A DNA stretch of 64,000 bases, from the NCBI GenBank assembly GCA_024691085.1, contig JAILNX010000021.1, positions 27,209 through 91,208 on the forward strand, given 5' to 3'. Origin of the DNA: Clostridiales bacterium (lineage in GTDB: Bacteria; Bacillota; Clostridia; Christensenellales; CAG-138). Shown here piece after piece: positions 1 through 64,000 of the stretch. The position numbers were made by a program, and so were the translations under genes. Every line of letters starts with the position of its first letter. Position 1 is the first letter of the stretch. Under the pieces are notes generated by a model. It searched no databases and was not told where the DNA came from. It saw only the letters and a list, made by a program, of their open reading frames with translations.

Positions 1-2
1 TG

Positions 3-140
3 CCCTCGGTCATCTGGTCGCGTCGGTACACCAAAAGATGGAAGACCTACCGCGCGCGGGGGATCGGCTATACCGACCGCTTCCCCGAAAACGACGCGGA
101 CCGCCTCGGCGAGGCGGTCACGGGAGAAAAACCGTATTAG
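3..140 (+). CDS. 3' end of an unrecognised gene (truncated by the window edge)
   Basis: An open frame enters from the left edge and stops with TAG at 138-140, giving 45 residues rich in Arg, Lys and acidic residues and ending EKPY. It is followed at once by a terminator hairpin, as expected for a real gene end. Too little is present to name a family. The frame was chosen because it is open from the window edge and its stop is placed just before the terminator. Confidence 0.45.
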   Translation, partial: PSVIWSRRYTKRWKTYRARGIGYTDRFPENDADRLGEAVTGEKPY

Positions 141-153
141 CCTGCGGCTGTCG

Positions 154-180
154 GGAAAGTCAGATCGGCTTTCCTTTTTT
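154..180 (+). terminator. Rho-independent terminator
   Basis: Stem GGAAAG (154-159) pairs with CTTTCC (169-174) and is followed by six T. It ends the gene entering from the left and touches the stop codon of the convergent EamA gene. Confidence 0.55.
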
Positions 181-1024
181 ACAGGTTCAACAGCACCAAG
201 GCAGCGGCGATAAGGCCGAAGCCCACGTATTTGCGGGCGGAAAGCTTCTCCCTGAAGAGCAGAAGCCCCGCGATCCCGACCAGCACTATCGCGCCGATGT
301 TGTAGATGGGGTAGACGACGACTGCGGGGATAGAGCCCAGGGACAGGAGCAGGAAACGGCTCGCGAAATAGTTGGGTACGCCTATCAGAACGCCGAACAG
401 GATATCCTTCCACGAGATGGGTTTGCGCTTTATAACGGTCATCACGACCGCAGCCACGAACGCCGTCACGAAATTGAAGAACAGGAAATTGTCCTTAAGA
501 TCGGGCGAGCCCGCCTTGTCGTAGATGTTCGCCATGGACTCCGTAAGCCCGCTTACGACGAGGAGCAGAAGCAGGAATACGACGGTCTTTTTCGAACCCT
601 TCTCCTTTTCGGACGGGGAAAGGTTGATTATGATTATCGCTGCGACGGCAATGACGAAGCCTAATATCTGAAACACGGACGGAGTTTCGCGGAACACTGC
701 GACGGCCATTATCGCGGGGACGAGCACGCCGAGCTTCATAAACACGGTCGAAAGCATCACGCCGTTTTTCGAGATGTTGAACTTCATCAGCACGAAGCAG
801 GTCAGATACAGACAGCCGCTTATGAGCCCCAGTATCAGCGTGAAGGGCAGTCCCTCGCGGTAAACGAAAATGTTCTTGTCCTTCATGAACAGAAACGCGA
901 TCGTCGAACAGACGATGTAGTTCGACGCGAACATGGCGAAATTGTTTTTGATGTGCTTCTCGCCGAACCGCATTATGATCGCGACGGCGGAGCTTGCGAG
1001 CACCGCGAGTATCAGATAGAGCAT
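179..1024 (-). CDS. EamA/DMT-family membrane transporter
   Basis: A 281-residue, very hydrophobic protein with about ten predicted membrane segments arranged as two similar halves, the usual EamA (drug/metabolite transporter) plan. It starts MLYLILAVLASS and ends in a hydrophobic helix, as these permeases do. The frame stays open upstream to 1249, but that stretch lies over the divergent acetyltransferase and does not look like transporter. The start at 1024 has AAAGGAC upstream. The substrate cannot be told from sequence: EamA members export amino acids, sugars or metabolites. It is monocistronic and divergent from the GNAT gene. Confidence 0.82.
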   Translation of the reverse strand: MLYLILAVLASSAVAIIMRFGEKHIKNNFAMFASNYIVCSTIAFLFMKDKNIFVYREGLPFTLILGLISGCLYLTCFVLMKFNISKNGVMLSTVFMKLGVLVPAIMAVAVFRETPSVFQILGFVIAVAAIIIINLSPSEKEKGSKKTVVFLLLLLVVSGLTESMANIYDKAGSPDLKDNFLFFNFVTAFVAAVVMTVIKRKPISWKDILFGVLIGVPNYFASRFLLLSLGSIPAVVVYPIYNIGAIVLVGIAGLLLFREKLSARKYVGFGLIAAALVLLNL

Positions 1025-1107
1025 GGGATGAAAGTCCTTTTCGTATTTACCGGACAAGTATAGCATAAAACCGCGCGGATTGGAAGAGCGCGGGATATTT
1101 ACTTTCC

Positions 1108-1137
1108 TTAACAGACAGTATAGAATAGGCTTATAAA
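1108..1137 (+). promoter_or_regulatory. Likely promoter of the GNAT / serine hydrolase pair
   Basis: TTAACA (1108-1113), 18-base spacer, TATAAA (1132-1137), placed 20 bases before the start codon at 1158. Confidence 0.4.
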
Positions 1138-1157
1138 ACCTGCGAAGGGGGATCCGA

Positions 1158-1646
1158 ATGGTAATCGAGGAGCTGAAAAAAGAGGAGGCGGCGCTTGCCG
1201 CTCCGCTCGCCGCGCAGTTCAGGGTAAAGCTCAGAAGTTTCAAGGGCATTATCTCCGAGCCGGATATCCCTGCGGGGGAAGAGGAGCTTAACGAATACCT
1301 CGGAATGGGGTATCCCGTTTACGTCGCCAGGGAGGAGGGGAAGCCCGTCGGGTACGCCGTCCTCCGCGTGGACGGGTACTGCGTGTGGGTGGAATCGCTG
1401 TTCGTGCTTGAGGAGTACAGGCGCCGCGGGATAGCTTCCGCGCTGTTCGACAGGGCCGAGGAGTATGCCGCGTCCATAGGCGAGGACACGGTCTACAACT
1501 ATATCCACCCGAACAACGAGGCCGTGATAGCCTTCTTAAGGTCAAAGGGCTATTCCGTTCTGAACCTTATCGAGGTCAGAAAGCCCTACGCGGGCGAAAA
1601 GATCGAAGGCAAAGTCCGCGTCGGCGAAAACGAGTTTGACTATTGA
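1158..1646 (+). CDS. GNAT-family N-acetyltransferase
   Basis: A 162-residue single-domain GNAT protein, which would transfer an acetyl group from acetyl-CoA to an amine. The diagnostic part is WVESLFVLEEYRRRGIASAL at about residues 75-95, containing the R-R-x-G-I-A acetyl-CoA loop. It is followed by the FDRAEEYA helix and a C-terminal YNYIHPNNEAVIAFLRSKGY segment split over two strands. Start ATG at 1158 has GGGGGA upstream. The substrate is unknown. The next gene begins 44 bases after its stop on the same strand, so they may be co-transcribed. Confidence 0.85.
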   Translation: MVIEELKKEEAALAAPLAAQFRVKLRSFKGIISEPDIPAGEEELNEYLGMGYPVYVAREEGKPVGYAVLRVDGYCVWVESLFVLEEYRRRGIASALFDRAEEYAASIGEDTVYNYIHPNNEAVIAFLRSKGYSVLNLIEVRKPYAGEKIEGKVRVGENEFDY

Positions 1647-1690
1647 GCCGCAAAGCGCTTCAAATACGAAGGAATGTGAGGGGCCGAAAT

Positions 1691-3070
1691 ATGAAAGGTA
1701 AAGCAGGCGTGAGAATGATCGCAAGGATATGCGTTTTGCTGCTGATCTTATGCATTTGCGCCGTATTCTTTGTGAAGCATTTCAATTTCAAAGAGTATTC
1801 GGCTGACGACATGCAGGCTTTTCTCGACGACATGTGCAAAAAGCTGGACGTGCCGGCTATGTCTGCCGCAGTCTGGGATCATGACAGAGAGATCTATCTG
1901 AATCACAGCGACGGCGGCGAGATCGTTGACGAACACTCTTTGTATGAGCTGGCCTCCACGACAAAGGCGTTTACCGCGCTGGGGATCCTGCGGCTTAACG
2001 ACAGCGGCCTTCTAAGCTTTGACGACCCTGTCCAGAAGTACATCCCGGAATTTAACCCGACGTATAAAGGGAGCGAAGTTGAGATCACGATCGGACAGCT
2101 TCTGAATCATTCGAGCGGGATACCGTGGTATGCGCTTGACCTGATACCGGAAGAAGAGTATAACCCGGGCGGTCTGAAGAAGAGCCTTTCCAGACTGTTC
2201 GACGTCGAGCTGAGCTTCGAGCCGGGAAGCAGGTTTGATTATTCCACTGTAAATTATGATTTCCTGGCTCTGGCAGCCGAGACGGTCACGGGCATGGGAT
2301 ACGAGGAATACATCAAAACGACTGTCCTTGACGAAGTCGGAATGACGGGATCCTATTTCCGTTCTGCTGCCGTCGAGGAGGGTGTGACGCAGGGAAACAG
2401 AACGGCGTTCCTCTCCTCGCGCCCGTACAACGCCCCGGTATACTACGGAAACACTGCCGCGGGATATCTGATCTCGAACACCGGCGACCTGATGAAATGG
2501 ATGAAGCAGGTCGATACCCTGTTCGATTTTGAGGATTATTCCGTGAGCGATCAAAACGGTTATTTCGCCGGCTGGTGGATAGAAGACGATCGCGTTCTGC
2601 ACGGCGGGAACAATCCGAACTACTCGTCATACGTATTTGTGAATAGGGAAAGCCCGACGGGAGTCTTCGTGCTGTCGTCCAAAGCCGGAATGAGCGCCTG
2701 GTACGCCGCAGACGGACTGTATCGGATGCTGGAGGGAGAGACCGTCGGGAAAGGCCTTTGGATCGACTGCGGCTACAGCGACCTGGAGGATGCGCTGTTC
2801 CTGATAGTTCCCTTGCTGCTGCTCTATGTGTTACTGTGGATCCCCGCGGATTCAAAGGGAAGAGCGATCGTCCGTCTGGCTTCCGGCGCTGTGATATTGA
2901 TCGGGGTCCCGCTCCTGCTTTGCGTTTTGCCGGTAGGATTGCGCTTCGGCGTCGTCTGGCTTCCCGGCAGTTTTCTGTTCCTTTTCGGTTTTATCCTGAC
3001 TTTTGCGGTCTATCTGATCGTAAGGAGCGCGGTGTTTTTCCATAAAAACAAAAAAGCGACCTCGGCGTGA
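1691..3070 (+). CDS. Membrane-anchored serine beta-lactamase-like hydrolase (class C/PBP4* fold)
   Basis: A 459-residue protein. An N-terminal hydrophobic segment (IARICVLLLILCICAVFF) is followed by a beta-lactamase/transpeptidase-like domain with the SxxK nucleophile as S-T-T-K in LASTTKAF. A second motif reads Y-S-T in DYSTVNYDF (most relatives have Y-x-N), and a third reads HGG in VLHGGNN. Three membrane helices follow from about residue 365, with a basic tail. Such proteins act outside the cell on D-amino-acid peptides or esters, and antibiotic resistance cannot be assumed. An upstream TTG at 1643 keeps the frame open, but ATG at 1691 has GAGGGG before it. It converges on atpC. Confidence 0.82.
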   Translation: MKGKAGVRMIARICVLLLILCICAVFFVKHFNFKEYSADDMQAFLDDMCKKLDVPAMSAAVWDHDREIYLNHSDGGEIVDEHSLYELASTTKAFTALGILRLNDSGLLSFDDPVQKYIPEFNPTYKGSEVEITIGQLLNHSSGIPWYALDLIPEEEYNPGGLKKSLSRLFDVELSFEPGSRFDYSTVNYDFLALAAETVTGMGYEEYIKTTVLDEVGMTGSYFRSAAVEEGVTQGNRTAFLSSRPYNAPVYYGNTAAGYLISNTGDLMKWMKQVDTLFDFEDYSVSDQNGYFAGWWIEDDRVLHGGNNPNYSSYVFVNRESPTGVFVLSSKAGMSAWYAADGLYRMLEGETVGKGLWIDCGYSDLEDALFLIVPLLLLYVLLWIPADSKGRAIVRLASGAVILIGVPLLLCVLPVGLRFGVVWLPGSFLFLFGFILTFAVYLIVRSAVFFHKNKKATSA

Positions 3071-3126
3071 GAACGCCGTCCGCATAAGAGGTGTTCCGCC
3101 GGATCGAATACTGACGAAGGCTTGCG

Positions 3127-3435
3127 TTATTCCCGCAAATGCTTTTTTCCCGATCCCGTGTCCGAGACCGAATCGGTGATCACGGTCAGCACGTCGTTCT
3201 TTACGTAAAGAAAGCCCCCGGAAACGGCTGCGTAGAACGCCTCCGCGCTGTTTTCTTTCGCCCTGATCGGCGAGTTCTCCTCAAGTGCGATCACGGCGGG
3301 GACATGCCCGCGCCTTATGCCAACACTTCCGCCGGCATCTTCCCCCGCGCCGCGGGCGAAGACCGTTACGGAATCGCAGCCGACGGGAGGATTTTCGCCC
3401 GTCGGGGTTATTATTTTGAGTGTCAGCGCGCTCAT
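3127..3435 (-). CDS. atpC: F1Fo ATP synthase epsilon subunit, short form (N-terminal beta-sandwich only)
   Basis: 102 residues matching the epsilon-subunit beta domain: LKIITPTG at the start, then VGIRRGHVPAVIAL (the G-x-x-x-G-H-x-P signature) and AVSGGFLYVKNDVLTVITDSV. The usual C-terminal helical hairpin (family length about 130-140) is missing, and the protein ends soon after the beta-sandwich. In the F1 complex epsilon sits on the rotor stalk, and its C-terminal helices normally inhibit ATP hydrolysis, so this form would lack that brake if functional. Its ATG overlaps the stop of an atpD remnant (ATGA). No other atp genes are in the window. It could be a stranded relic of an atp operon. 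Confidence 0.8.
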   Translation of the reverse strand: MSALTLKIITPTGENPPVGCDSVTVFARGAGEDAGGSVGIRRGHVPAVIALEENSPIRAKENSAEAFYAAVSGGFLYVKNDVLTVITDSVSDTGSGKKHLRE

Positions 3436-5200
3436 TTACGCATCCGTGCTTTCTCAATAGGGGGAGAGGAAGGCCTCCCCGCTTCGGGAATAATAAAAGT
3501 GTTAAAGACTGCGAGAAAGCCGCGGCTTTCTCGCGAGCTGAGCCTTTGCTCAGCTCGGGGCTCGGTCTTGCTCGCCTTCGGTCACGTGCGATCCGGGACG
3601 GGGCTCGTCTTGCTCGCCTTCGGCGAGCTTCGGTCACTTGATTTCGTCCACCGGACGAAATCTGCGCTTCGAGCCCCTGCTTCGTTAAGTGTACCAAAAG
3701 AAGTGGCTCCCATTTGGGAGCCACTTCTTTTGGTACAGATGCACCCGATGTATCCGAACCCAAGCCCGATTCCTCGAGCTCGGCGAAGGTTACTGTTTTT
3801 GTTCCGTCCCGGAAGTTAAAGACGAATGTGATCCTGTCATCGTAGAGGTAGATCGCGTTCACGAAGCTGTCGATGAGCCTGCGCCTGTGCTCGAGCTTCT
3901 TCGTGTCGTACTTGCGCATACGCTCGAACCAGAACAGGAAATGCTCCCTTGTGAAAAGCGGCGGTCGGAGCAGTTCCTTGTGGGCAAGCAGCGTTTCGAG
4001 CTCCTTCTTGCTCTGTTCAAACTCCCAAAGCCGCTGCTTCGTCGATTCAGTGATGATCCCCTGCTGGAACGCGTTCAGAAGATTGCCGATACCCTTTTCG
4101 ACCTCCGAGAGCTGTTTCCTGAGCAGGGGAATCGCCTCGTTTTCCTTTCCCTGACGCTCGACGCCCATGTCGGCGAGGCGCTTTATCAGCTCGTCGTCCC
4201 AGAGTATTTTCTTGATCTGATCGATCACAACATCCTCGATCCATTCCTTGCGGACGGATCTTTTGTCGCACCCGCGATGATACTTTACGCTCACGCATTT
4301 GTAGTAACGGTGAACTACGCCGGTGTGGCTGTGTCCCGATTCGCCTGCCATGTAGCACCTGCATTTACCGCAGAACAGCTTGGTCGTCAGAAGGTATTCC
4401 TCGTCGGCCTTGAAGTGCGCCGCACTCTTTTTCGTCTGCTTCAGCTTCTCCTGCACCCGCTCAAAAAGCTCTTCGGGGACTATCGCGGGAATACCGTGCG
4501 GGACGGTCACGTCGCGGTATTTGTATTCGCCGATGTACTTCCTGTTGTGCAGCATTCGCGCAACACTGTTGCCGTCCATCTTGCCGCCGCGACAGGTGCG
4601 CATTCCGGCGAGATTCAGCATGTCGCAGACCTCGCGCATGTTCTTTCCGTTCGCGTAATCGGTAAACGCCCTGAGCACGAGCGGAGCCGTGACCGGGTCG
4701 ATCTGATAATGCTGCTCGCTGTCGATGACAAATCCGACCGGGACGTTGCCGCCGTTGTGCTTGCATTTCAGCGCGTTTTCGGTGAGCCCTCTCAGCACCT
4801 TTACGGCAAGCTCCTCTGAATAATACTGTGCCATTCCTTCGAGCAGGGATTCCAGAAGTATGCCTTCGGGACCGTCCGAGATCGCTTCCGTCGCCGATAC
4901 GACGCGCACACCGTTGTTGCGGAGCATACGCTTGTAATGCGCGGAATCGTACTTGTCGCGCGCGAATCTGTCGAGCTTCCAGACGAGTATCACTTCAAAC
5001 CTTTTGCTTGCGCTGTCCTTTATCATCCGTTGAAAATCGGGACGGTTGTCCGTCTTCGCGGACAGCGCGCGGTCGATGTAGGTTTCGATGATCTCGATGC
5101 CGTTCTTCGCAGCAAACGCTTTGCACTCGCGGAGCTGTCCCTCGATGGATTCCTCGCGCTGATTGTCGCTCGAATACCTCGCGTAGATAACGCCTTTCAT
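3281..5200 (-). CDS. Large serine recombinase (resolvase/invertase-type site-specific recombinase), 3' end replaced
   Basis: The frame gives 639 residues, but only about the first 488 (5200 to about 3740) are recombinase. Order: N-terminal resolvase domain with catalytic Ser in YARYSSDNQ and the motifs LVWKLDRFARDKYD and GILLESLLEGMAQYYSEELA; recombinase domain (MDGNSVARMLHNRKYIGEY); zinc ribbon with CGKCRC and a later C-x(8)-C pair; coiled coil; C-terminal strand region. It would cut and rejoin DNA at att sites for mobile-element movement. Past residue 488 the frame runs through the 21-base palindrome and into atpC in another frame, giving Arg-rich non-protein-like sequence. Start at 5200 has GGGAGGTG upstream. 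Confidence 0.82.
   Translation of the reverse strand: MKGVIYARYSSDNQREESIEGQLRECKAFAAKNGIEIIETYIDRALSAKTDNRPDFQRMIKDSASKRFEVILVWKLDRFARDKYDSAHYKRMLRNNGVRVVSATEAISDGPEGILLESLLEGMAQYYSEELAVKVLRGLTENALKCKHNGGNVPVGFVIDSEQHYQIDPVTAPLVLRAFTDYANGKNMREVCDMLNLAGMRTCRGGKMDGNSVARMLHNRKYIGEYKYRDVTVPHGIPAIVPEELFERVQEKLKQTKKSAAHFKADEEYLLTTKLFCGKCRCYMAGESGHSHTGVVHRYYKCVSVKYHRGCDKRSVRKEWIEDVVIDQIKKILWDDELIKRLADMGVERQGKENEAIPLLRKQLSEVEKGIGNLLNAFQQGIITESTKQRLWEFEQSKKELETLLAHKELLRPPLFTREHFLFWFERMRKYDTKKLEHRRRLIDSFVNAIYLYDDRITFVFNFRDGTKTVTFAELEESGLGSDTSGASVPKEVAPKWEPLLLVHLTKQGLEAQISSGGRNQVTEARRRRARRAPSRIARDRRRARPSPELSKGSAREKAAAFSQSLTLLLFPKRGGLPLPLLRKHGCVNERADTQNNNPDGRKSSRRLRFRNGLRPRRGGRCRRKCWHKARACPRRDRT
3432..3458 (-). 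pseudogene. atpD: Last eight codons of atpD (F1 beta subunit), rest absent
   Basis: In the frame that stops TGA at 3432-3434, overlapping the atpC ATG, the codons read I-E-K-A-R-M-R-K, which resembles the tail of F1 beta subunits. Immediately upstream the frame becomes Pro/Ser/Arg-rich and unlike AtpD. The atpD-atpC junction is therefore kept while the body of atpD is gone, with a breakpoint near 3460. Confidence 0.5.
3511..3736. repeat. Cluster of nested perfect palindromes
   Basis: In 226 bases there are at least five hairpins: a 24-base perfect palindrome (3511-3534); 9-base arms at 3535-3543 and 3548-3556; GCTCGCC/GGCGAGC around 3612-3628; 10-base arms at 3640-3649 and 3653-3662; and 21-base perfect arms with a 4-base loop at 3691-3711 and 3716-3736. 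GGGGCTCG near 3599 can also pair with CGAGCCCC near 3670, closing a branched structure over two inner hairpins. A partial direct repeat (CTTGCTCGCCTTCGG) occurs twice. No gene is recognisable here. Confidence 0.8.
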
Positions 5201-5240
5201 TCTCTTTAACACCTCCCTCCCGTGAGTTTCACTGCGGGGT

Positions 5241-5266
5241 TTCAGGGTTCTCCCTGACAAGCAGTA
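5241..5266 (+). repeat. Left arm of a 26-base inverted repeat
   Basis: This segment contains TCTCCCTGACAAGCAGTA and matches the reverse complement of 5524-5549 at 24 of 26 positions. It lies in the leader of the recombinase gene. Directly inside it is a hairpin, GGAAAGTG (5268-5275) with CACTTTCC (5280-5287). Confidence 0.75.
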
Positions 5267-5505
5267 CGGAAAGTGGGTACACTTTCCAGTGCTTGCCGAG
5301 ACAGTGCCGTTTCCAAATTCCCCGTGCGGGTATAATACCATATTCAATCGGGAATGTCCACGCTGAACCGTTATGTTCGTTCTTTCAATCATCCTCTCCG
5401 CGTCAATCCCCGTTGCTCTTTCTCAGCCTGTTTGGTATAATTGCTTCGGGATATAAACCGACTGAAAGAGTATCGCATGATGGGCGGCACTGCCTTCACA
5501 AGCAA

Positions 5506-5527
5506 AGTATTTGGCATGCCAAATACT
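5506..5527. repeat. Perfect 22-base palindrome
   Basis: The two halves AGTATTTGGCA and TGCCAAATACT are exact reverse complements. An outer pair ACAAGC (5498-5503) and GCTTGT (5528-5533) extends the stem after a two-base bulge. It sits just before the start of the small gene at 5571 and overlaps the right inverted-repeat arm. Confidence 0.8.
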
Positions 5528-5549
5528 GCTTGTCAGGGAGAGCCCTGAG
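5524..5549 (-). repeat. Right arm of the 26-base inverted repeat
   Basis: Reverse complement of 5241-5266 with two mismatches. The two arms bracket about 257 bases that contain a hairpin at each end and no recognisable gene. Together they lie between the divergent recombinase and the small gene at 5571. Confidence 0.75.
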
Positions 5550-5570
5550 GCCCCGCGAACGGAGTAAAGC

Positions 5571-5999
5571 ATGAAAGATGATTTGTTAAAACAGTATTCG
5601 ATATTCGAGGTGAAAAGAGCACTTTCGGAGGTCGAAAGAGAATACGGACGCGAGCAGGTCGAGCACATAGTCGGCAGGGATCGAGCCGAGGAGATCGACC
5701 GCGAATTTGAAAAAGAGATCGCTCTGCGGGTCGAGCCATATTGGAAGAATATTCTGGCTTACGAGCGAGGCGGTTTTTTCACGCAGGCGTTTTTGAGACT
5801 GAAATACTCCCTGAGAAGCAAGAGCGGTGAATGCGGCGTTCCTCAAAGCGTACTCGAAGCCATAGTCGATGATATGATGCCCGATATCCGCGCCTTCTTT
5901 GAATCCGAGGAGGGCATGCGCGAGTTTGAGGAGTGGAAGAAAACGCGCGAGCTGAAACAAGCTGAAAAGGAAACAAAATCCACGCAAAAAAAGCAGTGA
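5571..5999 (+). CDS. Unrecognised small, highly charged helical protein
   Basis: 142 residues with GGAG five bases before the ATG. The sequence is predicted almost entirely helical, with runs such as KRALSEVEREYGREQVEHI and REFEEWKKTRELKQAEKE, and it ends in a Lys/Gln-rich tail. There is no signal peptide, membrane segment or metal-binding motif. No family is recognised. Its position beside a serine recombinase and inverted repeats suggests a passenger or accessory gene of the same mobile element, which is inference only. Confidence 0.6.
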   Translation: MKDDLLKQYSIFEVKRALSEVEREYGREQVEHIVGRDRAEEIDREFEKEIALRVEPYWKNILAYERGGFFTQAFLRLKYSLRSKSGECGVPQSVLEAIVDDMMPDIRAFFESEEGMREFEEWKKTRELKQAEKETKSTQKKQ

Positions 6000-6015
6000 T
6001 CCATTAGCTTTTTCA

Positions 6016-6040
6016 ACTTCTGCACCAGTGGTGCAGAAGT
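6016..6040. terminator. Hairpin after the small gene
   Basis: Perfect 11-base arms ACTTCTGCACC (6016-6026) and GGTGCAGAAGT (6030-6040) with loop AGT, 17 bases after the stop at 5999. No T-run follows, so it may be a processing or pausing structure rather than a full terminator. Confidence 0.5.
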
Positions 6041-6125
6041 CGGATCTCCAAACAAATGACCGAAATTATGCGTTTGAAACCATAACAGAGTTTTTCAAAA
6101 AAATCAAGTAAATGTATGGATTTTC

Positions 6126-6154
6126 AAAAACCTGCACCAGTGTTGCAGGTTTTT
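6126..6154 (-). terminator. Bidirectional Rho-independent terminator
   Basis: Arms AAAAACCTGCA (6126-6136) and TGCAGGTTTTT (6144-6154) with loop CCAGTGT. Oligo-A and oligo-T flanks make it work in both directions. It abuts the stop of the leftward gene at 6154 and shares the GCACCAGTG core with the hairpin at 6016-6040. Confidence 0.75.
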
Positions 6155-6948
6155 CATTTATAACTTCTCTTCGTTAAATCATAAAGTGTGTACCGCTCAG
6201 AAAATGAAATTGGCTCATTCTCTTCATCAAGGTCGATTCCGTACTTTTTCAGCTCATCGAATAACATCTTCCCTTCGTCACAAACAGGAAGTGCACTGAT
6301 TGTGTGAACTAATTGATCTATTGAAGTTCGTTTTTTTGCGCAAAAATCGTCGCAGTAATAAATCCATTTATTTCCGTCAATATAGATTATGCTTGATATT
6401 CCTATGAAGAATAAATCGGTGAAAATGGCATTGTACTGACTTGCTCTTATAATATAGCACTTATACATAATACGCGCTTCATCCTTGCCCATCGAAAAGG
6501 GCAAATAAACACATAAGATATTTCTCCGAAACTTTGAATAATTGCCGTTTAGAAGTTTCAGTTTGTTTTCACATCTATCAACAACAGGTTTTGCAAAAAA
6601 AGAGTCGGCCCTTGGGTCGTCACTTTCAAGTCTCCCGTAGAAGCTATACATTTCAACCGAACTCAAAGTCTGTTCCTGTGATACTGTTATTCTCTTTTCG
6701 TGTTTTTTTAATCTCTTCTTAGGAATGGTATTAACAGGTTTTCCGAGATACTCGTTTGAAAAAGCCTTTGCATCCCCGTCGGCTTTTGATTCGGCTCGTA
6801 CAACCTCTATCCCGAAATCCGAAGAATAGTTCTGCCAATCAGGACTTTCGCCTTTCAGAGTACCTTTCAGTGGTACGAGATCAGGCAGGAACTTGTTTAT
6901 GACGAGCAATGCATATAGTTCATATTCCAATTTATTAAAACTGCTCAT
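6154..6948 (-). CDS. Unrecognised protein, possibly a PD-(D/E)XK-type nuclease or accessory subunit
   Basis: 264 residues, AT-rich codons. Near residues 34-52 it reads ESPDWQNYSSDFGIEVVRAE, in the style of a nuclease core (SPD followed some 12 residues later by a hydrophobic-Glu strand). The final Lys of PD-(D/E)XK is not evident, so activity is uncertain. The rest is mixed alpha/beta with no membrane segment. Its ATG overlaps the stop of yhcG (ATGA at 6945-6948), implying coupled translation and probably a joint function. Last gene of the leftward defence operon, followed by a strong terminator. Confidence 0.6.
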   Translation of the reverse strand: MSSFNKLEYELYALLVINKFLPDLVPLKGTLKGESPDWQNYSSDFGIEVVRAESKADGDAKAFSNEYLGKPVNTIPKKRLKKHEKRITVSQEQTLSSVEMYSFYGRLESDDPRADSFFAKPVVDRCENKLKLLNGNYSKFRRNILCVYLPFSMGKDEARIMYKCYIIRASQYNAIFTDLFFIGISSIIYIDGNKWIYYCDDFCAKKRTSIDQLVHTISALPVCDEGKMLFDELKKYGIDLDEENEPISFSERYTLYDLTKRSYK

Positions 6949-7958
6949 GGCGCAAACTTTTTACTATCCTCCGTCTCGGCAATCACGGTTATCTCGCGCA
7001 GTTTTTCTTCGAGAAGTTTTTTGTCCGGCAGTTTCAGAGTATAATCCGCCACCATTGCGGGAGAAAGACTGCCGCTTAGCGCATATTCAACTACGGTATC
7101 GTCCTTGTAGGTACACAGGATCAAACCAACACTTGGGTTTTCGTTCGGCTTCTTTACGTCCCTGTTCAGTGCTTCAAGATAGAAGTTGAGCTGACCAAGA
7201 TGCTCCGGCTTGAATTTGCCGACCTTGAGCTCGACCGCGACAAGGCAGGACAGCGCGCGGTTGTAGAAGAGGAGGTCGAGATAGAAATCGGTATTTCCGA
7301 CCTGAATACGGTACTCCTCGCCCATGAAAGAGAAGTCCTTGCCGAATTCCAGAATAAACCGTTTCAAATTCGCAATAATGGATCTTCTCAGATCCTTTTC
7401 CTTGTAATCATCGGGGATATCAAGGAACTCCAGCACATACGAATCCCGAAGCGCGCCGACTGCCGGATGCTTTTCGATAAGGCTCTTGTTTTTATCGGCA
7501 GAAATCATCGTGCGCTCAAAAAGCATGCTTTCTATCTGCCTTTCTAGCTCGCGCTTTGTATAGCCGTTCGCTATGCAGAGCCTTAGATAAAACTCCTTCG
7601 CCTCGTCTGTTCGGCAGGCGATCATTATAACCAAATTATTAGTCCATGTAATTTCTCTCACCAGCGGTGAGAGATTCGGCTTGTCACGGTACGTTTCGAA
7701 AAATTGCTTCATCCTCCAAAGATTTTGCGCCGAAAAGCCGCTTGCGGAAGGATAAGCGTTTTTCAAATAATCAGAGAATTCCTGTACGACGCTTTTTCCC
7801 CAGCCGTCCTCATCGGATTTGAGGCTAAGGTATTCGCCGATCTTCCAATACATTTCGATCATTTCGGAATTGACCGCTTTTATCGCCCGCGCCTTCGACT
7901 GCTCGATGATCTCGATTATCGGCTCGAAGGCAGTGCTGTATTTAATAATGTCTGACAT
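6945..7958 (-). CDS. yhcG: YhcG-family PD-(D/E)XK nuclease (DUF1016)
   Basis: 337 residues, the normal size for DUF1016/YhcG proteins. An N-terminal helical domain (MYWKIGEYLS, GWGKSVVQEFSDYL, FSAQNLWRMKQFFETY) is followed by the C-terminal nuclease domain with FMGEEYRIQVG, FYLDLLFYNRALSCLVAVELKVGKF (catalytic D and E-x-K) and HLGQLNFYLEAL. These enzymes occur often inside type I restriction loci, and their exact role in defence is not settled. Start at 7958 has AGGAG eight bases upstream. The frame extends to 8000 but without a better ribosome site. It is coupled to the next gene by ATGA. Confidence 0.9.
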   Translation of the reverse strand: MSDIIKYSTAFEPIIEIIEQSKARAIKAVNSEMIEMYWKIGEYLSLKSDEDGWGKSVVQEFSDYLKNAYPSASGFSAQNLWRMKQFFETYRDKPNLSPLVREITWTNNLVIMIACRTDEAKEFYLRLCIANGYTKRELERQIESMLFERTMISADKNKSLIEKHPAVGALRDSYVLEFLDIPDDYKEKDLRRSIIANLKRFILEFGKDFSFMGEEYRIQVGNTDFYLDLLFYNRALSCLVAVELKVGKFKPEHLGQLNFYLEALNRDVKKPNENPSVGLILCTYKDDTVVEYALSGSLSPAMVADYTLKLPDKKLLEEKLREITVIAETEDSKKFAP

Positions 7959-8035
7959 AGCACAATCTCCTGTTTGGTTATTCTTTGTAACTGTTTTCAA
8001 TGATACAATAACACCAAGTGCGAAATGTGTATAGA

Positions 8036-8128
8036 TTATACATTCCTCGTTAATAAATCAGCAATTGTTGTCATCGCTTCCGTAATCATGGAAAAACCCT
8101 TTCCTTCAATCTCCGTTTTCTTATTCAT
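8036..8128 (-). CDS. Putative 30-residue peptide
   Basis: A short frame starting at ATG 8128 with AGAGGT seven bases upstream and ending TAA at 8036-8038. The product is MNKKTEIEGKGFS followed by MITEAMTTIADLLTRNV. It lies in the gap between the second hsdS tail and yhcG on the operon strand, about 80 bases before yhcG. No family is recognised. The ribosome site and operon position favour translation, but it may equally be a relic of a longer gene. Confidence 0.3.
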   Translation of the reverse strand: MNKKTEIEGKGFSMITEAMTTIADLLTRNV

Positions 8129-8178
8129 AATACCTCTTTTGTCATTGTGCACATCGTTTCTGATGTTCTCTTAGTCTA

Positions 8179-8262
8179 TTACAGCCTTTCGCACAGGGGC
8201 AGGAGTTCGTTAAGCCGGGCGACGATGCGCTGCTGCTCGGAAGACGCCAAGCGCCGTATCAC
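8179..8262 (-). pseudogene. hsdS: hsdS 3' tail, copy 2 (27 codons)
   Basis: The frame reads VIRRLASSEQQRIVARLNEL then LPLCERL and stop TAA at 8179. This is the characteristic C-terminal end of type I restriction specificity subunits (E-Q-x-R-I-V-A-x-L-x-E-L-L-P-L-C-E-R-L). No other part of hsdS is nearby. Its first codon is GTG, sharing one base with the TAG stop of the DUF2971 gene, so it could be translated by coupling. The last 50 bases match the copy at 9166-9252 with only a few differences. It is best read as a relic, though a functional mini-protein is not excluded. Confidence 0.7.
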
Positions 8263-9164
8263 TAAAAAGATAGAATCGGTTTCTTGTTCAGCTTATACTC
8301 TGCCGCGTCTTTTTCCATTCTGTAAAGCGTGATTCTTCTTTCCTTGCAGATTTCCGTTACCTTTGCCGAAAATTCATCCGAAGCTTCGCAGCCGAGTATC
8401 ACGGCATGGGGTTTGATGGACGGGAGAAGCGCACCGTGCTTTTCGGCGTTCCATGCGCTGCCGCAAGCGGAGGCATCCCGGATAATTCGCCACTCTTTTT
8501 CATAGCTCCATTCTGGAGACTTGGTCAGCAGTGTTTCAATCAAAAACTCCATTATCCTCGGACGTTCGCCAACAATGTCATCCAAGCTCAAACCCGGTCT
8601 TTTATCATCATAAAGAACCGGCGCGGGCGAGAACTTAAGCTGCTTATTAAACTCAAGGAATTCATATTCTGCACACATTCACTTATGGTGTTGAGCATAA
8701 TGAGCCCACATAAGCAGAGAGCTGTCGCTTTCGCTGAAGCACGAAATGCCTTTACGCAGTCGAAGAATATGCAGACTATCACAAAAAGCATTCAGTAGAC
8801 TTTTCGCATTGGTTCCAGCGGTCTCCCATTCGGGACGGTCCTTGCTCAAATCGGCAGTTTCTTGCAGGTGTGCAAGCATATCCGTTAGAACTCTATCCTT
8901 ATTCACAGGAAAGTCAACGTCAAAAACATCATTGAAGTTTGCAGGAGAATCATACCACATCGTATCGTCAGCAAGATTTGCAATGCTATAATCGCTAACC
9001 GGACAATACTTGTAGATAAGCTGCGGCGCAAGATTCCGGTATATGTATTCGCCTCTCTCGTGGTCGTTTGGGGAATCTAAACCACAAAGGACTTTGCAGT
9101 ATAATGCACGAAGTTCTTTTTTCCAAGTTTCTTGTCTGTCATTAAATTGTTCCATCGATATCAC
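8262..9164 (-). pseudogene. DUF2971 family protein interrupted by one in-frame TGA
   Basis: Two consecutive frames in the same register, 161 and 138 residues, are separated only by TGA at 8679-8681. Together they form one DUF2971-like protein. The N-terminal part has LIYKYCPVSDYSIANLADDTMWYDSPANFND and CFSESDSSLLMWAHYAQHHK; the second part resumes MCAEYEFLEF. Relatives read H-x-H-K-G-x-C-x-E-Y at this spot, so the TGA stands exactly where a Gly (GGA) is expected. The C-terminal SPEWSYEKEWRII motif is intact. DUF2971 genes are frequent in defence islands but their function is unknown. The start is a GTG at 9164 or ATG at 9155. Other genes here end in TGA, so TGA is stop. Confidence 0.78.
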
Positions 9165-9165
9165 T

Positions 9166-9252
9166 TCATTTCAACCTTTCGCATGGGGGCAGGAGTTCGT
9201 TAAGACGGGCGACGATGCGCTTTTGCTTGGCGAGCTTTTTGAAAAGTATCAT
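9166..9252 (-). pseudogene. hsdS: hsdS 3' tail, copy 1 (28 codons)
   Basis: The frame begins ATG at 9252, overlapping the helicase stop as ATGA, and reads MILFKKLAKQKRIVARLNEL then LPPCERLK with stop TGA at 9166. This is the C-terminal end of a type I specificity subunit. One base after its stop comes the GTG start of the DUF2971 gene, so helicase, tail and DUF2971 are packed without gaps. The upstream third differs from copy 2, while the RIVARLNELLP part is nearly identical. Confidence 0.7.
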
Positions 9253-12200
9253 GCTATTGATAGTACTCCGTTGGTTTCCTTCAGCATGCCGTTTCTCTTT
9301 AGCAAATCGACGGCCAGATCATATCTTTCAACGATGGATTCGCCTGTTCTGCTGAAGCCGAGCAGATTCGTCATTGTTTTATATAGGCCGTCTTTTGTAA
9401 TTGAGACGTTTTGCTTGACTAAAGTGAAGACTCCATCCGCGAGCTCTTCTACGGCGATGTACTGAATATCACGCCGGTCGCCGGGAATGCGCAGCCGGAT
9501 CTTGTTCATTTCGGAAAGATATAAGAATCCGTTTTTGCGAACTATGCCGTATCTTTCGCATGCCTGCATCTTCTCATGGTATTTATCGCGTACAAGGTTC
9601 GTCACTTTTTCTCTTCCGAACAAAGAAACGATCCTCTTCAGCAGATATTCCTCCGAAAGCGGAGCTTCTCTATTTAAAATCTCCTTTACTGCTGAGGGAA
9701 AGCTGTAATGAAACCTATCAAAAACATCCAATGCGTCAAGCTGTTTATACTTTGGAAAATCGGAGCTTTTCTCTATTTTCTCCTCCGCAAACCTGCTTTG
9801 ACTATCACTTGCGGTATCGACTTCCGCCCCCGAATTATTGTCGTCGATCTCTTCTCCCATGACTCGTCTTCTTACAGCTTCTCTAGCGATCCTGAGGAGG
9901 TTTTCCTTCTCAACGGCATTATTCTTATACCAGTCGGTCGACCAGATCCTGTAGAACTGCCAGCCCATGTTTTCAAGCACTCTCTGCCTCAAGCTGTCGC
10001 GATCCCTTGCATTCTTCGACGCATGATAAGACGCGCCGTCGCATTCAACGGCAAGAACATAATTGGAGCTTCCGGGCAGTCTAATTCCCATATCGATCTT
10101 GAAACCGGAGCATCCAATCTGCGTATCGACGGTGAAGCCTTTATCGCGCAGGAATTCGCAGACCTCAAGCTCAAAGTCTGAGTCGAAAGAGTCTTCGGAT
10201 CGAACGGTAATACCCCTTTCCAGTGCAGTCTCTCCATTCTGAGCATAGTCAAGATATGCGCGAAGAAGCCTTGCGCCTTCCGAACCGGCACCCTTGAGAT
10301 CGATATCCGTATAAACTATTGACGAAACAAGCTGAACATTATCCTTTGCTCTTGTTACGGCAACATTGAGCCTTCGCTCGCCACCCTCCCTGTTCAGAGG
10401 GCCGAAGTTGTTGATGAATCGGCCTTGACTGTCTCTTGCATAAGCAACGCTGAAAATAATGGTATCTCTTTCATCACCCTGAACGGTTTCCAGGTTCTTT
10501 ATGAAGAAAGGTTCGGGCCTGTCCGAACTGAAGAACCATTCAATGGAAGGATTCGATTCGCGGCGCCTTGAAAGCAGCTTGTCGATCAAGTTCTGCTGAG
10601 CTGCGGAGAAAGCAACGACTCCGAGGCTGCGTTTCGGATACTCGGCAATGTTTTGATAAATGAGGTCAACAATGAACTCGGCTTCGGCCCTGTTGGTCTT
10701 TGTTCTTCTGTCAAACACTCCGTCAACGCGGTAGAAGTCGACTCCAATACCCTTGTGATCAGCCGAAGCTGACGGGAACGTAACAAGCTTGTTATTATAG
10801 AAATTCAAATTAGAGAACGCGATAAGCTGCTCATAATGGCTTCTGTAATGCCACGCAAGCCTTTCCGTGTTGAAGACTGAGCTGCCGATATCAAGAAGTG
10901 ACTCGAAATCGGTCACATCTCCGACCTCCTCATCTTCGTCTTCGTCATTATCCATACTCGAGGTAAAGAAATTGCTTGGCGGCATCTGCCTTGAATCGCC
11001 TACTACAATCAGCTGAGCACCCCTGTACACCGCACCTATTGCGTCCTGCGGGAAAATCTGAGACGCCTCGTCAAACACAACTGTGTCAAAGCTGATTTTT
11101 TCGGGGTCGAGGAAGGTGCTTACGCTCAGAGGAGACATCATAAAGCAAGGCTTCAAAAGCTGAGCAAGCTCGGCTGTTTCGGACAGCAGCTTCCTTATGG
11201 GCATCTTCTTTCGTTTTTTCTGTCCCTCTCTTCTGAGCACAGCAACCGAACTTCCCCCGGCAACCATAGAAAGATCCGGCCTTTTTTGAGAAAGCGCGGC
11301 TTTGATCTGCAGCTTGCTGATCTCGTACTGCAAAGCATCTTTACTGCAGAACTCTTTTACAGCTTGATCCTGCCGTATCCTTGAGAACGATTTGAGTTCA
11401 GGAGAGGAAAACAATATTGCTTCTATCCAGTTTTCGTAATACTGCCTGCGGAAAGAACCTACAATCTCCTCCGGTGCAAGCTCGTTTTCAATAGCCAAAT
11501 CGATGAATCCCAGAAGATCGAAGCTGTTTGCCCGATATAACAATTCCGAAAAAGCTATCCAGTTGCTCAGCTTACCAAAGTTGCGGAGACAACCTTCGAT
11601 CTTTCGGATGCAGTAATCATAGCTGTCTTTTTCAAGATCCAGAATATTACTTGCAAAGAGCTGAGAGACACGCGCTTTTGCGTCGGAAACCGAGCTTATA
11701 TCTTCTTCGAGAGTTTCCGAATCGTCTTTGAACCCCTTTTTAAGTTCAACAAACTTTTCGAAGCTTTCCGACGGAAGAGACCCATAGGAACAGCGGTCAT
11801 AATCATAGCATTTTCTCAGATCGTCCAAAGCAATAAACACCGCTTCCCAATCGGTATCAACGCCCTTGTAACATGAACCGAGATATCCTGCAGCCTGGGT
11901 CTCGATTTCATCAAAGACCTTTTTCGCAGCCTGCATCTTTTTCAGGCTGTCGGAAAGCGCAACCGCATCTTTATACGACGGCTTGCTGTTAGAAACAGAA
12001 TACTGTTTGAGCCTTGCAATGAGCTGTTTATACTCGCCGCTGAACAGTCTCGAAATACCCGAACGATACTTTTCGGTTAATTGTGAATGCAGCTCCGCCC
12101 CGGAAAGCTCTGAAAGAATACCCGGAGTGTACCTCTCGAGTATTCTGTCTCTTTCAGGCACTATCTCCTTACATAGATTTCTCATCCTGCCAAGTATCGG

Positions 12201-13904
12201 GAAAGCATGATCGAACTTGCTTTTTGTGAGCAGCGCCGGCGTGACAGCATCGGAACCTGCGGAGAACTCAAGGAAAGAACGCAGCCATACAGTATCGGAA
12301 AAGTTCAAATCCGGAGTTTCATATTTGGTTTTTATTTCCGCTGTCTTGCTTTTAAGCGAGCAGTATCCTTCCAACAGCTTTTCAAGATCTGTTTTTAGCG
12401 TAATCTGCTCTTCATAATCTATATCTTCCTTGATAAAACCGTACCAACTGTTCTCCCTGTAATTGGCCCCGATAGACGGGATATACTCAACATATTGCTC
12501 AAGCGTTTTAATTGCGGCAAGGAACCATTCCTCGCCCTTATTTTCAATATCCTTTAGTCTGAAATGTATTTCCGGGAAGCCCCTGTCTGAAGAATACAGT
12601 TCAAAGAGCTGATACAAGGATTTGTTGACGGGAGATCTGTTCGCATGCAAAGCTTTCTCGTATTCGTCAAGCTTTGAAAGGGCCTCCTTTTTGCGTCTAA
12701 TCTCGTCAAAAGCACCCCTTGGATAGCGGATCGGAGCCGCTTCGAGAGTCCTGTTCAGTTCATTTATTACAACATTCTTATTAGCTTTATGACTGTGCAG
12801 CTCAAGACAAAAATCCGAAAGGCCGGCTTTTTTCAGCTTCTCATAAACAACGTTCAAAGCGGCTTGCTTTTCAGAAACAAAGAGGACCTTTTTTCCATCA
12901 TGGAGGCACTCGGCTATTATATTTGTAATTGTTTGGCTTTTCCCTGTACCCGGCGGTCCCTGGAGGACAAAGCTTTTTCCGCTCTTTGCCATTTCGATCG
13001 CTTCGATTTGGCTGGAATCGGCATCGACAACGGTATGCAGATCAACAAGAGGATTCTCGACAATGCCTCTGACATCATCCGTCGAAAAGCCCACTTCTTC
13101 GGGAATGCTCTCACCGATCAGAGCTCTGACGTTTGAGTTTTTAAGAATCTGTTCGGCATTGTTTTTCAGATCTTCATACATATTGATCTTCAGGAAAGAG
13201 AAGATTCCCAGCTTACACTCGTTGAGTACCTTCCACCCCAATTTGCTTACAACCGAACTTACCTTGGAATAATAACTCTCTAGAGTTTCGCCGTCTTCAT
13301 ACTCCGGGAGCTCGATACCGTAATCCGACTTTATACGATAGTTGAATGTGGGATTTATTACCAAGTCATCATCGCTTATCTCGATTTTTACCGGATCAAG
13401 CACCGAGCCGGTGATTATATTAACGTGAACGAGAATAAGCGGCGCACGGTAAACGATATCAGAGCCGGTTTTTTCCGTCCATTCCAAAAATCCGAAAACG
13501 AGATAAGCAACATTCAGGCCCGTCTCTTCCTGTATCAGCTGAGCTTTTTTTGCTATGTTTTTGACAGCTGTTATTGGATTTGGAGTTTGGGAATAGAACA
13601 GAAGCCTTCCTCCGCTCATTCTCTGCGAATAATACCGAATATGATCGGCTTTACTTAACCGCGCGTCTTTGTTTGCAGAAAACAGACTGGTTTGGAGATC
13701 GGTATCGGAATCCTCGTCGGGGATGTGAGGATCATAGACGTCAAAGGCATGCCCGACAGAGCATTTTGAAAATACAGCTTCACAATTTGGGAATACAACT
13801 TCAGCAGTTGAAGCCTTTGTATCCTTGAAACTGATAAGATTGTTCCTTTTTCCCGTATCGAGCAGTTTCTCCGCCCAGCGATCCAGCTTTTTTCTATCTG
13901 CCAT
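9249..13904 (-). CDS. Defence-type giant helicase: DUF4011 - SF1 helicase - Vsr-like nuclease - DUF3320
   Basis: 1551 residues. Residues 1-290 match DUF4011 (DRWAEKLLDTGKRNNLISF). Walker A is GPPGTGKS at about 316-323; Walker B is VVFDEASQIFPQDAIG near 943, followed by VVGDSRQMPPS. Later SF1 motifs are VQGDERDTIIFSVAYAR near 1138 and LNVAVTRAKDNVQLV near 1178. A Vsr/DUF559-like nuclease fold lies at about 1245-1325 (FELEVCEFL, FKIDMGI, LAVECDGASYH, GWQFYRIWSTDWYKNN), then a DUF3320-like tail (LDVFDRFHYSF). This architecture is reported among single-gene antiphage systems (I recall 'Hhe', unverified). It probably unwinds and cuts invading DNA. Start has GAGGTGG upstream. Confidence 0.9.
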   Translation of the reverse strand: MADRKKLDRWAEKLLDTGKRNNLISFKDTKASTAEVVFPNCEAVFSKCSVGHAFDVYDPHIPDEDSDTDLQTSLFSANKDARLSKADHIRYYSQRMSGGRLLFYSQTPNPITAVKNIAKKAQLIQEETGLNVAYLVFGFLEWTEKTGSDIVYRAPLILVHVNIITGSVLDPVKIEISDDDLVINPTFNYRIKSDYGIELPEYEDGETLESYYSKVSSVVSKLGWKVLNECKLGIFSFLKINMYEDLKNNAEQILKNSNVRALIGESIPEEVGFSTDDVRGIVENPLVDLHTVVDADSSQIEAIEMAKSGKSFVLQGPPGTGKSQTITNIIAECLHDGKKVLFVSEKQAALNVVYEKLKKAGLSDFCLELHSHKANKNVVINELNRTLEAAPIRYPRGAFDEIRRKKEALSKLDEYEKALHANRSPVNKSLYQLFELYSSDRGFPEIHFRLKDIENKGEEWFLAAIKTLEQYVEYIPSIGANYRENSWYGFIKEDIDYEEQITLKTDLEKLLEGYCSLKSKTAEIKTKYETPDLNFSDTVWLRSFLEFSAGSDAVTPALLTKSKFDHAFPILGRMRNLCKEIVPERDRILERYTPGILSELSGAELHSQLTEKYRSGISRLFSGEYKQLIARLKQYSVSNSKPSYKDAVALSDSLKKMQAAKKVFDEIETQAAGYLGSCYKGVDTDWEAVFIALDDLRKCYDYDRCSYGSLPSESFEKFVELKKGFKDDSETLEEDISSVSDAKARVSQLFASNILDLEKDSYDYCIRKIEGCLRNFGKLSNWIAFSELLYRANSFDLLGFIDLAIENELAPEEIVGSFRRQYYENWIEAILFSSPELKSFSRIRQDQAVKEFCSKDALQYEISKLQIKAALSQKRPDLSMVAGGSSVAVLRREGQKKRKKMPIRKLLSETAELAQLLKPCFMMSPLSVSTFLDPEKISFDTVVFDEASQIFPQDAIGAVYRGAQLIVVGDSRQMPPSNFFTSSMDNDEDEDEEVGDVTDFESLLDIGSSVFNTERLAWHYRSHYEQLIAFSNLNFYNNKLVTFPSASADHKGIGVDFYRVDGVFDRRTKTNRAEAEFIVDLIYQNIAEYPKRSLGVVAFSAAQQNLIDKLLSRRRESNPSIEWFFSSDRPEPFFIKNLETVQGDERDTIIFSVAYARDSQGRFINNFGPLNREGGERRLNVAVTRAKDNVQLVSSIVYTDIDLKGAGSEGARLLRAYLDYAQNGETALERGITVRSEDSFDSDFELEVCEFLRDKGFTVDTQIGCSGFKIDMGIRLPGSSNYVLAVECDGASYHASKNARDRDSLRQRVLENMGWQFYRIWSTDWYKNNAVEKENLLRIAREAVRRRVMGEEIDDNNSGAEVDTASDSQSRFAEEKIEKSSDFPKYKQLDALDVFDRFHYSFPSAVKEILNREAPLSEEYLLKRIVSLFGREKVTNLVRDKYHEKMQACERYGIVRKNGFLYLSEMNKIRLRIPGDRRDIQYIAVEELADGVFTLVKQNVSITKDGLYKTMTNLLGFSRTGESIVERYDLAVDLLKRNGMLKETNGVLSIA

Positions 13905-13922
13905 TTTCCACCTCGATCATCT

Positions 13923-13941
13923 ATTCCGGCGAGCCCGGAAT
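13923..13941 (-). promoter_or_regulatory. Hairpin in the helicase mRNA leader
   Basis: ATTCCGG (13923-13929) pairs with CCGGAAT (13935-13941) around loop CGAGC, within the roughly 75-base untranslated leader and some 15-20 bases before the ribosome site. It could modulate translation; no known riboswitch is recognised. Confidence 0.35.
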
Positions 13942-13982
13942 GCGGTTTCACAGCGCACCCAACAACTACAAATATCCACTTT

Positions 13983-14011
13983 ATTTTACCATGTTTTTGC
14001 TTTTGTATCAA
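13983..14011 (-). promoter_or_regulatory. Promoter of the defence operon
   Basis: On the minus strand, TTGATA (14011-14006), exactly 17 bases, then TAAAAT (13988-13983). This is close to the sigma-A consensus, about 80 bases before the helicase start. Confidence 0.65.
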
Positions 14012-14041
14012 GTCTGCAAAACATGTATCCGGGCAGTACAA

Positions 14042-14067
14042 GAGGCGCAGAGCTTTTTCTGCGCCTC
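14042..14067 (-). terminator. Hairpin terminating tnpV
   Basis: GAGGCGCAGA (14042-14051) and TCTGCGCCTC (14058-14067) form a perfect 10-base stem that overlaps the stop codon of tnpV. No long T-run follows on the minus strand, so strength is uncertain. Confidence 0.5.
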
Positions 14068-14374
14068 AACCAATGATGTTTACTGATAGATCAGATCGCT
14101 CAGCACGAACTCTTCCGCTTTTTCTGATCCAGTTCATCTCACGCGTCCACTTCAGCTCGTCGGAGGCTTTGAGAGCCTCGTTGATACCGTCGCGTTCGCA
14201 GCACTGTCTGACGATCAGATCGTACGTTTCCTGCGCGTCGCGGTCAAGCCCGGCGAGGTAGTCCTCGAGAGTGCCGTTGAGCCGCATTGAGGTTACGACG
14301 GAGGGCTTATTGTTTTTGAGATACTGATAATGTCTGAATCCCCAGACGCCGACCTTGTCGATAGTGATTTCCAT
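14066..14374 (-). CDS. tnpV: TnpV-family transposon-associated protein
   Basis: 102 residues resembling TnpV, a small helical protein carried by clostridial transposons. Recognisable parts are the R-H-x-x-Y-L-K-x-x-K core near residues 13-22, NGTLEDYLAGLDRDAQETYD, and the C-terminal LKWTREMNWIRKSGR. Its molecular role is unknown. ATG at 14374 with CTGGAGG nine bases upstream is preferred over the in-frame extension to 14446. It sits between a tRNA-Lys gene and the defence island and supports the view that this segment arrived on a mobile element. Confidence 0.72.
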   Translation of the reverse strand: MEITIDKVGVWGFRHYQYLKNNKPSVVTSMRLNGTLEDYLAGLDRDAQETYDLIVRQCCERDGINEALKASDELKWTREMNWIRKSGRVRAERSDLSVNIIG

Positions 14375-14492
14375 TTTGCATATCCTCCAGTTGATTTTGT
14401 TGTTCTTTTTGAGCCTGTTAATTCGGATACGCCATATAAACGACAAATCCGAACCCTTCGCCTACCGGCTTGAGGTTCGGATACATGTCGTG

Positions 14493-14568
14493 TGGTACAC
14501 CTTCAGGGGCTCGAACCCTGGACACCCTGATTAAGAGTCAGGTGCTCTACCAACTGAGCTAAAGGTGC
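14493..14568 (-). tRNA. tRNA-Lys (anticodon CTT)
   Basis: A full cloverleaf on the minus strand. The acceptor stem is GCACCTT/AAGGTGT with a first G-U pair. The D arm is AGCTCAGTTGGTAGAGC, the anticodon stem CCTGA/TCAGG encloses loop CTCTTAA (anticodon CTT), and the T arm is CAGGG-TTCGAGC-CCCTG. The discriminator is A and CCA is encoded at 14495-14493. Its 3' end faces the leftward mobile/defence region. Confidence 0.95.
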
Positions 14569-14589
14569 GTTCTTTCGTTTGCAAAGAGT

Positions 14590-14617
14590 ATTATACTCAT
14601 AAAAAGAAAAATTGCAA
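14590..14617 (-). promoter_or_regulatory. Promoter of tRNA-Lys
   Basis: Minus strand TTGCAA (14617-14612), 16-base spacer, TATAAT (14595-14590), about 21 bases before the tRNA 5' end. Confidence 0.6.
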
Positions 14618-14767
14618 GCCCTTTTTTAATATATTTGCAAAATAATCTGCCGGGCGGCCTGTCGGGCGGCGGGTTTTACGCAGTTTTTACATATTTTTGG
14701 TGCGTTCGTTACAATTGGTGTGTATAATAGAAGCATGAAAACCCAAGACACTGAGGAGGTGCTCATT

Positions 14768-15598
14768 ATGATAAACAGGGCAGAGATCAAGGAACGCGCA
14801 AAGAATATGTTCCAGAGCCGCTACTGGCCGAGCGTCGGGCTGTTCGCGATATTCGCGGCGCTTACCGGGTCGGTCGGCGTAGGGTTCGGCTTTACATTCA
14901 ACAACGGCAGCCTGAAGGATCTGTTCGACGGCTCCGGAAACAGTATCATCCCGCCCGCCATCGCGATCGCGTTCGCGGTATTCGGTGCGATAATGTCCTT
15001 CATGGGCATACTCTACTACATCTTCGTAGGCGGCCCGTTCACCGTATCCTCGGCCAGGACCGGGCTTAACATCTACGACGGCTCGGGCGTGAACTTCAAG
15101 GACGTCATCTTCTGCTTCCGCGACGGGCGCTACAAGAAGTCGGTCGGCGCGATGGCGCTTTACATGCTGTTCACAATGCTCGCGTGCTTCGTCGTGATGA
15201 TCCCTCTTATGGTGATCGCGATCGCTGCGGGCGTGATCATTGCGAATAACCTTGAGCTGAGCGAATGGGCGTTGGCTGCGATGATCGCGCTCTTCGGAGT
15301 GATCGCCGGCCTCGGCTCGTCCGTTCCCGCCGTCATCGTGAGCGAGGGCCTTTCGCTGACGCCCTACCTCGTAGCGGACGAGGGGCTTTCCGGCATGAAC
15401 GCGATCAGAAGGTCGTGGGAGATCATGCGCGGACACAAGTGGGAACGCTTCGTACTCGAGCTTTCGTTCCTCGGCTGGGGCATTCTTACCGTGCTCACCT
15501 GGGGCATTGTCGGCATCTTCTTTGTAAATCCGTACATGAACGTCACCTACGCGGGCTACTACCGCGAGCTTACAAGGGGCGAGATAACCGAATACTGA
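14768..15598 (+). CDS. DUF975 family integral membrane protein
   Basis: 276 residues with about five or six membrane helices. The N-terminal MINRAEIKERAKNMFQSRYWPSV is the typical DUF975 entry (R-x-x-x-K-x-x-A-K). The late motif GLSGMNAIRRSWEIMRGHKWERFVLELSFLGW is the most conserved part of the family, and it ends FVNPYMNVTYAGYYREL. The family has no established role and is common in Firmicutes. ATG at 14768 is preceded by GAGGAGG; a TATAAT lies at 14723-14728 about 40 bases upstream. Single gene, convergent with the aminopeptidase. Confidence 0.85.
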   Translation: MINRAEIKERAKNMFQSRYWPSVGLFAIFAALTGSVGVGFGFTFNNGSLKDLFDGSGNSIIPPAIAIAFAVFGAIMSFMGILYYIFVGGPFTVSSARTGLNIYDGSGVNFKDVIFCFRDGRYKKSVGAMALYMLFTMLACFVVMIPLMVIAIAAGVIIANNLELSEWALAAMIALFGVIAGLGSSVPAVIVSEGLSLTPYLVADEGLSGMNAIRRSWEIMRGHKWERFVLELSFLGWGILTVLTWGIVGIFFVNPYMNVTYAGYYRELTRGEITEY

Positions 15599-15610
15599 TG
15601 TGAATATGTT

Positions 15611-15640
15611 AAAAGGCTCCTTCTCACGAAGGAGCCTTTT
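15611..15640. terminator. Bidirectional terminator
   Basis: Perfect 13-base arms AAAAGGCTCCTTC (15611-15623) and GAAGGAGCCTTTT (15628-15640) with loop TCAC. It serves the DUF975 gene and the convergent aminopeptidase operon. Confidence 0.9.
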
Positions 15641-15650
15641 TCCGTTTGAG

Positions 15651-16955
15651 TTATCCTATGAAGAATTCGCCGTCGCCCGCGACGGAGATATGCGTGTTGT
15701 AGAACGCCTTCATGCCGCCGACCATATAGTCAACGTCCTTCGCGCCGGCTGTCTCGCAGGGGGAGTGCATGGCGAGCTGGGCGAGGCCGATGTCGACCGT
15801 GTTGATCGAGACGTGCGAGCCGGAGATATTGCCGAGCGTGCCGCCGCCCGCGACGTCGGAGCGGTTCGCGAAGTGCTGGCAGGGGATACCGTTATCCTTC
15901 AAGAGCTTGTGGAATATCGCCGCGGACACGCCGTCGGTGGTGTAGCGCTGGTTGGCGTTGAACTTTATCACGATGCCCTCGTTCATGAACACGCAGTTCT
16001 CGGCGTCGGTCTTTTCGGGGTGGTTGGGATGCACGGCGTGCGCGTTGTCGGCGGAAAGCATGAACGACGCCGCGAGCGCGCGGTAAACGTCCTCCTTCTC
16101 CTTGTTAAGAGCGATGAACACGCGCTTTATGACGTCGCGAAGGAAGGTGGAGTCCGCGCCCTGCTTCGTGCCGGAGCCGACCTCCTCGTTGTCGAACACG
16201 CAGAGCATGTTTATGCCGCGGGAGGGTTTCTCTGCGGCGAGGAAGGCCTTAAGTCCCGACCACGCGCACTCGAGGTCGTCAAGGCGCGGGGAGAGTATGT
16301 ACTCGCCGTCGTGACCGACTACGGTGCCCTTTATGCGGGGATAGAGGAAGAGGTCGTTTCCGAGCACGTCCTCCCCGGGAACGCCTGCGGTCTCGGCGAT
16401 GAGCTTTTTAAAGCCGTCCTTCGCGGTACCGTCGCCGAAGAGGGGCATCATATCGGTCTGCGCATTGTATTTGAAGCCGTCGTTTACCTCGCGGTTCATG
16501 TGGATGGCGACGTTCGGTATGACCAGAAGATCGCGGTCAACGTCGATGAGCCTGGCCTCCACGCCCTTTTCGGTGCGGACGAGCACGCGTCCCGCCACGG
16601 AGAGGGGACGGTCGAACCACGGCGCGAAGAGCATGCCGCCGTATTTCTCAACGTTCAGCTGGGTGTACTTGCCGCGGACGGAGAGCTCGGCGTTCTCCTT
16701 GATCTTGAACGCGGGGGAGTCGGAGTGCGCCGCGATAATGCGCAGGGAATCGGCCTCCCCGGGTACGGTGAACGCGATCACGGAGCTCATGTTGCGCGTG
16801 ACGAAATAGCTCTTTCCGGCTGAAAGCTCCCACTTATCCCCCTCGGCAAGGCGGATCGCGCCGGAGGCCTCAAGCTCCGAAGCGACGTTTTTCACCGCGT
16901 GGAATGCGGTCGGGGACTTTTCGATAAAGGTCAGAAGGTTCTTGATGCTATCCAT
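15651..16955 (-). CDS. apeB: M18 family aminopeptidase
   Basis: 434 residues, full length for M18 zinc aminopeptidases, which remove N-terminal (often acidic) residues from peptides in the cytoplasm. The metal-site motifs are in order: AAHSDSPAFKIKENAEL near 75, SPRLDDLECAWSGL near 225, CVFDNEEVGSGTKQGADS near 255, and MLSADNAHAVHPNHPEK near 315. AGGAG stands eight bases before the ATG. It is the last gene of the alaS operon, beginning two bases after the ATP-grasp gene at 16957 ends, and is closed by the terminator at 15611. Confidence 0.92.
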   Translation of the reverse strand: MDSIKNLLTFIEKSPTAFHAVKNVASELEASGAIRLAEGDKWELSAGKSYFVTRNMSSVIAFTVPGEADSLRIIAAHSDSPAFKIKENAELSVRGKYTQLNVEKYGGMLFAPWFDRPLSVAGRVLVRTEKGVEARLIDVDRDLLVIPNVAIHMNREVNDGFKYNAQTDMMPLFGDGTAKDGFKKLIAETAGVPGEDVLGNDLFLYPRIKGTVVGHDGEYILSPRLDDLECAWSGLKAFLAAEKPSRGINMLCVFDNEEVGSGTKQGADSTFLRDVIKRVFIALNKEKEDVYRALAASFMLSADNAHAVHPNHPEKTDAENCVFMNEGIVIKFNANQRYTTDGVSAAIFHKLLKDNGIPCQHFANRSDVAGGGTLGNISGSHVSINTVDIGLAQLAMHSPCETAGAKDVDYMVGGMKAFYNTHISVAGDGEFFIG

Positions 16956-16956
16956 A

Positions 16957-17769
16957 TTACAACTCCTTTGAGATTAAATAATCAACGTGCATAGCGGCCG
17001 GATCGAGGCCGGTGTTCGTATAGAGCATCCTCGCGCCGACGGGATCCTCGATCTCGTTCAGTATCGCGCGGCCGTGATCGCGCATTATGTCAACGCCCGC
17101 GTAGTCGAGGGGCAGAAGCCCGGTCACTGCGGAGACTATCGCGCGCTCATCGGGAAGAAGCTCGGAAAGCGGCACGGGCTTTGCAGCGCCGCCGAGGGAA
17201 TAGTTGCTTCTGAAATCGGTCTTTGACTCGCGCAGCATCGCGAATATCGGCTTTCCGCCCACGACGTAAACGCGCATATCGCGTCCCAATTCGGTCGCCA
17301 GCGGCTGGATAACGGACTTTTCGGGATGCGCCGCGCGGTACAGGGCAAGCTCGTCCGCGTTTTTCACAAGCGTCACGCCGTTTCCGCCGTGACCGCCCGC
17401 GGGCTTCGCGACGAACGGGAAGGGGAGCGCCGGGACGGGCGTAAGAAGATGCGTTTCGAGCATCGGCACGGCGGATTTAAGCCGCTCGTAGGTTTTGAGC
17501 TTGTCGTTCGCGGTCTCGTTGAGTATCGGCGGATTCGATACGAAAAGGCCGTTCTCCTCCAGAAAACGGGCAGTCTCCCACTCGCGGCTGCGGTTAATAA
17601 TGAGCTCCGCGCCTGAGACAAGGCGGAGGACGCTTTCGCGGGAGAGCCCGTCGAGTATGACGAGCGAGGGGCGAAGCCCCGCGACGCAAAGCGCCGAAGA
17701 GTACTTGCTTATAAGGACGCGGTTCTTCTCCGCGTCGGCTTTTTTATAAAGGATGTAAGCCCTTTTCAT
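16957..17769 (-). CDS. RimK-like ATP-grasp ligase (second of a pair)
   Basis: 270 residues with the ATP-grasp fold. Visible parts are PFVAKPAGGHGGNGVTLVKN (glycine-rich ATP loop, near 130), SVIQPLATELGRDMRVYVVGGKPIFAMLRE near 180, FRSNYSLGGAAKPVPL, and LDYAGVDIMRDHGRAILNEIEDPVGARMLY with the metal-binding Glu. The family joins a carboxylate to an amine through an acyl-phosphate, as in RimK and peptide ligases. The substrate is unknown. Start at 17769 overlaps the upstream ATP-grasp gene (ATGA), so the two are probably made together and may act in sequence or as a complex. Confidence 0.85.
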   Translation of the reverse strand: MKRAYILYKKADAEKNRVLISKYSSALCVAGLRPSLVILDGLSRESVLRLVSGAELIINRSREWETARFLEENGLFVSNPPILNETANDKLKTYERLKSAVPMLETHLLTPVPALPFPFVAKPAGGHGGNGVTLVKNADELALYRAAHPEKSVIQPLATELGRDMRVYVVGGKPIFAMLRESKTDFRSNYSLGGAAKPVPLSELLPDERAIVSAVTGLLPLDYAGVDIMRDHGRAILNEIEDPVGARMLYTNTGLDPAAMHVDYLISKEL

Positions 17770-18650
17770 GATACGGAACGGATTATGTGGGCGAGTATCT
17801 CGTCCGCGGCGTTCACGCCCGTGCACTCCTCGATGGACTTGAAGTGCGCGTTGGAGTTGACCTCGCAGAGTATGGGCTCGCCGTCCTTGCCCTCGAGTAT
17901 GTCCACACCGCAGAAGTCGAGGCCGAGAAGCTCCGCGGTCTTTACCGCGAGCGCCTCCTCCTCGGGCGTCGGAGTATGCGGACGCATGGAGCCGCCGTTT
18001 GATATGTTCGCGCGGAAATCACCGTGCTCGTTATAGCGGTACATCGCGGCGATGACCCGCCCGCCGACGACGTTGAGCCTTAAATCGTGCCCGAAGCTCG
18101 ACGAGATGAACTCCTGGAAAATTACCGGTCTGCCCCCGACTTTTTTAAGTATCTCCGCAGCCTCCACTGGATCGTGCGCGAGCCATACCTGCTGACCGAA
18201 CGAGCCGCAGTCCTCCTTGATAACGAGGGGCGCGCCCAGAAGAGAGAACATGGTATCGACGAAATCGAGCGAGTTATAGCCGATATTTTCGTAGGTGAAC
18301 GGCGCGCAGTAGGTCGCGGGCATGGGCACGAGCCCGTCGAGCGCGAGATGCATGAGGGACTTGTCGTCGCAGAGCTCTATCGCGCGGGAGGTGTTGAAAA
18401 GCCTGAATCCGCGCTTCTCCAGCGACGAGGCAAGGCGCACGTCCTTATCGTAAAAGAGCACAAAATCGGCGTCCGAAACGGGCAGGATATCCCTGCCGCC
18501 GCCGGACGCCGTAAAGAATTCGTCGTTCGTATAAAGGTCAAGCTCCGCGCCCAGCCTTTCGGCGGACGCGAGAAGCCGCGCGGATATGTCCGAAAACTTA
18601 TTCGTGTGAAGGAAACGGTTGACTATGAGTATTCCTCGAACCTTTTTCAT
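17766..18650 (-). CDS. RimK-like ATP-grasp ligase (first of a pair)
   Basis: 294 residues. The N-terminal domain begins GILIVNRFL, as in RimK-like enzymes. ATP-grasp motifs follow: PLVIKEDCGSFGQQVWLAHD, VIFQEFISSSFGHDLRLNVVGGRVIAAMYR, GDFRANISNGGSMRPHTPT, and DFCGVDILEGKDGEPILCEVNSNAHFKSIEECTGVN with E and N metal ligands. These C-terminal features are closest to RimK/LysX-type amino-acid ligases. Coupled by ATGA both to the DUF695 gene upstream and to the second ligase. Substrate not predictable from sequence. Confidence 0.88.
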   Translation of the reverse strand: MKKVRGILIVNRFLHTNKFSDISARLLASAERLGAELDLYTNDEFFTASGGGRDILPVSDADFVLFYDKDVRLASSLEKRGFRLFNTSRAIELCDDKSLMHLALDGLVPMPATYCAPFTYENIGYNSLDFVDTMFSLLGAPLVIKEDCGSFGQQVWLAHDPVEAAEILKKVGGRPVIFQEFISSSFGHDLRLNVVGGRVIAAMYRYNEHGDFRANISNGGSMRPHTPTPEEEALAVKTAELLGLDFCGVDILEGKDGEPILCEVNSNAHFKSIEECTGVNAADEILAHIIRSVS

Positions 18651-19396
18651 AACCTCTTGGTCACGCTTTTCGGGACTATGTTGCAGTCCCAGTAAAGGAG
18701 TTTGCCCTCGATCTTCCTGGCAAGGCGTATCGCCCTCACGGTGACGGAGTCGATCTCGTGCCTCTTGAGCGTCGAGATGCGGTAGACGACGACGCCGTTC
18801 GGGAAATCGCTTTCGGGCTGGAATTCGGGGCTTCCTATCGCGAAGCCCGCGCGCCTCGCCGTTTCCTCGAAAACGATGCGCTCCTGCTCCGTCTTAAAGC
18901 CCATGTGCAGGTTTATGCGCCTCGCGGCGTCGGTGTTGTCGCCGATGGAGCGCAGCTTCCTTACCTGCTCGCGGTTCTTGACGGTCTGATACTTCATCTC
19001 GTCGGGATAGAGGAGGTTGAAATAGGTCGCCCAGTTCTCCTCACGCTTACCGCCGACGCGGCAGATGAGCTTCTTCTCCTTTGCGGCGATCTCCTTCATT
19101 ATATCGTACTGCTCCTTGTCGGAGGTGTAGAAATAATACTGCCGCATGCTCTCCGCCTCGATAAAGCCCGCGGGGATGACGCCGGTCTTTCGCGAGATCT
19201 TCGCGGCGATATCCTCGATGCGCCTTATGTCCGAGTTGTTGAGGTCGTGCTCGTCGAGCGTCTGGAAGCAGAAATAGACAAGAAGCGGGGCTTCGGGATT
19301 CGGCGCGGTCTTGTAAAGACTCAGCTCGACCCCGAAGTACGTTTCCTCGCCTTCGAGTTCCCAGAAATATTCAAGCCATGAGGACCGTTGGGACAT
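18647..19396 (-). CDS. DUF695 / RraB-like two-domain protein
   Basis: 249 residues. The first half (WLEYFWELEGEETYFGVELSL, then HDLNNSDIRRIEDIAAKISRK and EAESMRQYYFYTSDKEQ) matches DUF695. The second half (RKLRSIGDNTDAARRINLHMGFKTEQERIVFEETARRAGFAI) resembles the RraB fold, known in enterobacteria as an RNase E inhibitor, with no known target here. Soluble, no membrane segment. The stop of alaS (TAA) shares one base with its ATG, and its stop overlaps the next ATP-grasp ATG, so it is embedded in the alaS operon. Confidence 0.78.
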   Translation of the reverse strand: MSQRSSWLEYFWELEGEETYFGVELSLYKTAPNPEAPLLVYFCFQTLDEHDLNNSDIRRIEDIAAKISRKTGVIPAGFIEAESMRQYYFYTSDKEQYDIMKEIAAKEKKLICRVGGKREENWATYFNLLYPDEMKYQTVKNREQVRKLRSIGDNTDAARRINLHMGFKTEQERIVFEETARRAGFAIGSPEFQPESDFPNGVVVYRISTLKRHEIDSVTVRAIRLARKIEGKLLYWDCNIVPKSVTKRL

Positions 19397-21180
19397 TATT
19401 CAAGAACAGCCTTTATCCTCCTCACGCCGGAAGAGGAGGCTTCCTCCTTTTTGATTTTGAACACGCCGAGCTCGCCCGTCCTCGAGGCGTGCGGACCGCC
19501 GCACATCTCGCAGGAGTACTCGCCCATGGTGTATACCTTGACTATATCGCCGTAGGTGAAGAGGCCGATAGCGCCGCGCGCCTTCGCCTCCTCGTAGGGC
19601 ATCTCCTCGCAGGTGATGGGAACGTCCGCCTTGATCGCGTCGTTGACGAACTTTTCGACCTCGCGGAGCTCCTCGGGAGTGACCTTCCTCGGGAAGGAGA
19701 AGTCGAACCTTAAGCGCTCGGGGGTGATGTTCGAGCCCTTCTGGCAGACGTTTTCGTCGTTCAGGACCTTGCGCAGGCCGGCCTGCAGGAGGTGCGTCGC
19801 GGAATGGAGCCTTGTCGTGATCTCGGAATGATCCGCAAGGCCGCCCTTGAACTTCTGCTCGGCGCCGGCCTTGGACTTCGCCTGATGCTCGGCAAACGCC
19901 GCACGGTAGCCCTCGACGTCGACGGTAAGGCCGTTCTCCTTCGCAAGCTCGACGGTGAAGTCGATGGGGAAGCCGAACGTGTCGAAGAGGTGGAACGCGG
20001 TGACGCCGTCGATCAGGCCGTTCTCGGTGTGGTTCTTTATGCGCTCGAACTCCTTAGTGCCCTGGACTAAGGTGCGCTGGAACTTCTTTTCCTCGACGTC
20101 GAGCTCGGTTACGATGAGGTCGCGGTGCTCGCGAATCTCGGGATAGATATCGCCGTAGGTCTCGATGACCGTCTCCGCGACGCGGGAGAGGCTCATCTCG
20201 GGCATGCCGAGCTGCATGGCGTAGCGGATCGCGCGCCTGATTATGCGGCGGAGGATATAGCCCTGATCGACGTTCGAGGGCTTGACGCCGCGCTGGTCGC
20301 CCAGCATGAATGTCGCCGTGCGCATATGATCCGCGATTATGCGGAACGCCTTCGTGACCTCGGGGGAATCACCGTAATGCTTGCCGGAAAGCTCGGCGAT
20401 CCTGTTGAGTATGCCGGTGAAGGCGTCGGTGTCGTAAACGCTGCCCACGCCCTGCAGAGTCGCGACGGTGCGCTCGAGCCCCATGCCGGTATCGACGTTT
20501 TTCTGAGCGAGAGGCTCGTATTTCCCGTCGGCGGTCTTGTTGTACTGCATGAACACGTCGTTCCAGATCTCGAGGTATTTGCCGCAGTGACAGCCGGGGA
20601 AGCAGCCTTCCCCACAGGGCTCCTTGCCCGTGTCGATGAACATCTCGGTGTCGGGGCCGCAGGGGCCGGTCTGGCCGGCGGGGCCCCACCAGTTGTGCTC
20701 GCGTCCGAGGTAGAAAATGTGGGAGGGATCTGCGCCCATCTCGACCCAGCGGTCGTGCGCCTCGGTGTCGCGCGGAAGCTCGCCCTCGCCCGCAAAGCAG
20801 GTGAAGTAAAGCTTATCCTTGTCGATGCCGAGCCATTCGGCGCCGGTCAGGAACTCCCAGCTCCACGCGATGGCGTCCTGCTTGAAGTAGTCGCCGAGCG
20901 ACCAGTTGCCCAGCATCTCGAAGAAGGTGCAGTGGCTGGCGTCGCCGACCTCGTCGATGTCGCCCGTCCTGACGCATTTCTGCACGTCGGCAAGACGGCT
21001 GCCCGCGGGATGCTTCGCGCCAAGAAGGTACGGCACGAGCGGATGCATGCCCGCCATGGTGAACAGGGCGGTCGGATCGTTCTCGGGAACGAGGGGAGAG
21101 GAGGAGATGATCGCGTGTCCCCTCTCCTTAAAGAAACGAAGGTAGAGCTCACGGAGCTCTTTCGTTGTAAGAGTCTTCAT
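19396..21180 (-). CDS. alaS: Alanyl-tRNA synthetase, short form without the C-Ala domain
   Basis: 594 residues against about 870 for typical bacterial enzymes. The catalytic core (RELYLRFFKERGH, FTMAGMHPLVPYLLG, CTFFEMLGNWSLGDYFK, WNDVFMQYN, GMGLERTVATLQG) and the helical tRNA-recognition region are complete. So is the editing domain, with HSATHLLQAGLRK and CEMCGGPHASRTGEL carrying the zinc ligands. The frame ends right after the editing domain, so the C-Ala domain that links catalysis and editing is absent. No frameshift is visible. It charges tRNA-Ala and probably still clears Ser/Gly errors. Start has AAAGGTG upstream. First gene of a five-gene operon. Confidence 0.93.
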   Translation of the reverse strand: MKTLTTKELRELYLRFFKERGHAIISSSPLVPENDPTALFTMAGMHPLVPYLLGAKHPAGSRLADVQKCVRTGDIDEVGDASHCTFFEMLGNWSLGDYFKQDAIAWSWEFLTGAEWLGIDKDKLYFTCFAGEGELPRDTEAHDRWVEMGADPSHIFYLGREHNWWGPAGQTGPCGPDTEMFIDTGKEPCGEGCFPGCHCGKYLEIWNDVFMQYNKTADGKYEPLAQKNVDTGMGLERTVATLQGVGSVYDTDAFTGILNRIAELSGKHYGDSPEVTKAFRIIADHMRTATFMLGDQRGVKPSNVDQGYILRRIIRRAIRYAMQLGMPEMSLSRVAETVIETYGDIYPEIREHRDLIVTELDVEEKKFQRTLVQGTKEFERIKNHTENGLIDGVTAFHLFDTFGFPIDFTVELAKENGLTVDVEGYRAAFAEHQAKSKAGAEQKFKGGLADHSEITTRLHSATHLLQAGLRKVLNDENVCQKGSNITPERLRFDFSFPRKVTPEELREVEKFVNDAIKADVPITCEEMPYEEAKARGAIGLFTYGDIVKVYTMGEYSCEMCGGPHASRTGELGVFKIKKEEASSSGVRRIKAVLE

Positions 21181-21226
21181 AGTAACACCTTTCGGGCAAA
21201 ATGCCCTTTACATAATAAATCATCAT

Positions 21227-21256
21227 ATTATAGTACATAAAACGGTCGTTTGTCAA
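21227..21256 (-). promoter_or_regulatory. Promoter of the alaS operon
   Basis: Minus strand TTGACA (21256-21251), 18-base spacer, TATAAT (21232-21227). A short hairpin GGGCA/TGCCC follows in the leader around 21195-21208. Confidence 0.7.
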
Positions 21257-21262
21257 ATGCTA

Positions 21263-21291
21263 TGGACAAAGGAAGCCGGAAATGGTATAAT
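21263..21291 (+). promoter_or_regulatory. Promoter of ybaB-recR
   Basis: TGGACA (21263-21268), 17-base spacer, TATAAT (21286-21291). Back to back with the alaS promoter. Confidence 0.7.
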
Positions 21292-21326
21292 CAGTAGAAC
21301 GACAAACCGAAAGGAAGACTGTTTTT

Positions 21327-21662
21327 ATGGCAAAAGGCGGATTTATGCCCGGCATGGGCGGCAATATGCAGCAGATAATGATGAAGGCGCAGAGGATGCA
21401 GCAGGAGGTCCAGCGCGTTCAGGAGGAGGTCGGCTCCCGCGAGCTCGAGTATTCGGCGGGCGGCGGCGCCGTAAAGGTCGTTATCTACGGCCGCAAGGAA
21501 CTCAAGAGCATCGAGATACAGCCCGACTGCGTCGATCCCGACGACGTCGAGATGCTGCAGGATCTCGTTCTTGCCGCGGTTAACGGCGCGATCGCGCTTG
21601 CCGAGGAGACCATGACGAAGGAAATGAACAAGGTCACCGGCGGCATGAATCTCGGCTTCTGA
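21327..21662 (+). CDS. ybaB: YbaB/EbfC family nucleoid-associated protein
   Basis: 111 residues, normal length. A Gly/Met-rich start (MAKGGFMPGMGGNMQQIMMKAQRMQQEVQ) leads into the long helix, then the strand region AGGGAVKVVIYGRKELKSIEIQP and the final helix with LAAVNGAIALAEE. The family forms DNA-binding dimers. The usual neighbour recR follows directly, with the stop TGA and the recR ATG sharing one base, so the two are translated together. ybaB-recR is a conserved pair in bacteria. Confidence 0.93.
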   Translation: MAKGGFMPGMGGNMQQIMMKAQRMQQEVQRVQEEVGSRELEYSAGGGAVKVVIYGRKELKSIEIQPDCVDPDDVEMLQDLVLAAVNGAIALAEETMTKEMNKVTGGMNLGF

Positions 21663-22255
21663 TGAGCATCCGTTCGCTTGAAAATCTGGCCTCGAGGCTC
21701 AACCGTCTGCCGGGCATCGGCGTGAAGACGGCCGAGAGGCTCGCATATCATATCCTTACCCTTAAGGACGAGGACGTCGAGGGGCTCGCCACCGCGCTCA
21801 CCGACGCGAAGCGGAGCATCCATCCCTGCCCAGTCTGCGGCGCGTATACCGAGGACGAGCTCTGCTCCATCTGCGCGGACGCAAAGCGCGACGGCAGCCT
21901 GATCTGCGTGGTGAAGGACGCGCGCGACGTGTCCTATATGGAGCGCATGCGCGAGTACCGCGGGCTTTATCACGTGCTCGGCGGAACGCTTTCGCCCATG
22001 GACGGCATAGGCCCCGACGACATAAGGATCGCGGAGCTTCTGGACCGCGTCAATAAGGGGAACGTCCGCGAGGTGATACTCGCGACCAATCCCGACGTCG
22101 AGGGCGAGGCGACCGCGAGCTATATCATGAGGCTCTTAAAGCCGCTCGGAGTAAGGGTCACGCGCATCGCGCACGGCATCCCGATAGGCGGCAACTTGGA
22201 ATACGTCGACGAGATCACCCTCTTCAAGGCGATCGAGAACCGGCGCGAGATGTAA
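21662..22255 (+). CDS. recR: Recombination mediator RecR
   Basis: 197 residues, full length. Helix-hairpin-helix segment LNRLPGIGVKTAERLAYHIL, four-Cys zinc site CPVCGAYTEDELCSIC, and Toprim domain with ICVVKDARDVSYMER, YHVLGGTLSPMDGIGPDDI and VREVILATNPDVEGEATASYI. It works with RecO/RecF to load RecA on gapped DNA. Coupled to ybaB. Confidence 0.96.
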   Translation: MSIRSLENLASRLNRLPGIGVKTAERLAYHILTLKDEDVEGLATALTDAKRSIHPCPVCGAYTEDELCSICADAKRDGSLICVVKDARDVSYMERMREYRGLYHVLGGTLSPMDGIGPDDIRIAELLDRVNKGNVREVILATNPDVEGEATASYIMRLLKPLGVRVTRIAHGIPIGGNLEYVDEITLFKAIENRREM

Positions 22256-22282
22256 AATACGTTTTTCCGGGAGTTTGAGTCT

Positions 22283-22918
22283 GTGGTCTTTAAAATACTT
22301 TTAAGTATTGCGGCAGGATATCTGCTCGGCTCCGTGATGAGCGCAATTATCATATCGAACCTCGTCTACCGCGAGGACGTGAGAAGGCACGGCAGCGGCA
22401 ACTCCGGCGCGACCAACGCCGCGAGGGTGTACGGCTTCTTCATAGGGCTCGCGACCTATCTAGGCGATTTTCTGAAAGGGATCGCCGCGTGTCTTCTGGG
22501 AAGGCTCATAGGCGGCTGGGATCTCGATTCGGGATTCACCTGCATGGCCGTTGCGGGCTTTGCCGCGATAGTCGGACACAGCTTCCCCGTGTTCTGGCGC
22601 TTTAAGGGCGGAAAGGGCGTCGCTACGGGCTCGGCCTTCGCGCTCATGCTCGACTGGCGCATATTCGTGATCGCTCTCGCGGTATTTCTCGCGGTCGCGC
22701 TCATCACCAAGATCGTCTCCGCCGGCTCGATAGCGGGCTGCGTCGCGGTCGCGGTCGGATCGCTCGTATTCGTCCGCAGCATCCCCGCGATGATACTCGG
22801 CGTGGTCGCGGCGATCCTCGTGATACTCATGCACTGGCAGAACATATCGAGGCTGATAAACGGCACGGAAAAACGCTTCGTGTTCGGGAAACCCAAGGCT
22901 CCGCCGAGGGTAAAATAG
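22283..22918 (+). CDS. plsY: Glycerol-3-phosphate acyltransferase PlsY
   Basis: 211 residues with about five membrane helices. Signature loops are HGSGNSGATNAARVYG near 36-51, GHSFPVFWRFKGGKGVATG near 104-122, and LMHWQNISRLINGTEKR near the end. PlsY moves an acyl group from acyl-phosphate to glycerol-3-phosphate, the first step of phospholipid synthesis. The start is GTG at 22283 with GGGAG upstream. It follows ybaB-recR after 27 bases. Acyl-phosphate could come from the FakAB pair encoded at 24000-26597. Confidence 0.93.
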   Translation: MVFKILLSIAAGYLLGSVMSAIIISNLVYREDVRRHGSGNSGATNAARVYGFFIGLATYLGDFLKGIAACLLGRLIGGWDLDSGFTCMAVAGFAAIVGHSFPVFWRFKGGKGVATGSAFALMLDWRIFVIALAVFLAVALITKIVSAGSIAGCVAVAVGSLVFVRSIPAMILGVVAAILVILMHWQNISRLINGTEKRFVFGKPKAPPRVK

Positions 22919-22922
22919 CAAT

Positions 22923-22951
22923 AAAAAACCGGCCACAAGGCCGGTTTTTTT
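22923..22951. terminator. Bidirectional terminator
   Basis: AAAAAACCGGCC, loop ACAA, GGCCGGTTTTTTT between plsY and the convergent kinase gene. Confidence 0.9.
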
Positions 22952-22966
22952 ATGCGTATGCGCTTA

Positions 22967-23821
22967 TTATTTCGCGGTCTTTACGTGGTACTTGGTAACG
23001 TTCTTCACGGTCTCGCCGTCGATCTGCAGAGCGGTCGGACGGTCGAACTCCACGGTGACGTCGTGGCCGGTGATGACCTCGCACATCTTCGTGTGCTTGA
23101 TGTGCTCGCCCTTGAAGATCGAGGGGAACACGATGAGCGCGCGCAGAGCGCCGATGCCGTAGTAGACGAGGGTGGATACGGTGCGCTCGGGATTGAGGCG
23201 GTCCTGGTTCGGGGTGGCGAGCATGCCGCCGCCGTACGCGCGTCCGTTCATCGTAGGCGCGAGCCAGACCTTTTTGTACTCCTTCGTAACGCCGTCCACG
23301 GTGACCTTGGCGTTGACGGGCTTGAACTTGCCGAGAAGACCCTTTATCGCGATGGAGGTATAGTTGACGGGTTTATCGCTTATCGCCTTCAGCCTGTCGC
23401 CCTCTTCGCAGCAGTAGCCGTCGATGCCGTAGCCGATGCCGTTCAGGAAGAGGCTCGTCTGACCCTTTACGGTCACAGAGGGAAGATCCTTGATGTAGGG
23501 CTTGAGATCCACGAGTCCGTCCTCGGGCTTCTTTCCGATGTCGAACAGGAAATCGTTGCCCGTGCCGGTCGCGAAGTAGTAAAGCTCGTTTGCGATAACG
23601 ATATCCTTCGTATCGTTGACAAAACGGTTGATCGTGCCGTCGCCGCCGCAGAGGACGACCTTCTCGTCGGGATCGAGAGAGGAGAAAAACTCGCGGTAGT
23701 CAAGACCGATCATGCTTTCGTACTTCAGCTCGCCTTCGAGCACGGAATCGAGCTTCCTGGCGCCGGCTTCGCCCGCTTTATTGCAGGAAAGCGGGTTGAA
23801 AAGGATGCGGTAAACAGACAT
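22967..23821 (-). CDS. Diacylglycerol/lipid kinase family protein
   Basis: 284 residues with the DAGK/LCB5-type catalytic domain: an N-terminal RILFNPLSCNKAGEAGARK, VVLCGGDGTINRFVND (GGDGT nucleotide-binding motif) near 57-72, YYFATGTGNDFLFDIG, and FLNGIGYGIDGYCC. The C-terminal beta domain has VWLAPTMNGRAYGGGML and PTALQIDGETV. It would phosphorylate a lipid such as diacylglycerol, recycling it into phospholipid synthesis, consistent with the lipid genes around it. Single gene with its own promoter, divergent from the fakB-like gene. Confidence 0.9.
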   Translation of the reverse strand: MSVYRILFNPLSCNKAGEAGARKLDSVLEGELKYESMIGLDYREFFSSLDPDEKVVLCGGDGTINRFVNDTKDIVIANELYYFATGTGNDFLFDIGKKPEDGLVDLKPYIKDLPSVTVKGQTSLFLNGIGYGIDGYCCEEGDRLKAISDKPVNYTSIAIKGLLGKFKPVNAKVTVDGVTKEYKKVWLAPTMNGRAYGGGMLATPNQDRLNPERTVSTLVYYGIGALRALIVFPSIFKGEHIKHTKMCEVITGHDVTVEFDRPTALQIDGETVKNVTKYHVKTAK

Positions 23822-23854
23822 TTTTATACTCTCCTTACGGAATATTTTTTATAT

Positions 23855-23883
23855 AGTTTAAAACAAAACGGTTTTTTTGTCAA
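23855..23883 (-). promoter_or_regulatory. Promoter of the lipid kinase gene
   Basis: Minus strand TTGACA (23883-23878), 17 bases, TAAACT (23860-23855). The -10 is the same variant found before the array genes at 56620-63660. Confidence 0.7.
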
Positions 23884-23907
23884 TCCGCGAGGCTTCTTTT
23901 ATTATAT

Positions 23908-23936
23908 TTGCTTTTTGTTTGGAAATATGATAACAT
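23908..23936 (+). promoter_or_regulatory. Possible promoter of the fatty-acid operon
   Basis: TTGCTT (23908-23913), 17 bases, TAACAT (23931-23936), 63 bases before the fakB-like start. A GGAGG-rich imperfect hairpin lies between 23950 and 23970 in the leader. Confidence 0.4.
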
Positions 23937-23999
23937 ATTAAATTGGTGCGGGAGGTGCATATGCCTCCGGACCGAATACGTTTTTAATCGAGGTATTTT

Positions 24000-24929
24000 A
24001 TGGAACAGTATGTAATTCTTCCTGACGTGACCTGCGATCTTAACGAGCAGATCCGCAATGAGTTCGGCCTTACCGACTACGTTAAGGCGCATGTCTCCAT
24101 ATCCGACGGCAGGGAGCTCGTCTCCGAGCTTGACTGGAATAACATATCCATGAAGGAGTTCTATGCCACCGTCGGCGACAAGCGCATGAAGGTGTCCACG
24201 TCTCCCGCAAATACCGATGAATACTACAGGATCTTTGAGGAATACGTAAAGAAGGGCGTCGCGATCCTTTCGATGAGTCTTTCGAGCACCATCAGCGCGA
24301 CGTTCAATTTTGCCGATATGGCGGCGAAGCGCATAAGGGAGAACTATCCCGACGCAAAGATCTACTGCTTCGACTCGTTCAGGATGACCGGCGCCTACGG
24401 CCTTCTCGTCATGCACGCTCTTGAAAAGAAGAGGGAGGGCATGAGCTTCGAGGAGGTCTGCGAGTGGCTCGAGAACAACAAGCGCAGGGTGCACCAGATG
24501 GGTCCGATCGACGACCTCATCTTCGTGGCGCGCCGCGGCCGCATCTCCATGGGCAAGGCGATCATGGGCAGCTTCGCCGGCGTAAAACCTCTGGGCGACT
24601 GCAACGCCGAGGGTTACGCGACCGTATTCGGCAAGGCGAAGGGCATCAAGAAGGCGCTCGCCGTCACCGCCGAGTACGTAAAGCAGACCATCGTCGATCC
24701 CGAGAGCCAGTTCGTTCTCATCTCGCATTCGGACCGCGAGGAGTACGCCATGATGCTCAAGGAGCTCATCGAGAAGGCGGTTCCCGTCAGGAAGGTCTAC
24801 GTCAGCGACGTATTCCCCGGCTGCGGACCGAACATCGGCCCGGGCATGATCGGCGCTTACTATCTCGGAAACGAGATCACGGACCTTGCCTCCGAAAAGG
24901 AAACCCTCACGAAGATCCTCGGCAAATAA
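24000..24929 (+). CDS. DegV family fatty-acid-binding protein (FakB-like)
   Basis: 309 residues in the DegV fold. Features are the start YVILPDVTCDLN, KVSTSPANTDEYYRIFEE, AILSMSLSSTISATFNFA (the conserved S-L-S-S-x-x-S-x-T/S binding loop) near 95-112, ARRGRISMGKAIMGSFAGVKPLG near 180-202, and a C-terminal CGPNIGPGMIGAYYLG. FakB proteins hold a fatty acid while FakA phosphorylates it. The gene directly upstream of a FakA homologue makes that role likely. GAGGT stands before the ATG. First gene of the operon running to about 34446. Confidence 0.9.
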   Translation: MEQYVILPDVTCDLNEQIRNEFGLTDYVKAHVSISDGRELVSELDWNNISMKEFYATVGDKRMKVSTSPANTDEYYRIFEEYVKKGVAILSMSLSSTISATFNFADMAAKRIRENYPDAKIYCFDSFRMTGAYGLLVMHALEKKREGMSFEEVCEWLENNKRRVHQMGPIDDLIFVARRGRISMGKAIMGSFAGVKPLGDCNAEGYATVFGKAKGIKKALAVTAEYVKQTIVDPESQFVLISHSDREEYAMMLKELIEKAVPVRKVYVSDVFPGCGPNIGPGMIGAYYLGNEITDLASEKETLTKILGK

Positions 24930-24959
24930 TTTCTCCGTCCGGAGTTTTGATCGATCAAT

Positions 24960-26597
24960 ATGACAGACAATGAATTGACCGGCCTGTTCCGTGATCTGGT
25001 CGGCAGCGGCATAAAAAATTTGTCGATCTACCGCGATCACGTCAACGAGCTGAACGTGTTCCCCGTTCCCGACGGGGACACGGGAACGAATATGGTGCTT
25101 ACCCTCGAAAACGGGTTCGCGTTGATAAGGGAATTTGAAGGCGAGTTCTCCGAAATGACCCGCCGCTTCGCCGACAACATCGTTCTCGGCGCGAGGGGCA
25201 ATTCGGGCGTTATACTCTCCCAGTTCTTCCGCGGCTTTGCTGCATCCCTGTCCGATTCGGCGGGGATCGACAGCGCCGCCTTCATCAAGGCGGTAAGGCG
25301 CGGCGTCGAGCTTTCGTACCGCTCCGTCGCGGAGCCGGTCGAGGGCACCATGCTCACCGTAATGCGCGAGGGCGCGGAACATATAGAGGGGCTTCCGGGC
25401 GCCGCAGATATGAACATCGGCGACCTTCTCGACGCTTTCATCGACGCGGCGAGGATCTCGCTTGAGAACACGCCGAATCTCCTTCCCGTGCTCAAGGCCG
25501 CGAGGGTCATCGACTCGGGCGGAGCGGGCTTCGTTTACATATTCGAGGGCATGCTCAAATATCTGAACAACGAGGAGATCGTTTCCGCTCCCGAGACGCA
25601 GGAAAAGACCGCTTTCGTGGACTATTCCAGGTTCGACATGACGAGCAGCTTCCCGCTCGGCTACTGCACCGAGATGCTCATCCAGCTTACCGAGGGCTCG
25701 AAGCCCTTCGATAAGGAGGAGTTCGTCGAAAAGCTCTCCGGGATATCCGAGTCCATCGTCGTGTCCCGCCAGGACGACAAGGTCAAGGTGCACGCGCACA
25801 GCCCGCGTCCCGAGGGGATACTCTCCCTGTGCCACGAATACGGCGAGTTCCTTACGCTTAAAATAGAGAATATGACCGTCCAGCACACCGAGACGCACAA
25901 GATCGTCGAGACCGCCCCGAACAAGAAGACTGCGGGGATAGCCGTCATCGCCGTCGCCAACGACAGCTTTATGAAGGGCAAGTTCTTCGATATGGGCGCC
26001 GACGTCGTGATAAACGCCGTCTCCGGCTACAACCCCTCCGCCAAGGATTTCATGGAGGCTTACGAGGCGACCGGAGCGGACGTGATATTCGTATTCCCCA
26101 ACTGCAAGAACTCCCTCTTCGTCGCCGAACAGGCGAACGAGCTTTACGGCAGGGCGAAGGTGCTCCTTATCGAGACCAGGTCCGTCGCCGAATGCTACGC
26201 GGCGCTCGCTCTGATGGACTATGAGAGCGAGGAGCCCGAGGAGCTGGCAAAAGAGATGCGCGAAGCCGTTTCGCAGATCCGCACCGTCACCGTGAGCCGC
26301 GCCGTCAAGGACGCGTACTACGGCGCGGAGGAGATCAAAAAGGGCGACCGCATCGCGCTTTCAGCAGGAGAGCTGCTCGCGACCGGTTCGAGCTTTGCGG
26401 AGGTCACCGAAAGGGCCATCGAAAAGCTGACCGACGAGGAGCCCTGCGACGTTATGACCTTCTTCTTCGGCGAACACAGCTCGCCCGCCGAGAAGGAGGA
26501 GATACTTTCCTTTGTTGAGAACAGGTATCCCATGACGGATACCGACGTGTTGGAGACCGATACCGAGCTTTACGACCTTATTATCTCGCTTGAATGA
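24960..26597 (+). CDS. fakA: Fatty-acid kinase FakA-like (DAK2/DhaL plus DegV-like C-terminus)
   Basis: 545 residues. The N-terminal kinase domain has NVFPVPDGDTGTNMVLTLENG (Asp ligands for Mg-ATP), ILGARGNSGVILSQFFRGFA as the ATP loop, EPVEGTMLTVMREGAE and VLKAARVIDSGGAGFVYIFEGML. It is followed by the central domain (GYCTEMLIQL, VVSRQDDKVKVHAHSPRPEGIL) and a C-terminal part resembling DegV. FakA phosphorylates FakB-bound fatty acid to acyl-phosphate, a substrate of PlsY/PlsX. Starts 30 bases after the fakB-like gene; its stop overlaps the patatin ATG (ATGA). Confidence 0.92.
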   Translation: MTDNELTGLFRDLVGSGIKNLSIYRDHVNELNVFPVPDGDTGTNMVLTLENGFALIREFEGEFSEMTRRFADNIVLGARGNSGVILSQFFRGFAASLSDSAGIDSAAFIKAVRRGVELSYRSVAEPVEGTMLTVMREGAEHIEGLPGAADMNIGDLLDAFIDAARISLENTPNLLPVLKAARVIDSGGAGFVYIFEGMLKYLNNEEIVSAPETQEKTAFVDYSRFDMTSSFPLGYCTEMLIQLTEGSKPFDKEEFVEKLSGISESIVVSRQDDKVKVHAHSPRPEGILSLCHEYGEFLTLKIENMTVQHTETHKIVETAPNKKTAGIAVIAVANDSFMKGKFFDMGADVVINAVSGYNPSAKDFMEAYEATGADVIFVFPNCKNSLFVAEQANELYGRAKVLLIETRSVAECYAALALMDYESEEPEELAKEMREAVSQIRTVTVSRAVKDAYYGAEEIKKGDRIALSAGELLATGSSFAEVTERAIEKLTDEEPCDVMTFFFGEHSSPAEKEEILSFVENRYPMTDTDVLETDTELYDLIISLE

Positions 26598-27553
26598 AGA
26601 TCTCGAAGAGAAAAGACTGCTGCCTCGTCCTTGAGGGCGGAGGAGTCAAGTGCGCCTATCAGTACGGCGTGCTCAAAACGCTTGTCAGGGAGTTCGGCAG
26701 CGTCGAGGAGGCGCTTTACGCGCTTGTCGGCGGCGAGATAAAGGGCGTCGCCGGCAGCTCCTTCGGCGCGGTCAACTCCGCGATGCTCCTCGCGGGCGGC
26801 ATGGAAAAACTCGAAGAGTTCTGGGAAAATCTCTCCGCCGAAAGGATCTTCCACGAGCCGAGGCTCCAGAGGATAATGGAGAAGATCTACGCGAGGCAGA
26901 AGGTCTTCGATCTTTCGACGGCGCTCTTCGCGCTGTCGAGCGGCCTCGATCCGCTCGCGACGCAGAGGAAGATATCGAAGCTCTATTACGATTTCCTTAT
27001 CGAAAACGTGGACGAGGACGCCGTCAGATCCTGCGGGCTCGAGCTCGGCATAACCGCGGTCGAGCTTGCGGATTTCGACATCCGCTCCGACAGGATAAAG
27101 ATGATCCCGTTCGACGTCGACGAAGCGGACGTAAGCCTCATCCCGAATTATTCCAAGTTTGTCAACAAAAGACTCATCGAGCTTTTCCTCAAAGATATCG
27201 GCAAGGGCTCCCTGCCCGAGTTCGTCGCTGCAAGCGCGGCATTCCCGGCGTTCAGGCCGCTGAAGGTCGGCACGAAGTACTACACCGACGGCGGCGTGCT
27301 CGACAATATGCCGGTAAGCATGATGGAAAGGCGCGGGTTCAGAAAGGCGCTCGTCATAAGGACGGGCACCGGCACACCCAAACAGCGCTGGTCGGACGAT
27401 ATGAACGTGAGGTTCATCACCCCGTCGAGGGAGCTCGGCGCGGCGGCCGTATTCAGCGTAAAGAACATTCACGAAACCATCGCCCTCGGCGAATACGACG
27501 CCGTTGAGGCGATCAAGGGATCGAACCTATTATTACCTGGGGGGACAAAATGA
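26594..27553 (+). CDS. Patatin-like phospholipase
   Basis: 319 residues. It opens CLVLEGGGVKCAYQYGVLKTL (oxyanion loop E-G-G-G-V/R-K/G), with the nucleophile elbow GVAGSSFGAVNSAML (G-x-S-x-G, Ser near residue 57) and catalytic Asp in KYYTDGGVLDNMP (D-G-G) near 230. The dyad Ser-Asp is intact, so lipase or phospholipase activity on acyl esters is expected. No signal peptide, so it acts inside the cell. It is coupled by ATGA to fakA upstream and to the MFS carrier downstream, which fits release of fatty acids from lipids for FakAB. Confidence 0.92.
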   Translation: MKISKRKDCCLVLEGGGVKCAYQYGVLKTLVREFGSVEEALYALVGGEIKGVAGSSFGAVNSAMLLAGGMEKLEEFWENLSAERIFHEPRLQRIMEKIYARQKVFDLSTALFALSSGLDPLATQRKISKLYYDFLIENVDEDAVRSCGLELGITAVELADFDIRSDRIKMIPFDVDEADVSLIPNYSKFVNKRLIELFLKDIGKGSLPEFVAASAAFPAFRPLKVGTKYYTDGGVLDNMPVSMMERRGFRKALVIRTGTGTPKQRWSDDMNVRFITPSRELGAAAVFSVKNIHETIALGEYDAVEAIKGSNLLLPGGTK

Positions 27554-28875
27554 AAAAACTGACCAAACGCGGACAGATCCTTCTGTACGGACTTTCGGGC
27601 TTCGGCGTCAATATGCTCAACCTGATCGTCGGATCGTACCTGTGCAGCGCGCTGCTCGTCGGCGGCTTCAAGGAGCACGTCGAGAACTGGACGTATCTTA
27701 ACACCGACCTCGTCATCGCCGGCATATGGAGCGTGCTGATCCTCGTCGCCAAGATCCTTGACGGACTCATCGACATTCCCATGAGCTCCTTCACGGACAA
27801 CCTCAAGACCAAATGGGGCAGGAGAAGGCCCGCGATCCTTATCGGCCTTATTCCCACAGTCATAGCATACCTTCTCTTCCTGCTTCCGATCGACCGCACC
27901 GCGACCCTCGCCAACACCATCTGGTTCGGCGTGATCCTGTGCCTGTTCTACACCTCGTACACGCTGACGATGCTGACCTATTACGGCACCTTCGCCGAGA
28001 TCGTCGAAAAGGACTCCGACCGCGTGTTCCTTTCGAGCGTCAAGTCCGTATGCGACGTCGTGTACTTCATCCTCGGCTACGCGCTCATCCCCGTATTCGT
28101 CGGCATGGGTACGAACATCAGGATCGTGGCTCTCATATTCCTGCCGTTCGTGCTCACGATGCTCATACCGCTCCTCATGATCAAGGAGCACCCGACGAAC
28201 GACGACTCGATCGAGCTCGAGCCGGGCGAGGCGAGGGGCGTGAGCCTGGCCAGATCCTTCGCGGTATCGTTCAAAAACAAATCCTTCATCTACTGGCTCT
28301 GCGTCGTGTTCGTCATGAACTTCGGCCTGCAGCTTTTCTTGAGCGGCATCAACGAGTTCTTCTCCTCGACGGGCATCAATATGACGATCGTCATGGCGTG
28401 CTCGTTCGCGCCGGTGCCCGCGACCATACTCATTTACAATAAGATAGTTTCGAAGTGGGGCATGAAGACGGGCTTCCAGTATGTCATGCTCGTGTTCTCC
28501 GCGGCGATGATACTCATGTACTTCTGCCTGCCCTTAAAGGGCGCGGCGCTCTCCATAATGGGCGCGGTCGGCGGACTCATCACCTCGTTCGCGGTCGGCG
28601 CGTTCTTCTCGATCAGCTACACCGTGCCCTCGCAGCTTGCCGCCGAGGTCAACCAGAGGACAGGCATCTGCGCGTCCAGCATGTACTTCGCCGTAGAGGG
28701 TCTGTTCGAGGGCGTCTCTGCGGGACTCGCCTCGGGCGTGGTGCTCGTATGGCTCAAGGAGCATGACGCGGCTTCCTATATAACGATAATCGTCGCCGCC
28801 GCGTGCCTCGCCGCGTTCGCAATGGCGTTCTTCCTTCCTAAGAATATCAGAGAGATGGGAAAGAAAGTCAAATAA
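27550..28875 (+). CDS. MFS transporter (GPH/LplT-like)
   Basis: 441 residues with about twelve membrane helices. The first half resembles the glycoside-pentoside-hexuronide:cation (GPH) group: DGLIDIPMSSFTDNLKTKWGRRRPAILIGLIPT, where D-x-x-x-D-x-x-M-G-x-x-x-D is loosely kept and the charged GRRRP loop is intact. GPH carriers move sugars or other solutes with cations; related MFS carriers also move lipids. The lipid-gene context suggests a lysophospholipid or acyl substrate, but this is inference. ATGA overlap with the patatin gene; the next gene starts three bases after its stop. Confidence 0.78.
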   Translation: MKKLTKRGQILLYGLSGFGVNMLNLIVGSYLCSALLVGGFKEHVENWTYLNTDLVIAGIWSVLILVAKILDGLIDIPMSSFTDNLKTKWGRRRPAILIGLIPTVIAYLLFLLPIDRTATLANTIWFGVILCLFYTSYTLTMLTYYGTFAEIVEKDSDRVFLSSVKSVCDVVYFILGYALIPVFVGMGTNIRIVALIFLPFVLTMLIPLLMIKEHPTNDDSIELEPGEARGVSLARSFAVSFKNKSFIYWLCVVFVMNFGLQLFLSGINEFFSSTGINMTIVMACSFAPVPATILIYNKIVSKWGMKTGFQYVMLVFSAAMILMYFCLPLKGAALSIMGAVGGLITSFAVGAFFSISYTVPSQLAAEVNQRTGICASSMYFAVEGLFEGVSAGLASGVVLVWLKEHDAASYITIIVAAACLAAFAMAFFLPKNIREMGKKVK

Positions 28876-28878
28876 TAA

Positions 28879-30804
28879 ATGGACCCGATCGTAAAATTCG
28901 TCCGAAGGAACTCCGATGAGCTCCGGAGGGGCGGGAAAACAATAAGGGAAGTATTCGATATCATCTTCTGGAACGAGGGCAACATAATGGCGGAAAAGCC
29001 GGCTCCGGCGGGGATCGTATCGGTCACCTACGGCGAAGCGAAAAAAAGGATCGCCCGCGCCGCGGGGAATATTTCCGCCCGCCTCGGGAGAAAGGGCGAA
29101 TTCATCGGTCTTTGGGGCGAGAACTCGGTCGAATGGCTCGTGGGCTTCTGGGCGATACTCAAGAGCGGCAACAAGCCGTATCTTATTAACCTAATGCAGC
29201 CCGTATCCTTCACCGAGGACATACTGCGGACTCTCGGCGCGGATACAGTTATCCATACGGGAAAGGCGCCGAAGCTTTCCGCCTCGCTCGTTTCCCTCGA
29301 AAGCCTCGAGACGGGTCAGAGCGATCCCGTACCGCCGGAAGTCTTCGGCGACGAGATCGCGCTCACGACGAGCGGCACCACGCTTAAAGAAAAGATCTGC
29401 ATCTATTCGGGACGCGAGATCACGGAGCAGATACTGAACTGCGACAGCATTATCGACTTAAATCCCGACATCAAAGCCTTCTATCACGGAAGGCTCAAGA
29501 TGCTCATGTTCCTCCCGCTCTATCACATATTCGGCCTCGAGGCGGCGTACCTGTGGTTCGCGTTCGGCAATATCACTTTCGTGTTCCTGCCCTCCTATTC
29601 GCCGGAGGCGATCATGCACACCATAAGGCGCTGCGAGGTCACGCACATATTCGCCGTGCCGCTCTTCTGGCACACCATAGAGAAGGCCGTGCTCCGCGAG
29701 GTCAAAGCCAAGGGCGACAAGACCTATGAAAAGTTCCTTAAGGGGCTCGACCTTTCGGAAAAGCTCCAGACCGCGTTCCCGAAGCTCGGCAAAAGGATCG
29801 CCGCAAGGCTCCTAAAAGAGGTAAGGCAGGAGGTATTCGGCGACAGCGTGATCTTCTGCATAACGGGCGGAAGCCATATAAGAAGCTCGGCTCTGCGGCT
29901 CGTCAACTGCCTCGGCTATTCCCTCTATAACGGCTACGGCATGAGCGAGCTCGGCATAACGAGCGTCGAGCTTTCGATGCGTATCAAGGACAGGCTCAAG
30001 GGCTCGATAGGAAAGCCCTTCGAGTCGATCGAGTACAGACTCAAGGACGACGGGAGCCTCCTCGTCAAGGGCAGCTCCGTCTGTAAAAAGGTCATTGTCG
30101 ACGGCTTGGAATGCGAGGCGAACGAGTGGTTCGACACGGGCGACGTCATGCACAGGGACGCCGACGGCAGATACTATATCGACGGGCGCATGAGCGACGT
30201 CGTCATATCCGACAACGGAGAGAACCTTAATCCAGACGTTGTCGAAATGGCGCTCGACATACCCGGAGCATCCGCATATACCGTGCTCGGCGACGAAAGG
30301 AACGAAAAGCTCATACTGATCGTTTCCATGCCGAGGACGCTGCTCGACGCGCAGAGGGAAAAACTTGCCCGAGACACGGAGGAGAGCGTATCCCACCTTC
30401 CGTCGGGCTGCCGGATAAGCCGGGTTTACTACACGTACGATCCCCTTATGGAGGAGGGCGGCATCAAGATAAGCCGCGAATACGTAAGGCGCAGGCTGGC
30501 GTCCGGCGCGATAGAGCTGTTCGACAGCGTCGGGGAAGCGGGCGGTTCGGTCGGCAGCATCGACACCGAGATCAAGGCGATACTCGTAAAGCTTTTCGCC
30601 GACGTGCTCGACATCAAGGAGGAGGACGTGCGTCCCGACGCTCATTTCATGAACGAGCTCGGCGGTTCCAGCCTCGATTACTTCACGCTGATAGGCGAGA
30701 TCGACAAACGCTTCGACGTTAAGCTCTCCTTCGGGGAGGACGACTTCGCCTATACGCTCAACGACTTTGCCGCAATACTGGAGAAATTGATTAAAGAACT
30801 GTGA
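28879..30804 (+). CDS. Acyl-activating AMP ligase with fused acyl-carrier domain
   Basis: 641 residues. Adenylate-forming domain: VTYGEAKKRIARAAGNIS, core IALTTSGTTLKEKICIYSG near 160 (a variant of TSGTTGxPK), LPLYHIFGLEAAYLW, YNGYGMSELGITSVELS, EWFDTGDVMHRDADGRYYIDGR and a late GGIKISREYVRR with the probable catalytic Lys. A final 75-residue carrier domain (IDTEIKAILVKLFADVLDIKEEDV) has NELGGSSLDYFTLIGEID, where the Ser in GGSS-L-D would carry phosphopantetheine. It would activate a fatty acid and load it on its own carrier, as acyl-ACP synthetases do in trans. Its stop overlaps the plsC GTG. Confidence 0.88.
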   Translation: MDPIVKFVRRNSDELRRGGKTIREVFDIIFWNEGNIMAEKPAPAGIVSVTYGEAKKRIARAAGNISARLGRKGEFIGLWGENSVEWLVGFWAILKSGNKPYLINLMQPVSFTEDILRTLGADTVIHTGKAPKLSASLVSLESLETGQSDPVPPEVFGDEIALTTSGTTLKEKICIYSGREITEQILNCDSIIDLNPDIKAFYHGRLKMLMFLPLYHIFGLEAAYLWFAFGNITFVFLPSYSPEAIMHTIRRCEVTHIFAVPLFWHTIEKAVLREVKAKGDKTYEKFLKGLDLSEKLQTAFPKLGKRIAARLLKEVRQEVFGDSVIFCITGGSHIRSSALRLVNCLGYSLYNGYGMSELGITSVELSMRIKDRLKGSIGKPFESIEYRLKDDGSLLVKGSSVCKKVIVDGLECEANEWFDTGDVMHRDADGRYYIDGRMSDVVISDNGENLNPDVVEMALDIPGASAYTVLGDERNEKLILIVSMPRTLLDAQREKLARDTEESVSHLPSGCRISRVYYTYDPLMEEGGIKISREYVRRRLASGAIELFDSVGEAGGSVGSIDTEIKAILVKLFADVLDIKEEDVRPDAHFMNELGGSSLDYFTLIGEIDKRFDVKLSFGEDDFAYTLNDFAAILEKLIKEL

Positions 30805-31436
30805 AAGAGCTGATGCGGCTGTTCGTCCTCGTTACGGGGTTCATACCCTATCTAATGGTCTATAAGCCGAAGATCTATTTCGAGGAAGGGAACAGAAAAA
30901 CCAATCGCATAAAGGGCGGCGCGCTGATAGTATCGAATCACTACCTGTTCATGGATTATCCCATGACCATGTTCCACTGGTTCGGACGGCGCGTACACTG
31001 CGTCATGCTCGAATACGTATTCGGCTTCTCTTGGTTCCTGAAGCTCTCCGCAGAGATAATCGGCGGAATAAACGCCAAACGCGACTCTAAGGGCATGGGA
31101 TTCATGGACGAGTCGGTCAGGCTCATAAAGAAGGGCAGACTGGTGCAGATCTATCCCGAGGCGAAGAACACCCCCGACGGAAAGATACACGATTTCAAGC
31201 CCAGCTACGTTCTCATCGCGCTCCGCGCCGACGCGCCGGTCGTCCCGTTCATACTCGACGGAAATTACGGCTTTTTCAAAAGGGCGCACGCGATAGTGGG
31301 AAAGCCCATAATGCTCTCGGACTACTGCCGGAGCGCAGATCCCTCGCGCGAGGAGATAGAGACGCTCAACGCGATCGTCCGCGAAAAGGCGCTCGAGCTT
31401 AAGGAAACGCTCGATCGGAAGACGAAAAAACGTTAA
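30801..31436 (+). CDS. plsC: PlsC-like 1-acyl-glycerol-3-phosphate acyltransferase
   Basis: 211 residues. The acyltransferase motif I is NHYLFMDYPM (H-x4-D) near 48, and motif III is QIYPEAKNTPDGKI in place of the common FPEGTRS. One or two hydrophobic segments at the N-terminus suggest membrane association. It would acylate lysophosphatidate or a lysophospholipid. The GTG start at 30801 overlaps the stop of the acyl-activating enzyme (GTGA), so ligase-carrier and acyltransferase are made together. This is the same pair of activities that E. coli Aas has in one chain. Confidence 0.88.
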   Translation: MKELMRLFVLVTGFIPYLMVYKPKIYFEEGNRKTNRIKGGALIVSNHYLFMDYPMTMFHWFGRRVHCVMLEYVFGFSWFLKLSAEIIGGINAKRDSKGMGFMDESVRLIKKGRLVQIYPEAKNTPDGKIHDFKPSYVLIALRADAPVVPFILDGNYGFFKRAHAIVGKPIMLSDYCRSADPSREEIETLNAIVREKALELKETLDRKTKKR

Positions 31437-31481
31437 CGATGATCCTTTGACAGAATTCGCAGAAACGAAAGGAACGAAAGA

Positions 31482-32549
31482 ATGCTCACGGCATTTATCC
31501 TGACAGGAATTGTACAGCTTCTTACCGTCGCGCTTCCCGAGGCGGTAACGGTCGGCGTGCCGCAGGTGGTCGCGTTCGCGCTGCCGAAGGTCGTTATATG
31601 GCTGCTCTTCGGCGTGGCGGGCGGCCTTGCCGTATGGATGATCTTAAGCCTCATCGCCGCTTTCATAGTCTATTTCAAGGTGCTCCACAGGTGGAACAAG
31701 AAGAAATGGACGCGCGAATGCTCATCGGACGACGAGCGCCAGCACCAGATGTACCGCGAAGGAGTCGAGTGGATCGAATCGACCGGAGTAAAGCCCAAAG
31801 AGGTCTCGATAAAGAGGCGCGGCCTGAATCTTTACGGCGAGTATTACGACTTCGGCTTCGACCGCACCGCCGTGCTCATCTCGGGCAGGACGGAGGGGCT
31901 GGTCTATTCCTATTATTTCTCCAAGCCCTATATCGAGAGCGGCTTCAACGTTTTCGTTTTCGACCAGCGTGCGCACGGCATTTCCGACGGTCACTGCAAC
32001 AGCCTCGGCTTCAAGGAGTCGAAGGATCTTTTAGCTTGGTGCAGGTATCTTCACGACGAGCTCGGAACGAAGGAGATCTACCTTCACGGCATCTGCATAG
32101 GCTCCGCCTGCGGGCTCTACGCGCTCGTCAACAAAAACTGCCCCGATTACGTCGTGGGGCTTACCGCCGACGGAATGTATTCGACCTTCTACCGGAGCTT
32201 CATCAATCACGCGCTCGAAAGGGTTAAGCACCTTACCCCCGTGATACAGATGGTCGACATGATACAGATCTGCGCCACCGGCTGCACAATGAGGAGGGGA
32301 CCTATCCACGTGATCTCCCGCTTAAGGAAGCCGCTTCTCATGCTCCACTCCCGCGAGGACACCTATTCGATCCCGAAATACGCGGTCGAGCTCTACGAAA
32401 AGGCGGGCAGCAAAAAGAAGGAGCTTTCGTGGTTCGAGCACGGCGCGCACTCCATGCTCCGCGTGACCGACAAAGAGCATTACGACGCGGTGATAAAGGA
32501 CTATCTCAAACGCAATTTTCAAACTGACCGAAAGGCGGATGGAATATGA
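31482..32549 (+). CDS. Membrane-anchored alpha/beta hydrolase with a Cys in the nucleophile position
   Basis: 355 residues. An N-terminal stretch of about 60 residues holds two hydrophobic segments, then the hydrolase domain: GLNLYGEYYDF, AVLISGRTEGLVYSYYF, VFVFDQRAHGISDGH, and the elbow IYLHGICIGSACGLYAL. There G-x-C-x-G replaces the usual G-x-S-x-G. The later LMLHSREDTYSIP supplies a likely acid and FEHGAHSML the His. Cys nucleophiles occur in dienelactone-hydrolase-like enzymes, so activity is possible but its nature is unclear. AAAGGA lies before the ATG; its stop overlaps purF (ATGA). Confidence 0.8.
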   Translation: MLTAFILTGIVQLLTVALPEAVTVGVPQVVAFALPKVVIWLLFGVAGGLAVWMILSLIAAFIVYFKVLHRWNKKKWTRECSSDDERQHQMYREGVEWIESTGVKPKEVSIKRRGLNLYGEYYDFGFDRTAVLISGRTEGLVYSYYFSKPYIESGFNVFVFDQRAHGISDGHCNSLGFKESKDLLAWCRYLHDELGTKEIYLHGICIGSACGLYALVNKNCPDYVVGLTADGMYSTFYRSFINHALERVKHLTPVIQMVDMIQICATGCTMRRGPIHVISRLRKPLLMLHSREDTYSIPKYAVELYEKAGSKKKELSWFEHGAHSMLRVTDKEHYDAVIKDYLKRNFQTDRKADGI

Positions 32550-33976
32550 GTGTACATGAGGAATGCGGAGTATTCGGCGTGATGTCGCCCGAGGTGACGG
32601 ACGTCGCCGGAATATGCTATTACGGGCTTTACGCCCTCCAGCACAGGGGGCAGGAGAGCTGCGGCATAGTCGTCAACGACGACGGCGTTTTCGAATCCCA
32701 TAAAGATCTCGGTCTTCTTAGCGAGGTCTTTTCGGGCGACGTCCTTAAAAGGTTCCCGCACGGGAACATGGCGATCGGCCACGTCCGCTACGGCACGACG
32801 GGCGGCAACAACCGCAATAACTGTCAGCCCATCGAGGTCAACCATCAGAAGGGGCGCATGGCGATCGCGCACAACGGCAATCTTTCGAATTCGGCGGAGC
32901 TTCGGAACAAGCTCGAGCTCACCGGCGCGATATTCCACACGACGAGCGATACCGAGACCATAGCTTATATCATCACCAAGGAAAGGCTCGACACCCATTC
33001 CATCGAGGCGGCGGTCACGAAGGCGATGGACGTCATAGACGGCGCGTACTCGCTTCTCGTCATGAGCCCGCAGAAGCTGGTCGCCGCGCGCGATCCCTAC
33101 GGCTTCCGTCCGCTTTGCTACGGCAAAACTCCCGACGGGATGTACGTGGTCGCGTCCGAAAGCTGCGCCATCAAAGCGGTCGGCGGCGAGGTGATACGCG
33201 ATCTTGAACCGGGCGAGATACTCGTCTTCTCGCCGAAGGGCGTAAGGAGCATGAAGGAGCACTGCGGAAAGAAGCCCAAAAAGCTCTGCGTGTTCGAATA
33301 CATCTATTTCGCGAGGCCCGATTCCGTTATCGACGGCATCTCCGTTCATGCGTCAAGGGTAAAGGCCGGGCGCATACTCGCGAAGGCCCATCCCGCCGAC
33401 GCGGACGTGGTCGTCGGCGTTCCCGATTCGGGACTTGACGCCGCTCTCGGCTTCAGCCTCGAGTCGGGCATACCGTATTCCATAGGTCTTATCAAGAACA
33501 AATACATCGGACGCACGTTCATCTCCCCGGGTCAGGGACTGCGTATGGACCAGGTCAAGATCAAGCTCTCCGCCATTGAGGAGGAGGTGCGCGGCAAGCG
33601 CGTCGTCCTGATCGACGACTCCATCGTCCGCGGCAACACCTCGGGACGCCTCGTGAGGCTTCTCCGCGAGGCGGGAGCGAAGGAGATACATATGCGCATC
33701 TCGTCGCCGCCCTTCCTTAACCCCTGCTATTACGGCACAGACATCGATTCGAGGGACAACCTCATCGCCGTCAAGCACAGCGTACCGGAGATCGCGGAGA
33801 TAATCGGCGTCGATTCCCTCGGCTATCTTCCCGCCGAGGCGCTTCCGGAGCTCACGGACGGAGCCGGCTTCTGCGACGCCTGCTTCACGGGCAAATACCC
33901 GACGCCCGTTCCCAAGGACACGAGAAAGGACCGCTTCGAGCAGAAGCTCTCCCAGAAAGGAAAGAAGGACAGATGA
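32546..33976 (+). CDS. purF: Amidophosphoribosyltransferase
   Basis: 476 residues. Cys7 in MSVHEECGVFGV is the N-terminal nucleophile after loss of a six-residue propeptide. Glutaminase motifs YGLYALQHRGQESCGI, GHVRYGTTGG and AHNGNLSNS are present, and the phosphoribosyltransferase loop is RVVLIDDSIVRGNTSGRLVRLLR. RDPYGFRPL and CGKKPKKLCVFEYIYFARPDS are typical. It makes phosphoribosylamine, the first step of purine synthesis. No other pur gene is near; the ATGA coupling to a lipid-operon hydrolase is unusual. Confidence 0.96.
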   Translation: MSVHEECGVFGVMSPEVTDVAGICYYGLYALQHRGQESCGIVVNDDGVFESHKDLGLLSEVFSGDVLKRFPHGNMAIGHVRYGTTGGNNRNNCQPIEVNHQKGRMAIAHNGNLSNSAELRNKLELTGAIFHTTSDTETIAYIITKERLDTHSIEAAVTKAMDVIDGAYSLLVMSPQKLVAARDPYGFRPLCYGKTPDGMYVVASESCAIKAVGGEVIRDLEPGEILVFSPKGVRSMKEHCGKKPKKLCVFEYIYFARPDSVIDGISVHASRVKAGRILAKAHPADADVVVGVPDSGLDAALGFSLESGIPYSIGLIKNKYIGRTFISPGQGLRMDQVKIKLSAIEEEVRGKRVVLIDDSIVRGNTSGRLVRLLREAGAKEIHMRISSPPFLNPCYYGTDIDSRDNLIAVKHSVPEIAEIIGVDSLGYLPAEALPELTDGAGFCDACFTGKYPTPVPKDTRKDRFEQKLSQKGKKDR

Positions 33977-34446
33977 ACTTTACCGCCGATATTCTGACGC
34001 TCTTCGACGAAAAATGGGCGCTCGTCACCGCGGGCACGAAGGAGAGCTTCAACACCATGACGATCTCCTGGGGCGAAATGGGCACGCTGTGGTCGAAGCC
34101 CGTCGTGACGGTCTACGTAAAGCCCGTCCGCTATACCCATGAGTTCATGGAAAAGAACGAATACTTCACCGTCAGCTTCTTTGACGAAAAGTACAAAAAG
34201 GCTCTCGGCCTGCTCGGCTCGAGGTCCGGCCGCGACGGGGATAAGGTCGCGGAATCCGGGCTCACGCCCAAGGCGGTCTCCGACGTCGCCGTCGGCTTTG
34301 AGGAGGCGGAAAGGACGCTCGTCTGCCGCAAGGCGCTTTCGCAGGATCTCGACATAAACGCGATACCCGATTTCGCGAAGGAGACCTATTACAAAACCGA
34401 GGCGCCGCACACCATGTTCGTCGGCGTGATCGAGGCGATACTGTAA
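33973..34446 (+). CDS. Flavin reductase-like FMN-binding protein
   Basis: 157 residues with the flavin-reductase split-barrel pattern: WALVTAGTKESFNTMTISWGEMG, then PVVTVYVKPVRYTHEFMEKNEYFTVSFF, and a C-terminal HTMFVGVIEAIL. The N-T-M-T-x-S-W segment contacts FMN in this family. It probably reduces or binds FMN; partner unknown. ATGA overlap with purF and closed by a terminator, so it is the last gene of the operon beginning at 24000. Confidence 0.85.
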   Translation: MNFTADILTLFDEKWALVTAGTKESFNTMTISWGEMGTLWSKPVVTVYVKPVRYTHEFMEKNEYFTVSFFDEKYKKALGLLGSRSGRDGDKVAESGLTPKAVSDVAVGFEEAERTLVCRKALSQDLDINAIPDFAKETYYKTEAPHTMFVGVIEAIL

Positions 34447-34458
34447 CAAAGCTTTCTG

Positions 34459-34497
34459 AAACGGAGGGACCCCGGGCGGGTTCCTCCGTTTATTATA
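34459..34497 (+). terminator. Terminator of the fatty-acid/purF operon
   Basis: AAACGGAGG (34459-34467) pairs with CCTCCGTTT (34483-34491), followed by ATTATATT. Confidence 0.65.
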
Positions 34498-34511
34498 TTC
34501 CGTCCGCTTGC

Positions 34512-34540
34512 TTGAAAAAGGCTGTCGAATATGATATGCT
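34512..34540 (+). promoter_or_regulatory. Promoter of the phosphate transporter gene
   Basis: TTGAAA (34512-34517), 17 bases, TATGCT (34535-34540), about 50 bases before the start codon. Confidence 0.55.
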
Positions 34541-34588
34541 TATTATGGGTAAAAATGATAAATAAGATAAAAAACACGGAGGATGCTA

Positions 34589-36214
34589 ATGACCTTTGAA
34601 AATTGGATCGGGATAGCCGGCGGTATCGCGCTTTTCCTTTTCGGCATCAGGATCATGGGCAACGGCATTGAGCGGTTAGCGGGCTCAAAGCTGAAAAAGA
34701 TACTTGAAAAGCTTACGAAAAACCGCTTTCTGGGGCTCGTCGTCGGCACGCTGATCACGGGTATTATTCAAAGCTCCAACGCAGTGTCGGTCATGACCGT
34801 CGGGTTCGTCAACGCGGGTCTCATGCCGCTCGACAACGCGGTCGGCGTCATCATGGGCGCAAACATCGGTACCACCATCACCGGGCAGCTGATCGCGTTC
34901 AACGTCGACGCCATCGCGCCGATAATCGCCTTCGTCGGCGTTATGGGCATGACCTTCCTGAAAAAGAAGCCCTGGAACAACATCTTCTACACGGCCGCGG
35001 GTCTCGGCATGCTGTTTATGGGCATGATGCTCATGAAGACACATATGCTGCCCCTGAAGGACGAGGAGTGGTTCATCACCCTTGTCGCGAGCCTCGAAAA
35101 CCCCATACTCGGCATACTCGTCGGCACGCTCATGACCATGCTCCTGCAGTCGGTCTCCGCCTCCGTCGGCGTACTGCAGGCAATGGCCGCCTCCGGCGCG
35201 CTCGGCGTGCATCCCCTCACGATCGCGGTCTATCTGATCTGCGGTCAGAACATCGGCTGCACAACGGTCTCCGTCATCGCCGCCATGGACGGCACGAAGG
35301 ATGCGAAGCGGACCGCGGCGATCCACGTCATTTTCAACGTGTTCGCCTGCATCATCTGCGTTATTCTCCTTCAGATCTTCCCGGGCGTCATCGGGTTCCT
35401 CGAAAGGATCTCCGGCACGGAAAACTACTCTCAGCAGCTTGCGAACGCCAACACCTTCCTGAAGCTCGGCGCGACGCTCATCATGTTCCCGATCTCCGGG
35501 CTCCTCATAAAGCTCTCGCGCGTCATCATCCGAGGCGAGGACGCCGCCGGCGGACGCCGTCTCATCCATATCCCGGCGAAGGGCTTCGGTTCTTCGGCGG
35601 TCGCGGTCTCGTCGGTCGAGCTTGAGTGCGACAGGATGTTCGGCCTTGCCCTAGGCAACATGAAGCTCGTCGCGAAGGCCATCTTCACGAAGACGAAGGG
35701 CGATATCGAGGAGATCAACAACAACGAGGAGACCATCGACTTCCTGAATCACGAGATCGCGATGGCGCTCGTCGACATCAACCGCGCCGGTCTCGGCGAG
35801 CCCGAGGCGCGCGCGATCGACCGTATGCACCACGTCATCACGGACTACGAGCGCATAGGCGATCATGCGGAGAACGTCGCGGACTATATCGTGCATCTTA
35901 GGGATAACAAGCTCGTCTTCTCCGAAGCGGCGCAGGGCGAGCTTAAAAACCTGTTTGACAAGGTGATCACGATCGTCGAAAACGCCGAGGACTGCATGAA
36001 AAGCCCCGCACTCACGAAGCTCCATGAGATCGAGGTCGCGGAGCAGGAGATAGACGATCTCGTCGACGAGTATAAAAACAACCACATCTCGAGGATGGAA
36101 AAGCGTCAGTGCTCCGCCGATATCGGCATGCTGTACGTCGAGATGCTCACCGACCTCGAGCGCGTAGGCGATCACGCCCTCAACATCGCGCAGGCGGGCT
36201 TCAACAAGCTATGA
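34589..36214 (+). CDS. Na/Pi-cotransporter family protein with PhoU-like tail
   Basis: 541 residues. The membrane part contains two related repeats with the QSS signature: GIIQSSNAVSVMTVGFVNAGLM and GTLMTMLLQSVSASVGVLQAMAA, plus GANIGTTITGQL and GQNIGCTTVSVIAAMDG. A soluble PhoU-like domain of two three-helix units follows from about residue 335, with repeated E-R-I/V-G-D-H-A-E/L-N motifs. Family members take up phosphate with sodium or pump it out. ATG at 34589 has GGAGG six bases upstream, better spaced than ATG 34583. Its stop overlaps the rRNA methylase ATG. Confidence 0.92.
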   Translation: MTFENWIGIAGGIALFLFGIRIMGNGIERLAGSKLKKILEKLTKNRFLGLVVGTLITGIIQSSNAVSVMTVGFVNAGLMPLDNAVGVIMGANIGTTITGQLIAFNVDAIAPIIAFVGVMGMTFLKKKPWNNIFYTAAGLGMLFMGMMLMKTHMLPLKDEEWFITLVASLENPILGILVGTLMTMLLQSVSASVGVLQAMAASGALGVHPLTIAVYLICGQNIGCTTVSVIAAMDGTKDAKRTAAIHVIFNVFACIICVILLQIFPGVIGFLERISGTENYSQQLANANTFLKLGATLIMFPISGLLIKLSRVIIRGEDAAGGRRLIHIPAKGFGSSAVAVSSVELECDRMFGLALGNMKLVAKAIFTKTKGDIEEINNNEETIDFLNHEIAMALVDINRAGLGEPEARAIDRMHHVITDYERIGDHAENVADYIVHLRDNKLVFSEAAQGELKNLFDKVITIVENAEDCMKSPALTKLHEIEVAEQEIDDLVDEYKNNHISRMEKRQCSADIGMLYVEMLTDLERVGDHALNIAQAGFNKL

Positions 36215-36960
36215 TCACGTCCGTAAAAAACGAAAGCATAAAAGCGATCAAGGCTCTCCTTTCGAGGAAGGGCCGTAAAGAGACGGGCCTTCACCTCATC
36301 GAGGGGGAAAGGCTCGTTTTTGACGCGCTCGCGTCCGGATTGAGGACGGGATCCGTCTTTGTCTCCGGCGGAAGGACGGATCTTATGGCGAGGCTTGAGG
36401 GTGCGGGCATTCCATTCGAGACCGTATCCGAAAGCGTAATGGCGTCCGTCTCCGACACCGATTCCCCGCAGGGGATAATCGCCTCCGCCGTCACGCCCGA
36501 TATGACGCCGCCTGAAAGCTTTCCTTCGGGACTGATCGTCGCGCTCGACCGCGTGCAGGATCCCGGCAATCTCGGCACCATACTCCGCACGGCGGACGCG
36601 TTCGGCGCGAAGGGCCTTCTCCTTTCAGAGGGCTGCGTCGATCCGTGGTCGCCCAAGGCGGTCAGAGCCGCGATGGGCTCGACCTATCATATCCCCGTGT
36701 GGCAGGGCGATCTCCCCAACGCGCTTAAAAACCTCGGCGGTCAGGGATTTTTCGCCGTCTGCGGACATCTAAAAGGAAAGGAAGCCCTCCCGGAGCTTCC
36801 CGAAAAACGCGTGCTGATAATCGGCAACGAGGCGAACGGCGCGTCCGACGAGGTGTCGGAGCTTGCCTATCTCTACCGCCTCCCCATGAAGGGCAGGGCG
36901 GAGAGCCTGAACGCCGCGGCCGCCGCCGCGATACTTATCTATAAGCTGAGCGAGAAATAA
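36211..36960 (+). CDS. SpoU/TrmH family RNA 2'-O-methyltransferase
   Basis: 249 residues. N-terminal substrate-binding domain (KALLSRKGRKETGLHLIEGERLVFDAL) and a trefoil-knot methyltransferase with motif 1 LDRVQDPGNLGTILRTADAFG, motif 2 LIIGNEANGASDEV and motif 3 LPMKGRAESLNAAAAAAILIY. It methylates ribose in tRNA or rRNA using S-adenosylmethionine; the exact site is not predictable. The start at 36211 overlaps the transporter stop (ATGA). Confidence 0.92.
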   Translation: MITSVKNESIKAIKALLSRKGRKETGLHLIEGERLVFDALASGLRTGSVFVSGGRTDLMARLEGAGIPFETVSESVMASVSDTDSPQGIIASAVTPDMTPPESFPSGLIVALDRVQDPGNLGTILRTADAFGAKGLLLSEGCVDPWSPKAVRAAMGSTYHIPVWQGDLPNALKNLGGQGFFAVCGHLKGKEALPELPEKRVLIIGNEANGASDEVSELAYLYRLPMKGRAESLNAAAAAAILIYKLSEK

Positions 36961-36963
36961 TAA

Positions 36964-37010
36964 AAGAGGGCAGTGCCCTCTTCGGCGCATTCACATAAGG
37001 ATGCGCTCTT
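36964..37010. terminator. Hairpins between convergent genes
   Basis: AAGAGGGCA/TGCCCTCTT (36964-36982) and GCGCAT/ATGCGC (36985-37006), the latter followed by TCTTTTATTT. Confidence 0.55.
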
Positions 37011-37160
37011 TTATTTCTTTTTCTTCTTCGAAAAATGCACGATGAGCACCACGGACACGGCTATCGCTCCCGCGATAAGCAGACCTATCACAATGTAGGG
37101 CAGCACGTCCACGACCCTTTCGATAGGGGATATGGGTACGTCCAGAAGGGATATGTTCAT
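37011..37160 (-). CDS. Small single-span membrane protein (49 residues)
   Basis: ATG at 37158-37160 has AAGGAGG nine bases upstream and the frame ends TAA at 37011. A short polar start (MNISLLDVPISPIERVVDV) leads into one membrane helix (LPYIVIGLLIAGAIAVSVVL) and a basic tail HFSKKKKK, so the C-terminus should be cytoplasmic. Predicted outward first half contains VPISPIERVVDVLP, which is reminiscent of short clostridial membrane peptides, but no family is named. It has its own ribosome site and is followed by hairpins. Confidence 0.6.
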   Translation of the reverse strand: MNISLLDVPISPIERVVDVLPYIVIGLLIAGAIAVSVVLIVHFSKKKKK

Positions 37161-37232
37161 TTCTTTGCCTCCTTAAGGATTATTTGTTATTTGAAAAACA
37201 CCGTTGACGCCTCGGGCGGCGGTTTGTTTCTC

Positions 37233-37571
37233 TTAAAGCAGAAACGTCGTTATCAGCAGCCCCGCGGAAAACGATGCGGCGTTTGCGATGAACGAATCGA
37301 GCATCGGTATGCGCCTGTCGGTCGCGCGGCGGTATATGAGCGCCTCGATCATGAACGCCGACAGCTCCAGCACGAGCGTGACCGCCCATCGGGGGAAGCC
37401 CGCGGCCGCGGTGAGGATATGGAGCAGGAACACCAGCGCGGGGTTGGTTGCGATATTGGCAAGCAGGACTATTATAAGCTCGCGCCCGCGGAACCCCAGC
37501 AAAAAGCATACGGGCAGCTCTATGATCTCCGTCAGGAGGAGCGACAGTGCGAGCGCTTCCAAAAGATTCAT
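37233..37571 (-). CDS. Small integral membrane protein (about four helices), unrecognised
   Basis: 112 residues, nearly all hydrophobic, with about four helices: LLEALALSLLLTEIIELPVCFLL, LIIVLLANIATNPALVFLLHIL, WAVTLVLELSAFMIEALIY and a final FIANAASFSAGLLITTFLL. A conserved-looking NIATNPALV lies between helices two and three. The ATG overlaps the stop of the MFS gene (ATGA), so the two are co-expressed. Function unknown. Confidence 0.65.
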   Translation of the reverse strand: MNLLEALALSLLLTEIIELPVCFLLGFRGRELIIVLLANIATNPALVFLLHILTAAAGFPRWAVTLVLELSAFMIEALIYRRATDRRIPMLDSFIANAASFSAGLLITTFLL

Positions 37572-38590
37572 GCGCGCACCTTTTTAAGTCCCAAAAGAAG
37601 CAGCCCGAGCGAAGCCAGCGCAAAAAGACCGTTTACATAGGCCGGCGCGCTCATTCGGAAGCCGAGGAACGCTGGCACACAGCCTATGAACAGCGCCGCG
37701 GTAAGCAGGCCGAACGCCGTGCCCCTGGCGCGGCTCAACAGCTTCGCGGAGGCGTGAAGGGTTATCGGCATGGTCATATTGAACAGAAAGAGCGCACAGA
37801 GCGCAAGGTACGGCGAGACGGGGAAGAACAGCGCTGCGGCGAGAAGCGAGAGCGATATGATCCCGGTCAGCCTTGGGCCGATCGCGTCCGAAACGAAGCC
37901 GCCCGCCGCCTTGCCCAAAGCAAGGAGCAGCACGGGAATGAGCCCCGCCAAAACGGGCGGGAGCGCGGAAAGCGCGTCGCCCGGGGAGAAAGCGTCGGAG
38001 GTGCCTATGAACGAGCGGAGCACGACGACCGCGAAAAGCGCGGCAAGCGGCAAAAGCCCGGCTTGGGGCAGCTCTGCGGAAAACTCGGCGTTATGCGTGA
38101 GCTTTTCTTCGTTCCTGCGGGAATACAGAAGTATGACCACGCCGAGGAAGAGCACCGCGGCCGGCATTATGAATCTGTGCTCCGCAAGGAAGCGCGCATA
38201 GAACGCGCCGAGGTAGAGCCCTATCGCGCCGGGGGAAACGAACACGCCCAGAGGCCCCGCTTTCCCGTCGGAGCTGTTCAGCACCTCGATACCTCCGCCG
38301 ACGTGGAACGCGCCGTTGCCGATCCCCGCTATCACCGCTGCGAGCCACGGACAGGAGACGAGCATGAACGCGATCGCAACGAGCCCGCAGCCCAAGGCAG
38401 CGAAAGGCAGATTGCGGTCTAACCTGTCCGCAAGTATGCCCATGGGAAGCTGCATAAGGAACGCGAACGCGTTGTATAGGACCATGTTCAGCCAAACGCC
38501 TTCGCCCTGAAGCAGGCCGAAGAAGAGCGCCGCGCATGCAAGATCCACCGCAGCGTGCGAGACCGAGAGTAAGAATACCTTGATCCTCAT
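37568..38590 (-). CDS. MFS transporter (Fsr-like, short)
   Basis: 340 residues with about ten to eleven membrane helices. It begins LLSVSHAAVDLACAALFFGLL, with MQLPMGILADRLDRNLPFA as the first-loop G-x-x-A-D-R signature of the major facilitator family. GIGNGAFHVGGGIEVLN resembles the fosmidomycin-resistance (Fsr) group. Substrate unknown, probably an efflux pump. It begins 12 bases after thpR ends and continues into the small membrane protein by ATGA. Confidence 0.82.
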   Translation of the reverse strand: MRIKVFLLSVSHAAVDLACAALFFGLLQGEGVWLNMVLYNAFAFLMQLPMGILADRLDRNLPFAALGCGLVAIAFMLVSCPWLAAVIAGIGNGAFHVGGGIEVLNSSDGKAGPLGVFVSPGAIGLYLGAFYARFLAEHRFIMPAAVLFLGVVILLYSRRNEEKLTHNAEFSAELPQAGLLPLAALFAVVVLRSFIGTSDAFSPGDALSALPPVLAGLIPVLLLALGKAAGGFVSDAIGPRLTGIISLSLLAAALFFPVSPYLALCALFLFNMTMPITLHASAKLLSRARGTAFGLLTAALFIGCVPAFLGFRMSAPAYVNGLFALASLGLLLLGLKKVRA

Positions 38591-38602
38591 GGAAAAACGA
38601 CC

Positions 38603-39142
38603 TTAAAACCTTTCGCGGTGCAGGGGAGTGTAGACCATCCTCCCGCGGACGCGCACGCTCTCGAACAAAGTGATGCCTGATACCGTCGTTTCAGCCGAAA
38701 GCGGTATCCTTTTCATTTCCGCCGTCACCAGCTCGTCGTGTTCGACGTTCCTGCCGAGTGTGATGTGCGGAACGTATCTTTTGTGATCGCGCGGGAAGCC
38801 CCTGTCGGCAAGCGCCGCCTCAAGCGCCTCGTGGAGTATGGAAAGCTCATTAAGGCCGCCCCTCACCGTAACGAGTGCCGTGCGCTTTCCTCCCGCGGCC
38901 TTGTCGAAGAAATCGTACTCAGAAAGGGCGAGAGTGAACGGACGGATATCCCTGCACGCCTCGCGCATGGCGTCCGCGATATCGTAAAGCGCGTCCGTTT
39001 CGCCGAGGAACCGGAGCGTAATGTGCATATTCTCAACGGGGACGAACCTGCCGCCAGACGAGCGCTCCTTCAGCGCCTTTGAAACGCCTGCGAGCTCGCG
39101 CCGCATCCCGTCCGAAAGCCCGATCGCAATAAACAGCCTCAT
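38603..39142 (-). CDS. thpR: RNA 2',3'-cyclic phosphodiesterase (2H family)
   Basis: 179 residues with both HxT motifs: ENMHITLRFLGET near 40 and YVPHITLGRNVEHDEL near 127. It begins MRLFIAIGLSDGMRREL, as ThpR proteins do. The enzyme opens 2',3'-cyclic phosphates or related RNA ends. ATG at 39142 with GGAGG five bases upstream is chosen over the in-frame codon at 39169. Confidence 0.92.
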   Translation of the reverse strand: MRLFIAIGLSDGMRRELAGVSKALKERSSGGRFVPVENMHITLRFLGETDALYDIADAMREACRDIRPFTLALSEYDFFDKAAGGKRTALVTVRGGLNELSILHEALEAALADRGFPRDHKRYVPHITLGRNVEHDELVTAEMKRIPLSAETTVSGITLFESVRVRGRMVYTPLHRERF

Positions 39143-39213
39143 ATTGACCTCCGTATCGTATACCGTCATTATAGCATTTCCGAAAATATTTTCAAATATA
39201 TTAAGAAAAAGGC

Positions 39214-39242
39214 TTGCTTTTTTGGCATCGAGGCATTACAAT
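39214..39242 (+). promoter_or_regulatory. Promoter of rpmE
   Basis: TTGCTT (39214-39219), 17 bases, TACAAT (39237-39242). The roughly 100-base leader holds a stem AGGGCG/CGCCCT near 39304-39321, a candidate for L31 autoregulation but not matched to a known leader. Confidence 0.55.
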
Positions 39243-39348
39243 AGCTTTTGCGGATCAAAACGGACGCTTTTTTCTCGTCCGGCCGCAAATAAAAAACGGC
39301 AGGAGGGCGGCTACTCGCCCTGCACCGACACAAGTTAGGAGTTTTGTT

Positions 39349-39549
39349 ATGAAGAAGGATATCCATCCCTCGTATGGTGAGAGCATCGTCCGCTGTGCCT
39401 GCGGCGAGACCTTCAAGTCCGGCTCCACAAAGGGCGAGCTTAAGGTTGAAATCTGCTCCAAGTGCCATCCCTTCTACACCGGCCGTCAGAAGCTCGTTGA
39501 CACCGGCGGACGTGTAGACAAGTTCAAGAAGCGCTATGGCATGAACTGA
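39349..39549 (+). CDS. rpmE: 50S ribosomal protein L31 (zinc-binding type)
   Basis: 66 residues: [28 protein letters not shown] and [31 protein letters not shown]. Two Cys pairs (CAC and CSKC) bind zinc, as in the C+ form. AGGAG precedes the ATG at 39349; the open frame upstream to 39214 is leader. Confidence 0.96.
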
Positions 39550-39606
39550 AGACCGAATACAGAATGACCTCGCAAGCGGGGCCATTTTGTCTATATGGGG
39601 GTAAAT

Positions 39607-40356
39607 ATGTTCAACGTCGGAAAGATCACAAACGATATAGTCGAATGGATCCGCGATTGGTTCGATAAGAACGGAAAAGGCTGCAATGCCGTCATCGGCA
39701 TTTCGGGCGGCAAGGATTCGTCCGTCACCGCCGCGCTCTGCGCCGCCGCTCTCGGAAAGGAGCGCGTCGTCGGCGTCATGATGCCGAACGGCGTCCAGCC
39801 CGACATCGACGTATCCGAAAAGGTCATCGAGTTCCTCGGCATACGCGGCATGACGGTCAACATCCACGACTGCTTCGAGGCGGCGAAGAAGGAGATCGAA
39901 TCGGCTCTCGGCGCGGAGCTTTCGCGTCAGGCGACGGTCAATCTTGCCCCGCGCATAAGGATGAGTGCGCTCTACGCTGTTTCGCAGAGCGTGAACGGCC
40001 GCGTGGCGAACACCTGCAATCTCTCCGAGGACTGGGTGGGCTATTCCACAAGATGGGGCGACTCCGTCGGCGATTTTTCGCCGCTCGCCAAGCTGACCGT
40101 GCACGAGGTTATCGAGGTTGGCCGCTTCCTGGGGCTCCCCTCGTTCATAGTCGACAAGGCTCCTTCCGACGGACTTACCGGAAAAACGGACGAGGATAAC
40201 CTGGGCTTTACCTACGCTACGCTCGACCGCTATATAAGGACGGGCGTATGCGAACCCGAGGAGAAGAAGGCGCTTATAGACTATAAGCACGAGATGAACC
40301 TCTTCAAGCTCAAAATGATGCCCTGCTTCCCCTACGAGGCCGAAGCCGAAGAATGA
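39607..40356 (+). CDS. nadE: Ammonia-dependent NAD+ synthetase
   Basis: 249 residues, the length of the single-domain enzyme without a glutaminase part. The ATP pyrophosphatase loop is GISGGKDSSVTAAL near 34-47. Others are NTCNLSEDWVGYSTRWGDSVGDFSPLAKL (N-x-x-E and G-D-x-x-x-x-x-x-P motifs) and KAPSDGLTGKTDEDNLGFTYATLD. It amidates nicotinate adenine dinucleotide with ammonia. ATG at 39607 fits the GGGGG five bases upstream better than 39595. Its stop overlaps the phosphatase ATG. Confidence 0.93.
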   Translation: MFNVGKITNDIVEWIRDWFDKNGKGCNAVIGISGGKDSSVTAALCAAALGKERVVGVMMPNGVQPDIDVSEKVIEFLGIRGMTVNIHDCFEAAKKEIESALGAELSRQATVNLAPRIRMSALYAVSQSVNGRVANTCNLSEDWVGYSTRWGDSVGDFSPLAKLTVHEVIEVGRFLGLPSFIVDKAPSDGLTGKTDEDNLGFTYATLDRYIRTGVCEPEEKKALIDYKHEMNLFKLKMMPCFPYEAEAEE

Positions 40357-40934
40357 TCGTACTCGTAAGGCACGGACAGACGCCGTATAACGCGGAGCAC
40401 CGCCTGCAGGGACAGCTCGACATCCCGCTCTCCGACGCGGGGCGCGAACAGGCGGAAAAGCTCGGCGAACGCCTGAAAAACGAGGGCGTCCGCTTCGACG
40501 CGCTCTATTCGTCGAGGCTTAAAAGGGCGAAGGATACCGCGCGGATAATCGGCGGGTATCTGGGGCTCGAGCCTAAGGTGATAGCAGGCGTGGAGGAGAT
40601 AAACTTCGGCTGCTTCCAGGGACACACATTCGAGGAGGCGGCGAAGCTCTTTCCCGAGGCGTACGCGGAGCACCTCCTTCACGGCACCGACGCGAACGCG
40701 CACGGAGGCGAGACGGGCGGTATGGTCCTCGCCCGCGCGGTGAGGGCGCTCCTTGCGCTTCCCGAGGCGAAGGAAGGCCGCGCGCTCGTCGTTTCCCACG
40801 GCGCGGTCATAGGATACATCCGCGCGTATATAAAAGGCGCGCCGCTCTGGAACGTGACCGAGTTCATCCCGCATAACGCTGAGACGACTGAGCTCGGCGA
40901 GGAAGAGCTTAACAAGTTAGGAGTTAGGAGTTAA
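40353..40934 (+). CDS. Histidine phosphatase family protein
   Basis: 193 residues. Catalytic LVRHGQTPYNAEHRLQGQLDIPLS (R-H-G-x-T/Q) lies at the N-terminus. LYSSRLKRAKDTARII, GCFQGHTFEE (E-x-x-F-G-x-x-Q-G-like) and VVSHGAVIGYI (second His) follow. Fold of phosphoglycerate mutase/cobalamin phosphatase; substrate unknown. Coupled to nadE by ATGA. The 3' end carries a small tandem AGTTAGG repeat just before the terminator. Confidence 0.9.
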   Translation: MIVLVRHGQTPYNAEHRLQGQLDIPLSDAGREQAEKLGERLKNEGVRFDALYSSRLKRAKDTARIIGGYLGLEPKVIAGVEEINFGCFQGHTFEEAAKLFPEAYAEHLLHGTDANAHGGETGGMVLARAVRALLALPEAKEGRALVVSHGAVIGYIRAYIKGAPLWNVTEFIPHNAETTELGEEELNKLGVRS

Positions 40935-40948
40935 GAGCTTAGTAAAAA

Positions 40949-40975
40949 GAGATCCCTGCGGGGATCTCCTTTTTT
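40949..40975. terminator. Bidirectional terminator
   Basis: GAGATCCC (40949-40956), loop TGCG, GGGATCTC (40961-40968), then CTTTTTT; preceded by AAAAA for the other strand. Confidence 0.88.
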
Positions 40976-40983
40976 GTTATTCA

Positions 40984-42462
40984 TCAGAAAACGTCCTTCT
41001 TGACTTCTTCCGGGGGAACGTCCAGCTTCTCGGGGTTGTTGAGGTATCGGCGGAAGCTCTTGAAAGCGGAGGCGTAGTAGAAGCCGTCGCAGATGCGCTC
41101 GTCGGTCACGATGGTGTAGTCGACGAACTTCTTGCGGACGGGCGTGCCGTCGTCGCCTGTCACCGTCTGCGTGCGGCGCGAACCGAAGCCGATAAAGGCG
41201 GGGATGTTGCCGAAGTCATAAAGGTGATGGAACACCGGCGGTATCCCCAGCGAGCCGAGGTCGGTCACGAAGACGGAGCCATGAAAGGGCGAGAGCCTCA
41301 TGAGGAAGCGCGGGAGCTTTCCGAAATAATCGAGCGTTTTCAGGAACCATACGAGGAACTTTTTGAGAACGCCGGGAACTGCATTGATAAGCCCCGCGAG
41401 GTTGTCGAAGCTCGAATCGAGCGGCGTGTCCTTCGCGTCCAGGACCTGCTCGTTGAACTTGCGGAACACGTCCTCCGCCGTATCCTCGGGGGAGAAACAG
41501 ACCTTGATGATGGTCTCGGGCGCGTCGGCCTTCATGTCCTTCTTTACGGCAAGGGCGAGCTCGATCTCGCCGTCACGCGAATAGATCTTCTGTCCGCTGA
41601 TGAAGCGGTTGCAGGCGGGATGCTGGGATATGACGCGGACGTACGCCGCCGCGATGACGTGCAGGGTGCCGAAGCCGACAAGTCCCTCCGCGCGTTTTTT
41701 TCTTATGTACTCCTCCATTTTCGAGCATTCGATGCTGTCGCGGAAATAGGTCGACGCGCCGTTTCGCGTCGGCATGATATAAATCGCGACGCCGTTGATG
41801 GGGTCGAGCGAGCGGACGAGACGCCCGTCGGGACGGTCGCCGCGCCTCGGGCGGAAGGTTTCACCCGTGATCTTTTCAAGCGATACGGAGGCGGCGGCGA
41901 GCGACGCCATCATGAGGAGCACGCTTATCTCGGGAAGCTCGAACATGAGACCTGTTTCACCCGCGATCCACCTCGGGATATCGAGCACGAAAAGATGCAC
42001 GATCAACGGAAGCGAGAACACGAGTATCGCCGGGATCTTCGTCCTTATCTTCGCGCCGTTCACGGTGAGATCCCAGATAAAGAAAGCGGCGAGGTACAGT
42101 ATTATGCATAAAACGAGATGCCATACCGTCGTGACCTCGACCTTGTGAACGAACATCCAGACTATCCTCGCGATGAAGAACGCCGCGCCGAGAAGAACCG
42201 CAAGGCCCGTTTTATAAAGCCGGTCGCGCCCGTTCAGAAGGAGCCTAATGATAAACATTGCCCCCGCGAGTATCGGCAGGACGGCGGAGAGGAAGACCCA
42301 TATCCCCTTAACGACCTGTCCCGAGGGATCCGTAAGGCCGTGAGTTCCGCCGAGCGCATAATAAACTATCCTCACGATCACGGAGGAAAGCATCAAAAAG
42401 ACCGCGATCCACGCGCCCGCGTTCTTCCTTGAGAGACCGAATGTGGTATATCTGTTATCCAT
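40984..42462 (-). CDS. Membrane protein with a degenerate E2/CAT-like acyltransferase domain
   Basis: 492 residues. Five or six membrane helices fill residues 10-190. The soluble part from about 205 follows the chloramphenicol-acetyltransferase/2-oxoacid-dehydrogenase E2 plan: a strand-helix region (FGTLHVIAAAYVRVISQHPACNRFISGQKIY), then SVFVTDLGSLGIPPVFHHLYDFGNIPAFIGFGS, and the terminal FVDYTIVTDERICDGFYYASAFKSFRRYL. Active E2 enzymes read D-H-R-x-x-D-G there; here it is D-E-R-I-C-D-G, so the catalytic His is replaced. Probably a non-standard or inactive acyltransferase. ATG at 42462 lies just seven bases from a TATAAT. Confidence 0.75.
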   Translation of the reverse strand: MDNRYTTFGLSRKNAGAWIAVFLMLSSVIVRIVYYALGGTHGLTDPSGQVVKGIWVFLSAVLPILAGAMFIIRLLLNGRDRLYKTGLAVLLGAAFFIARIVWMFVHKVEVTTVWHLVLCIILYLAAFFIWDLTVNGAKIRTKIPAILVFSLPLIVHLFVLDIPRWIAGETGLMFELPEISVLLMMASLAAASVSLEKITGETFRPRRGDRPDGRLVRSLDPINGVAIYIMPTRNGASTYFRDSIECSKMEEYIRKKRAEGLVGFGTLHVIAAAYVRVISQHPACNRFISGQKIYSRDGEIELALAVKKDMKADAPETIIKVCFSPEDTAEDVFRKFNEQVLDAKDTPLDSSFDNLAGLINAVPGVLKKFLVWFLKTLDYFGKLPRFLMRLSPFHGSVFVTDLGSLGIPPVFHHLYDFGNIPAFIGFGSRRTQTVTGDDGTPVRKKFVDYTIVTDERICDGFYYASAFKSFRRYLNNPEKLDVPPEEVKKDVF

Positions 42463-42468
42463 AAGCAA

Positions 42469-42497
42469 ATTATAGCACATATATGGTAAAATATCCA
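42469..42497 (-). promoter_or_regulatory. Promoter of the E2-like membrane protein, giving an almost leaderless mRNA
   Basis: Minus strand TGGATA (42497-42492), 17 bases, TATAAT (42474-42469). Transcription would begin close to the A of ATG 42462, and no ribosome site is visible in the short gap. Confidence 0.5.
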
Positions 42498-42505
42498 TAT
42501 ATGTG
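42476..42505. promoter_or_regulatory. Operator-like inverted repeat between divergent promoters
   Basis: CACATATATGG (42476-42486), 8-base spacer, CCATATATGTG (42495-42505): perfect 11-base arms. It overlaps the spacer of the leftward promoter and ends just before the TATAAT (42507-42512) of the rightward genes, so one regulator could control both. Confidence 0.6.
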
Positions 42506-42539
42506 TTATAATAAATTATTACTGTACCCGGAGGCTTCC

Positions 42540-42980
42540 ATGGAACGCATATCGAAGGACGAATACTATCTCGGCATCGCCGCCGCTGTCGCCAAAAGGT
42601 CGACTTGCTTAAGGCGGCAGTACGGCGCGGTCATCATCAAGAACGACGAGATCATCTCAACGGGCTATAACGGCTCCGCACGCGGCGAGCCCAACTGCTG
42701 CGACGAGGGCGAGTGCTGGCGCGCGAGGAACAATATCCCCCACGGCGAGCAGTACGAAAAATGCGTCGCCGTCCACGCGGAGCAGAACGCCATCATTTCC
42801 GCGGCAAGGCGAGATATGCTCGGCGCGACTTTATACCTTGCGGGCTTCGATCAGTCCGGCGAGATGGCGAATCCCGCTCCCTGCGTGATCTGTTCCCGCC
42901 TCATCAAGAACGCCGGCATCAGGGAGATCGTCGTCAGGACGGAAACGGGCGTTGAAAGGAAGAACGTATGCGAGTTATAG
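42540..42980 (+). CDS. dCMP deaminase family protein
   Basis: 146 residues. Zinc and catalytic motifs are AVHAEQNAIISAARR (H-A-E) near 77 and NPAPCVICSRLI (P-C-x-x-C) near 110. An extra Cys/His region GEPNCCDEGECWRARNNIPHGEQYEKC is typical of deoxycytidylate deaminases of the ComEB type. It makes dUMP, the substrate of the thymidylate synthase encoded next, whose start lies 13 bases inside this gene. ATG 42540 has CGGAGG upstream. Confidence 0.92.
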   Translation: MERISKDEYYLGIAAAVAKRSTCLRRQYGAVIIKNDEIISTGYNGSARGEPNCCDEGECWRARNNIPHGEQYEKCVAVHAEQNAIISAARRDMLGATLYLAGFDQSGEMANPAPCVICSRLIKNAGIREIVVRTETGVERKNVCEL

Positions 42981-43582
42981 AACCCTCTTTTGAAATAATC
43001 ACCCCCATCGATCCCGAGACGATCATGCGCCATATCGAGCTTTGCGGCAGAGTCTGCTATAAGTCCGAGGGCAATATCGGCGAGGGCTCCGCGGAGAAGC
43101 TCATTCACTCCATGCTTGCTCGCGGTCACGAGAGCCCGATCGAGCATTTCTCGATCAGCGTCCGCGTGATAACCGACCGGGGCGTCTCCCACGAGTGGGT
43201 GCGGCACCGCGTCGCAAGTTATTCGCAGGAGTCCACAAGGTACTGCAACTACGCGAAGGACAAGTTCGGCGGCGAGATCACCTTCATCCGTCCGGCGAAG
43301 CTTGAACCCGGCACGCCCGGATACGAGGCGTGGGCGAAGGCTATGGAGAACGCCGAGAGGAGCTATTTCGAGCTTCTCAATATGGGCGTCACTCCCGAGA
43401 CGGCGAGGAGCGTCCTCCCCAATTCCCTTAAGACGGAGTTCATCTGCACCATGAACCTCCGCGAGTGGAGGCATTTCTTTGCCCTCCGCACCGCTCCCGC
43501 CGCGCATCCCGATATGCGCGCCGTCGCCTGCCCCCTCCATGAGAGATTCAAAAAGCTTCTCCCCGTGTTCTTCGAGGAATAA
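42968..43582 (+). CDS. thyX: Flavin-dependent thymidylate synthase
   Basis: 204 residues. The ThyX motif WVRHRVASYSQESTRYCNY (R-H-R-x7-S) is complete, with HESPIEHFSISVRV (FAD contact) before it and LREWRHFFALRTAPAAHPDMRAVA after. It methylates dUMP using methylene-tetrahydrofolate and FAD. Coupled by overlap with the dCMP deaminase, forming a two-gene dTMP unit. Confidence 0.96.
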   Translation: MRVIEPSFEIITPIDPETIMRHIELCGRVCYKSEGNIGEGSAEKLIHSMLARGHESPIEHFSISVRVITDRGVSHEWVRHRVASYSQESTRYCNYAKDKFGGEITFIRPAKLEPGTPGYEAWAKAMENAERSYFELLNMGVTPETARSVLPNSLKTEFICTMNLREWRHFFALRTAPAAHPDMRAVACPLHERFKKLLPVFFEE

Positions 43583-43601
43583 CATATATTCCTTTAATTT
43601 G

Positions 43602-43630
43602 TTGACTTTTATTTCAAACGGTGGGATAAT
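43602..43630 (+). promoter_or_regulatory. Promoter of arcC, followed by a 5' hairpin
   Basis: TTGACT (43602-43607), 17 bases, GATAAT (43625-43630). A hairpin TGCCCAA (43641-43647)/TTGGGCA (43655-43661) followed by AATATTTTTT stands at the start of the leader. Confidence 0.6.
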
Positions 43631-43694
43631 TGGGTTACGGTGCCCAATATCCCCTTGGGCAAATATTTTTTGAAAGAGAGATTCTTAAAGGATC

Positions 43695-44633
43695 ATGGAA
43701 AAGATCGTCATCGCTCTGGGCGGCAACGCCCTTCAGGAGGCGGGCAAGCCCGCTACCGCCGCCAATCAGCTCGAAGTCGTCGAGAAGACCTCCGAATACA
43801 TTGCGGACATTATCGAGCAGGGCTACACAGTCGCGCTCGCGCACGGCAACGGCCCGCAGGTCGGACGCATCGTGCTCCAGAACGAGACGGCGAACAGCGT
43901 AACTCCCGCCATGCCCTTTGACGTATGCGGCGCCATGAGCCAGGGCTATATCGGTTATCATATGCAGCAGGGGCTTGAAAAGGTCCTGCGCAGGCGCGGG
44001 AACAAGACCCGCGTCGCCACCGTCGTAACTCAGGTCGTGGTCGACCGCGAGGATCCCAAGTTCAAGAACCCCTCGAAGCCCATCGGGCCCTTCTACACCG
44101 AGGAAGAGGCGAAGGCGCTTGAGGCGGAGCGCGGCTACGTCATGAAGGAGGACGCCGGACGCGGCTTTAGACGTGTCGTCGCGAGCCCCATGCCCGTTGA
44201 GATCGTTGAGCTCGACGCCGTGAAGTGCCTGATGGCGGGCGGCTTCGTGCCCATCACCGTGGGCGGCGGCGGCATCCCCGTATATAAGGACGAGAACGGC
44301 GATTACGTCGGCACGGCTGCCGTTATCGACAAGGATCTCGCGTCCGAGAAGCTCGCAGAGGACATCGACGCCGACGCGCTCGTTATCCTCACCGCGGTCG
44401 AGAAGGTTTCGATCAACTACAAGAAGCCCGACCAGCAGGATCTGGACGTTCTCTCCGTCGAGGACGCTTACCGCTATATCGCCGAGGGTCAGTTCGCTCC
44501 CGGTTCCATGCTGCCGAAGGTCGAGGCGGCGATCAAGTTCGTGAAGTCGAAGCCCGGACGCCGCGCCATAATCACCAGCCTTGACAAGGCCGTCGAGGCG
44601 CTCAAGGGTCTGGCAGGCACGACCGTAAAATAA
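43695..44633 (+). CDS. arcC: Carbamate kinase
   Basis: 312 residues, full length. Motifs are IVIALGGNALQEAGKPATAANQ, ALAHGNGPQVGRIVLQNE, CGAMSQGYIGYHMQQ, VVTQVVVDREDPKFKNPSKPIGPFY, VPITVGGGGIPVYKD and VIDKDLASEKLAEDIDADALVILTAVEKV. It interconverts carbamoyl-phosphate plus ADP with ATP plus carbamate, yielding ATP in fermenters. No arginine deiminase or carbamoyltransferase gene is adjacent, so the carbamoyl-phosphate source is elsewhere. AAAGGA precedes the ATG. Confidence 0.96.
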   Translation: MEKIVIALGGNALQEAGKPATAANQLEVVEKTSEYIADIIEQGYTVALAHGNGPQVGRIVLQNETANSVTPAMPFDVCGAMSQGYIGYHMQQGLEKVLRRRGNKTRVATVVTQVVVDREDPKFKNPSKPIGPFYTEEEAKALEAERGYVMKEDAGRGFRRVVASPMPVEIVELDAVKCLMAGGFVPITVGGGGIPVYKDENGDYVGTAAVIDKDLASEKLAEDIDADALVILTAVEKVSINYKKPDQQDLDVLSVEDAYRYIAEGQFAPGSMLPKVEAAIKFVKSKPGRRAIITSLDKAVEALKGLAGTTVK

Positions 44634-44644
44634 TAAAGACCTTA

Positions 44645-44673
44645 AGGGGTGCGCAGAATAAGCGCATCCTTTA
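44645..44673 (+). terminator. Terminator after arcC
   Basis: AGGGGTGCGC pairs with GCGCATCCTTT (one G-T pair) followed by ATTATAG. Confidence 0.55.
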
Positions 44674-44701
44674 TTATAGTCAGGATCAAGGAGGCAATTG
44701 A

Positions 44702-45637
44702 ATGTCCGGTTTCAAGGATCTGAGGATCGTCGATAATTTCTATCAGACGTCGCTGTTTTTCCCGATGCCCGCCGTGCTCGTCAGCACTCTTGCCGACGAC
44801 GGCGAGACCAACTGCGGCGCATATTCGCTTGTCCAGCCCTATTACGTTGCGGGCAAGGACTATTACGCGATGCTGCTCTCGTGCAGGAACTCATCAAACA
44901 CGGCGCAGAACATAATAAAGCGCAAGAAGTGCGCCATCAACTTCTTCCCCGACGGCAGGAAGTATTTTAAGGAGGCTGTGCGCCTCGGCTGGCCCGGGGA
45001 TACCACGAAGGAGAAGATGAAGGACTTCTCCATGACGCTCACGGACGGCCTCCGCAAGAAGGAGGATCCCGAGGGAAGCTATCCCAAGGTGATCGACGAA
45101 TGCTTCCAGGTGATCGAATGCACCTGGGTCGATACCCTCGACGGAGCCGAGAACGACCTCCCCATGAAGGAGGGCGAGGACCATTACGAGCTTCCGAAGT
45201 ACCACGACTTCAACGGCATAACCAGCCCCTACGGCGCGCACTTCATTCTGAAGGTCGATAAGATCCTCATGAAGGAAAAGTACTATAACGCCATAGTGAA
45301 CGGCGTGAAGGCGGGGGATTTCCCGCGCTGCCCCGTCGATTACGGCTACCGCGATTCCAAAAACTTCTGGTATCACAGGCGCGGACGCATGATCGGGGAG
45401 CTTCTGCCCGTAAGGAAGACGACGCTCGAATCCGTCCGCTACGCGGCTAAGAGGATCGACCCCGACGTGAAGTTCGAAGACGACGCGCTTTCCATGCTGC
45501 TCAACGTGCCGCGCATATTCCTGCCGACCGTGCTGAAGGGCTGCGTCGCCTGGGCCAAGGAGAACGGCGTGTCCGTGATCACCTCCGCCGAGATGAAGAC
45601 GATCAACGACAAGAGGAATAAGGAAAAGAAGAAATGA
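44702..45637 (+). CDS. Flavin reductase-like domain protein, long form
   Basis: 311 residues. The first 150 follow the FMN-binding split-barrel pattern of flavin-reductase-like proteins: PMPAVLVSTLADDGETNCGAYSLVQPYYV, MLLSCRNSSNTAQNIIKRKKCAINFF, and later FQVIECTWVDTL and HFILKVDKILMKEKYYNAIVNG. A C-terminal half of unclear fold ends in a Lys-rich tail. Enzymatic role unknown. GGAGG stands eight bases before the ATG. Single gene. Confidence 0.75.
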   Translation: MSGFKDLRIVDNFYQTSLFFPMPAVLVSTLADDGETNCGAYSLVQPYYVAGKDYYAMLLSCRNSSNTAQNIIKRKKCAINFFPDGRKYFKEAVRLGWPGDTTKEKMKDFSMTLTDGLRKKEDPEGSYPKVIDECFQVIECTWVDTLDGAENDLPMKEGEDHYELPKYHDFNGITSPYGAHFILKVDKILMKEKYYNAIVNGVKAGDFPRCPVDYGYRDSKNFWYHRRGRMIGELLPVRKTTLESVRYAAKRIDPDVKFEDDALSMLLNVPRIFLPTVLKGCVAWAKENGVSVITSAEMKTINDKRNKEKKK

Positions 45638-45706
45638 CAGGGGCTTGACCTGTTTTGAGCGGGCGCCGGAACGCGTCCGCTTTTTCTTATATAATCGGGA
45701 AAAAGC

Positions 45707-45735
45707 TTGACACACGGACAGGCCGGGAATATAAT
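45707..45735 (+). promoter_or_regulatory. Consensus promoter of the subtilase gene
   Basis: TTGACA (45707-45712), exactly 17 bases, TATAAT (45730-45735): a perfect sigma-A consensus, implying strong expression. Confidence 0.85.
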
Positions 45736-45767
45736 CATATTATAGTATACAATCAGGAGGTATGGCT

Positions 45768-48755
45768 ATGTTCTGCGAAAAATGCGGCGCCCGCATAAGC
45801 GACGATTCCGTCTTCTGCGAAAACTGCGGCGCACCCGTTTCCGCCCCTGCGAAAGCACCGGCTCCCGCACCCAAAGCGGCGCCCGCTCCCGCGAAGGCTC
45901 CGGCGCCCGCTCCCAAAGCGGCCAAGAAGGAAAAACCCAAAAAGAAAAAGACCGGGCTCATCATTCTTCTCGCGGTCATCGGCGCGTTGGTCATCGGTCT
46001 CGGCGTCTGGGTCGCGACCATGTTCCCGCTCAAGGTCAGCGCCGACACGACCGCCGCCCTTACCACGACGACGGGCAACATGAAGAACTTCCCCGTCACG
46101 ATCAAGTCCAATCAGCCGATAGTCTCGGTGAAATACGCGGTCGATCCGGTCAAGCCCAAGGATCCCTCGACCTATACCGACGTCAAGCTCAAGCTCGGTA
46201 TCGGCTCGAGGAAAGCCGTCATCGACAAGCTTCCCGTCATCCCCGGCGAAAACGAGGTAAGGTTCTACGTCAAGACGCTCTTCGGCAAGGAATACACCGA
46301 GCTCATCGTCAAGTGGGATATCGGCTTTGTCTCCGCGCCGGAGGAAGCCGCCATGATCGAAGTCAAGGAGGGCGTGAAGCTCGTTTCGAACGAGCTTATC
46401 GTCATATTCTCCGACAGCGCCACGGATAAGGAGATCGAGACTCTCGTCGGCGAATACGAAGGCGAGGTCGTCGGCCGCATCTACGCTCTCGGCGAGTACC
46501 AGATAAGGTTTGCAAGCTCCGGCGAGGGCTATATCCAGCTTATGATGACCAGACTCATGGCCGAGACCATAGTCGACGAAGTGTACTACAACCTTTCCTA
46601 TGAGGAATACGGCGGGCTCTATCCCAACGATCCCGAGTACGACGACTGGAGCGTTTCGACCCCCGACGGCAACAACTGGGGACTTGAGGCGATCGACGCT
46701 CCCGGCGCGTGGGAATACAACGACCGCATCGGCATTACGAAGGTCGGCGTCATCGACACCTGGCTCCAGTACGACCATCCCGATCTCGGCATCCCCGCAC
46801 GTCACACCTACATACTTCCGACGGACGACTTCAAGACCATGAAGGACGTTCACGACTACGTTGACGAATTCGATCCCTCGAAGCTCGATGACAGCGATTA
46901 CTATTCCTACCTCGGCATGCGCGACCACGGCACCCACTGCACCGGCATAATCGGCGCAAAGGGCGACAACGACGAGGGCATTTCCGGCGTATACTGGAAC
47001 GCGGATATGTACTTCGCGACCTGGTGGTACCTTTACAAGAGCCCGTCCGGCCTCGACTCGTCGAGCACCTACGAGAGCATGATCTACAACATCACCCGTA
47101 TGGTATCCTCCGGCTGCCGTGTGATCAGCATGAGCGTCGGAAGCTCCTATCCCACCGAGCAGGACGAGTATGAGATCAGCGTCGCCAAGCGTTTCGAGCA
47201 GATGATAATCTCGCTTGAGAACGCGGGCTATGATTTCATCCTTATCAAGGCCGCGGGCAACGACAACGCCGACGCCTCTATGTACGCGCTGAACCGCATA
47301 ATGACCTACGGCGAGCACGCGAGGGAGCACGTCATAATCGTCGGTTCCGCCGAAGCGGGCTATTCCGTCGAGGACCGTCTCGAGGAGTGGGGCACCGAGA
47401 CCTATAAGTTCTACAACATGGCTCCCTATTCCAACTACGGCGATCTGATCGACGTCTGCGCTCCCGGCTCCGACATCCTGAGCACCATCGCGGGCAGCGA
47501 GTACGAGCCCATGTCCGGCACTTCCATGGCGACGCCCATGGTCGCCGGCGTAGCGGGCCTCGTCTACGGCGCGAATCCCGACCTGACCTATAAGGAGGTC
47601 AAGGCTATAATCAAGACCGCGCACAGGACCTATTGCGTGCGCGAGCTCGACGCCTACGTCCTCGTGAACGCGAGGCTCGCGGTCGAGATGGCTCTCGCGA
47701 AGACCGAGATCCCGCCCTATGAGGAGCCGCAGATAGGCTTCGTCACGGGTATCGTTCAGGACGCCTCGACGCTCGAGATAATCCCGAAGGCGGCGGTCCT
47801 CGCCACCAATAACGAGACCGGCGTCTCCTACGAGGCGCAGGTATTGAACGGTATGTACTCGCTCTCGCTCGATCCCGGCGTTTACACGATGGTCTTCGCT
47901 GCGCGCGGGTACGTCACCGAGACCGTCTATAAGGTCCAGATAACCGCGGGCACCGTGCAGTACAATATGCTGCTCAACATGATAAAGAAGAATACCGGTT
48001 CGACCGTCACGAAGGGCGTCGCCTCCGGCAGCATAATCGACGCGTTCGACGCAACTCCGATCGGCGGCGCGAAGATCTCCGTCTTCCGCGGCCTCAACAA
48101 CACCGCCGGCACGCCCGTTGCGACGACCACGGCCAACTCGTCCGGCGCGTACTCCGTTGAGCTTGAACCCGGCAACTACACGATCTACGCGTCCGCGGAC
48201 GGCTATATGAACGGCGCGGCGAACATCATCGTCGTTTCCGGCACGACGCGCGCTTCCCAGGACTGCACGCTCACTCCCGTTCTGAACGAGGGCGAGGTGA
48301 GAATAGTCCTCACCTGGGGCGACACTCCCGCCGACCTCGACTCCCACCTCATCGTGGACGGCCTCGACGAGTATGAGGAGCCCTACAGGATCTTCCACGT
48401 ATTCTGGAGGGAGAAGGTCTACGAAGACGAGGGCATCCGCTACATCAGGCTCGACGTCGACGACAGAGACGGCTACGGTCCCGAAACGACCTCGATCTAT
48501 TTCCCCGTTGAGGGAGCGACCTATTACTTCTTCGTCCACGACTACTCGAACTCCGCAAGCTCCTATTCGAACGGCCTTGCGATGTCCGGCGCTCAGGTCA
48601 AGGTCTACGTCGCCGGCAGGGAAGAGCCCTACGTGTTCAACGTACCGAATACCGACGGCACGCTGTGGCTGGTGTTCTGCATCCAGGACGGCGAGATCAT
48701 ACCCTTGAACGAGGTTAGCTACCACGAGTCCTCCAGAACCGTCGGCGAAGAATGA
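45768..48755 (+). CDS. Membrane-anchored S8 subtilase with zinc ribbon and carboxypeptidase-regulatory-like repeats
   Basis: 995 residues. A cytoplasmic zinc ribbon (CEKCGARISDDSVFCENCG) leads, through a Pro/Ala/Lys linker, to one membrane helix (about 63-86). Outside, a beta domain and a fervidolysin-like prodomain (LVSNELIVIFSDSATDKEIE) precede the subtilisin domain. Its catalytic Asp is in VGVIDTW (about 330), His in DHGTHCTGI (about 387), Asn in AAGND and Ser in SGTSMATPMVAG (about 585). Two repeats with GIVQDASTLEIIPKA and GSIIDAFDATPIGGAKISV patterns (carboxypeptidase-regulatory-like) and a DUF2135-like end (LTWGDTPADLDSHL) follow. ATG 45768 is spaced correctly from AGGAGG. Confidence 0.92.
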   Translation: MFCEKCGARISDDSVFCENCGAPVSAPAKAPAPAPKAAPAPAKAPAPAPKAAKKEKPKKKKTGLIILLAVIGALVIGLGVWVATMFPLKVSADTTAALTTTTGNMKNFPVTIKSNQPIVSVKYAVDPVKPKDPSTYTDVKLKLGIGSRKAVIDKLPVIPGENEVRFYVKTLFGKEYTELIVKWDIGFVSAPEEAAMIEVKEGVKLVSNELIVIFSDSATDKEIETLVGEYEGEVVGRIYALGEYQIRFASSGEGYIQLMMTRLMAETIVDEVYYNLSYEEYGGLYPNDPEYDDWSVSTPDGNNWGLEAIDAPGAWEYNDRIGITKVGVIDTWLQYDHPDLGIPARHTYILPTDDFKTMKDVHDYVDEFDPSKLDDSDYYSYLGMRDHGTHCTGIIGAKGDNDEGISGVYWNADMYFATWWYLYKSPSGLDSSSTYESMIYNITRMVSSGCRVISMSVGSSYPTEQDEYEISVAKRFEQMIISLENAGYDFILIKAAGNDNADASMYALNRIMTYGEHAREHVIIVGSAEAGYSVEDRLEEWGTETYKFYNMAPYSNYGDLIDVCAPGSDILSTIAGSEYEPMSGTSMATPMVAGVAGLVYGANPDLTYKEVKAIIKTAHRTYCVRELDAYVLVNARLAVEMALAKTEIPPYEEPQIGFVTGIVQDASTLEIIPKAAVLATNNETGVSYEAQVLNGMYSLSLDPGVYTMVFAARGYVTETVYKVQITAGTVQYNMLLNMIKKNTGSTVTKGVASGSIIDAFDATPIGGAKISVFRGLNNTAGTPVATTTANSSGAYSVELEPGNYTIYASADGYMNGAANIIVVSGTTRASQDCTLTPVLNEGEVRIVLTWGDTPADLDSHLIVDGLDEYEEPYRIFHVFWREKVYEDEGIRYIRLDVDDRDGYGPETTSIYFPVEGATYYFFVHDYSNSASSYSNGLAMSGAQVKVYVAGREEPYVFNVPNTDGTLWLVFCIQDGEIIPLNEVSYHESSRTVGEE

Positions 48756-48783
48756 TCAATTGAATACACCCGACCGAACGGCT

Positions 48784-48819
48784 GCCGGGGCGGAGTTTCC
48801 GCCCCGGCAAAGCTTTTCT
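48784..48819 (+). terminator. Terminator of the subtilase gene
   Basis: GCCGGGGCGGA (48784-48794), loop GTT, TCCGCCCCGGC (48798-48808), then AAAGCTTTTCTT. Confidence 0.75.
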
Positions 48820-48821
48820 TA

Positions 48822-48850
48822 TTGACAACGCGCCGCGCCGTGATTATAAT
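48822..48850 (+). promoter_or_regulatory. Consensus promoter of the transglutaminase-like gene
   Basis: TTGACA (48822-48827), 17 bases, TATAAT (48845-48850): a second perfect consensus promoter. Confidence 0.85.
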
Positions 48851-48891
48851 GTCTGCCGGGATCGAAAATACGTCATAAGAAGGCTATGTTT

Positions 48892-50004
48892 ATGAAGACA
48901 AAACCCAATGCGCTCACGGTAATACTGTTGGTCGTATGCATGCTCCTCGTTGTCTGCGTCGGAGGTCTTTCCGCGCTCACGATTAAGAACATGGAAGGGC
49001 TCGGAAAAGAGCTTAAGGCCGTCGGGGAGAAGACGGCCGAACTCGTCGAGAGGTTCGATAACGAAGAGGCGAAGAAGAAGGCCGAATCCGAACCCAGGGA
49101 AAACGACGTCTGCATCGCGGACGCGTATTACATAAGGGACACCTCCGCGATCTCCGATGCGTATAAGTCCGGCGACAGATCTGCCCTCGACGACCGTCAG
49201 AAGGAGACGCTCAAGATGGCGTCCGACGTGCTCGATAATATTATCGAACCGGGCATGACTCCGTACGAAAAGGAGCACGCGGTCTACGTATTTCTGACCA
49301 CCAGGCTCAAGCAGGACAAGGGTTCGCTCACCGTTATCCCCTCGTCGGGCGCGGACGCGGACAATCCCTACGGCGTTCTCAAGTATCATCAGGCGGTCTG
49401 CGTCGGCTACGCGACGACCTTCCGTCTGTTCATGCACATGCTCGATATCGACTGCATGGTCGTCCACAACACGAGCCTCTCGCATTCGTGGGATCTTATC
49501 AATCTCGACGGCGAGTGGTACCATACCGACTGCTATTTTGACACGACCGAGGGCGATCCCTCGTACAGGAACTTCAACCTCTCGGACGACGTTCTCGGCT
49601 ACGATCACGACTGGGACAGGAACTTCTTCCCGAAGGCGACGGGCGTGAAATACAATTACACCGTTAAGAACGCCGGTGAGGTAGACGAGATTATGGATAT
49701 CCCCTCGTTCGTGAAGGATAAGCTCGAATCCGGCGAAAGCTGCTTCTCGCTCCGCGTAAAGGGCGGCATCACGGAGGATCAGGAGCCCGTCGCGGCGTAT
49801 CTTACCGAGACGCTTGCGTCCGCGGTCAACTCGACCTCCGCAGGCTACTTCCAGTACTACTGGTGCTTAGATGCGAACGGCGATTACGTGCTGTGCATGT
49901 TCTACAGGTCTTACAACGAAGAACCTTCGCCCAGTATCCCGGATGATATCGCCGAAAGGATAAACGAGATCATAAACGAGCTCTTCGTGGACTGCAACTA
50001 TTGA
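48892..50004 (+). CDS. Membrane-anchored transglutaminase-like protein
   Basis: 370 residues. An N-terminal membrane anchor (ALTVILLVVCMLLVVCVGGL) and coiled coil precede a transglutaminase/protease-like core: Cys in HQAVCVGYATTFRLFMHML, His in SLSHSWDLINLDGEWYHTDCYFDTT with the following Asp. The order Cys-His-Asp is complete. A C-terminal domain of about 120 residues is unassigned. It faces outside and may act on cell-wall or surface proteins. ATG 48892 is eight bases from GAAGG; ATG 48886 is an alternative. Followed after 13 bases by a lipoprotein gene. Confidence 0.85.
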   Translation: MKTKPNALTVILLVVCMLLVVCVGGLSALTIKNMEGLGKELKAVGEKTAELVERFDNEEAKKKAESEPRENDVCIADAYYIRDTSAISDAYKSGDRSALDDRQKETLKMASDVLDNIIEPGMTPYEKEHAVYVFLTTRLKQDKGSLTVIPSSGADADNPYGVLKYHQAVCVGYATTFRLFMHMLDIDCMVVHNTSLSHSWDLINLDGEWYHTDCYFDTTEGDPSYRNFNLSDDVLGYDHDWDRNFFPKATGVKYNYTVKNAGEVDEIMDIPSFVKDKLESGESCFSLRVKGGITEDQEPVAAYLTETLASAVNSTSAGYFQYYWCLDANGDYVLCMFYRSYNEEPSPSIPDDIAERINEIINELFVDCNY

Positions 50005-50017
50005 CCGGGAGTAAAGC

Positions 50018-50539
50018 ATGAAAAGAACGGTTGCTTTTATACTGATACTCGCGCTGACGGTTTGGCTCGCGGGCTGCTTAAAGCCCTCTCCGGATCCCGA
50101 TCCTAACGGGGGAGAGAAAAAGCCCACGGTCAGCATGTTCGACCTTGCCGAGCGCATGCGTGAAACGATGCCCGACGGCAGCACTCTCGCCTATGCGTCG
50201 AAAAACGACGCGAACGCCGAGGACGAGTTTTCATTCGTGTCGGATATGGCGTTCGACAGGGTGGAGGACTTCTTCATCCTCTACGCGCCCGACGGAAATT
50301 CGAGCGCGGCGGAGATAGTGGTCATAGCGCTTTCCGATCCCTCGGACGCCGCGGAAGCAGAGGCTTCGCTCAAGAGGCACGTCGAAAAGAGGATAAACCT
50401 TTACTCGACGTACGCGCCGCAGTTCGTGCCGGAGCTCGAAAAAGCGGTGATATTCACGGAAGAACAGTACGCCGTGCTGATAATCGGCGGGGAAGGGAAC
50501 GCTCCCGAAACCGCGTTCAGAGAGTTTATCAAGAATTGA
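50018..50539 (+). CDS. DUF4358 lipoprotein
   Basis: 173 residues. Signal peptide with lipobox: MKRTVAFILILALTVWLAGC, Cys20 being lipidated. The mature part resembles DUF4358 (FSFVSDMAFDRVEDFFILYAPDG, AEIVVIALSDPSDAAEAEASLKRHVEKRI, EKAVIFTEEQYAVLIIGGEG). Anchored outside the cell; function unknown. In the transglutaminase transcription unit. Confidence 0.85.
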   Translation: MKRTVAFILILALTVWLAGCLKPSPDPDPNGGEKKPTVSMFDLAERMRETMPDGSTLAYASKNDANAEDEFSFVSDMAFDRVEDFFILYAPDGNSSAAEIVVIALSDPSDAAEAEASLKRHVEKRINLYSTYAPQFVPELEKAVIFTEEQYAVLIIGGEGNAPETAFREFIKN

Positions 50540-50548
50540 TCTTATAAA

Positions 50549-51874
50549 ATGAAAAGAAAGCCCAAAAAGAAGATAACGGAGGAAACCGCGCTCCCCGCCG
50601 AAACCGTGAGCTACGACAGCGAGTTTTACGGCAGGCTTCTTGAGTTTACCGTTTCTCTCGCGCACAAGCTCCAGGCCTGCGGAGCGGAGACCTACCGAGT
50701 CGAGGATACCATAAACCGCATCATCGAGGCGTACGGCGTAAAGAAGGTCGACGCCTTCGTCATTCCGAGCGCGATAATGGCAAGCCTCGATCCGGACGAC
50801 GGGCCCGCCATCACCAAGATCCGCCGCCTGAACGGCGGAGGCACAATGCTCGACGGAATAGAGAAGTATTCCGCGCTCTGCCGCCGCATCTGCGCCGAAA
50901 AGCCCGATATGAAAACGGCTGAGAGATGGCTCCGCGAGACGGAGGCAAGCGTCTGCAAATACAACGCTTTCATCTATTACCTCGCCTCGTTCCTCATCGG
51001 GCTCGGCTTCGGCTTCTTCTTCGGAGGTTCGTGGCTCGAGGCCGCCGCCGCGGGCGTATGCGGCACCGCGACCGGCGCGGTGCTTGCGTTCAGCGACCGC
51101 CTGCACGCGAACGCGTTCTTCAAATCGTTCCTGTGCAGCTTCATTCTCGCGTTCCTCGCGAACGCTCTTGCCGCGGTCGGCTTCGGCAAAAACGCCGATA
51201 TCGCGACGATCGGCGCGCTGATGATACTCGTTCCCGGGTTCCTATTTACCAACAGCTTAAGGGACGTAATTTACGGCGACACCATGAGCGGCGTCAACCG
51301 CCTTGTCCAGGTGCTGATAATCGCTGTCGCCCTCGTTATAGGAACGAGCGCCGCGGTCTACGTCGCAAGGATGATATTCCCGAATCTCGTCAACGGCCTT
51401 TTGCCCATCGACCATCCGCTCTGGTTCCAGTGCGTGGCGGGGCTCATCGGCACCCTCGGCTTCGGGCTCATGTTCAATATGCACGGGCACGGGATACCGT
51501 TTGCACTTCTCGGAAGCGTCATCTCGTGGCTCGTCTGCTCCCTGCTCATGAGGGCGGGCGTGCCGGAACCCGCGTGCTATCTCATCGCCGCCGCGGCGTC
51601 TTCGTTCTATGCCGAGATCATGGCAAGGATACGCAAGTTCCCCGCTACGAGCTATCTCCTGTGCGCGCTGGTGCCGCTTATCCCCGGCGCAGGCATCTAC
51701 TACACGACCGATTACATAAGGCGCGGCATGACGTTCGAGGCCTATCAGAAGGGCCTTGCCACCGCCTATATCGCCGGCGCCATGGCGATCGGCGTGCTCC
51801 TCGTATCCACCGGCTTCCGCATGTGGACGGTCTGGAAGAATCACAGGCGCCACAAGAACGAAAAAAGGCGGTAA
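50549..51874 (+). CDS. ThrE-like threonine/serine exporter (fused two-domain form)
   Basis: 441 residues joining both parts that some bacteria encode separately (DUF1212/ThrE and DUF3815). A cytoplasmic N-terminal domain has LEFTVSLAHKLQACGAETYRVEDTINRI and a middle ITKIRRLNGGGTMLDGIEKYSALCRRI. About ten membrane helices follow, with LMILVPGFLFTNSLRDVIYGDTMSGVNRL near 225 and CALVPLIPGAGIYYTTDYI near 375. Likely exports Thr/Ser or another small acid. It starts 9 bases after the lipoprotein and the acyltransferase starts one base after its stop. Confidence 0.9.
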   Translation: MKRKPKKKITEETALPAETVSYDSEFYGRLLEFTVSLAHKLQACGAETYRVEDTINRIIEAYGVKKVDAFVIPSAIMASLDPDDGPAITKIRRLNGGGTMLDGIEKYSALCRRICAEKPDMKTAERWLRETEASVCKYNAFIYYLASFLIGLGFGFFFGGSWLEAAAAGVCGTATGAVLAFSDRLHANAFFKSFLCSFILAFLANALAAVGFGKNADIATIGALMILVPGFLFTNSLRDVIYGDTMSGVNRLVQVLIIAVALVIGTSAAVYVARMIFPNLVNGLLPIDHPLWFQCVAGLIGTLGFGLMFNMHGHGIPFALLGSVISWLVCSLLMRAGVPEPACYLIAAAASSFYAEIMARIRKFPATSYLLCALVPLIPGAGIYYTTDYIRRGMTFEAYQKGLATAYIAGAMAIGVLLVSTGFRMWTVWKNHRRHKNEKRR

Positions 51875-51875
51875 T

Positions 51876-53147
51876 ATGAAGGAAAGCTTTGAAAGATTCG
51901 ATATGTTAAAGCCTCCCGTGAGGACGAAATGGTATCTTCACCCCGTGACGATACTCATATCCCTCCCCGAGGTCATCGCGCACCGCATGAAGCTTAAAAA
52001 GAACGGGACGGAAGGCCTGAAACCTCCCTATATCCTGCTCTGCAACCACAACGCTTTCTTCGATTTCAAGGCGGCGACCAAGGCGATATGGCCCGCGAGA
52101 GCCAATTATGTCGTCGCGATCGACGGCTTTATCGGCAGGGAGAAGCTTTTAAGGGACGTCGGCTGCATCTGCAAGCGCAAGTTCACGAACGATATTACCC
52201 TCGTCCGCCAGCTTAAAAGGACGATAACGAACGGCGACGTCGCCGTCATCTATCCCGAGGCGCGCTATTCGCTCTGCGGAACTACGGCGGTCCTGCCGAG
52301 ATCGCTCGGCAAGATGTGCAAGCTGTTCGGCGTTCCCGTCGTCACCTTCATCTGTCACGGGCATCACGTCAACTCGCCCTTCTGGAACCTTCATTCAAGA
52401 AAGGTCAAACCCACCGAGGCGGAGATGACGCTCCTGTTCACACCCGAGGAGCTTAAAACCCTCTCCGTCGACGAGATCAACGAAAAACTCGTCGGGGCGT
52501 TCCAATACGACGACTTCGCGTGGCAGAAGGAGCGCGGCATCAAAACGCCTTATAAAAAGCGCGCGGAGGGGCTCCACAAGGTGCTCTACCAGTGCCCCGC
52601 GTGCGGCGCGGAGTTCAAAATGCGCTCCGAGGGCACGGAGCTTTACTGCTCCGCCTGCGGGAAGCGCTGGGAGATGACCGAGCTCGGCGAGATTAAAGCT
52701 AAAGAGGGCGAGACGGAGTTTTCGCATATCCCCGACTGGTACGAGTGGGAAAGGGCGAACGTGAGGCTTGAGGTCGAAAACGGGACGTATTCCTCGGGCG
52801 AGCTTACCGTCACGGTCGATTCGCTCCCGAACGCGAAGAGGTTCGTTCGCCTTGGCAAGGGCACGATGATCCACGACATGAACGGCTTCCGCGTGGAGGG
52901 GACCGACACAGACGGCGATCCGTTCCTTATGGAGAAGCCCGTTCCGTCGCTCTATTCCTGCCATATCGAATACGATTATCTCGGCAAGCACGGCGACTGC
53001 GTCGACCTCAATACGCTTGAGGATACATGGTATATCTATCCCGAGGGAAGGGATTTCTCCGTGACGAAGATGGCGCTCGCGACCGAGGAGCTCTACTTCG
53101 ACCACATGCGCCGCGAAGGCAAGCCCTGCCCCAAAGGGCTCGCGTAA
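51876..53147 (+). CDS. PlsC-type acyltransferase fused to a zinc ribbon
   Basis: 423 residues. N-terminal acyltransferase with LLCNHNAFFDFKAA (N-H-x4-D) near 52 and AVIYPEARYSLCGTT (P-E-x-R-x-S) near 125. A rubredoxin-like zinc ribbon, YQCPACGAEFKMRSEGTELYCSACGKRW, lies near 238-265. The last 150 residues form a beta-rich domain with RFVRLGKGTMIHDMNGFRVEG and ELYFDHMRREGKPC. It would acylate a glycerol-phosphate or similar lipid; the zinc ribbon may bind a partner. The upstream frame to 51756 overlaps thrE and is not used; ATG 51876 fits. Confidence 0.82.
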   Translation: MKESFERFDMLKPPVRTKWYLHPVTILISLPEVIAHRMKLKKNGTEGLKPPYILLCNHNAFFDFKAATKAIWPARANYVVAIDGFIGREKLLRDVGCICKRKFTNDITLVRQLKRTITNGDVAVIYPEARYSLCGTTAVLPRSLGKMCKLFGVPVVTFICHGHHVNSPFWNLHSRKVKPTEAEMTLLFTPEELKTLSVDEINEKLVGAFQYDDFAWQKERGIKTPYKKRAEGLHKVLYQCPACGAEFKMRSEGTELYCSACGKRWEMTELGEIKAKEGETEFSHIPDWYEWERANVRLEVENGTYSSGELTVTVDSLPNAKRFVRLGKGTMIHDMNGFRVEGTDTDGDPFLMEKPVPSLYSCHIEYDYLGKHGDCVDLNTLEDTWYIYPEGRDFSVTKMALATEELYFDHMRREGKPCPKGLA

Positions 53148-53151
53148 GAAA

Positions 53152-53181
53152 AACAAAGGATCCCGAAAGGGATCCTTTGTT
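53152..53181. terminator. Bidirectional terminator
   Basis: AACAAAGGATCCC (53152-53164), loop GAAA, GGGATCCTTTGTT (53169-53181). Confidence 0.88.
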
Positions 53182-53193
53182 GCGTGCAAATTC

Positions 53194-53943
53194 TTATTTC
53201 ACCGCTCTTGTGGCAATAAAGCTCGGCACGTTCAGCTCGTGAAGCTTTCCCTCGCCGTTCGTGTCTTCGTAAAGGTCGGTCAGGCGAAAGCCGGCTTTCA
53301 GCTGCCCGCCTATCTGCTCCTCAAGCGTGTGCGAGAACTGCACGCCGCCGTCAAACTCGTTAAGCTGCCTCATGTATTCGGGATTCTCCAGGGGGTCGAA
53401 CGGCAGCCTGTTCACGACCTTTGTTTCATCGTCGTCGGCGAAGAGGTAGTTTATGCCGTTGTCCATGCCCGCGATGAGCAGTCCGCCGGGCTTCAGGATG
53501 CGGTAACACTCGCGCCAGACGGGCTCGACCTCCTTGATATAACAGTTGGAAACGGGATGGAATATGACGTCGAAGGTTCCGTTCGAGAACGGCAGGGGCT
53601 TCGTCATGTCCGCGCGGACGATATTGATGAAGTACCCCTCGCGCTCGGCGACTTCGCGTTCGGACTTGAGCTGCTCCCCGGAATAATCGAGCACGGTGCA
53701 GTCTGCCCCGAGCGCGGCGAATATCGGCATCTGCTGACCGCCGCCCGAGGCAAGGCCGAGGAGCTTTTTGCCGTAAAGGTCCCCGAACCACTCATGCGGG
53801 ACGAACTTCACGGGCGTCAGCTTCACGTCCCATACGCCCGCCTTCGCGGCGAGGTATTCCTCGTGCCCAATGGGCTTTCCCCATTCCCAGCCTTCCTTCA
53901 CCCACCTGTCGATGACGGAAGAATTATAATCCCGGTAATTCAT
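53194..53943 (-). CDS. Class I SAM-dependent methyltransferase
   Basis: 249 residues. The SAM site reads KKLLGLASGGGQQMPIFAALGADCTVLDYSGEQL (G-x-G-x-G-like with A-S-G-G-G-Q-Q), then INIVRADMTKPLPFSNGTFDVIFHPVSNCYI and ECYRILKPGGLLIAGMDNG. This A-S-G-G-G-Q-Q form is common in Firmicutes methyltransferases of unknown substrate. ATG 53943 has AAGGAGGAGG upstream, better than the codon at 53979 which overlaps the DUF3021 stop. Confidence 0.88.
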   Translation of the reverse strand: MNYRDYNSSVIDRWVKEGWEWGKPIGHEEYLAAKAGVWDVKLTPVKFVPHEWFGDLYGKKLLGLASGGGQQMPIFAALGADCTVLDYSGEQLKSEREVAEREGYFINIVRADMTKPLPFSNGTFDVIFHPVSNCYIKEVEPVWRECYRILKPGGLLIAGMDNGINYLFADDDETKVVNRLPFDPLENPEYMRQLNEFDGGVQFSHTLEEQIGGQLKAGFRLTDLYEDTNGEGKLHELNVPSFIATRAVK

Positions 53944-53975
53944 AAGCCTCCTCCTTGGGGCAGCCCGATACGCGG

Positions 53976-54395
53976 TCACTCTTTGTCCTTAAGACGCTCG
54001 TTCATCTGCTTCGCGTCGCGGCGGATCCTCACGCAGCTGAGCGCCCAAAGCAGGAACGCGACGGCGATCTGACCTCCGGCGATCAAAAGGCAGACCTTCC
54101 ACCCGCGGGAGAAGTCGATCCAGCCGACGGCGATAGAGGTCGCCAGCATAATGACTGTGCCCGTGCCCATGTGGATGAGCACCTTGAGTCCCGTGGGCAG
54201 CTCGGTCGCGTAGATGAGGGAGGGGATGCCGAATCCGACTCCGATGACGGCGGTCGCGAGGCAGCTTACCGCCACGCCCAGGCCGCTCCCGAAGCTCTCA
54301 TCGGGATGATTAAGGCCGATGACCGCGCAGGTAATAAGGAAAACAACAGCGGCAAGAACAAGGCCTTCCCAGGCTGCTCTTATAACTTTCTTCAT
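53976..54395 (-). CDS. DUF3021 family membrane protein
   Basis: 139 residues, four membrane helices (GLVLAAVVFLITCAVIGL, LGVAVSCLATAVIGVGFGI, VLIHMGTGTVIMLATSIAVGWI, CLLIAGGQIAVAFLLWAL) and a basic tail. DUF3021 proteins are usually encoded next to a LytTR regulator, as here, and are thought to be its membrane partner. Confidence 0.85.
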   Translation of the reverse strand: MKKVIRAAWEGLVLAAVVFLITCAVIGLNHPDESFGSGLGVAVSCLATAVIGVGFGIPSLIYATELPTGLKVLIHMGTGTVIMLATSIAVGWIDFSRGWKVCLLIAGGQIAVAFLLWALSCVRIRRDAKQMNERLKDKE

Positions 54396-54410
54396 GGTAA
54401 CGCTCCTTTC

Positions 54411-54839
54411 TCACATGCCGAGATATTTCTTCATCTCGGGCAGATATTTTCTTGAAATAGATTCGTTCAGACCGTTCTTCAAAACAACGCGCAGGGCTCC
54501 GGAAAACATGGGCTCAAAGCACTTGATCTCCTCGAGGTTTATCACGCAGAACTTCGAGATGCGCATGAAGCCGGAAAGCGATTCGAAATCGCGCAGCGGC
54601 TTTGCCGAATCATAGGCCGCTTTTTCGGTGTAAAGACGGGTGCGCCCGTCCTCGGCGCGGATCATGAACAGATCCTTTCGCTTCAATACGACTATACGGC
54701 CGTTGTCGTACGCCGTGATGACGTCGGATCCGCGCCTTAAAAGATCCGCCGCGGCGAGGACCGACTCGTCGACCTCCCTGCAGCAGATCACGGCGCAGGT
54801 CTCGCCGAACTCGGCCGACTGTTTGATCTCAACTTTCAT
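54411..54839 (-). CDS. LytTR-domain transcription regulator
   Basis: 142 residues. The C-terminal LytTR DNA-binding domain spans about 50-142: ITAYDNGRIVVLKRKDLFMIRAEDGRTRLYTEKAAYDS, LRDFESLSGFMRISKFCVINLEEIKCFEPMFSGALRVVLKNG and SRKYLPEMKKYLGM. There is no receiver domain, so it belongs to the small LytTR group paired with DUF3021. ATG 54839 has AAAGGAGG upstream. It probably controls its own pair. Confidence 0.9.
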   Translation of the reverse strand: MKVEIKQSAEFGETCAVICCREVDESVLAAADLLRRGSDVITAYDNGRIVVLKRKDLFMIRAEDGRTRLYTEKAAYDSAKPLRDFESLSGFMRISKFCVINLEEIKCFEPMFSGALRVVLKNGLNESISRKYLPEMKKYLGM

Positions 54840-54975
54840 AATTGCCTCCTTTCGACGGGGAAAGCATACCATAACGGACCCGCGCTGTCATCGGTTTCGC
54901 CCCAAGAGGCGGAAATCGGCGGGTGAAATACATAAACGCGGCGATGAAAAACACGCGCGGCCTGTTCAAAAAAGC

Positions 54976-56001
54976 CTATTCCATGCTGCTTCTGAAATCG
55001 ATATCCTCGGTCAGAAGACGTTCGGCCCTGTCAAGGCAGCGCCCGACGGCTTCCGCGTCGTTCCCCGCGTCCTCAAGATCCTTTACGGCGCTCCACCACA
55101 AAGGCTTCAGACACCTGTAAAGAGGCAGGGCGGCCTCTTTTTCCTCTTCCGTAAAAGTATAGTACCCGCGCGCGATCTTCAGCGCTTCTGGGATCGTATC
55201 GGAACCGTTCTCGCGCATCAGATAGTTCAGAAAGACCTCTTTTCCGCAGAGGTTGAAATCGAATACGCCCACGAACGCGCCGTCCGCGTCCACGAGTATG
55301 TTGGTCGCGTTGAGGTCGGCCTGGAAGACGGAGGTCGGGAGCTTTTTATAGAGCTCCTTCAGCGACTCCCTGTTTTCGCACCAGAGCCGCCATATCCTTT
55401 GCGCCCGTTCCGAGAACTCCGCGGGCAGGGAATCGGCGAGTTTTTTCCACTCCATGGCGTTTTCCAGGACCTCGTCCGACTTGTCGCTCGGGCAGAAGGT
55501 CTCAAAAAGGCAGTATGCCGAGGGGTGTTCGGTATAATCGAACCTCTTCGCGGCGACCATTGCCGTCATGCTCCAGATGTCATCAAAGTATTTATTGTAC
55601 TCTTCCTCCATCCTGTCCTCGTCGCCCGCCGTTCTGTTCTCCAAAGATCTGTACTTTGAGAACTCCTCGGCGTGTACGAAACAGGCGTGCCCGCGGAACA
55701 CGAACGAGGGAAAGTCCCCGTTCTTATCGCAGAATATCCGCGGACAGTAGTACCCCAGTTTGCGGTATTCCTCGACGGTCCTCTGCCACGCGCGCATCTT
55801 TTCGGGGAAGGTAAAATCGTTCGAGGCGAATTTCAGCGCGTATTTTTCGCCTTCTTTTGTCGTAACGATGACCGTATTTCTGAAATCATTATCCCCTCTG
55901 CTCGAGTCGATCACCTCAGCTGAGACGGGGGTATCGTCAAAAAACAAAGCGAAAGCTTCGGAGATCTCCGGATCCAACCCGTTTTCTTTAATATCGCTCA
56001 T
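54976..56001 (-). CDS. Aminoglycoside phosphotransferase-like kinase
   Basis: 341 residues with the APH/choline-kinase fold. N-lobe TVIVTTKEGEKYALKFASNDF carries the ATP-contacting Lys. The catalytic loop is TSVFQADLNATNILVDADG near 225, and the metal motif is FVGVFDFNLCGKEVFLNYL. The usual H-x-D-x4-N is Q-x-D-x4-N here, with Asp and Asn kept and His replaced by Gln. The FVHAEEFSKYRSLE stretch is also typical of the group. Substrate unknown; resistance to a drug is not implied. Confidence 0.8.
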   Translation of the reverse strand: MSDIKENGLDPEISEAFALFFDDTPVSAEVIDSSRGDNDFRNTVIVTTKEGEKYALKFASNDFTFPEKMRAWQRTVEEYRKLGYYCPRIFCDKNGDFPSFVFRGHACFVHAEEFSKYRSLENRTAGDEDRMEEEYNKYFDDIWSMTAMVAAKRFDYTEHPSAYCLFETFCPSDKSDEVLENAMEWKKLADSLPAEFSERAQRIWRLWCENRESLKELYKKLPTSVFQADLNATNILVDADGAFVGVFDFNLCGKEVFLNYLMRENGSDTIPEALKIARGYYTFTEEEKEAALPLYRCLKPLWWSAVKDLEDAGNDAEAVGRCLDRAERLLTEDIDFRSSME

Positions 56002-56114
56002 GCTGTTCTCCCTTCAGAACGTTTAGTATAGTCCGCCTCACCCGCGCGCGGCCAAGCGAATCGGAATTTGTGCATCTGTCTGAACCGGATTATACCTACC
56101 ATATAATTTCTATT

Positions 56115-56250
56115 TCATGGAGCGATATTCTCTGTGCCTGTCCTGATTAGATGTCCTTCTTGTATGGCCGCGAATGCCGCCGCGCCGACGACGGCGCCGC
56201 TGTATTTCATATCAATGACCGTTAGTGTCAACGGAAGCAGCGGTAATGGT
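56115..56250 (-). pseudogene. Possible 3' fragment of an unrecognised gene
   Basis: A minus-strand frame reading PLLPLTLTVIDMKYSGAVVG then AAAFAAIQEGHLIRTGTENI and stop TGA at 56115. It has protein-like composition, lacks a convincing start and ribosome site, and directly follows the VOC gene's 3' side. It may be the remains of an older gene; otherwise 56002-56258 holds nothing recognisable. Confidence 0.3.
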
Positions 56251-56258
56251 ATTCGCCA

Positions 56259-56621
56259 TTACACAGGAGTTCCTACTTCAATTAAATTCCCATCCGGGTC
56301 ATAGAATCTGACTGCTCGTTGCCCCCAACTGTGTGTCATTAGCCGATTTACATACTCAGTTTTCGGATATAGCTTTTCCAGCTTCTCAATAAAAGCATCT
56401 ATATCAGCCTCTTCAAAATATAGTTCCGTACTGTTGTTTCTTGAAGTTATACTCTTTTGCAAAATCTTCTCCCAGTATCTGGATTCCTGTAGGTACAATC
56501 CTTCTGTCAGTTCCATGTTACCGTCGTTATCCTGCAGAAGTTGAAATCCAAACATGTCATGATAGAATTTCAGAGCGCGGTCACAATCTTTAACAACAAG
56601 AAGCGTTCCTTTGTATTTCAT
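56259..56621 (-). CDS. VOC superfamily (glyoxalase/bleomycin-resistance-like) protein
   Basis: 120 residues with the paired beta-alpha-beta-beta-beta plan: LLVVKDCDRALKFYHDMFGFQLLQDND at the start, STELYFEEADIDAFIEKLEKL in the middle, and WGQRAVRFYDPDGNLIEVGTPV at the end (F-x-D-P-D-G-N-x-I-E). Family members bind metal and small ligands. Function unknown. Last gene of the leftward array, with its own copy of the array promoter. CGGAGGAAAG stands before the ATG. Confidence 0.9.
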   Translation of the reverse strand: MKYKGTLLVVKDCDRALKFYHDMFGFQLLQDNDGNMELTEGLYLQESRYWEKILQKSITSRNNSTELYFEEADIDAFIEKLEKLYPKTEYVNRLMTHSWGQRAVRFYDPDGNLIEVGTPV

Positions 56622-56654
56622 ACTTTCCTCCGCAAATCCCGATTTGACGAAATA

Positions 56655-56683
56655 AGTTTACCACACGCACGGATTTGATTCAA
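56655..56683 (-). promoter_or_regulatory. Array promoter (VOC gene)
   Basis: Minus strand TTGAAT (56683-56678), 17 bases, TAAACT (56660-56655), preceded by GG. The leader AAATCGGGATTTGCGGAGG follows and supplies the ribosome site. Confidence 0.75.
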
Positions 56684-56710
56684 CAGTTCCGCAGCGCCGC
56701 GGAAAAGAAA

Positions 56711-56730
56711 AAGAGCCGCAAGCGCGGCCG
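56711..56730 (-). terminator. Array terminator
   Basis: GCCGC (56715-56719)/GCGGC (56724-56728), followed on the minus strand by TCTTTTTCTTTT. It ends the HELMH gene. Confidence 0.6.
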
Positions 56731-56747
56731 GGAAGCGGAAAGCTCTG

Positions 56748-57209
56748 TTATTCGATGTTGTTCAAGCCGTCATACAGATCGTTGAACGATTTGCTTTTAC
56801 TGCATCTTCCGTACGAGAATTCCTTGTTATCCCCAAACTCCAGCAAAAAGCACTTTGTCAGCTCTTCAACTGTCTGCTCAAGAGCGGTGAAGAATTGCTG
56901 ATAGGCAAAACTGCTTGCGGCCGACCCTTCCTCAAAGCTATTGACAATAAGCGATTCCGTTACCTGATCCAACGGATACATCTTGATATGCATCAACTCG
57001 TGAATGATGACCTCTTCAAGATTCTCCTGTTTAGGATCCGCACTGTTCAAAAGAAGAATCGCCTTTCTGTCATCGCAATCGATCTTGAAATCTCCTGTTT
57101 TCGGCCAGGAGGGATCCTCCACAAATTCAAGTTTGATATCCCACGCGGGCGTGATCCTCAGCTTCCGGATGTATTTATCAAATAATGCGGCAGCGGATGC
57201 TTTATCCAT
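56748..57209 (-). CDS. Small HELMH-motif (zincin-like) protein, unrecognised family
   Basis: 153 residues. LEEVIIHELMHIKMYPLDQVTE carries the H-E-x-x-H zinc-protease motif (about residue 70). The next Glu candidates are in NSFEEGSAASSFAY about 20 residues later, so a gluzincin-like site is possible. The start MDKASAAALFDKYIRKLRI is helical. No signal peptide. ATG 57209 has AGGAG nine bases upstream; the longer frame is array leader. Protease activity is plausible, not shown. Confidence 0.65.
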   Translation of the reverse strand: MDKASAAALFDKYIRKLRITPAWDIKLEFVEDPSWPKTGDFKIDCDDRKAILLLNSADPKQENLEEVIIHELMHIKMYPLDQVTESLIVNSFEEGSAASSFAYQQFFTALEQTVEELTKCFLLEFGDNKEFSYGRCSKSKSFNDLYDGLNNIE

Positions 57210-57246
57210 TTCTCTTTCTCCTGTATTATCCCTGTTTGTCGGGATA

Positions 57247-57275
57247 AGTTTACCATAGAAGCGCCCGCGATTCAA
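57247..57275 (-). promoter_or_regulatory. Array promoter (HELMH gene)
   Basis: TTGAAT (57275-57270), 17 bases, TAAACT (57252-57247). About 45 bases here are nearly identical to the unit at 58633-58661. Confidence 0.78.
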
Positions 57276-57378
57276 CATCTCCCCGGCGCGCGCAAAAAAA
57301 AAGAGCCGCAACGGGGCTTCCTGATAAGGAAGTTTTTCACAGCAAAGCCGGTTGTTAAAAAGTGCCTGCTTTATAAAA

Positions 57379-57614
57379 CAAGCTGAGACAAGCGATAATG
57401 ATCGTGCGTCTCAGCTTGATTTTTATGAGTTGACGGCTGCGCCGTCATGATTTGCCGCTAATGCGGCATGATTTGGCTTCGCCTTGAATCGAATCGCGCC
57501 TTATGCCCTTTAGTGCAATTCATGATCGAAGATCAATTCACGCGCCGGCAGGCGCAATTCATTTCGGCGCGGCGATGAGCAGCACATATTTCTTCCTTAT
57601 CATGCCGCGCCGAA
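57379..57614. repeat. Chain of short hairpins in the 3' flank of a GNAT gene
   Basis: Successive perfect stems: CAAGCTGAGAC/GTCTCAGCTTG (57379-57418), TGACGGC/GCCGTCA (57431-57447), TGCCGC/GCGGCA (57453-57468), GGC/GCC (57475-57483), GATC/GATC (around 57525), GCGCC/GGCGC (57542-57555), and TTCGGCGCGGC/GCCGCGCCGAA (57563-57614). Several are joined by CATGATTT or AATTCA(T). The 310 bases between the GNAT stop and the array terminator near 57300 contain only this. Confidence 0.75.
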
Positions 57615-57633
57615 GCGCGGCTCCGGAAAGGGT

Positions 57634-58560
57634 TCAAACGTTTTCGCGCTTCTTCATATGATAAAGGATATGAACGCCTTGATATCCGATTTTTTTGTAA
57701 AAGTCATTGCCGCCGCCGGTCATTATCTCTGCGCCGAGCCCGCGCATCACCCGGTCGTGCCTGGATAACGCGGCCGCCGCAAGGCCTTTATGCTGATGGG
57801 CGGGAACGGTGCAAAGCGGCTCCATGTAAGCCAATCTGTTCTCGGGGACCCACCACATGCCTGAAAAGCATACGTAATCCCCGTTGCTGTCGGCGATGAT
57901 AACGGTATGCTCATAGGTCGCGTGCGGGGAGGGCGACATCGTCGCGCACATCACGTTCTGATAAAGCTCGTGCGGACTGCGGCCGCCGTCCTTCTTCGGG
58001 ATCTCCCAGTCGCGGAATTCGCCGAGTTCCTCGCTGTTGAAGCCGTCCCACAGGCACTTGGCGGATCTCAGCGGGTCGGATTCGCCCGCGTCGACGAAAT
58101 GATATCCTTCGGGAAGCGGATAATCGAGCTTTCCTTTGCGGAAGTCGAATATGCGGTCGGTCTGTTCATAATGAACGCAGTAGCCGCGCTTTAAAGCCGC
58201 CTCAATGAGCGCCTTCTGCCCGCTCAGAAGGACCATCTCGCGCGGCTCATCGAATTTCGGATAGGCGCTTTCCGCGTATTCGATCATCTCTCCCGCAAGG
58301 AACTCATACCCGGGGCGGAGCACGAAATAAGTGCTCGTTACGGGGTTTTCATAAAACACGAACGCCACCGGAAGATCGCCGTCCAGCCAGAAGCGGTTTA
58401 TCCTAAGATAATCCTTGTCGAGCCAAGAACTGATGATAGCATATTCAAAGAAAGGGGCGGCGGGCCCGTTCGTCTCCTCGTGATTATAGACGTCGGTCAT
58501 CAGCTTCCATACGAGGTCTATATCGGTAAGGATCTGAAACTGTTTCGTTCTTAAGTTCAT
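57634..58560 (-). CDS. GNAT-family acetyltransferase (long, two-part)
   Basis: 308 residues. An N-terminal non-catalytic half (FQILTDIDLVWKLMTDVYNHEE, FFEYAIISSWLDKDYLRINRFW, VAFVFYENP) precedes a GNAT domain from about 200: ADSNGDYVCFSGMWWVPENRLAYMEPLCTVPAHQHKGLAAAALSRHDRVMRGLGAEIMTGGG. The Q-H-K-G-L-A loop binds acetyl-CoA, and the end is FYKKIGYQGVHILYHMKK. Substrate unknown. ATG 58560 follows a leader of about 75 bases. Confidence 0.85.
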   Translation of the reverse strand: MNLRTKQFQILTDIDLVWKLMTDVYNHEETNGPAAPFFEYAIISSWLDKDYLRINRFWLDGDLPVAFVFYENPVTSTYFVLRPGYEFLAGEMIEYAESAYPKFDEPREMVLLSGQKALIEAALKRGYCVHYEQTDRIFDFRKGKLDYPLPEGYHFVDAGESDPLRSAKCLWDGFNSEELGEFRDWEIPKKDGGRSPHELYQNVMCATMSPSPHATYEHTVIIADSNGDYVCFSGMWWVPENRLAYMEPLCTVPAHQHKGLAAAALSRHDRVMRGLGAEIMTGGGNDFYKKIGYQGVHILYHMKKRENV

Positions 58561-58632
58561 TCTGCAGGGCGCTCCTTTTTCATTAATGATCGAAGATAAA
58601 CCGCGGCCGGCGGGACCGGGCTTATCGAAACA

Positions 58633-58661
58633 AGTTTACCATAAAAGCGCCCGCGATTCAA
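58633..58661 (-). promoter_or_regulatory. Array promoter (long GNAT gene)
   Basis: TTGAAT (58661-58656), 17 bases, TAAACT (58638-58633). The upstream flank GGAGAT and the spacer match the unit at 57247 almost base for base. Confidence 0.78.
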
Positions 58662-58687
58662 CATCTCCACGGCGCGAGGAAAAGAAA

Positions 58688-58708
58688 AGAGCCGCGCAGG
58701 CGGCCCGG
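58688..58708 (-). terminator. Array terminator
   Basis: GCCGC/GCGGC around GCAG, followed on the minus strand by TCTTTTCTTTT. It ends the LRR-like gene at 58732. Confidence 0.55.
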
Positions 58709-58731
58709 GGAAGGGGGTCTTGTCTCGTTCA

Positions 58732-59391
58732 TTATTTCTTCTCATGCCGGCGGTTCGCCGACTCGAGAAAACGCTTAAGCGCGTCATTTGAAAGGAGCTG
58801 TCCGCGAACGCGTTCCGGGAAATGCCCGGCGAAGCTCTCCAATGTGCAGCCGACGTAAAAATCCCGCGGGAGTTCGTTCGCGTACTCCCCTCCGCCGTAG
58901 CTTCCGGCGGAGCTGCCCGGAGTAAAGCAGTTGTAATGGATATCCGACGATCCGTCCTCGTGAAAGCGGAGCGTGATGATATCGTGTTCGTGGGCGGCCT
59001 CTATATCGTCATCGGCAAGATGGACGTCGCTGTGCAGAAATTTGAGATTGTTCTCCCTTGCGAAGCTTTCGGCAAAAGTATCGTATTCGCCGCGGATCAG
59101 CACTTTTCTTCTGCGCATCCGCTTTATTAGCTCGGGCGTGACGGCGACTGAAACGACCGTCCTCGCGAGGATAAGACAGCCGATCTTCGGGAAGGCTTCG
59201 AGATAACCCTCGCCGAGCCTGGTGACGCCCTCGGTTATGCTCAGAACGTCGTATTCCTTTGCCCAGCTTTTTCCGGAGAAAGGAAACACCTCCGTATCCT
59301 CGCGGCAGAGAACGCCCTTGCCCTCGACCTCCAGGAGACCGCTGAAATGGTTTATGTACGTGATGCTTTCGTCATGCTTTGAAAAGAACAT
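58732..59391 (-). CDS. Unrecognised protein with a leucine-rich-repeat-like N-terminal half
   Basis: 219 residues. Residues 45-100 (YDVLSITEGVTRLGEGYLEAF, PKIGCLILARTVVSVAVTPELI) have the spacing of BspA-type LRR repeats. The second half has HEHDIITLRFHEDGSSDIHYN, then CFTPGSSAGSYGGGEYANELPRDFYVG. No signal peptide, so probably cytoplasmic. Begins 17 bases after the gene at 59409 ends, so the two form one unit. Confidence 0.6.
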   Translation of the reverse strand: MFFSKHDESITYINHFSGLLEVEGKGVLCREDTEVFPFSGKSWAKEYDVLSITEGVTRLGEGYLEAFPKIGCLILARTVVSVAVTPELIKRMRRRKVLIRGEYDTFAESFARENNLKFLHSDVHLADDDIEAAHEHDIITLRFHEDGSSDIHYNCFTPGSSAGSYGGGEYANELPRDFYVGCTLESFAGHFPERVRGQLLSNDALKRFLESANRRHEKK

Positions 59392-59408
59392 GGATCATCC
59401 TTTCGCCG

Positions 59409-59741
59409 TTATCCGTCGGACCGCCGGCCTTTTTTCTTCTCCTGCTTCCTGACCGTTTCCTGCATCGTTTCGTTGGCTTCCTCGTCCCAGACGGTCCTTT
59501 CGGGCCCGAGCGTGCCGTACATGGTGTTTTCAAACGAATACACCGGCTTCGCGGTCCTGATCAGCCTTTCGTTGTCCGTGTCGTCGCCGAAGGTGCCGAG
59601 CCTTTCGTAAATTTCTCCGGTGATCTCGTAGTCGTACTGCTCGCGCCCCTCGCGGCTCGTGTACATTATCTCGGCAAAGTACCGCCCCGTTTCCGGGTCA
59701 TAGTACGCCGTCCAGTTATTGCCCTGCTTTTTCGTTTTCAT
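59409..59741 (-). CDS. Small charged protein, unrecognised
   Basis: 110 residues. It begins MKTKKQGNNWTAYYDPETGRYFAEIMY, rich in aromatic residues in a likely beta sheet, and ends in a basic ETVRKQEKKKGRRSDG. No known family. ATG 59741 follows AAAGGTGG by ten bases; an upstream ATG at 59762 is possible. Confidence 0.55.
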   Translation of the reverse strand: MKTKKQGNNWTAYYDPETGRYFAEIMYTSREGREQYDYEITGEIYERLGTFGDDTDNERLIRTAKPVYSFENTMYGTLGPERTVWDEEANETMQETVRKQEKKKGRRSDG

Positions 59742-59786
59742 TCTGCGCAGCCCACCTTTCATTCAAAATGCCGATCTTCCGGGATA

Positions 59787-59815
59787 AGTTTACCACACCC
59801 GCGGCTCGCGTTCAA
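59787..59815 (-). promoter_or_regulatory. Array promoter (110- and 219-residue genes)
   Basis: TTGAAC (59815-59810), 17 bases, TAAACT (59792-59787), preceded by GTGG and followed by TATCCCG as in other units. Confidence 0.72.
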
Positions 59816-59881
59816 CAGCTGTACCCGCCCCCGCGCGGGAGCGGCAGAAAAGAGCGATTGGGATCAATGAAAGACAAAAGC

Positions 59882-60547
59882 TCAGAATAATAACGTTTCC
59901 GCGATATCGCTCAGCGAGTTTACGCAGGCGTACAGCATCGGTTTTATCTCCTCGTCCGGCTCCGTCTGATCGGGGACCATGATCACCCTGCATCCCGCGG
60001 CATAGGCGCTCTTGACCCCGTTCGGAGAATCCTCCACGGCAATGGCCTCCCCGGGCGTGACTCCGAGGACGCTTAAGGCGTGAAGATACGTATCGGGAGC
60101 CGGCTTGCCCATCAAAACCATATTTGAACAGATGATCTTGTCAAAACAGCCTATGACGCCGGTCTCAGTAAGCTGCTTTACCGCCCTGTCCGTCGTCCCG
60201 GCGGTCGCGAGAGCTATGACGACGCCTTTTGCCTTCAGCCATTGAAGAAGCTCTTCCGCGCCGGGCTTCAGCTGAACGCCCTGCTCCGCAGCGATGGAAT
60301 TGAAAATGCTGTGGCTCAGGGCTTTCATTTCGGCGGTGCGGCATGATTCGCCGAACCATTCCTTCAGCTGCCTGTCAACGAAAGGCATTCCAAGGGAGCG
60401 GAGCGCAAGCGTCTTCTCTCTGTTAAGCTCACAGCCTAACCGCGCTCCAGCCTCTGCCCATGCCGTCTGAAAGTATTTTTCCGTATCCGTCAGCGTTCCG
60501 TCGAGGTCGAAAATGACCGCGCGGACAGTATTTGTATCACCGTGCAT
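59882..60547 (-). CDS. HAD-family phosphatase / beta-phosphoglucomutase-like
   Basis: 221 residues. Motif I AVIFDLDGTLTDTEKYF (nucleophile D), motif II IALATAGTTDRAV, motif III Lys in MGKPAPDTYLHAL, and motif IV AIAVEDSPNGVKSAYAAGC are all complete. Cap domain helices lie at 20-85. It would remove phosphate from, or isomerise, a sugar phosphate; substrate unknown. Single-gene unit with its own promoter. Confidence 0.92.
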   Translation of the reverse strand: MHGDTNTVRAVIFDLDGTLTDTEKYFQTAWAEAGARLGCELNREKTLALRSLGMPFVDRQLKEWFGESCRTAEMKALSHSIFNSIAAEQGVQLKPGAEELLQWLKAKGVVIALATAGTTDRAVKQLTETGVIGCFDKIICSNMVLMGKPAPDTYLHALSVLGVTPGEAIAVEDSPNGVKSAYAAGCRVIMVPDQTEPDEEIKPMLYACVNSLSDIAETLLF

Positions 60548-60605
60548 CGAACCGATCCTTTACCCATTTAACGATATCTTCCCGAGATCGGGATTTTACA
60601 GCAAA

Positions 60606-60634
60606 AGTCTATCATATTTCCGGCTCCTTTTCAA
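60606..60634 (-). promoter_or_regulatory. Array promoter variant (HAD gene)
   Basis: TTGAAA (60634-60629), 17 bases, TAGACT (60611-60606). The leader CAAAATCCCGATC differs from the others, so this is the most diverged copy. Confidence 0.6.
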
Positions 60635-60697
60635 TCCGGACACAAGAGAAACAACGCGTTTTTCCTGCAGCAGACCGCGAATTGCGGAAAAAGAAAA

Positions 60698-60717
60698 CGA
60701 GCCGCGTGTGCGGCTCG
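60698..60717 (-). terminator. Array terminator
   Basis: CGAGCCGC (60698-60705), loop GTGT, GCGGCTCG (60710-60717), then TTTTCTTTTT on the minus strand. Ends the unit at 60733. Confidence 0.8.
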
Positions 60718-60732
60718 GTAAACCGGGATCTG

Positions 60733-61257
60733 TCACTCTTCTCTGTACCGATAACCATCCGGGATACGGATATACGCCCTAATATGTTCGTCGATTGATC
60801 GCTCGATAATTCCGGATATATTGTTCACGTTTCCTTCCGCGGCAAGGATCGTACGCTCGCGTTTCTCAAGAACGATCCCCATATGGTCGTGCTCTTTGTT
60901 TTCGAAAACTCTGTCATAAATGACAATGTCTCCCGCTTCCGGGACAAAGCCTTCATCGCTCTTATGGTATTCGATACTCCGATCGCCTGCGGCAAACTCT
61001 TCCCAGCCGAGGCATCCTGCCAGATGACAGGTTTTACATTCCGCGGGTCTGTACGGGATCGCGAATCCTGCTTCCGTGCAGCAATGATAGACGAACGCCG
61101 CGCACCATAACCCGTCAGCTTCCCTGAGGTTCCAGGTCGGAAACGATGAAACGATCGGCGCAAGATTGGACGCCATCCCGCCGACGTCTCCGTGAAACGG
61201 AAGCAGCGCCATATCCTTTGCAGCCTTGGCAAGCTTTTCTCTCGTTGCTTTTTCCAT
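60733..61257 (-). CDS. CHAP-domain amidase-like protein without a signal peptide
   Basis: 174 residues. Cys in ADGLWCAAFVYHCCTEAGF, His in HDHMGIVLEKRE, and the later Glu/Asn in ILAAEGNVNNISG follow the CHAP (NlpC/P60-like) order, with PEAGDIVIYDRVF between. CHAP enzymes cut peptidoglycan amide bonds, but this one has no export signal, so it may act inside or be released otherwise. GAGG precedes the ATG; it begins 43 bases after the GNAT gene and shares its unit. Confidence 0.82.
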   Translation of the reverse strand: MEKATREKLAKAAKDMALLPFHGDVGGMASNLAPIVSSFPTWNLREADGLWCAAFVYHCCTEAGFAIPYRPAECKTCHLAGCLGWEEFAAGDRSIEYHKSDEGFVPEAGDIVIYDRVFENKEHDHMGIVLEKRERTILAAEGNVNNISGIIERSIDEHIRAYIRIPDGYRYREE

Positions 61258-61300
61258 TTATGCCTCAATAAGCTCCGGTTTTTCAGTCGGCTTCGATGCT

Positions 61301-62164
61301 TCAGATCATTTTATAGAGCTCGTAGCAGTCGTGTCCTTTGGGAACGTCTTTGAGCTCGCCCCTTACCAGATAGCCGTTCTTTTTGAAGAAACCGACGTTC
61401 CAGTCACCCGCATTTGTGATAACCATTGAAGCGCCGTTTTCCTTTGCGAATCTCTCGGCTTCCTTCAAAAGACGCGTGCCGAAGCCTTTGCGCCTCAGCG
61501 GCTCTTCCACAAACAGAGCGTCAACGGAACCGCTGTCGCCTTTTTCTGCGTCCGCGATCACGCCTGCTGTGAACCTGCCGTCTTTATCCACAAGCTTCTT
61601 GCAAAAATCAACGGTTTCGCCTTCCTGCACGTAGGCTTCGCTGTATGCGTCAAGGCCGTTCAGTATCACTTCCGCATCGTCATCATTGCCGAGCGAAACC
61701 GTGAAGCGTGTGCCGCTGTTGTCGGTCGGCACGTATTCCGGCGTGTCCTTCTCAAGGTATTTGACCAGTGAATAGCTGATATAGCCGTTCGGCTTCTTGA
61801 GCGTGGTAAAGACCGTGTAGCCGTGTTTTTCATAGAACGGTCTTGCCATGAAACTTGCGGTGCCGAGCGTCACGACCCTTAAACCCTTCTCCCTTGCGAT
61901 GCGCTCGACCTCGCGGAGGATCATTGAGCCGATCCCGTGATGACGATACCGTTCATCGACCCAAAGGTCGTCCAGAAGCACTCTCGACCAGTGGTATTCG
62001 CAAGCATCCGCAATACATCCGCCGATCATTACGCCGTTTTCGTCCTCGACTTTGAGAACGAATTCTTCTTCGTCCGCATCCACTTCGCGCGGCACGATCT
62101 CATTGATTTTCTCACCGATATATTCGGCTTCTTCTTTTGTCAGATCCTCTATCCTGTATTCCAT
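61301..62164 (-). CDS. Tandem GNAT acetyltransferase (two domains)
   Basis: 287 residues. The first GNAT domain has LLDDLWVDERYRHHGIGSMILREVERIAREKGLRVVTLGTASFMARPFYEKHGYTV. The second, from about 155, has SVDALFVEEPLRRKGFGTRLLKEAERFAKENGASMVITNAGDWNVGFFKKNGY. Both acetyl-CoA loops (R-x-H/R-G-I-G, R-R-K-G-F-G) look intact. Substrate unknown. ATG 62164 has CGGAGG upstream and follows the 100-residue gene by 26 bases. Confidence 0.9.
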   Translation of the reverse strand: MEYRIEDLTKEEAEYIGEKINEIVPREVDADEEEFVLKVEDENGVMIGGCIADACEYHWSRVLLDDLWVDERYRHHGIGSMILREVERIAREKGLRVVTLGTASFMARPFYEKHGYTVFTTLKKPNGYISYSLVKYLEKDTPEYVPTDNSGTRFTVSLGNDDDAEVILNGLDAYSEAYVQEGETVDFCKKLVDKDGRFTAGVIADAEKGDSGSVDALFVEEPLRRKGFGTRLLKEAERFAKENGASMVITNAGDWNVGFFKKNGYLVRGELKDVPKGHDCYELYKMI

Positions 62165-62190
62165 TTGTTGCCTCCGAAAATGAGAATATG

Positions 62191-62493
62191 TCAGAGCGCG
62201 GTCAACCTGCTTTTCAGCAGAGGGATTCCTTCGTTTATCCACCATCCGTTATCCACACCGCCGGAACTCATTCCTCCATGTGCAAACTGCTCTATGACCG
62301 CAAAATCCATATATTTGTCGGTCATTTCCTTACCGGAAAGTGTAAGGTATTCCTTTTTGATCCACGCTTCCAGTTCATCGGGAGAAATCATATCCATATT
62401 CTCCGCGAGTTCTTTTAAGTAATCCCAAAAATACGGATCACCCCGAAATCCCCATCTTTGGGGTTTTTCTTCAAATATGGCGGATAGTTTCAT
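62191..62493 (-). CDS. Unrecognised 100-residue protein
   Basis: Begins MKLSAIFEEKPQRWGFRGDPYFWDYLKELAENMD and has the small conserved-looking core QFAHGGMSSGGVDNGWWINEGIPLL. The Gly/Trp-rich end suggests a compact fold. It is likely soluble. GCGGAGGAG precedes the ATG as part of the array leader. No function can be given. Confidence 0.65.
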   Translation of the reverse strand: MKLSAIFEEKPQRWGFRGDPYFWDYLKELAENMDMISPDELEAWIKKEYLTLSGKEMTDKYMDFAVIEQFAHGGMSSGGVDNGWWINEGIPLLKSRLTAL

Positions 62494-62530
62494 ACGCTTT
62501 CTCCTCCGCAAATCCCGATTTGGTGAGATA

Positions 62531-62559
62531 AGTTTACCACAACCGCCGCTCCGATTCAA
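62531..62559 (-). promoter_or_regulatory. Array promoter (100-residue, GNAT, CHAP unit)
   Basis: TTGAAT (62559-62554), 17 bases, TAAACT (62536-62531), then TATC and the AAATCGGGATTTGCGGAGG leader. Confidence 0.78.
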
Positions 62560-62578
62560 CCGGGCGCGGAAAAGAAAA

Positions 62579-62597
62579 GAGCCGCGTCGCGGCTCGG
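62579..62597 (-). terminator. Array terminator
   Basis: GAGCCGC, loop GTC, GCGGCTC, followed on the minus strand by TTTTCTTTT. Ends VanZ-ASCH, 20 bases before the next promoter. Confidence 0.8.
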
Positions 62598-62608
62598 TAA
62601 ACGGGAAT

Positions 62609-63031
62609 TTATGCATATACCAGTTCAAATTCTTCACACACCACTTTTGTGTTTTCAGAAAATGTCAGATGTAATTTCGAAAGTTCACGAATCAGAAAAT
62701 CTGTGTGTACTTTTCTCCAATACTCTAAGGTTCTATCGCCTTCGCCTTCCTTATAAGCGTGTTCTGCTGAAACCAGATGAAACTCTGTAATGCAGACCTT
62801 CACTGTTTTTACAATACATACTGCCTCGCCGTTTGAATCAAGAATAACACTGTAATTTCCTTCTTTCGGAAGCGGTTCGCTGTCAGTTTGATACAGATCA
62901 TATGCCGAACAGGTAGCAGTCTTCACACCATTTTTAACTAACGCTGCCAGTTTGTCCGGCGCATCGCCAAATGCCCATGATTCATATGGTCCGGTTAATC
63001 CGGATTTTCTCCATAACTCTTCTACTGTCAT
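62609..63031 (-). CDS. ASCH-domain protein
   Basis: 140 residues of the ASCH type: WAFGDAPDKLAALVKNGVKTATCSAYDLY (T-x-T/R binding turn), LPKEGNYSVILDSNGEAVCIVKTVKVCITEFHLVSAEHAYKEGEGDRTLEYWRKVHTDFL, and a final FEL strand. ASCH folds resemble PUA and bind RNA or nucleosides; YqfB is an amidohydrolase. Codon use is AT-rich. GAGGAG precedes the ATG, 24 bases after vanZ. Confidence 0.88.
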   Translation of the reverse strand: MTVEELWRKSGLTGPYESWAFGDAPDKLAALVKNGVKTATCSAYDLYQTDSEPLPKEGNYSVILDSNGEAVCIVKTVKVCITEFHLVSAEHAYKEGEGDRTLEYWRKVHTDFLIRELSKLHLTFSENTKVVCEEFELVYA

Positions 63032-63055
63032 TATTTCTCCTCTGCAAACGGGAAG

Positions 63056-63598
63056 TTATCGTCTTCTCTTAATCAGATTAAGTACGAGTTTATAAATCAG
63101 ATAGCCAATCGCAACACCGAGTGTGTTAAGGAGCAGATCGTCGAAATCCGAAGTCCTTTCAAAGAAGGGAAGCTGGCTGATCTCTATACATAACGATATC
63201 AGCGCGCCAATGCCTATAACCTTCCAAAATGAATTCAGCTTTTTGTAGATAATCGGAAGAATGACACCGGTTGGGATGAACATCGCTGTGTTTCCGATTA
63301 CGTTGAGAAGCAGCTCTTTTTTGCTGTCATACTCTAATAGATGCACGAAAGGTATCAGGTTGAGCTTGAAAGGAAAGACTGCAGAGGGATCGAACCTTAG
63401 CAGCTGCACCTTCCCGTTAACGCGGGACATCGGAAAGAAAACAAACCGAATGATGACCGCGAGATTAACATACATCAGCAGAAGGACAGCCTCCCGCTTC
63501 CAATCTATCCTCCGTTTTCTTATCCAAACTACGATCCTGCATGCAAGCCAAATCAGTGCAAACAACAATTCCAATTGCAGCAGTGATATCTCTGTCAT
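63056..63598 (-). CDS. VanZ-family membrane protein
   Basis: 180 residues, about five membrane helices. Family signature FKLNLIPFVHLLEYDSKKELLLNVIGNTAMFIPTGVILPII (N-x-x-G-N-x-x-x-F-x-P-x-G), then SLCIEISQLPFFERTSDFDDLLLNTLGVAIGYLIY (E-x-x-Q, D-x-D-D-x-x-x-N-x-x-G). VanZ homologues can lower teicoplanin binding or affect sporulation; role here unknown. First gene of the array in the window. Confidence 0.92.
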   Translation of the reverse strand: MTEISLLQLELLFALIWLACRIVVWIRKRRIDWKREAVLLLMYVNLAVIIRFVFFPMSRVNGKVQLLRFDPSAVFPFKLNLIPFVHLLEYDSKKELLLNVIGNTAMFIPTGVILPIIYKKLNSFWKVIGIGALISLCIEISQLPFFERTSDFDDLLLNTLGVAIGYLIYKLVLNLIKRRR

Positions 63599-63631
63599 GT
63601 TCTCCTCCGCAAATCCCGATTTATCGGGATA

Positions 63632-63660
63632 AGTTTACCATATCCGCGGCTGTGTATCAA
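63632..63660 (-). promoter_or_regulatory. Array promoter (VanZ-ASCH unit)
   Basis: TTGATA (63660-63655), 17 bases, TAAACT (63637-63632), then TATCCCGAT-AA-ATCGGG, a small hairpin, and GCGGAGGAG. Confidence 0.78.
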
Positions 63661-63677
63661 TCGCTCCAAAACGAAAA

Positions 63678-63703
63678 TTGCCACCCCCGTGTGGGGGTGG
63701 CAA
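63678..63703 (-). terminator. Terminator of a transcript from beyond the window
   Basis: TTGCCACCCCC (63678-63688), loop GTGT, GGGGGTGGCAA (63693-63703); on the minus strand TTTTCGTTTT follows. It stands just upstream of the VanZ promoter. Confidence 0.7.
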
Positions 63704-63732
63704 AACTTTTGCGTCCGAAGAAGCGGATTTTG

Positions 63733-63934
63733 ACTGCGAACCCGGTGGTCCGGAAGTAAAAGTTCGTCTGCTCATCCGGACGGGGATCCGAGGCCCCTCG
63801 ATTTCGCAGTTACTGATAATAAAAAAGACTTACGTAAGCGAAACCTAAGACTTTTGCTCCGCAAAAGTCGAGGCGCTCGAAAGGTATTCGCCAAAACAAA
63901 ACAAGACAGACGGTGTTCGTCTGTCTTGTTTTGT
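63733..63934. repeat. Group of hairpins in a gene-free end region
   Basis: ACTGCGAA (63733-63740) with TTCGCAGT (63803-63810); GACTTTTGC/GCAAAAGTC (63849-63869); and a long perfect 17-base stem (63896-63912 with 63918-63934, loop GTGTT). No supported gene lies between 63704 and the window end. Confidence 0.65.
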
Positions 63935-64000
63935 GGTGGAGCATAGGGGATTCCTTCCGCGAAAGCACAGCTTCCGCGGCGCCCGCCTGAAAAAGCCAAG

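Follow-up and report, generated by a model that had tools for sequence, protein, structure and literature searches.

The locus analysed here raises the question of how the 3′ end of hsdS, the gene for the specificity subunit of type I restriction systems, came to stand twice behind unrelated defence genes. It lies in a stretch of 64,000 nucleotides (hereafter the window) from a Clostridiales bacterium, whose draft genome comprises 1.98 Mb in 38 contigs and is 94% complete. The answer that we consider probable is that cargo genes dock at the hsdS 3′ end and leave tail copies behind, the window being such an array that has lost hsdRMS and is decaying. Features of the window and the gene order of arrays found in other genomes are collected in Table 1.

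Table 1. Features of the window (positions and strand) and gene order of the hsdS-tail arrays of other genomes
Feature	Position	Strand	Evidence or gene order
hsdS 3′ tail copy 1	9166..9252	-	28-codon frame; tail HMM 40.0 bits; nhmmer 5.6e-14
hsdS 3′ tail copy 2	8179..8262	-	27-codon frame; tail HMM 47.1 bits; nhmmer 3.0e-15
Direct repeat D1, tail 1 side	9168..9230	-	Repeat search, 87% identical to 8178..8240
Direct repeat D1, tail 2 side	8178..8240	-	Repeat search
TnpV transposon-associated gene, upstream of helicase	14066..14446	-	Pfam
Helicase-nuclease (DUF4011, AAA, MTES_1575), 1551 aa	9249..13904	-	Pfam; PADLOC PDC-S37 1391.7 bits
DUF2971 gene (PADLOC PDC-S31)	8262..9164	-	Pfam, PADLOC; in-frame TGA 8679-8681
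YhcG/DUF1016 nuclease (PADLOC PDC-S02), next listed gene downstream of tail 2	6945..8000	-	Pfam; PADLOC 425 bits
264-aa gene without profile match, overlaps YhcG	6154..6948	-	ORF
Large serine recombinase, far end of presumed island	3281..5392	-	Resolvase, Recombinase, Zn_ribbon_recom domains
L134			hsdR, hsdM, hsdS, small ORF and 277-aa gene (no Pfam match), tail, MIDYLNLKN gene
L135			hsdR, hsdM, two genes, hsdS, FRG gene, tail, MIDYLNLKN gene
L136			hsdR, hsdM, hsdS (frameshifted), HNH gene, tail, MIDYLNLKN gene
L137			hsdR, hsdM, hsdS, 197-aa gene, tail
L138			HsdR, weak tail, HNH_2 gene, tail, 153-aa gene, damaged tail, weakly AbiGii-like gene (30 bits)
L178			hsdM, hsdS, 212-aa gene, tail, 154-aa gene, decayed tail, another gene
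L255			hsdS, two cargo genes, decayed tail; window genome's own family
L259			hsdS, one cargo gene (205 aa), decayed tail; window genome's own family

The two tails follow the helicase and DUF2971 genes and their start codons overlap the preceding stops, as the initial annotation had described. The frame of copy 1, translated MILFKKLAKQKRIVARLNELLPPCERLK as read from the sequence, opens with an ATG overlapping the helicase TGA and closes one base ahead of the GTG opening the listed DUF2971 ORF, in which an ATG nine bases further inside may be the real start. Copy 2, translated MIRRLASSEQQRIVARLNELLPLCERL, begins at a GTG inside TAGTG, overlapping the DUF2971 stop. Both were also recovered as a 63-nt direct repeat of 87% identity (D1), the longest direct repeat among those listed for positions 2500-20000. 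The tail HMM (24 aa), built from HsdS ends of other genomes with the window copies excluded, gave no match of at least 18 bits in 833,620 bp of block-shuffled DNA (maximum 12), and a 41-nt tail pattern, written from the two window copies themselves, had two matches in the window and 0 in 100 shuffles. Given these shuffled-DNA controls, a chance match is excluded.

The tail corresponds to the terminal stretch of HsdS, beginning at the IPLPP motif or immediately beyond it. This proline-rich motif is described as preceding each of the two HsdS dimerisation helices (PMC3874165). The first half of HsdS ends with a similar stretch (the internal TRD1 repeat). Copies from five tested loci were 0.77-0.95 identical to the C-terminal end versus 0.60-0.70 to the internal repeat, and this lower identity rules out the latter as their source in those loci. 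The same kind of tail ends a full HsdS in L137 (PF01420, 106.3 bits). In plasmid records the best tail position fell inside a gene annotated as subunit S in 17 of 17 cases; alignment of the tail to viral contigs gave 13 loci, and the six of these checked by HMM all lay inside long hsdS frames.

A degenerate tail pattern retrieved 98 loci from the genome collection. Together with the window they contain 164 tail matches of at least 25 bits, of which 27 are orphans (open frame of <150 codons upstream and <80 codons downstream, contig edges excluded): the two of the window and 25 spread over 23 further loci. These orphans are of two kinds. At least six single ones (L013, L030, L041, the first copy of L061, L010 and L077) are preceded by 22-88 residues of HsdS similarity and, judged by this similarity, are truncated or decayed hsdS genes; several further single orphans, with about 10-38 such residues, are ambiguous. 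The second kind is short and sits directly behind an unrelated gene. The initial annotation had named full hsdS genes reduced by simple deletions as the case that would speak against its proposal; that case fits the six or more single orphans elsewhere.

Unselected sampling of tail occurrence is thin. With the tail HMM, 14 of 391 genomes of the class match, and frames of <100 codons occur only in the window genome and in G354, where the match is at the same place as in the L077 genome. One of 49 genomes with a long hsdS frame has an orphan (protein HMM), and the tail HMM finds matches in 25 of the 300 genomes of the G608 family, six of which have one in a frame of <80 codons.

The layout hsdS, one or two unrelated cargo genes, tail copy was directly observed in seven genomes (L134, L135, L136, L137, L178, L255 and L259). 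By a cargo array we mean an unrelated cargo gene behind which, no more than about 60 nt away, stands a short, equally oriented copy of the hsdS tail, an arrangement that the window also shows. Two arrays have no adjacent hsdS, that of L138 (three tails, one weak) and that of the window (two). Profiles confirmed hsdR, hsdM and hsdS of L137 and HsdR of L138; the other genes were named by likeness of their first residues, except hsdM of L134, named by position because the ORF filter displayed its antisense. Some copies are damaged: the third of L138 and the second of L178 are frameshifted or interrupted, and those of L255 and L259 were matched over the last 30-56 nt only. The three most decayed copies were called from their position together with nhmmer E-values of 6.9e-4, 0.015 and 0.026.

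Altogether 26 hsdS regions were laid out (L134-L137, L178-L185, L187, L211-L217, L219 and L255-L259). A downstream tail copy was present in seven, five of which had been fetched because of that copy, and none was detectable in the other 19. Among the 13 regions fetched for their hsdS tail (L211-L217, L219, L255-L259), two had a downstream copy, decayed in both.

PADLOC was run on seven cargo genes outside the window that adjoin tails or lie in arrays, a set that leaves aside the 197-aa, 153-aa and 205-aa genes. Two of the seven exceeded 40 bits, the FRG gene of L135 (PDC-S15, 48.6 bits) and the HNH_2 gene of L138 (HNH, 81.3 bits), and three matched weakly (25.7-30 bits: the HNH gene of L136, a 577-aa gene of L138 and a 235-aa gene of L255). 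The 277-aa gene of L134 and the 212-aa gene of L178 had no PADLOC match. Beside single orphan tails we noted a Dsr1-like SIR2 gene (L140) and a bSEFIR gene (L139).

The comparison of one empty site with three filled ones bears most directly on how such arrays form. In L219, recognised by eye, hsdS passes straight into the MIDYLNLKN gene via TTGAAATGAGGTGAAATCCATG. In L134, L135 and L136 this junction recurs at the tail copy, displaced behind a different cargo in each, which is what insertion of a cargo-plus-tail unit behind hsdS predicts. Four genomes have the MIDYLNLKN gene itself, of about 80 aa and without a Pfam match, immediately after hsdS or after a tail copy (L136 9700-9945; L219 3042-3290, reverse complement).

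A cargo gene bounded by tails was also seen directly in two different surroundings. L138 and L178 have one long DNA segment in common, 571 bp at 89% identity, which extends from inside the left tail to inside the right tail. Identity is 91% in the gene, 88% in the spacer from stop to tail, 73% in the left tail and 65% in the right tail, and drops in the flanks to 49-50%, the level of unrelated DNA; the other six matches between the two loci span just 43-74 bp and align tails or the hsdS repeat with each other. That the tails of this unit are more diverged than its gene counts against the docking reading. The 153-aa gene of L138 is a relative of the L178 gene. Relatives of cargo genes recur elsewhere too: L135 contains, further downstream, a 49% relative of the L137 197-aa gene, and the 212-aa gene of L178 has one after the decayed tail of L259, with the start of another after the orphan tail of L010 (by eye).

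On average, the tail copies resemble the resident hsdS more than other hsdS ends. Over the last 46 nt, identity is 0.870 (mean) to the hsdS of the same locus versus 0.738 to that of other loci, and the own-locus assignment ranks first among 5040 permutations (7 loci) and among 24 (four loci of one family); this stretch was picked after the decayed copies had been seen, and the four stretches used gave 1, 1, 8 and 2 of 5040. A 57-nt stretch gave a weaker own-locus excess (8 of 120 with five loci, 8 of 5040 with seven, 8 of 24 within one family). Taken singly, five of the seven first copies have their best match in the hsdS of their own locus, the exceptions being L135 and L178.

From these observations we propose that the hsdS 3′ end would be a docking site in type I operons of this HsdS subfamily. 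Cargo would enter immediately downstream of hsdS, and a copy of the terminal 50-75 nt of hsdS would end up behind it, so that cargo would come to sit between two direct repeats and the next gene would keep its stop-plus-Shine-Dalgarno junction (...TTGAAATGAGGTGA...ATG). Existing units might then move by recombination between tails, homologous or using short homology, and new units might arise by rare illegitimate joining of a cargo gene to a tail. The suggestion of the initial annotation that cargo is swapped at the hsdS 3′ tail is thereby supported by loci in other genomes; we infer that recombination is the mechanism.

The junction may itself matter, as the tail-end TGAGGTGA could drive expression of the next gene. 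Some hsdS ends read TGAGG, the stop overlapping a Shine-Dalgarno-like GAGG shortly before the next start. Eight of 13 tail copies have it versus 18 of 75 hsdS ends (p=0.017, the copies not all being independent), so that TGAGG is a common but not a general tail end. In the second copy of L178 and in those of L255 and L259 the 3′ part is kept and the rest decayed. Such features suggest that the tail could double as a ribosome-binding junction. The window tails end in TGAAG and TAATA, both lacking TGAGG, in line with a decaying array.

Whether the hsdS 3′ end serves more generally as an integrase-free docking platform, combining a homology arm with a stop/ribosome-binding junction at which operons, several of them in Clostridia, trade defence-gene cassettes, is a broader proposal that we put forward tentatively and that falls somewhat short of probable.

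It has to be weighed whether anything moved at all: each tail might be the remnant of a complete second or third hsdS that once followed the cargo, with no cassette movement. Truncated or decayed hsdS genes do exist in the set, as the six orphans with 22-88 upstream residues indicate, and extra hsdS pieces are known from shuffling loci (PMC6265443). Against this, in the array copies HsdS homology begins near one point (top-ten medians -16 to +6 residues from the first column of the tail; window copy 2, L134 (L011), L135 (L019), L137 (L099), both of L138 (L089), the first of L178, L255 and L259). The exceptions are window copy 1 and L096, with HsdS-like upstream extensions of about 20 and about 31 residues at low identity, which we take as chance. 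Moreover, the empty site L219 contains just one hsdS, next to the same right-hand gene, and the 571-bp unit of L138 and L178 both begins and ends in tails. We regard an origin by deletion as unlikely.

Movement might alternatively be due to an enzyme, the tail being an att-like site for an integrase or for a serine recombinase of the island, as in integrons or the pneumococcal tvr locus. Direct repeats do flank a unit (L138/L178), recombinase genes occur in or near several regions (the window, by profile; L134, L216, L217 and L219, by eye), and those downstream of hsdS in L216, L217 and L219 resemble, by eye, that of the window; the tvr locus is described as moving hsdS pieces by recombinase-driven excision and reintegration at direct repeats (PMC6265443). 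Against this, visual inspection of the ORF maps of the seven arrays revealed no recombinase between hsdS and the last tail, and the 5′ ends of the copies vary among array tails. Five tails folded as single-stranded DNA gave z values of 0.10, -3.95, 1.17, 0.67 and -0.42, only the L134 tail folding better than its shuffles, and attC-like folding was not seen as a consistent property. Fourfold third-base identity in the tail was 0.460 versus 0.434 and 0.413 in other conserved hsdS blocks (43 genes). Because the fold is inconsistent and the excess of synonymous conservation small, an att-like or attC-like site is disfavoured, and we hold it to be quite improbable.

The further idea, raised with regard to HsdM in the initial annotation, that the tails are translated, coupled mini-proteins (the HsdS end including the start of the second dimerisation helix) binding HsdM or HsdS encoded elsewhere would accord with the open frames and stop-overlapping starts of both window copies, but is very improbable, as the 1.98-Mb, 94%-complete draft contains no HsdS and no convincing HsdM and several copies elsewhere are damaged (L138, third; L178, second) or reduced to the last 30-56 nt (L255, L259).

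Under the docking reading, the window would consist of two array units, helicase plus hsdS tail and DUF2971 plus hsdS tail, followed by YhcG. With their matches to PDC-S37, PDC-S31 and PDC-S02, the three genes form a row of candidate defence genes. The helicase matches its profile over positions 7-1544 of 1550 and is apparently intact. The DUF2971 gene is split by its in-frame TGA into two ORFs of one frame, which match positions 6-133 and 135-256 of the PDC-S31 profile, and is for this reason probably a pseudogene; given this stop, the array looks to be decaying. The TGA affects a single codon and is either a nonsense mutation or an assembly error. The 264-aa gene that overlaps YhcG has no match in Pfam, NCBIfam or PADLOC.

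A complete hsdS, as a functional type I system would need, was not found in the 38 contigs of the 94%-complete draft: PF01420 gave 0 matches, and N6_Mtase gave two weak matches only (25 and 20.4 bits, at a cut-off of 20.4). The window copies are 0.877 identical to each other, and their best identities to 178 other tails are 0.842 and 0.860. They share RIVARLNELLP, of which LNELLP alone also occurs in L086, and the exact pattern RIVARLNELLPxCE had 0 matches over the contigs of the genome collection. As the copies are a little closer to each other than to other tails and share this motif, the simplest explanation is that both derive from one lost resident hsdS. The island would once have had a resident hsdS ending RIVARLNELLP-CERL and would then have lost hsdRMS. 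We infer this history, since the search of the genome gave no HsdS and no relative was found with the locus.

Relatives were searched in several ways. The tail pattern with 3 mismatches in 201 genomes (the window's own and 200 relatives) and a wider pattern in 391 genomes of the class found the two window copies only; blastn of 8160-9278 gave no match in plasmids and phages, and a protein-level tail pattern gave 0 in viral contigs. Within the family, 9 of 103 genomes, the window's own included, match the tail HMM, several of them in long hsdS frames, and the helicase at E 1e-100 found, in the same 103 genomes, the window and one partial match (37% identity, residues 766-1433). As the pattern, tail-HMM and helicase searches of relatives returned no genome with the window's own locus, the latter stands without a comparison partner. 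Helicase homologues of 52% identity in L227 and L228 have no adjoining tail. A longer relative of the helicase in L230 (5565-11938; 40% over residues 671-1546) precedes a DUF2971-like gene (by eye), and no tail separates the two, so this combination of helicase and DUF2971 may recur.

Among known systems, integron cassettes with attC come close in form: each unit is one gene with one recombination-competent tail, and units stand in tandem in a common orientation and are expressed from upstream. The arrays described here likewise consist of gene-plus-tail units in tandem and in one orientation, but their tail is the coding end of hsdS with no consistent single-strand fold, and no integron integrase was seen by inspection. 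Elements that integrate at gene 3′ ends (tRNA, guaA) leave a displaced copy of the gene end at the far side of the insert, much as a copy of the host gene's 3′ end is found beyond the insert here; the present units, in contrast, comprise one or two genes with no visible integrase, and displaced ends can accumulate in tandem.

At the pneumococcal tvr locus (SpnIV), hsdS pieces are described as excising and reintegrating at direct repeats (PMC6265443), so that there, too, segments can leave a type I locus and return to it by way of direct repeats. As described, however, tvr shuffles specificity domains, mainly via its own recombinase TvrR, of which no counterpart was seen inside the arrays here, and the loading of unrelated defence genes behind hsdS is not part of that description. 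The PrrC gene is reported to be embedded in the EcoprrI type IC operon (PMC3874165, PMC12707154), likewise an unrelated defence gene inside a type I operon; there it is a single gene functionally tied to the enzyme, and these accounts describe no hsdS-tail copy behind PrrC. In the mostly open-access literature, bioRxiv preprints not covered, we found no description of hsdS-tail copies bounding other genes.

To our knowledge, how defence islands gain single genes without transposases is poorly understood. If the docking reading is true, each gain would have left a legible trace in the form of a repeated hsdS tail, marking neighbours that arrived as units, and any gene between two hsdS tails would become a candidate defence gene, offering a route to automatic discovery. 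It would also account for the restriction-unrelated genes that stand tight behind hsdS in many type I operons, and the exchange could be tested in a laboratory strain.

Several minor observations concern the surroundings of the array. The recombinase domains lie at residues 68-394 of the 703-residue listed ORF, which probably extends past the true gene on either side. A 33-nt inverted repeat (91%; 5234-5266 and 5524-5556) beside the recombinase start is possibly a piece of an attachment region or an element end, and a perfect 23-nt inverted repeat with a 2-nt spacer (3690-3737), just past the likely recombinase end, is probably a terminator-like or element-end structure. Also beside the recombinase, 3127-3435 gives a truncated match to the F1 ATP synthase epsilon subunit (profile positions 1-83 of 137, below cut-off); this gene may have been disrupted by the island or become joined to it. 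A possible 30-aa frame (MNKKTEIEGKGFSM...) preceded by GAGG lies in the interval from tail 2 to YhcG, at about 8030-8128 on the minus strand (by eye). Near the helicase, an M18 aminopeptidase is encoded at 16955-15651; in L227 (8979-15054) a tRNA-like sequence and an M18-like aminopeptidase gene (both by eye) come after the 52%-identical helicase, and the M18 neighbour of both possibly marks a common insertion region.
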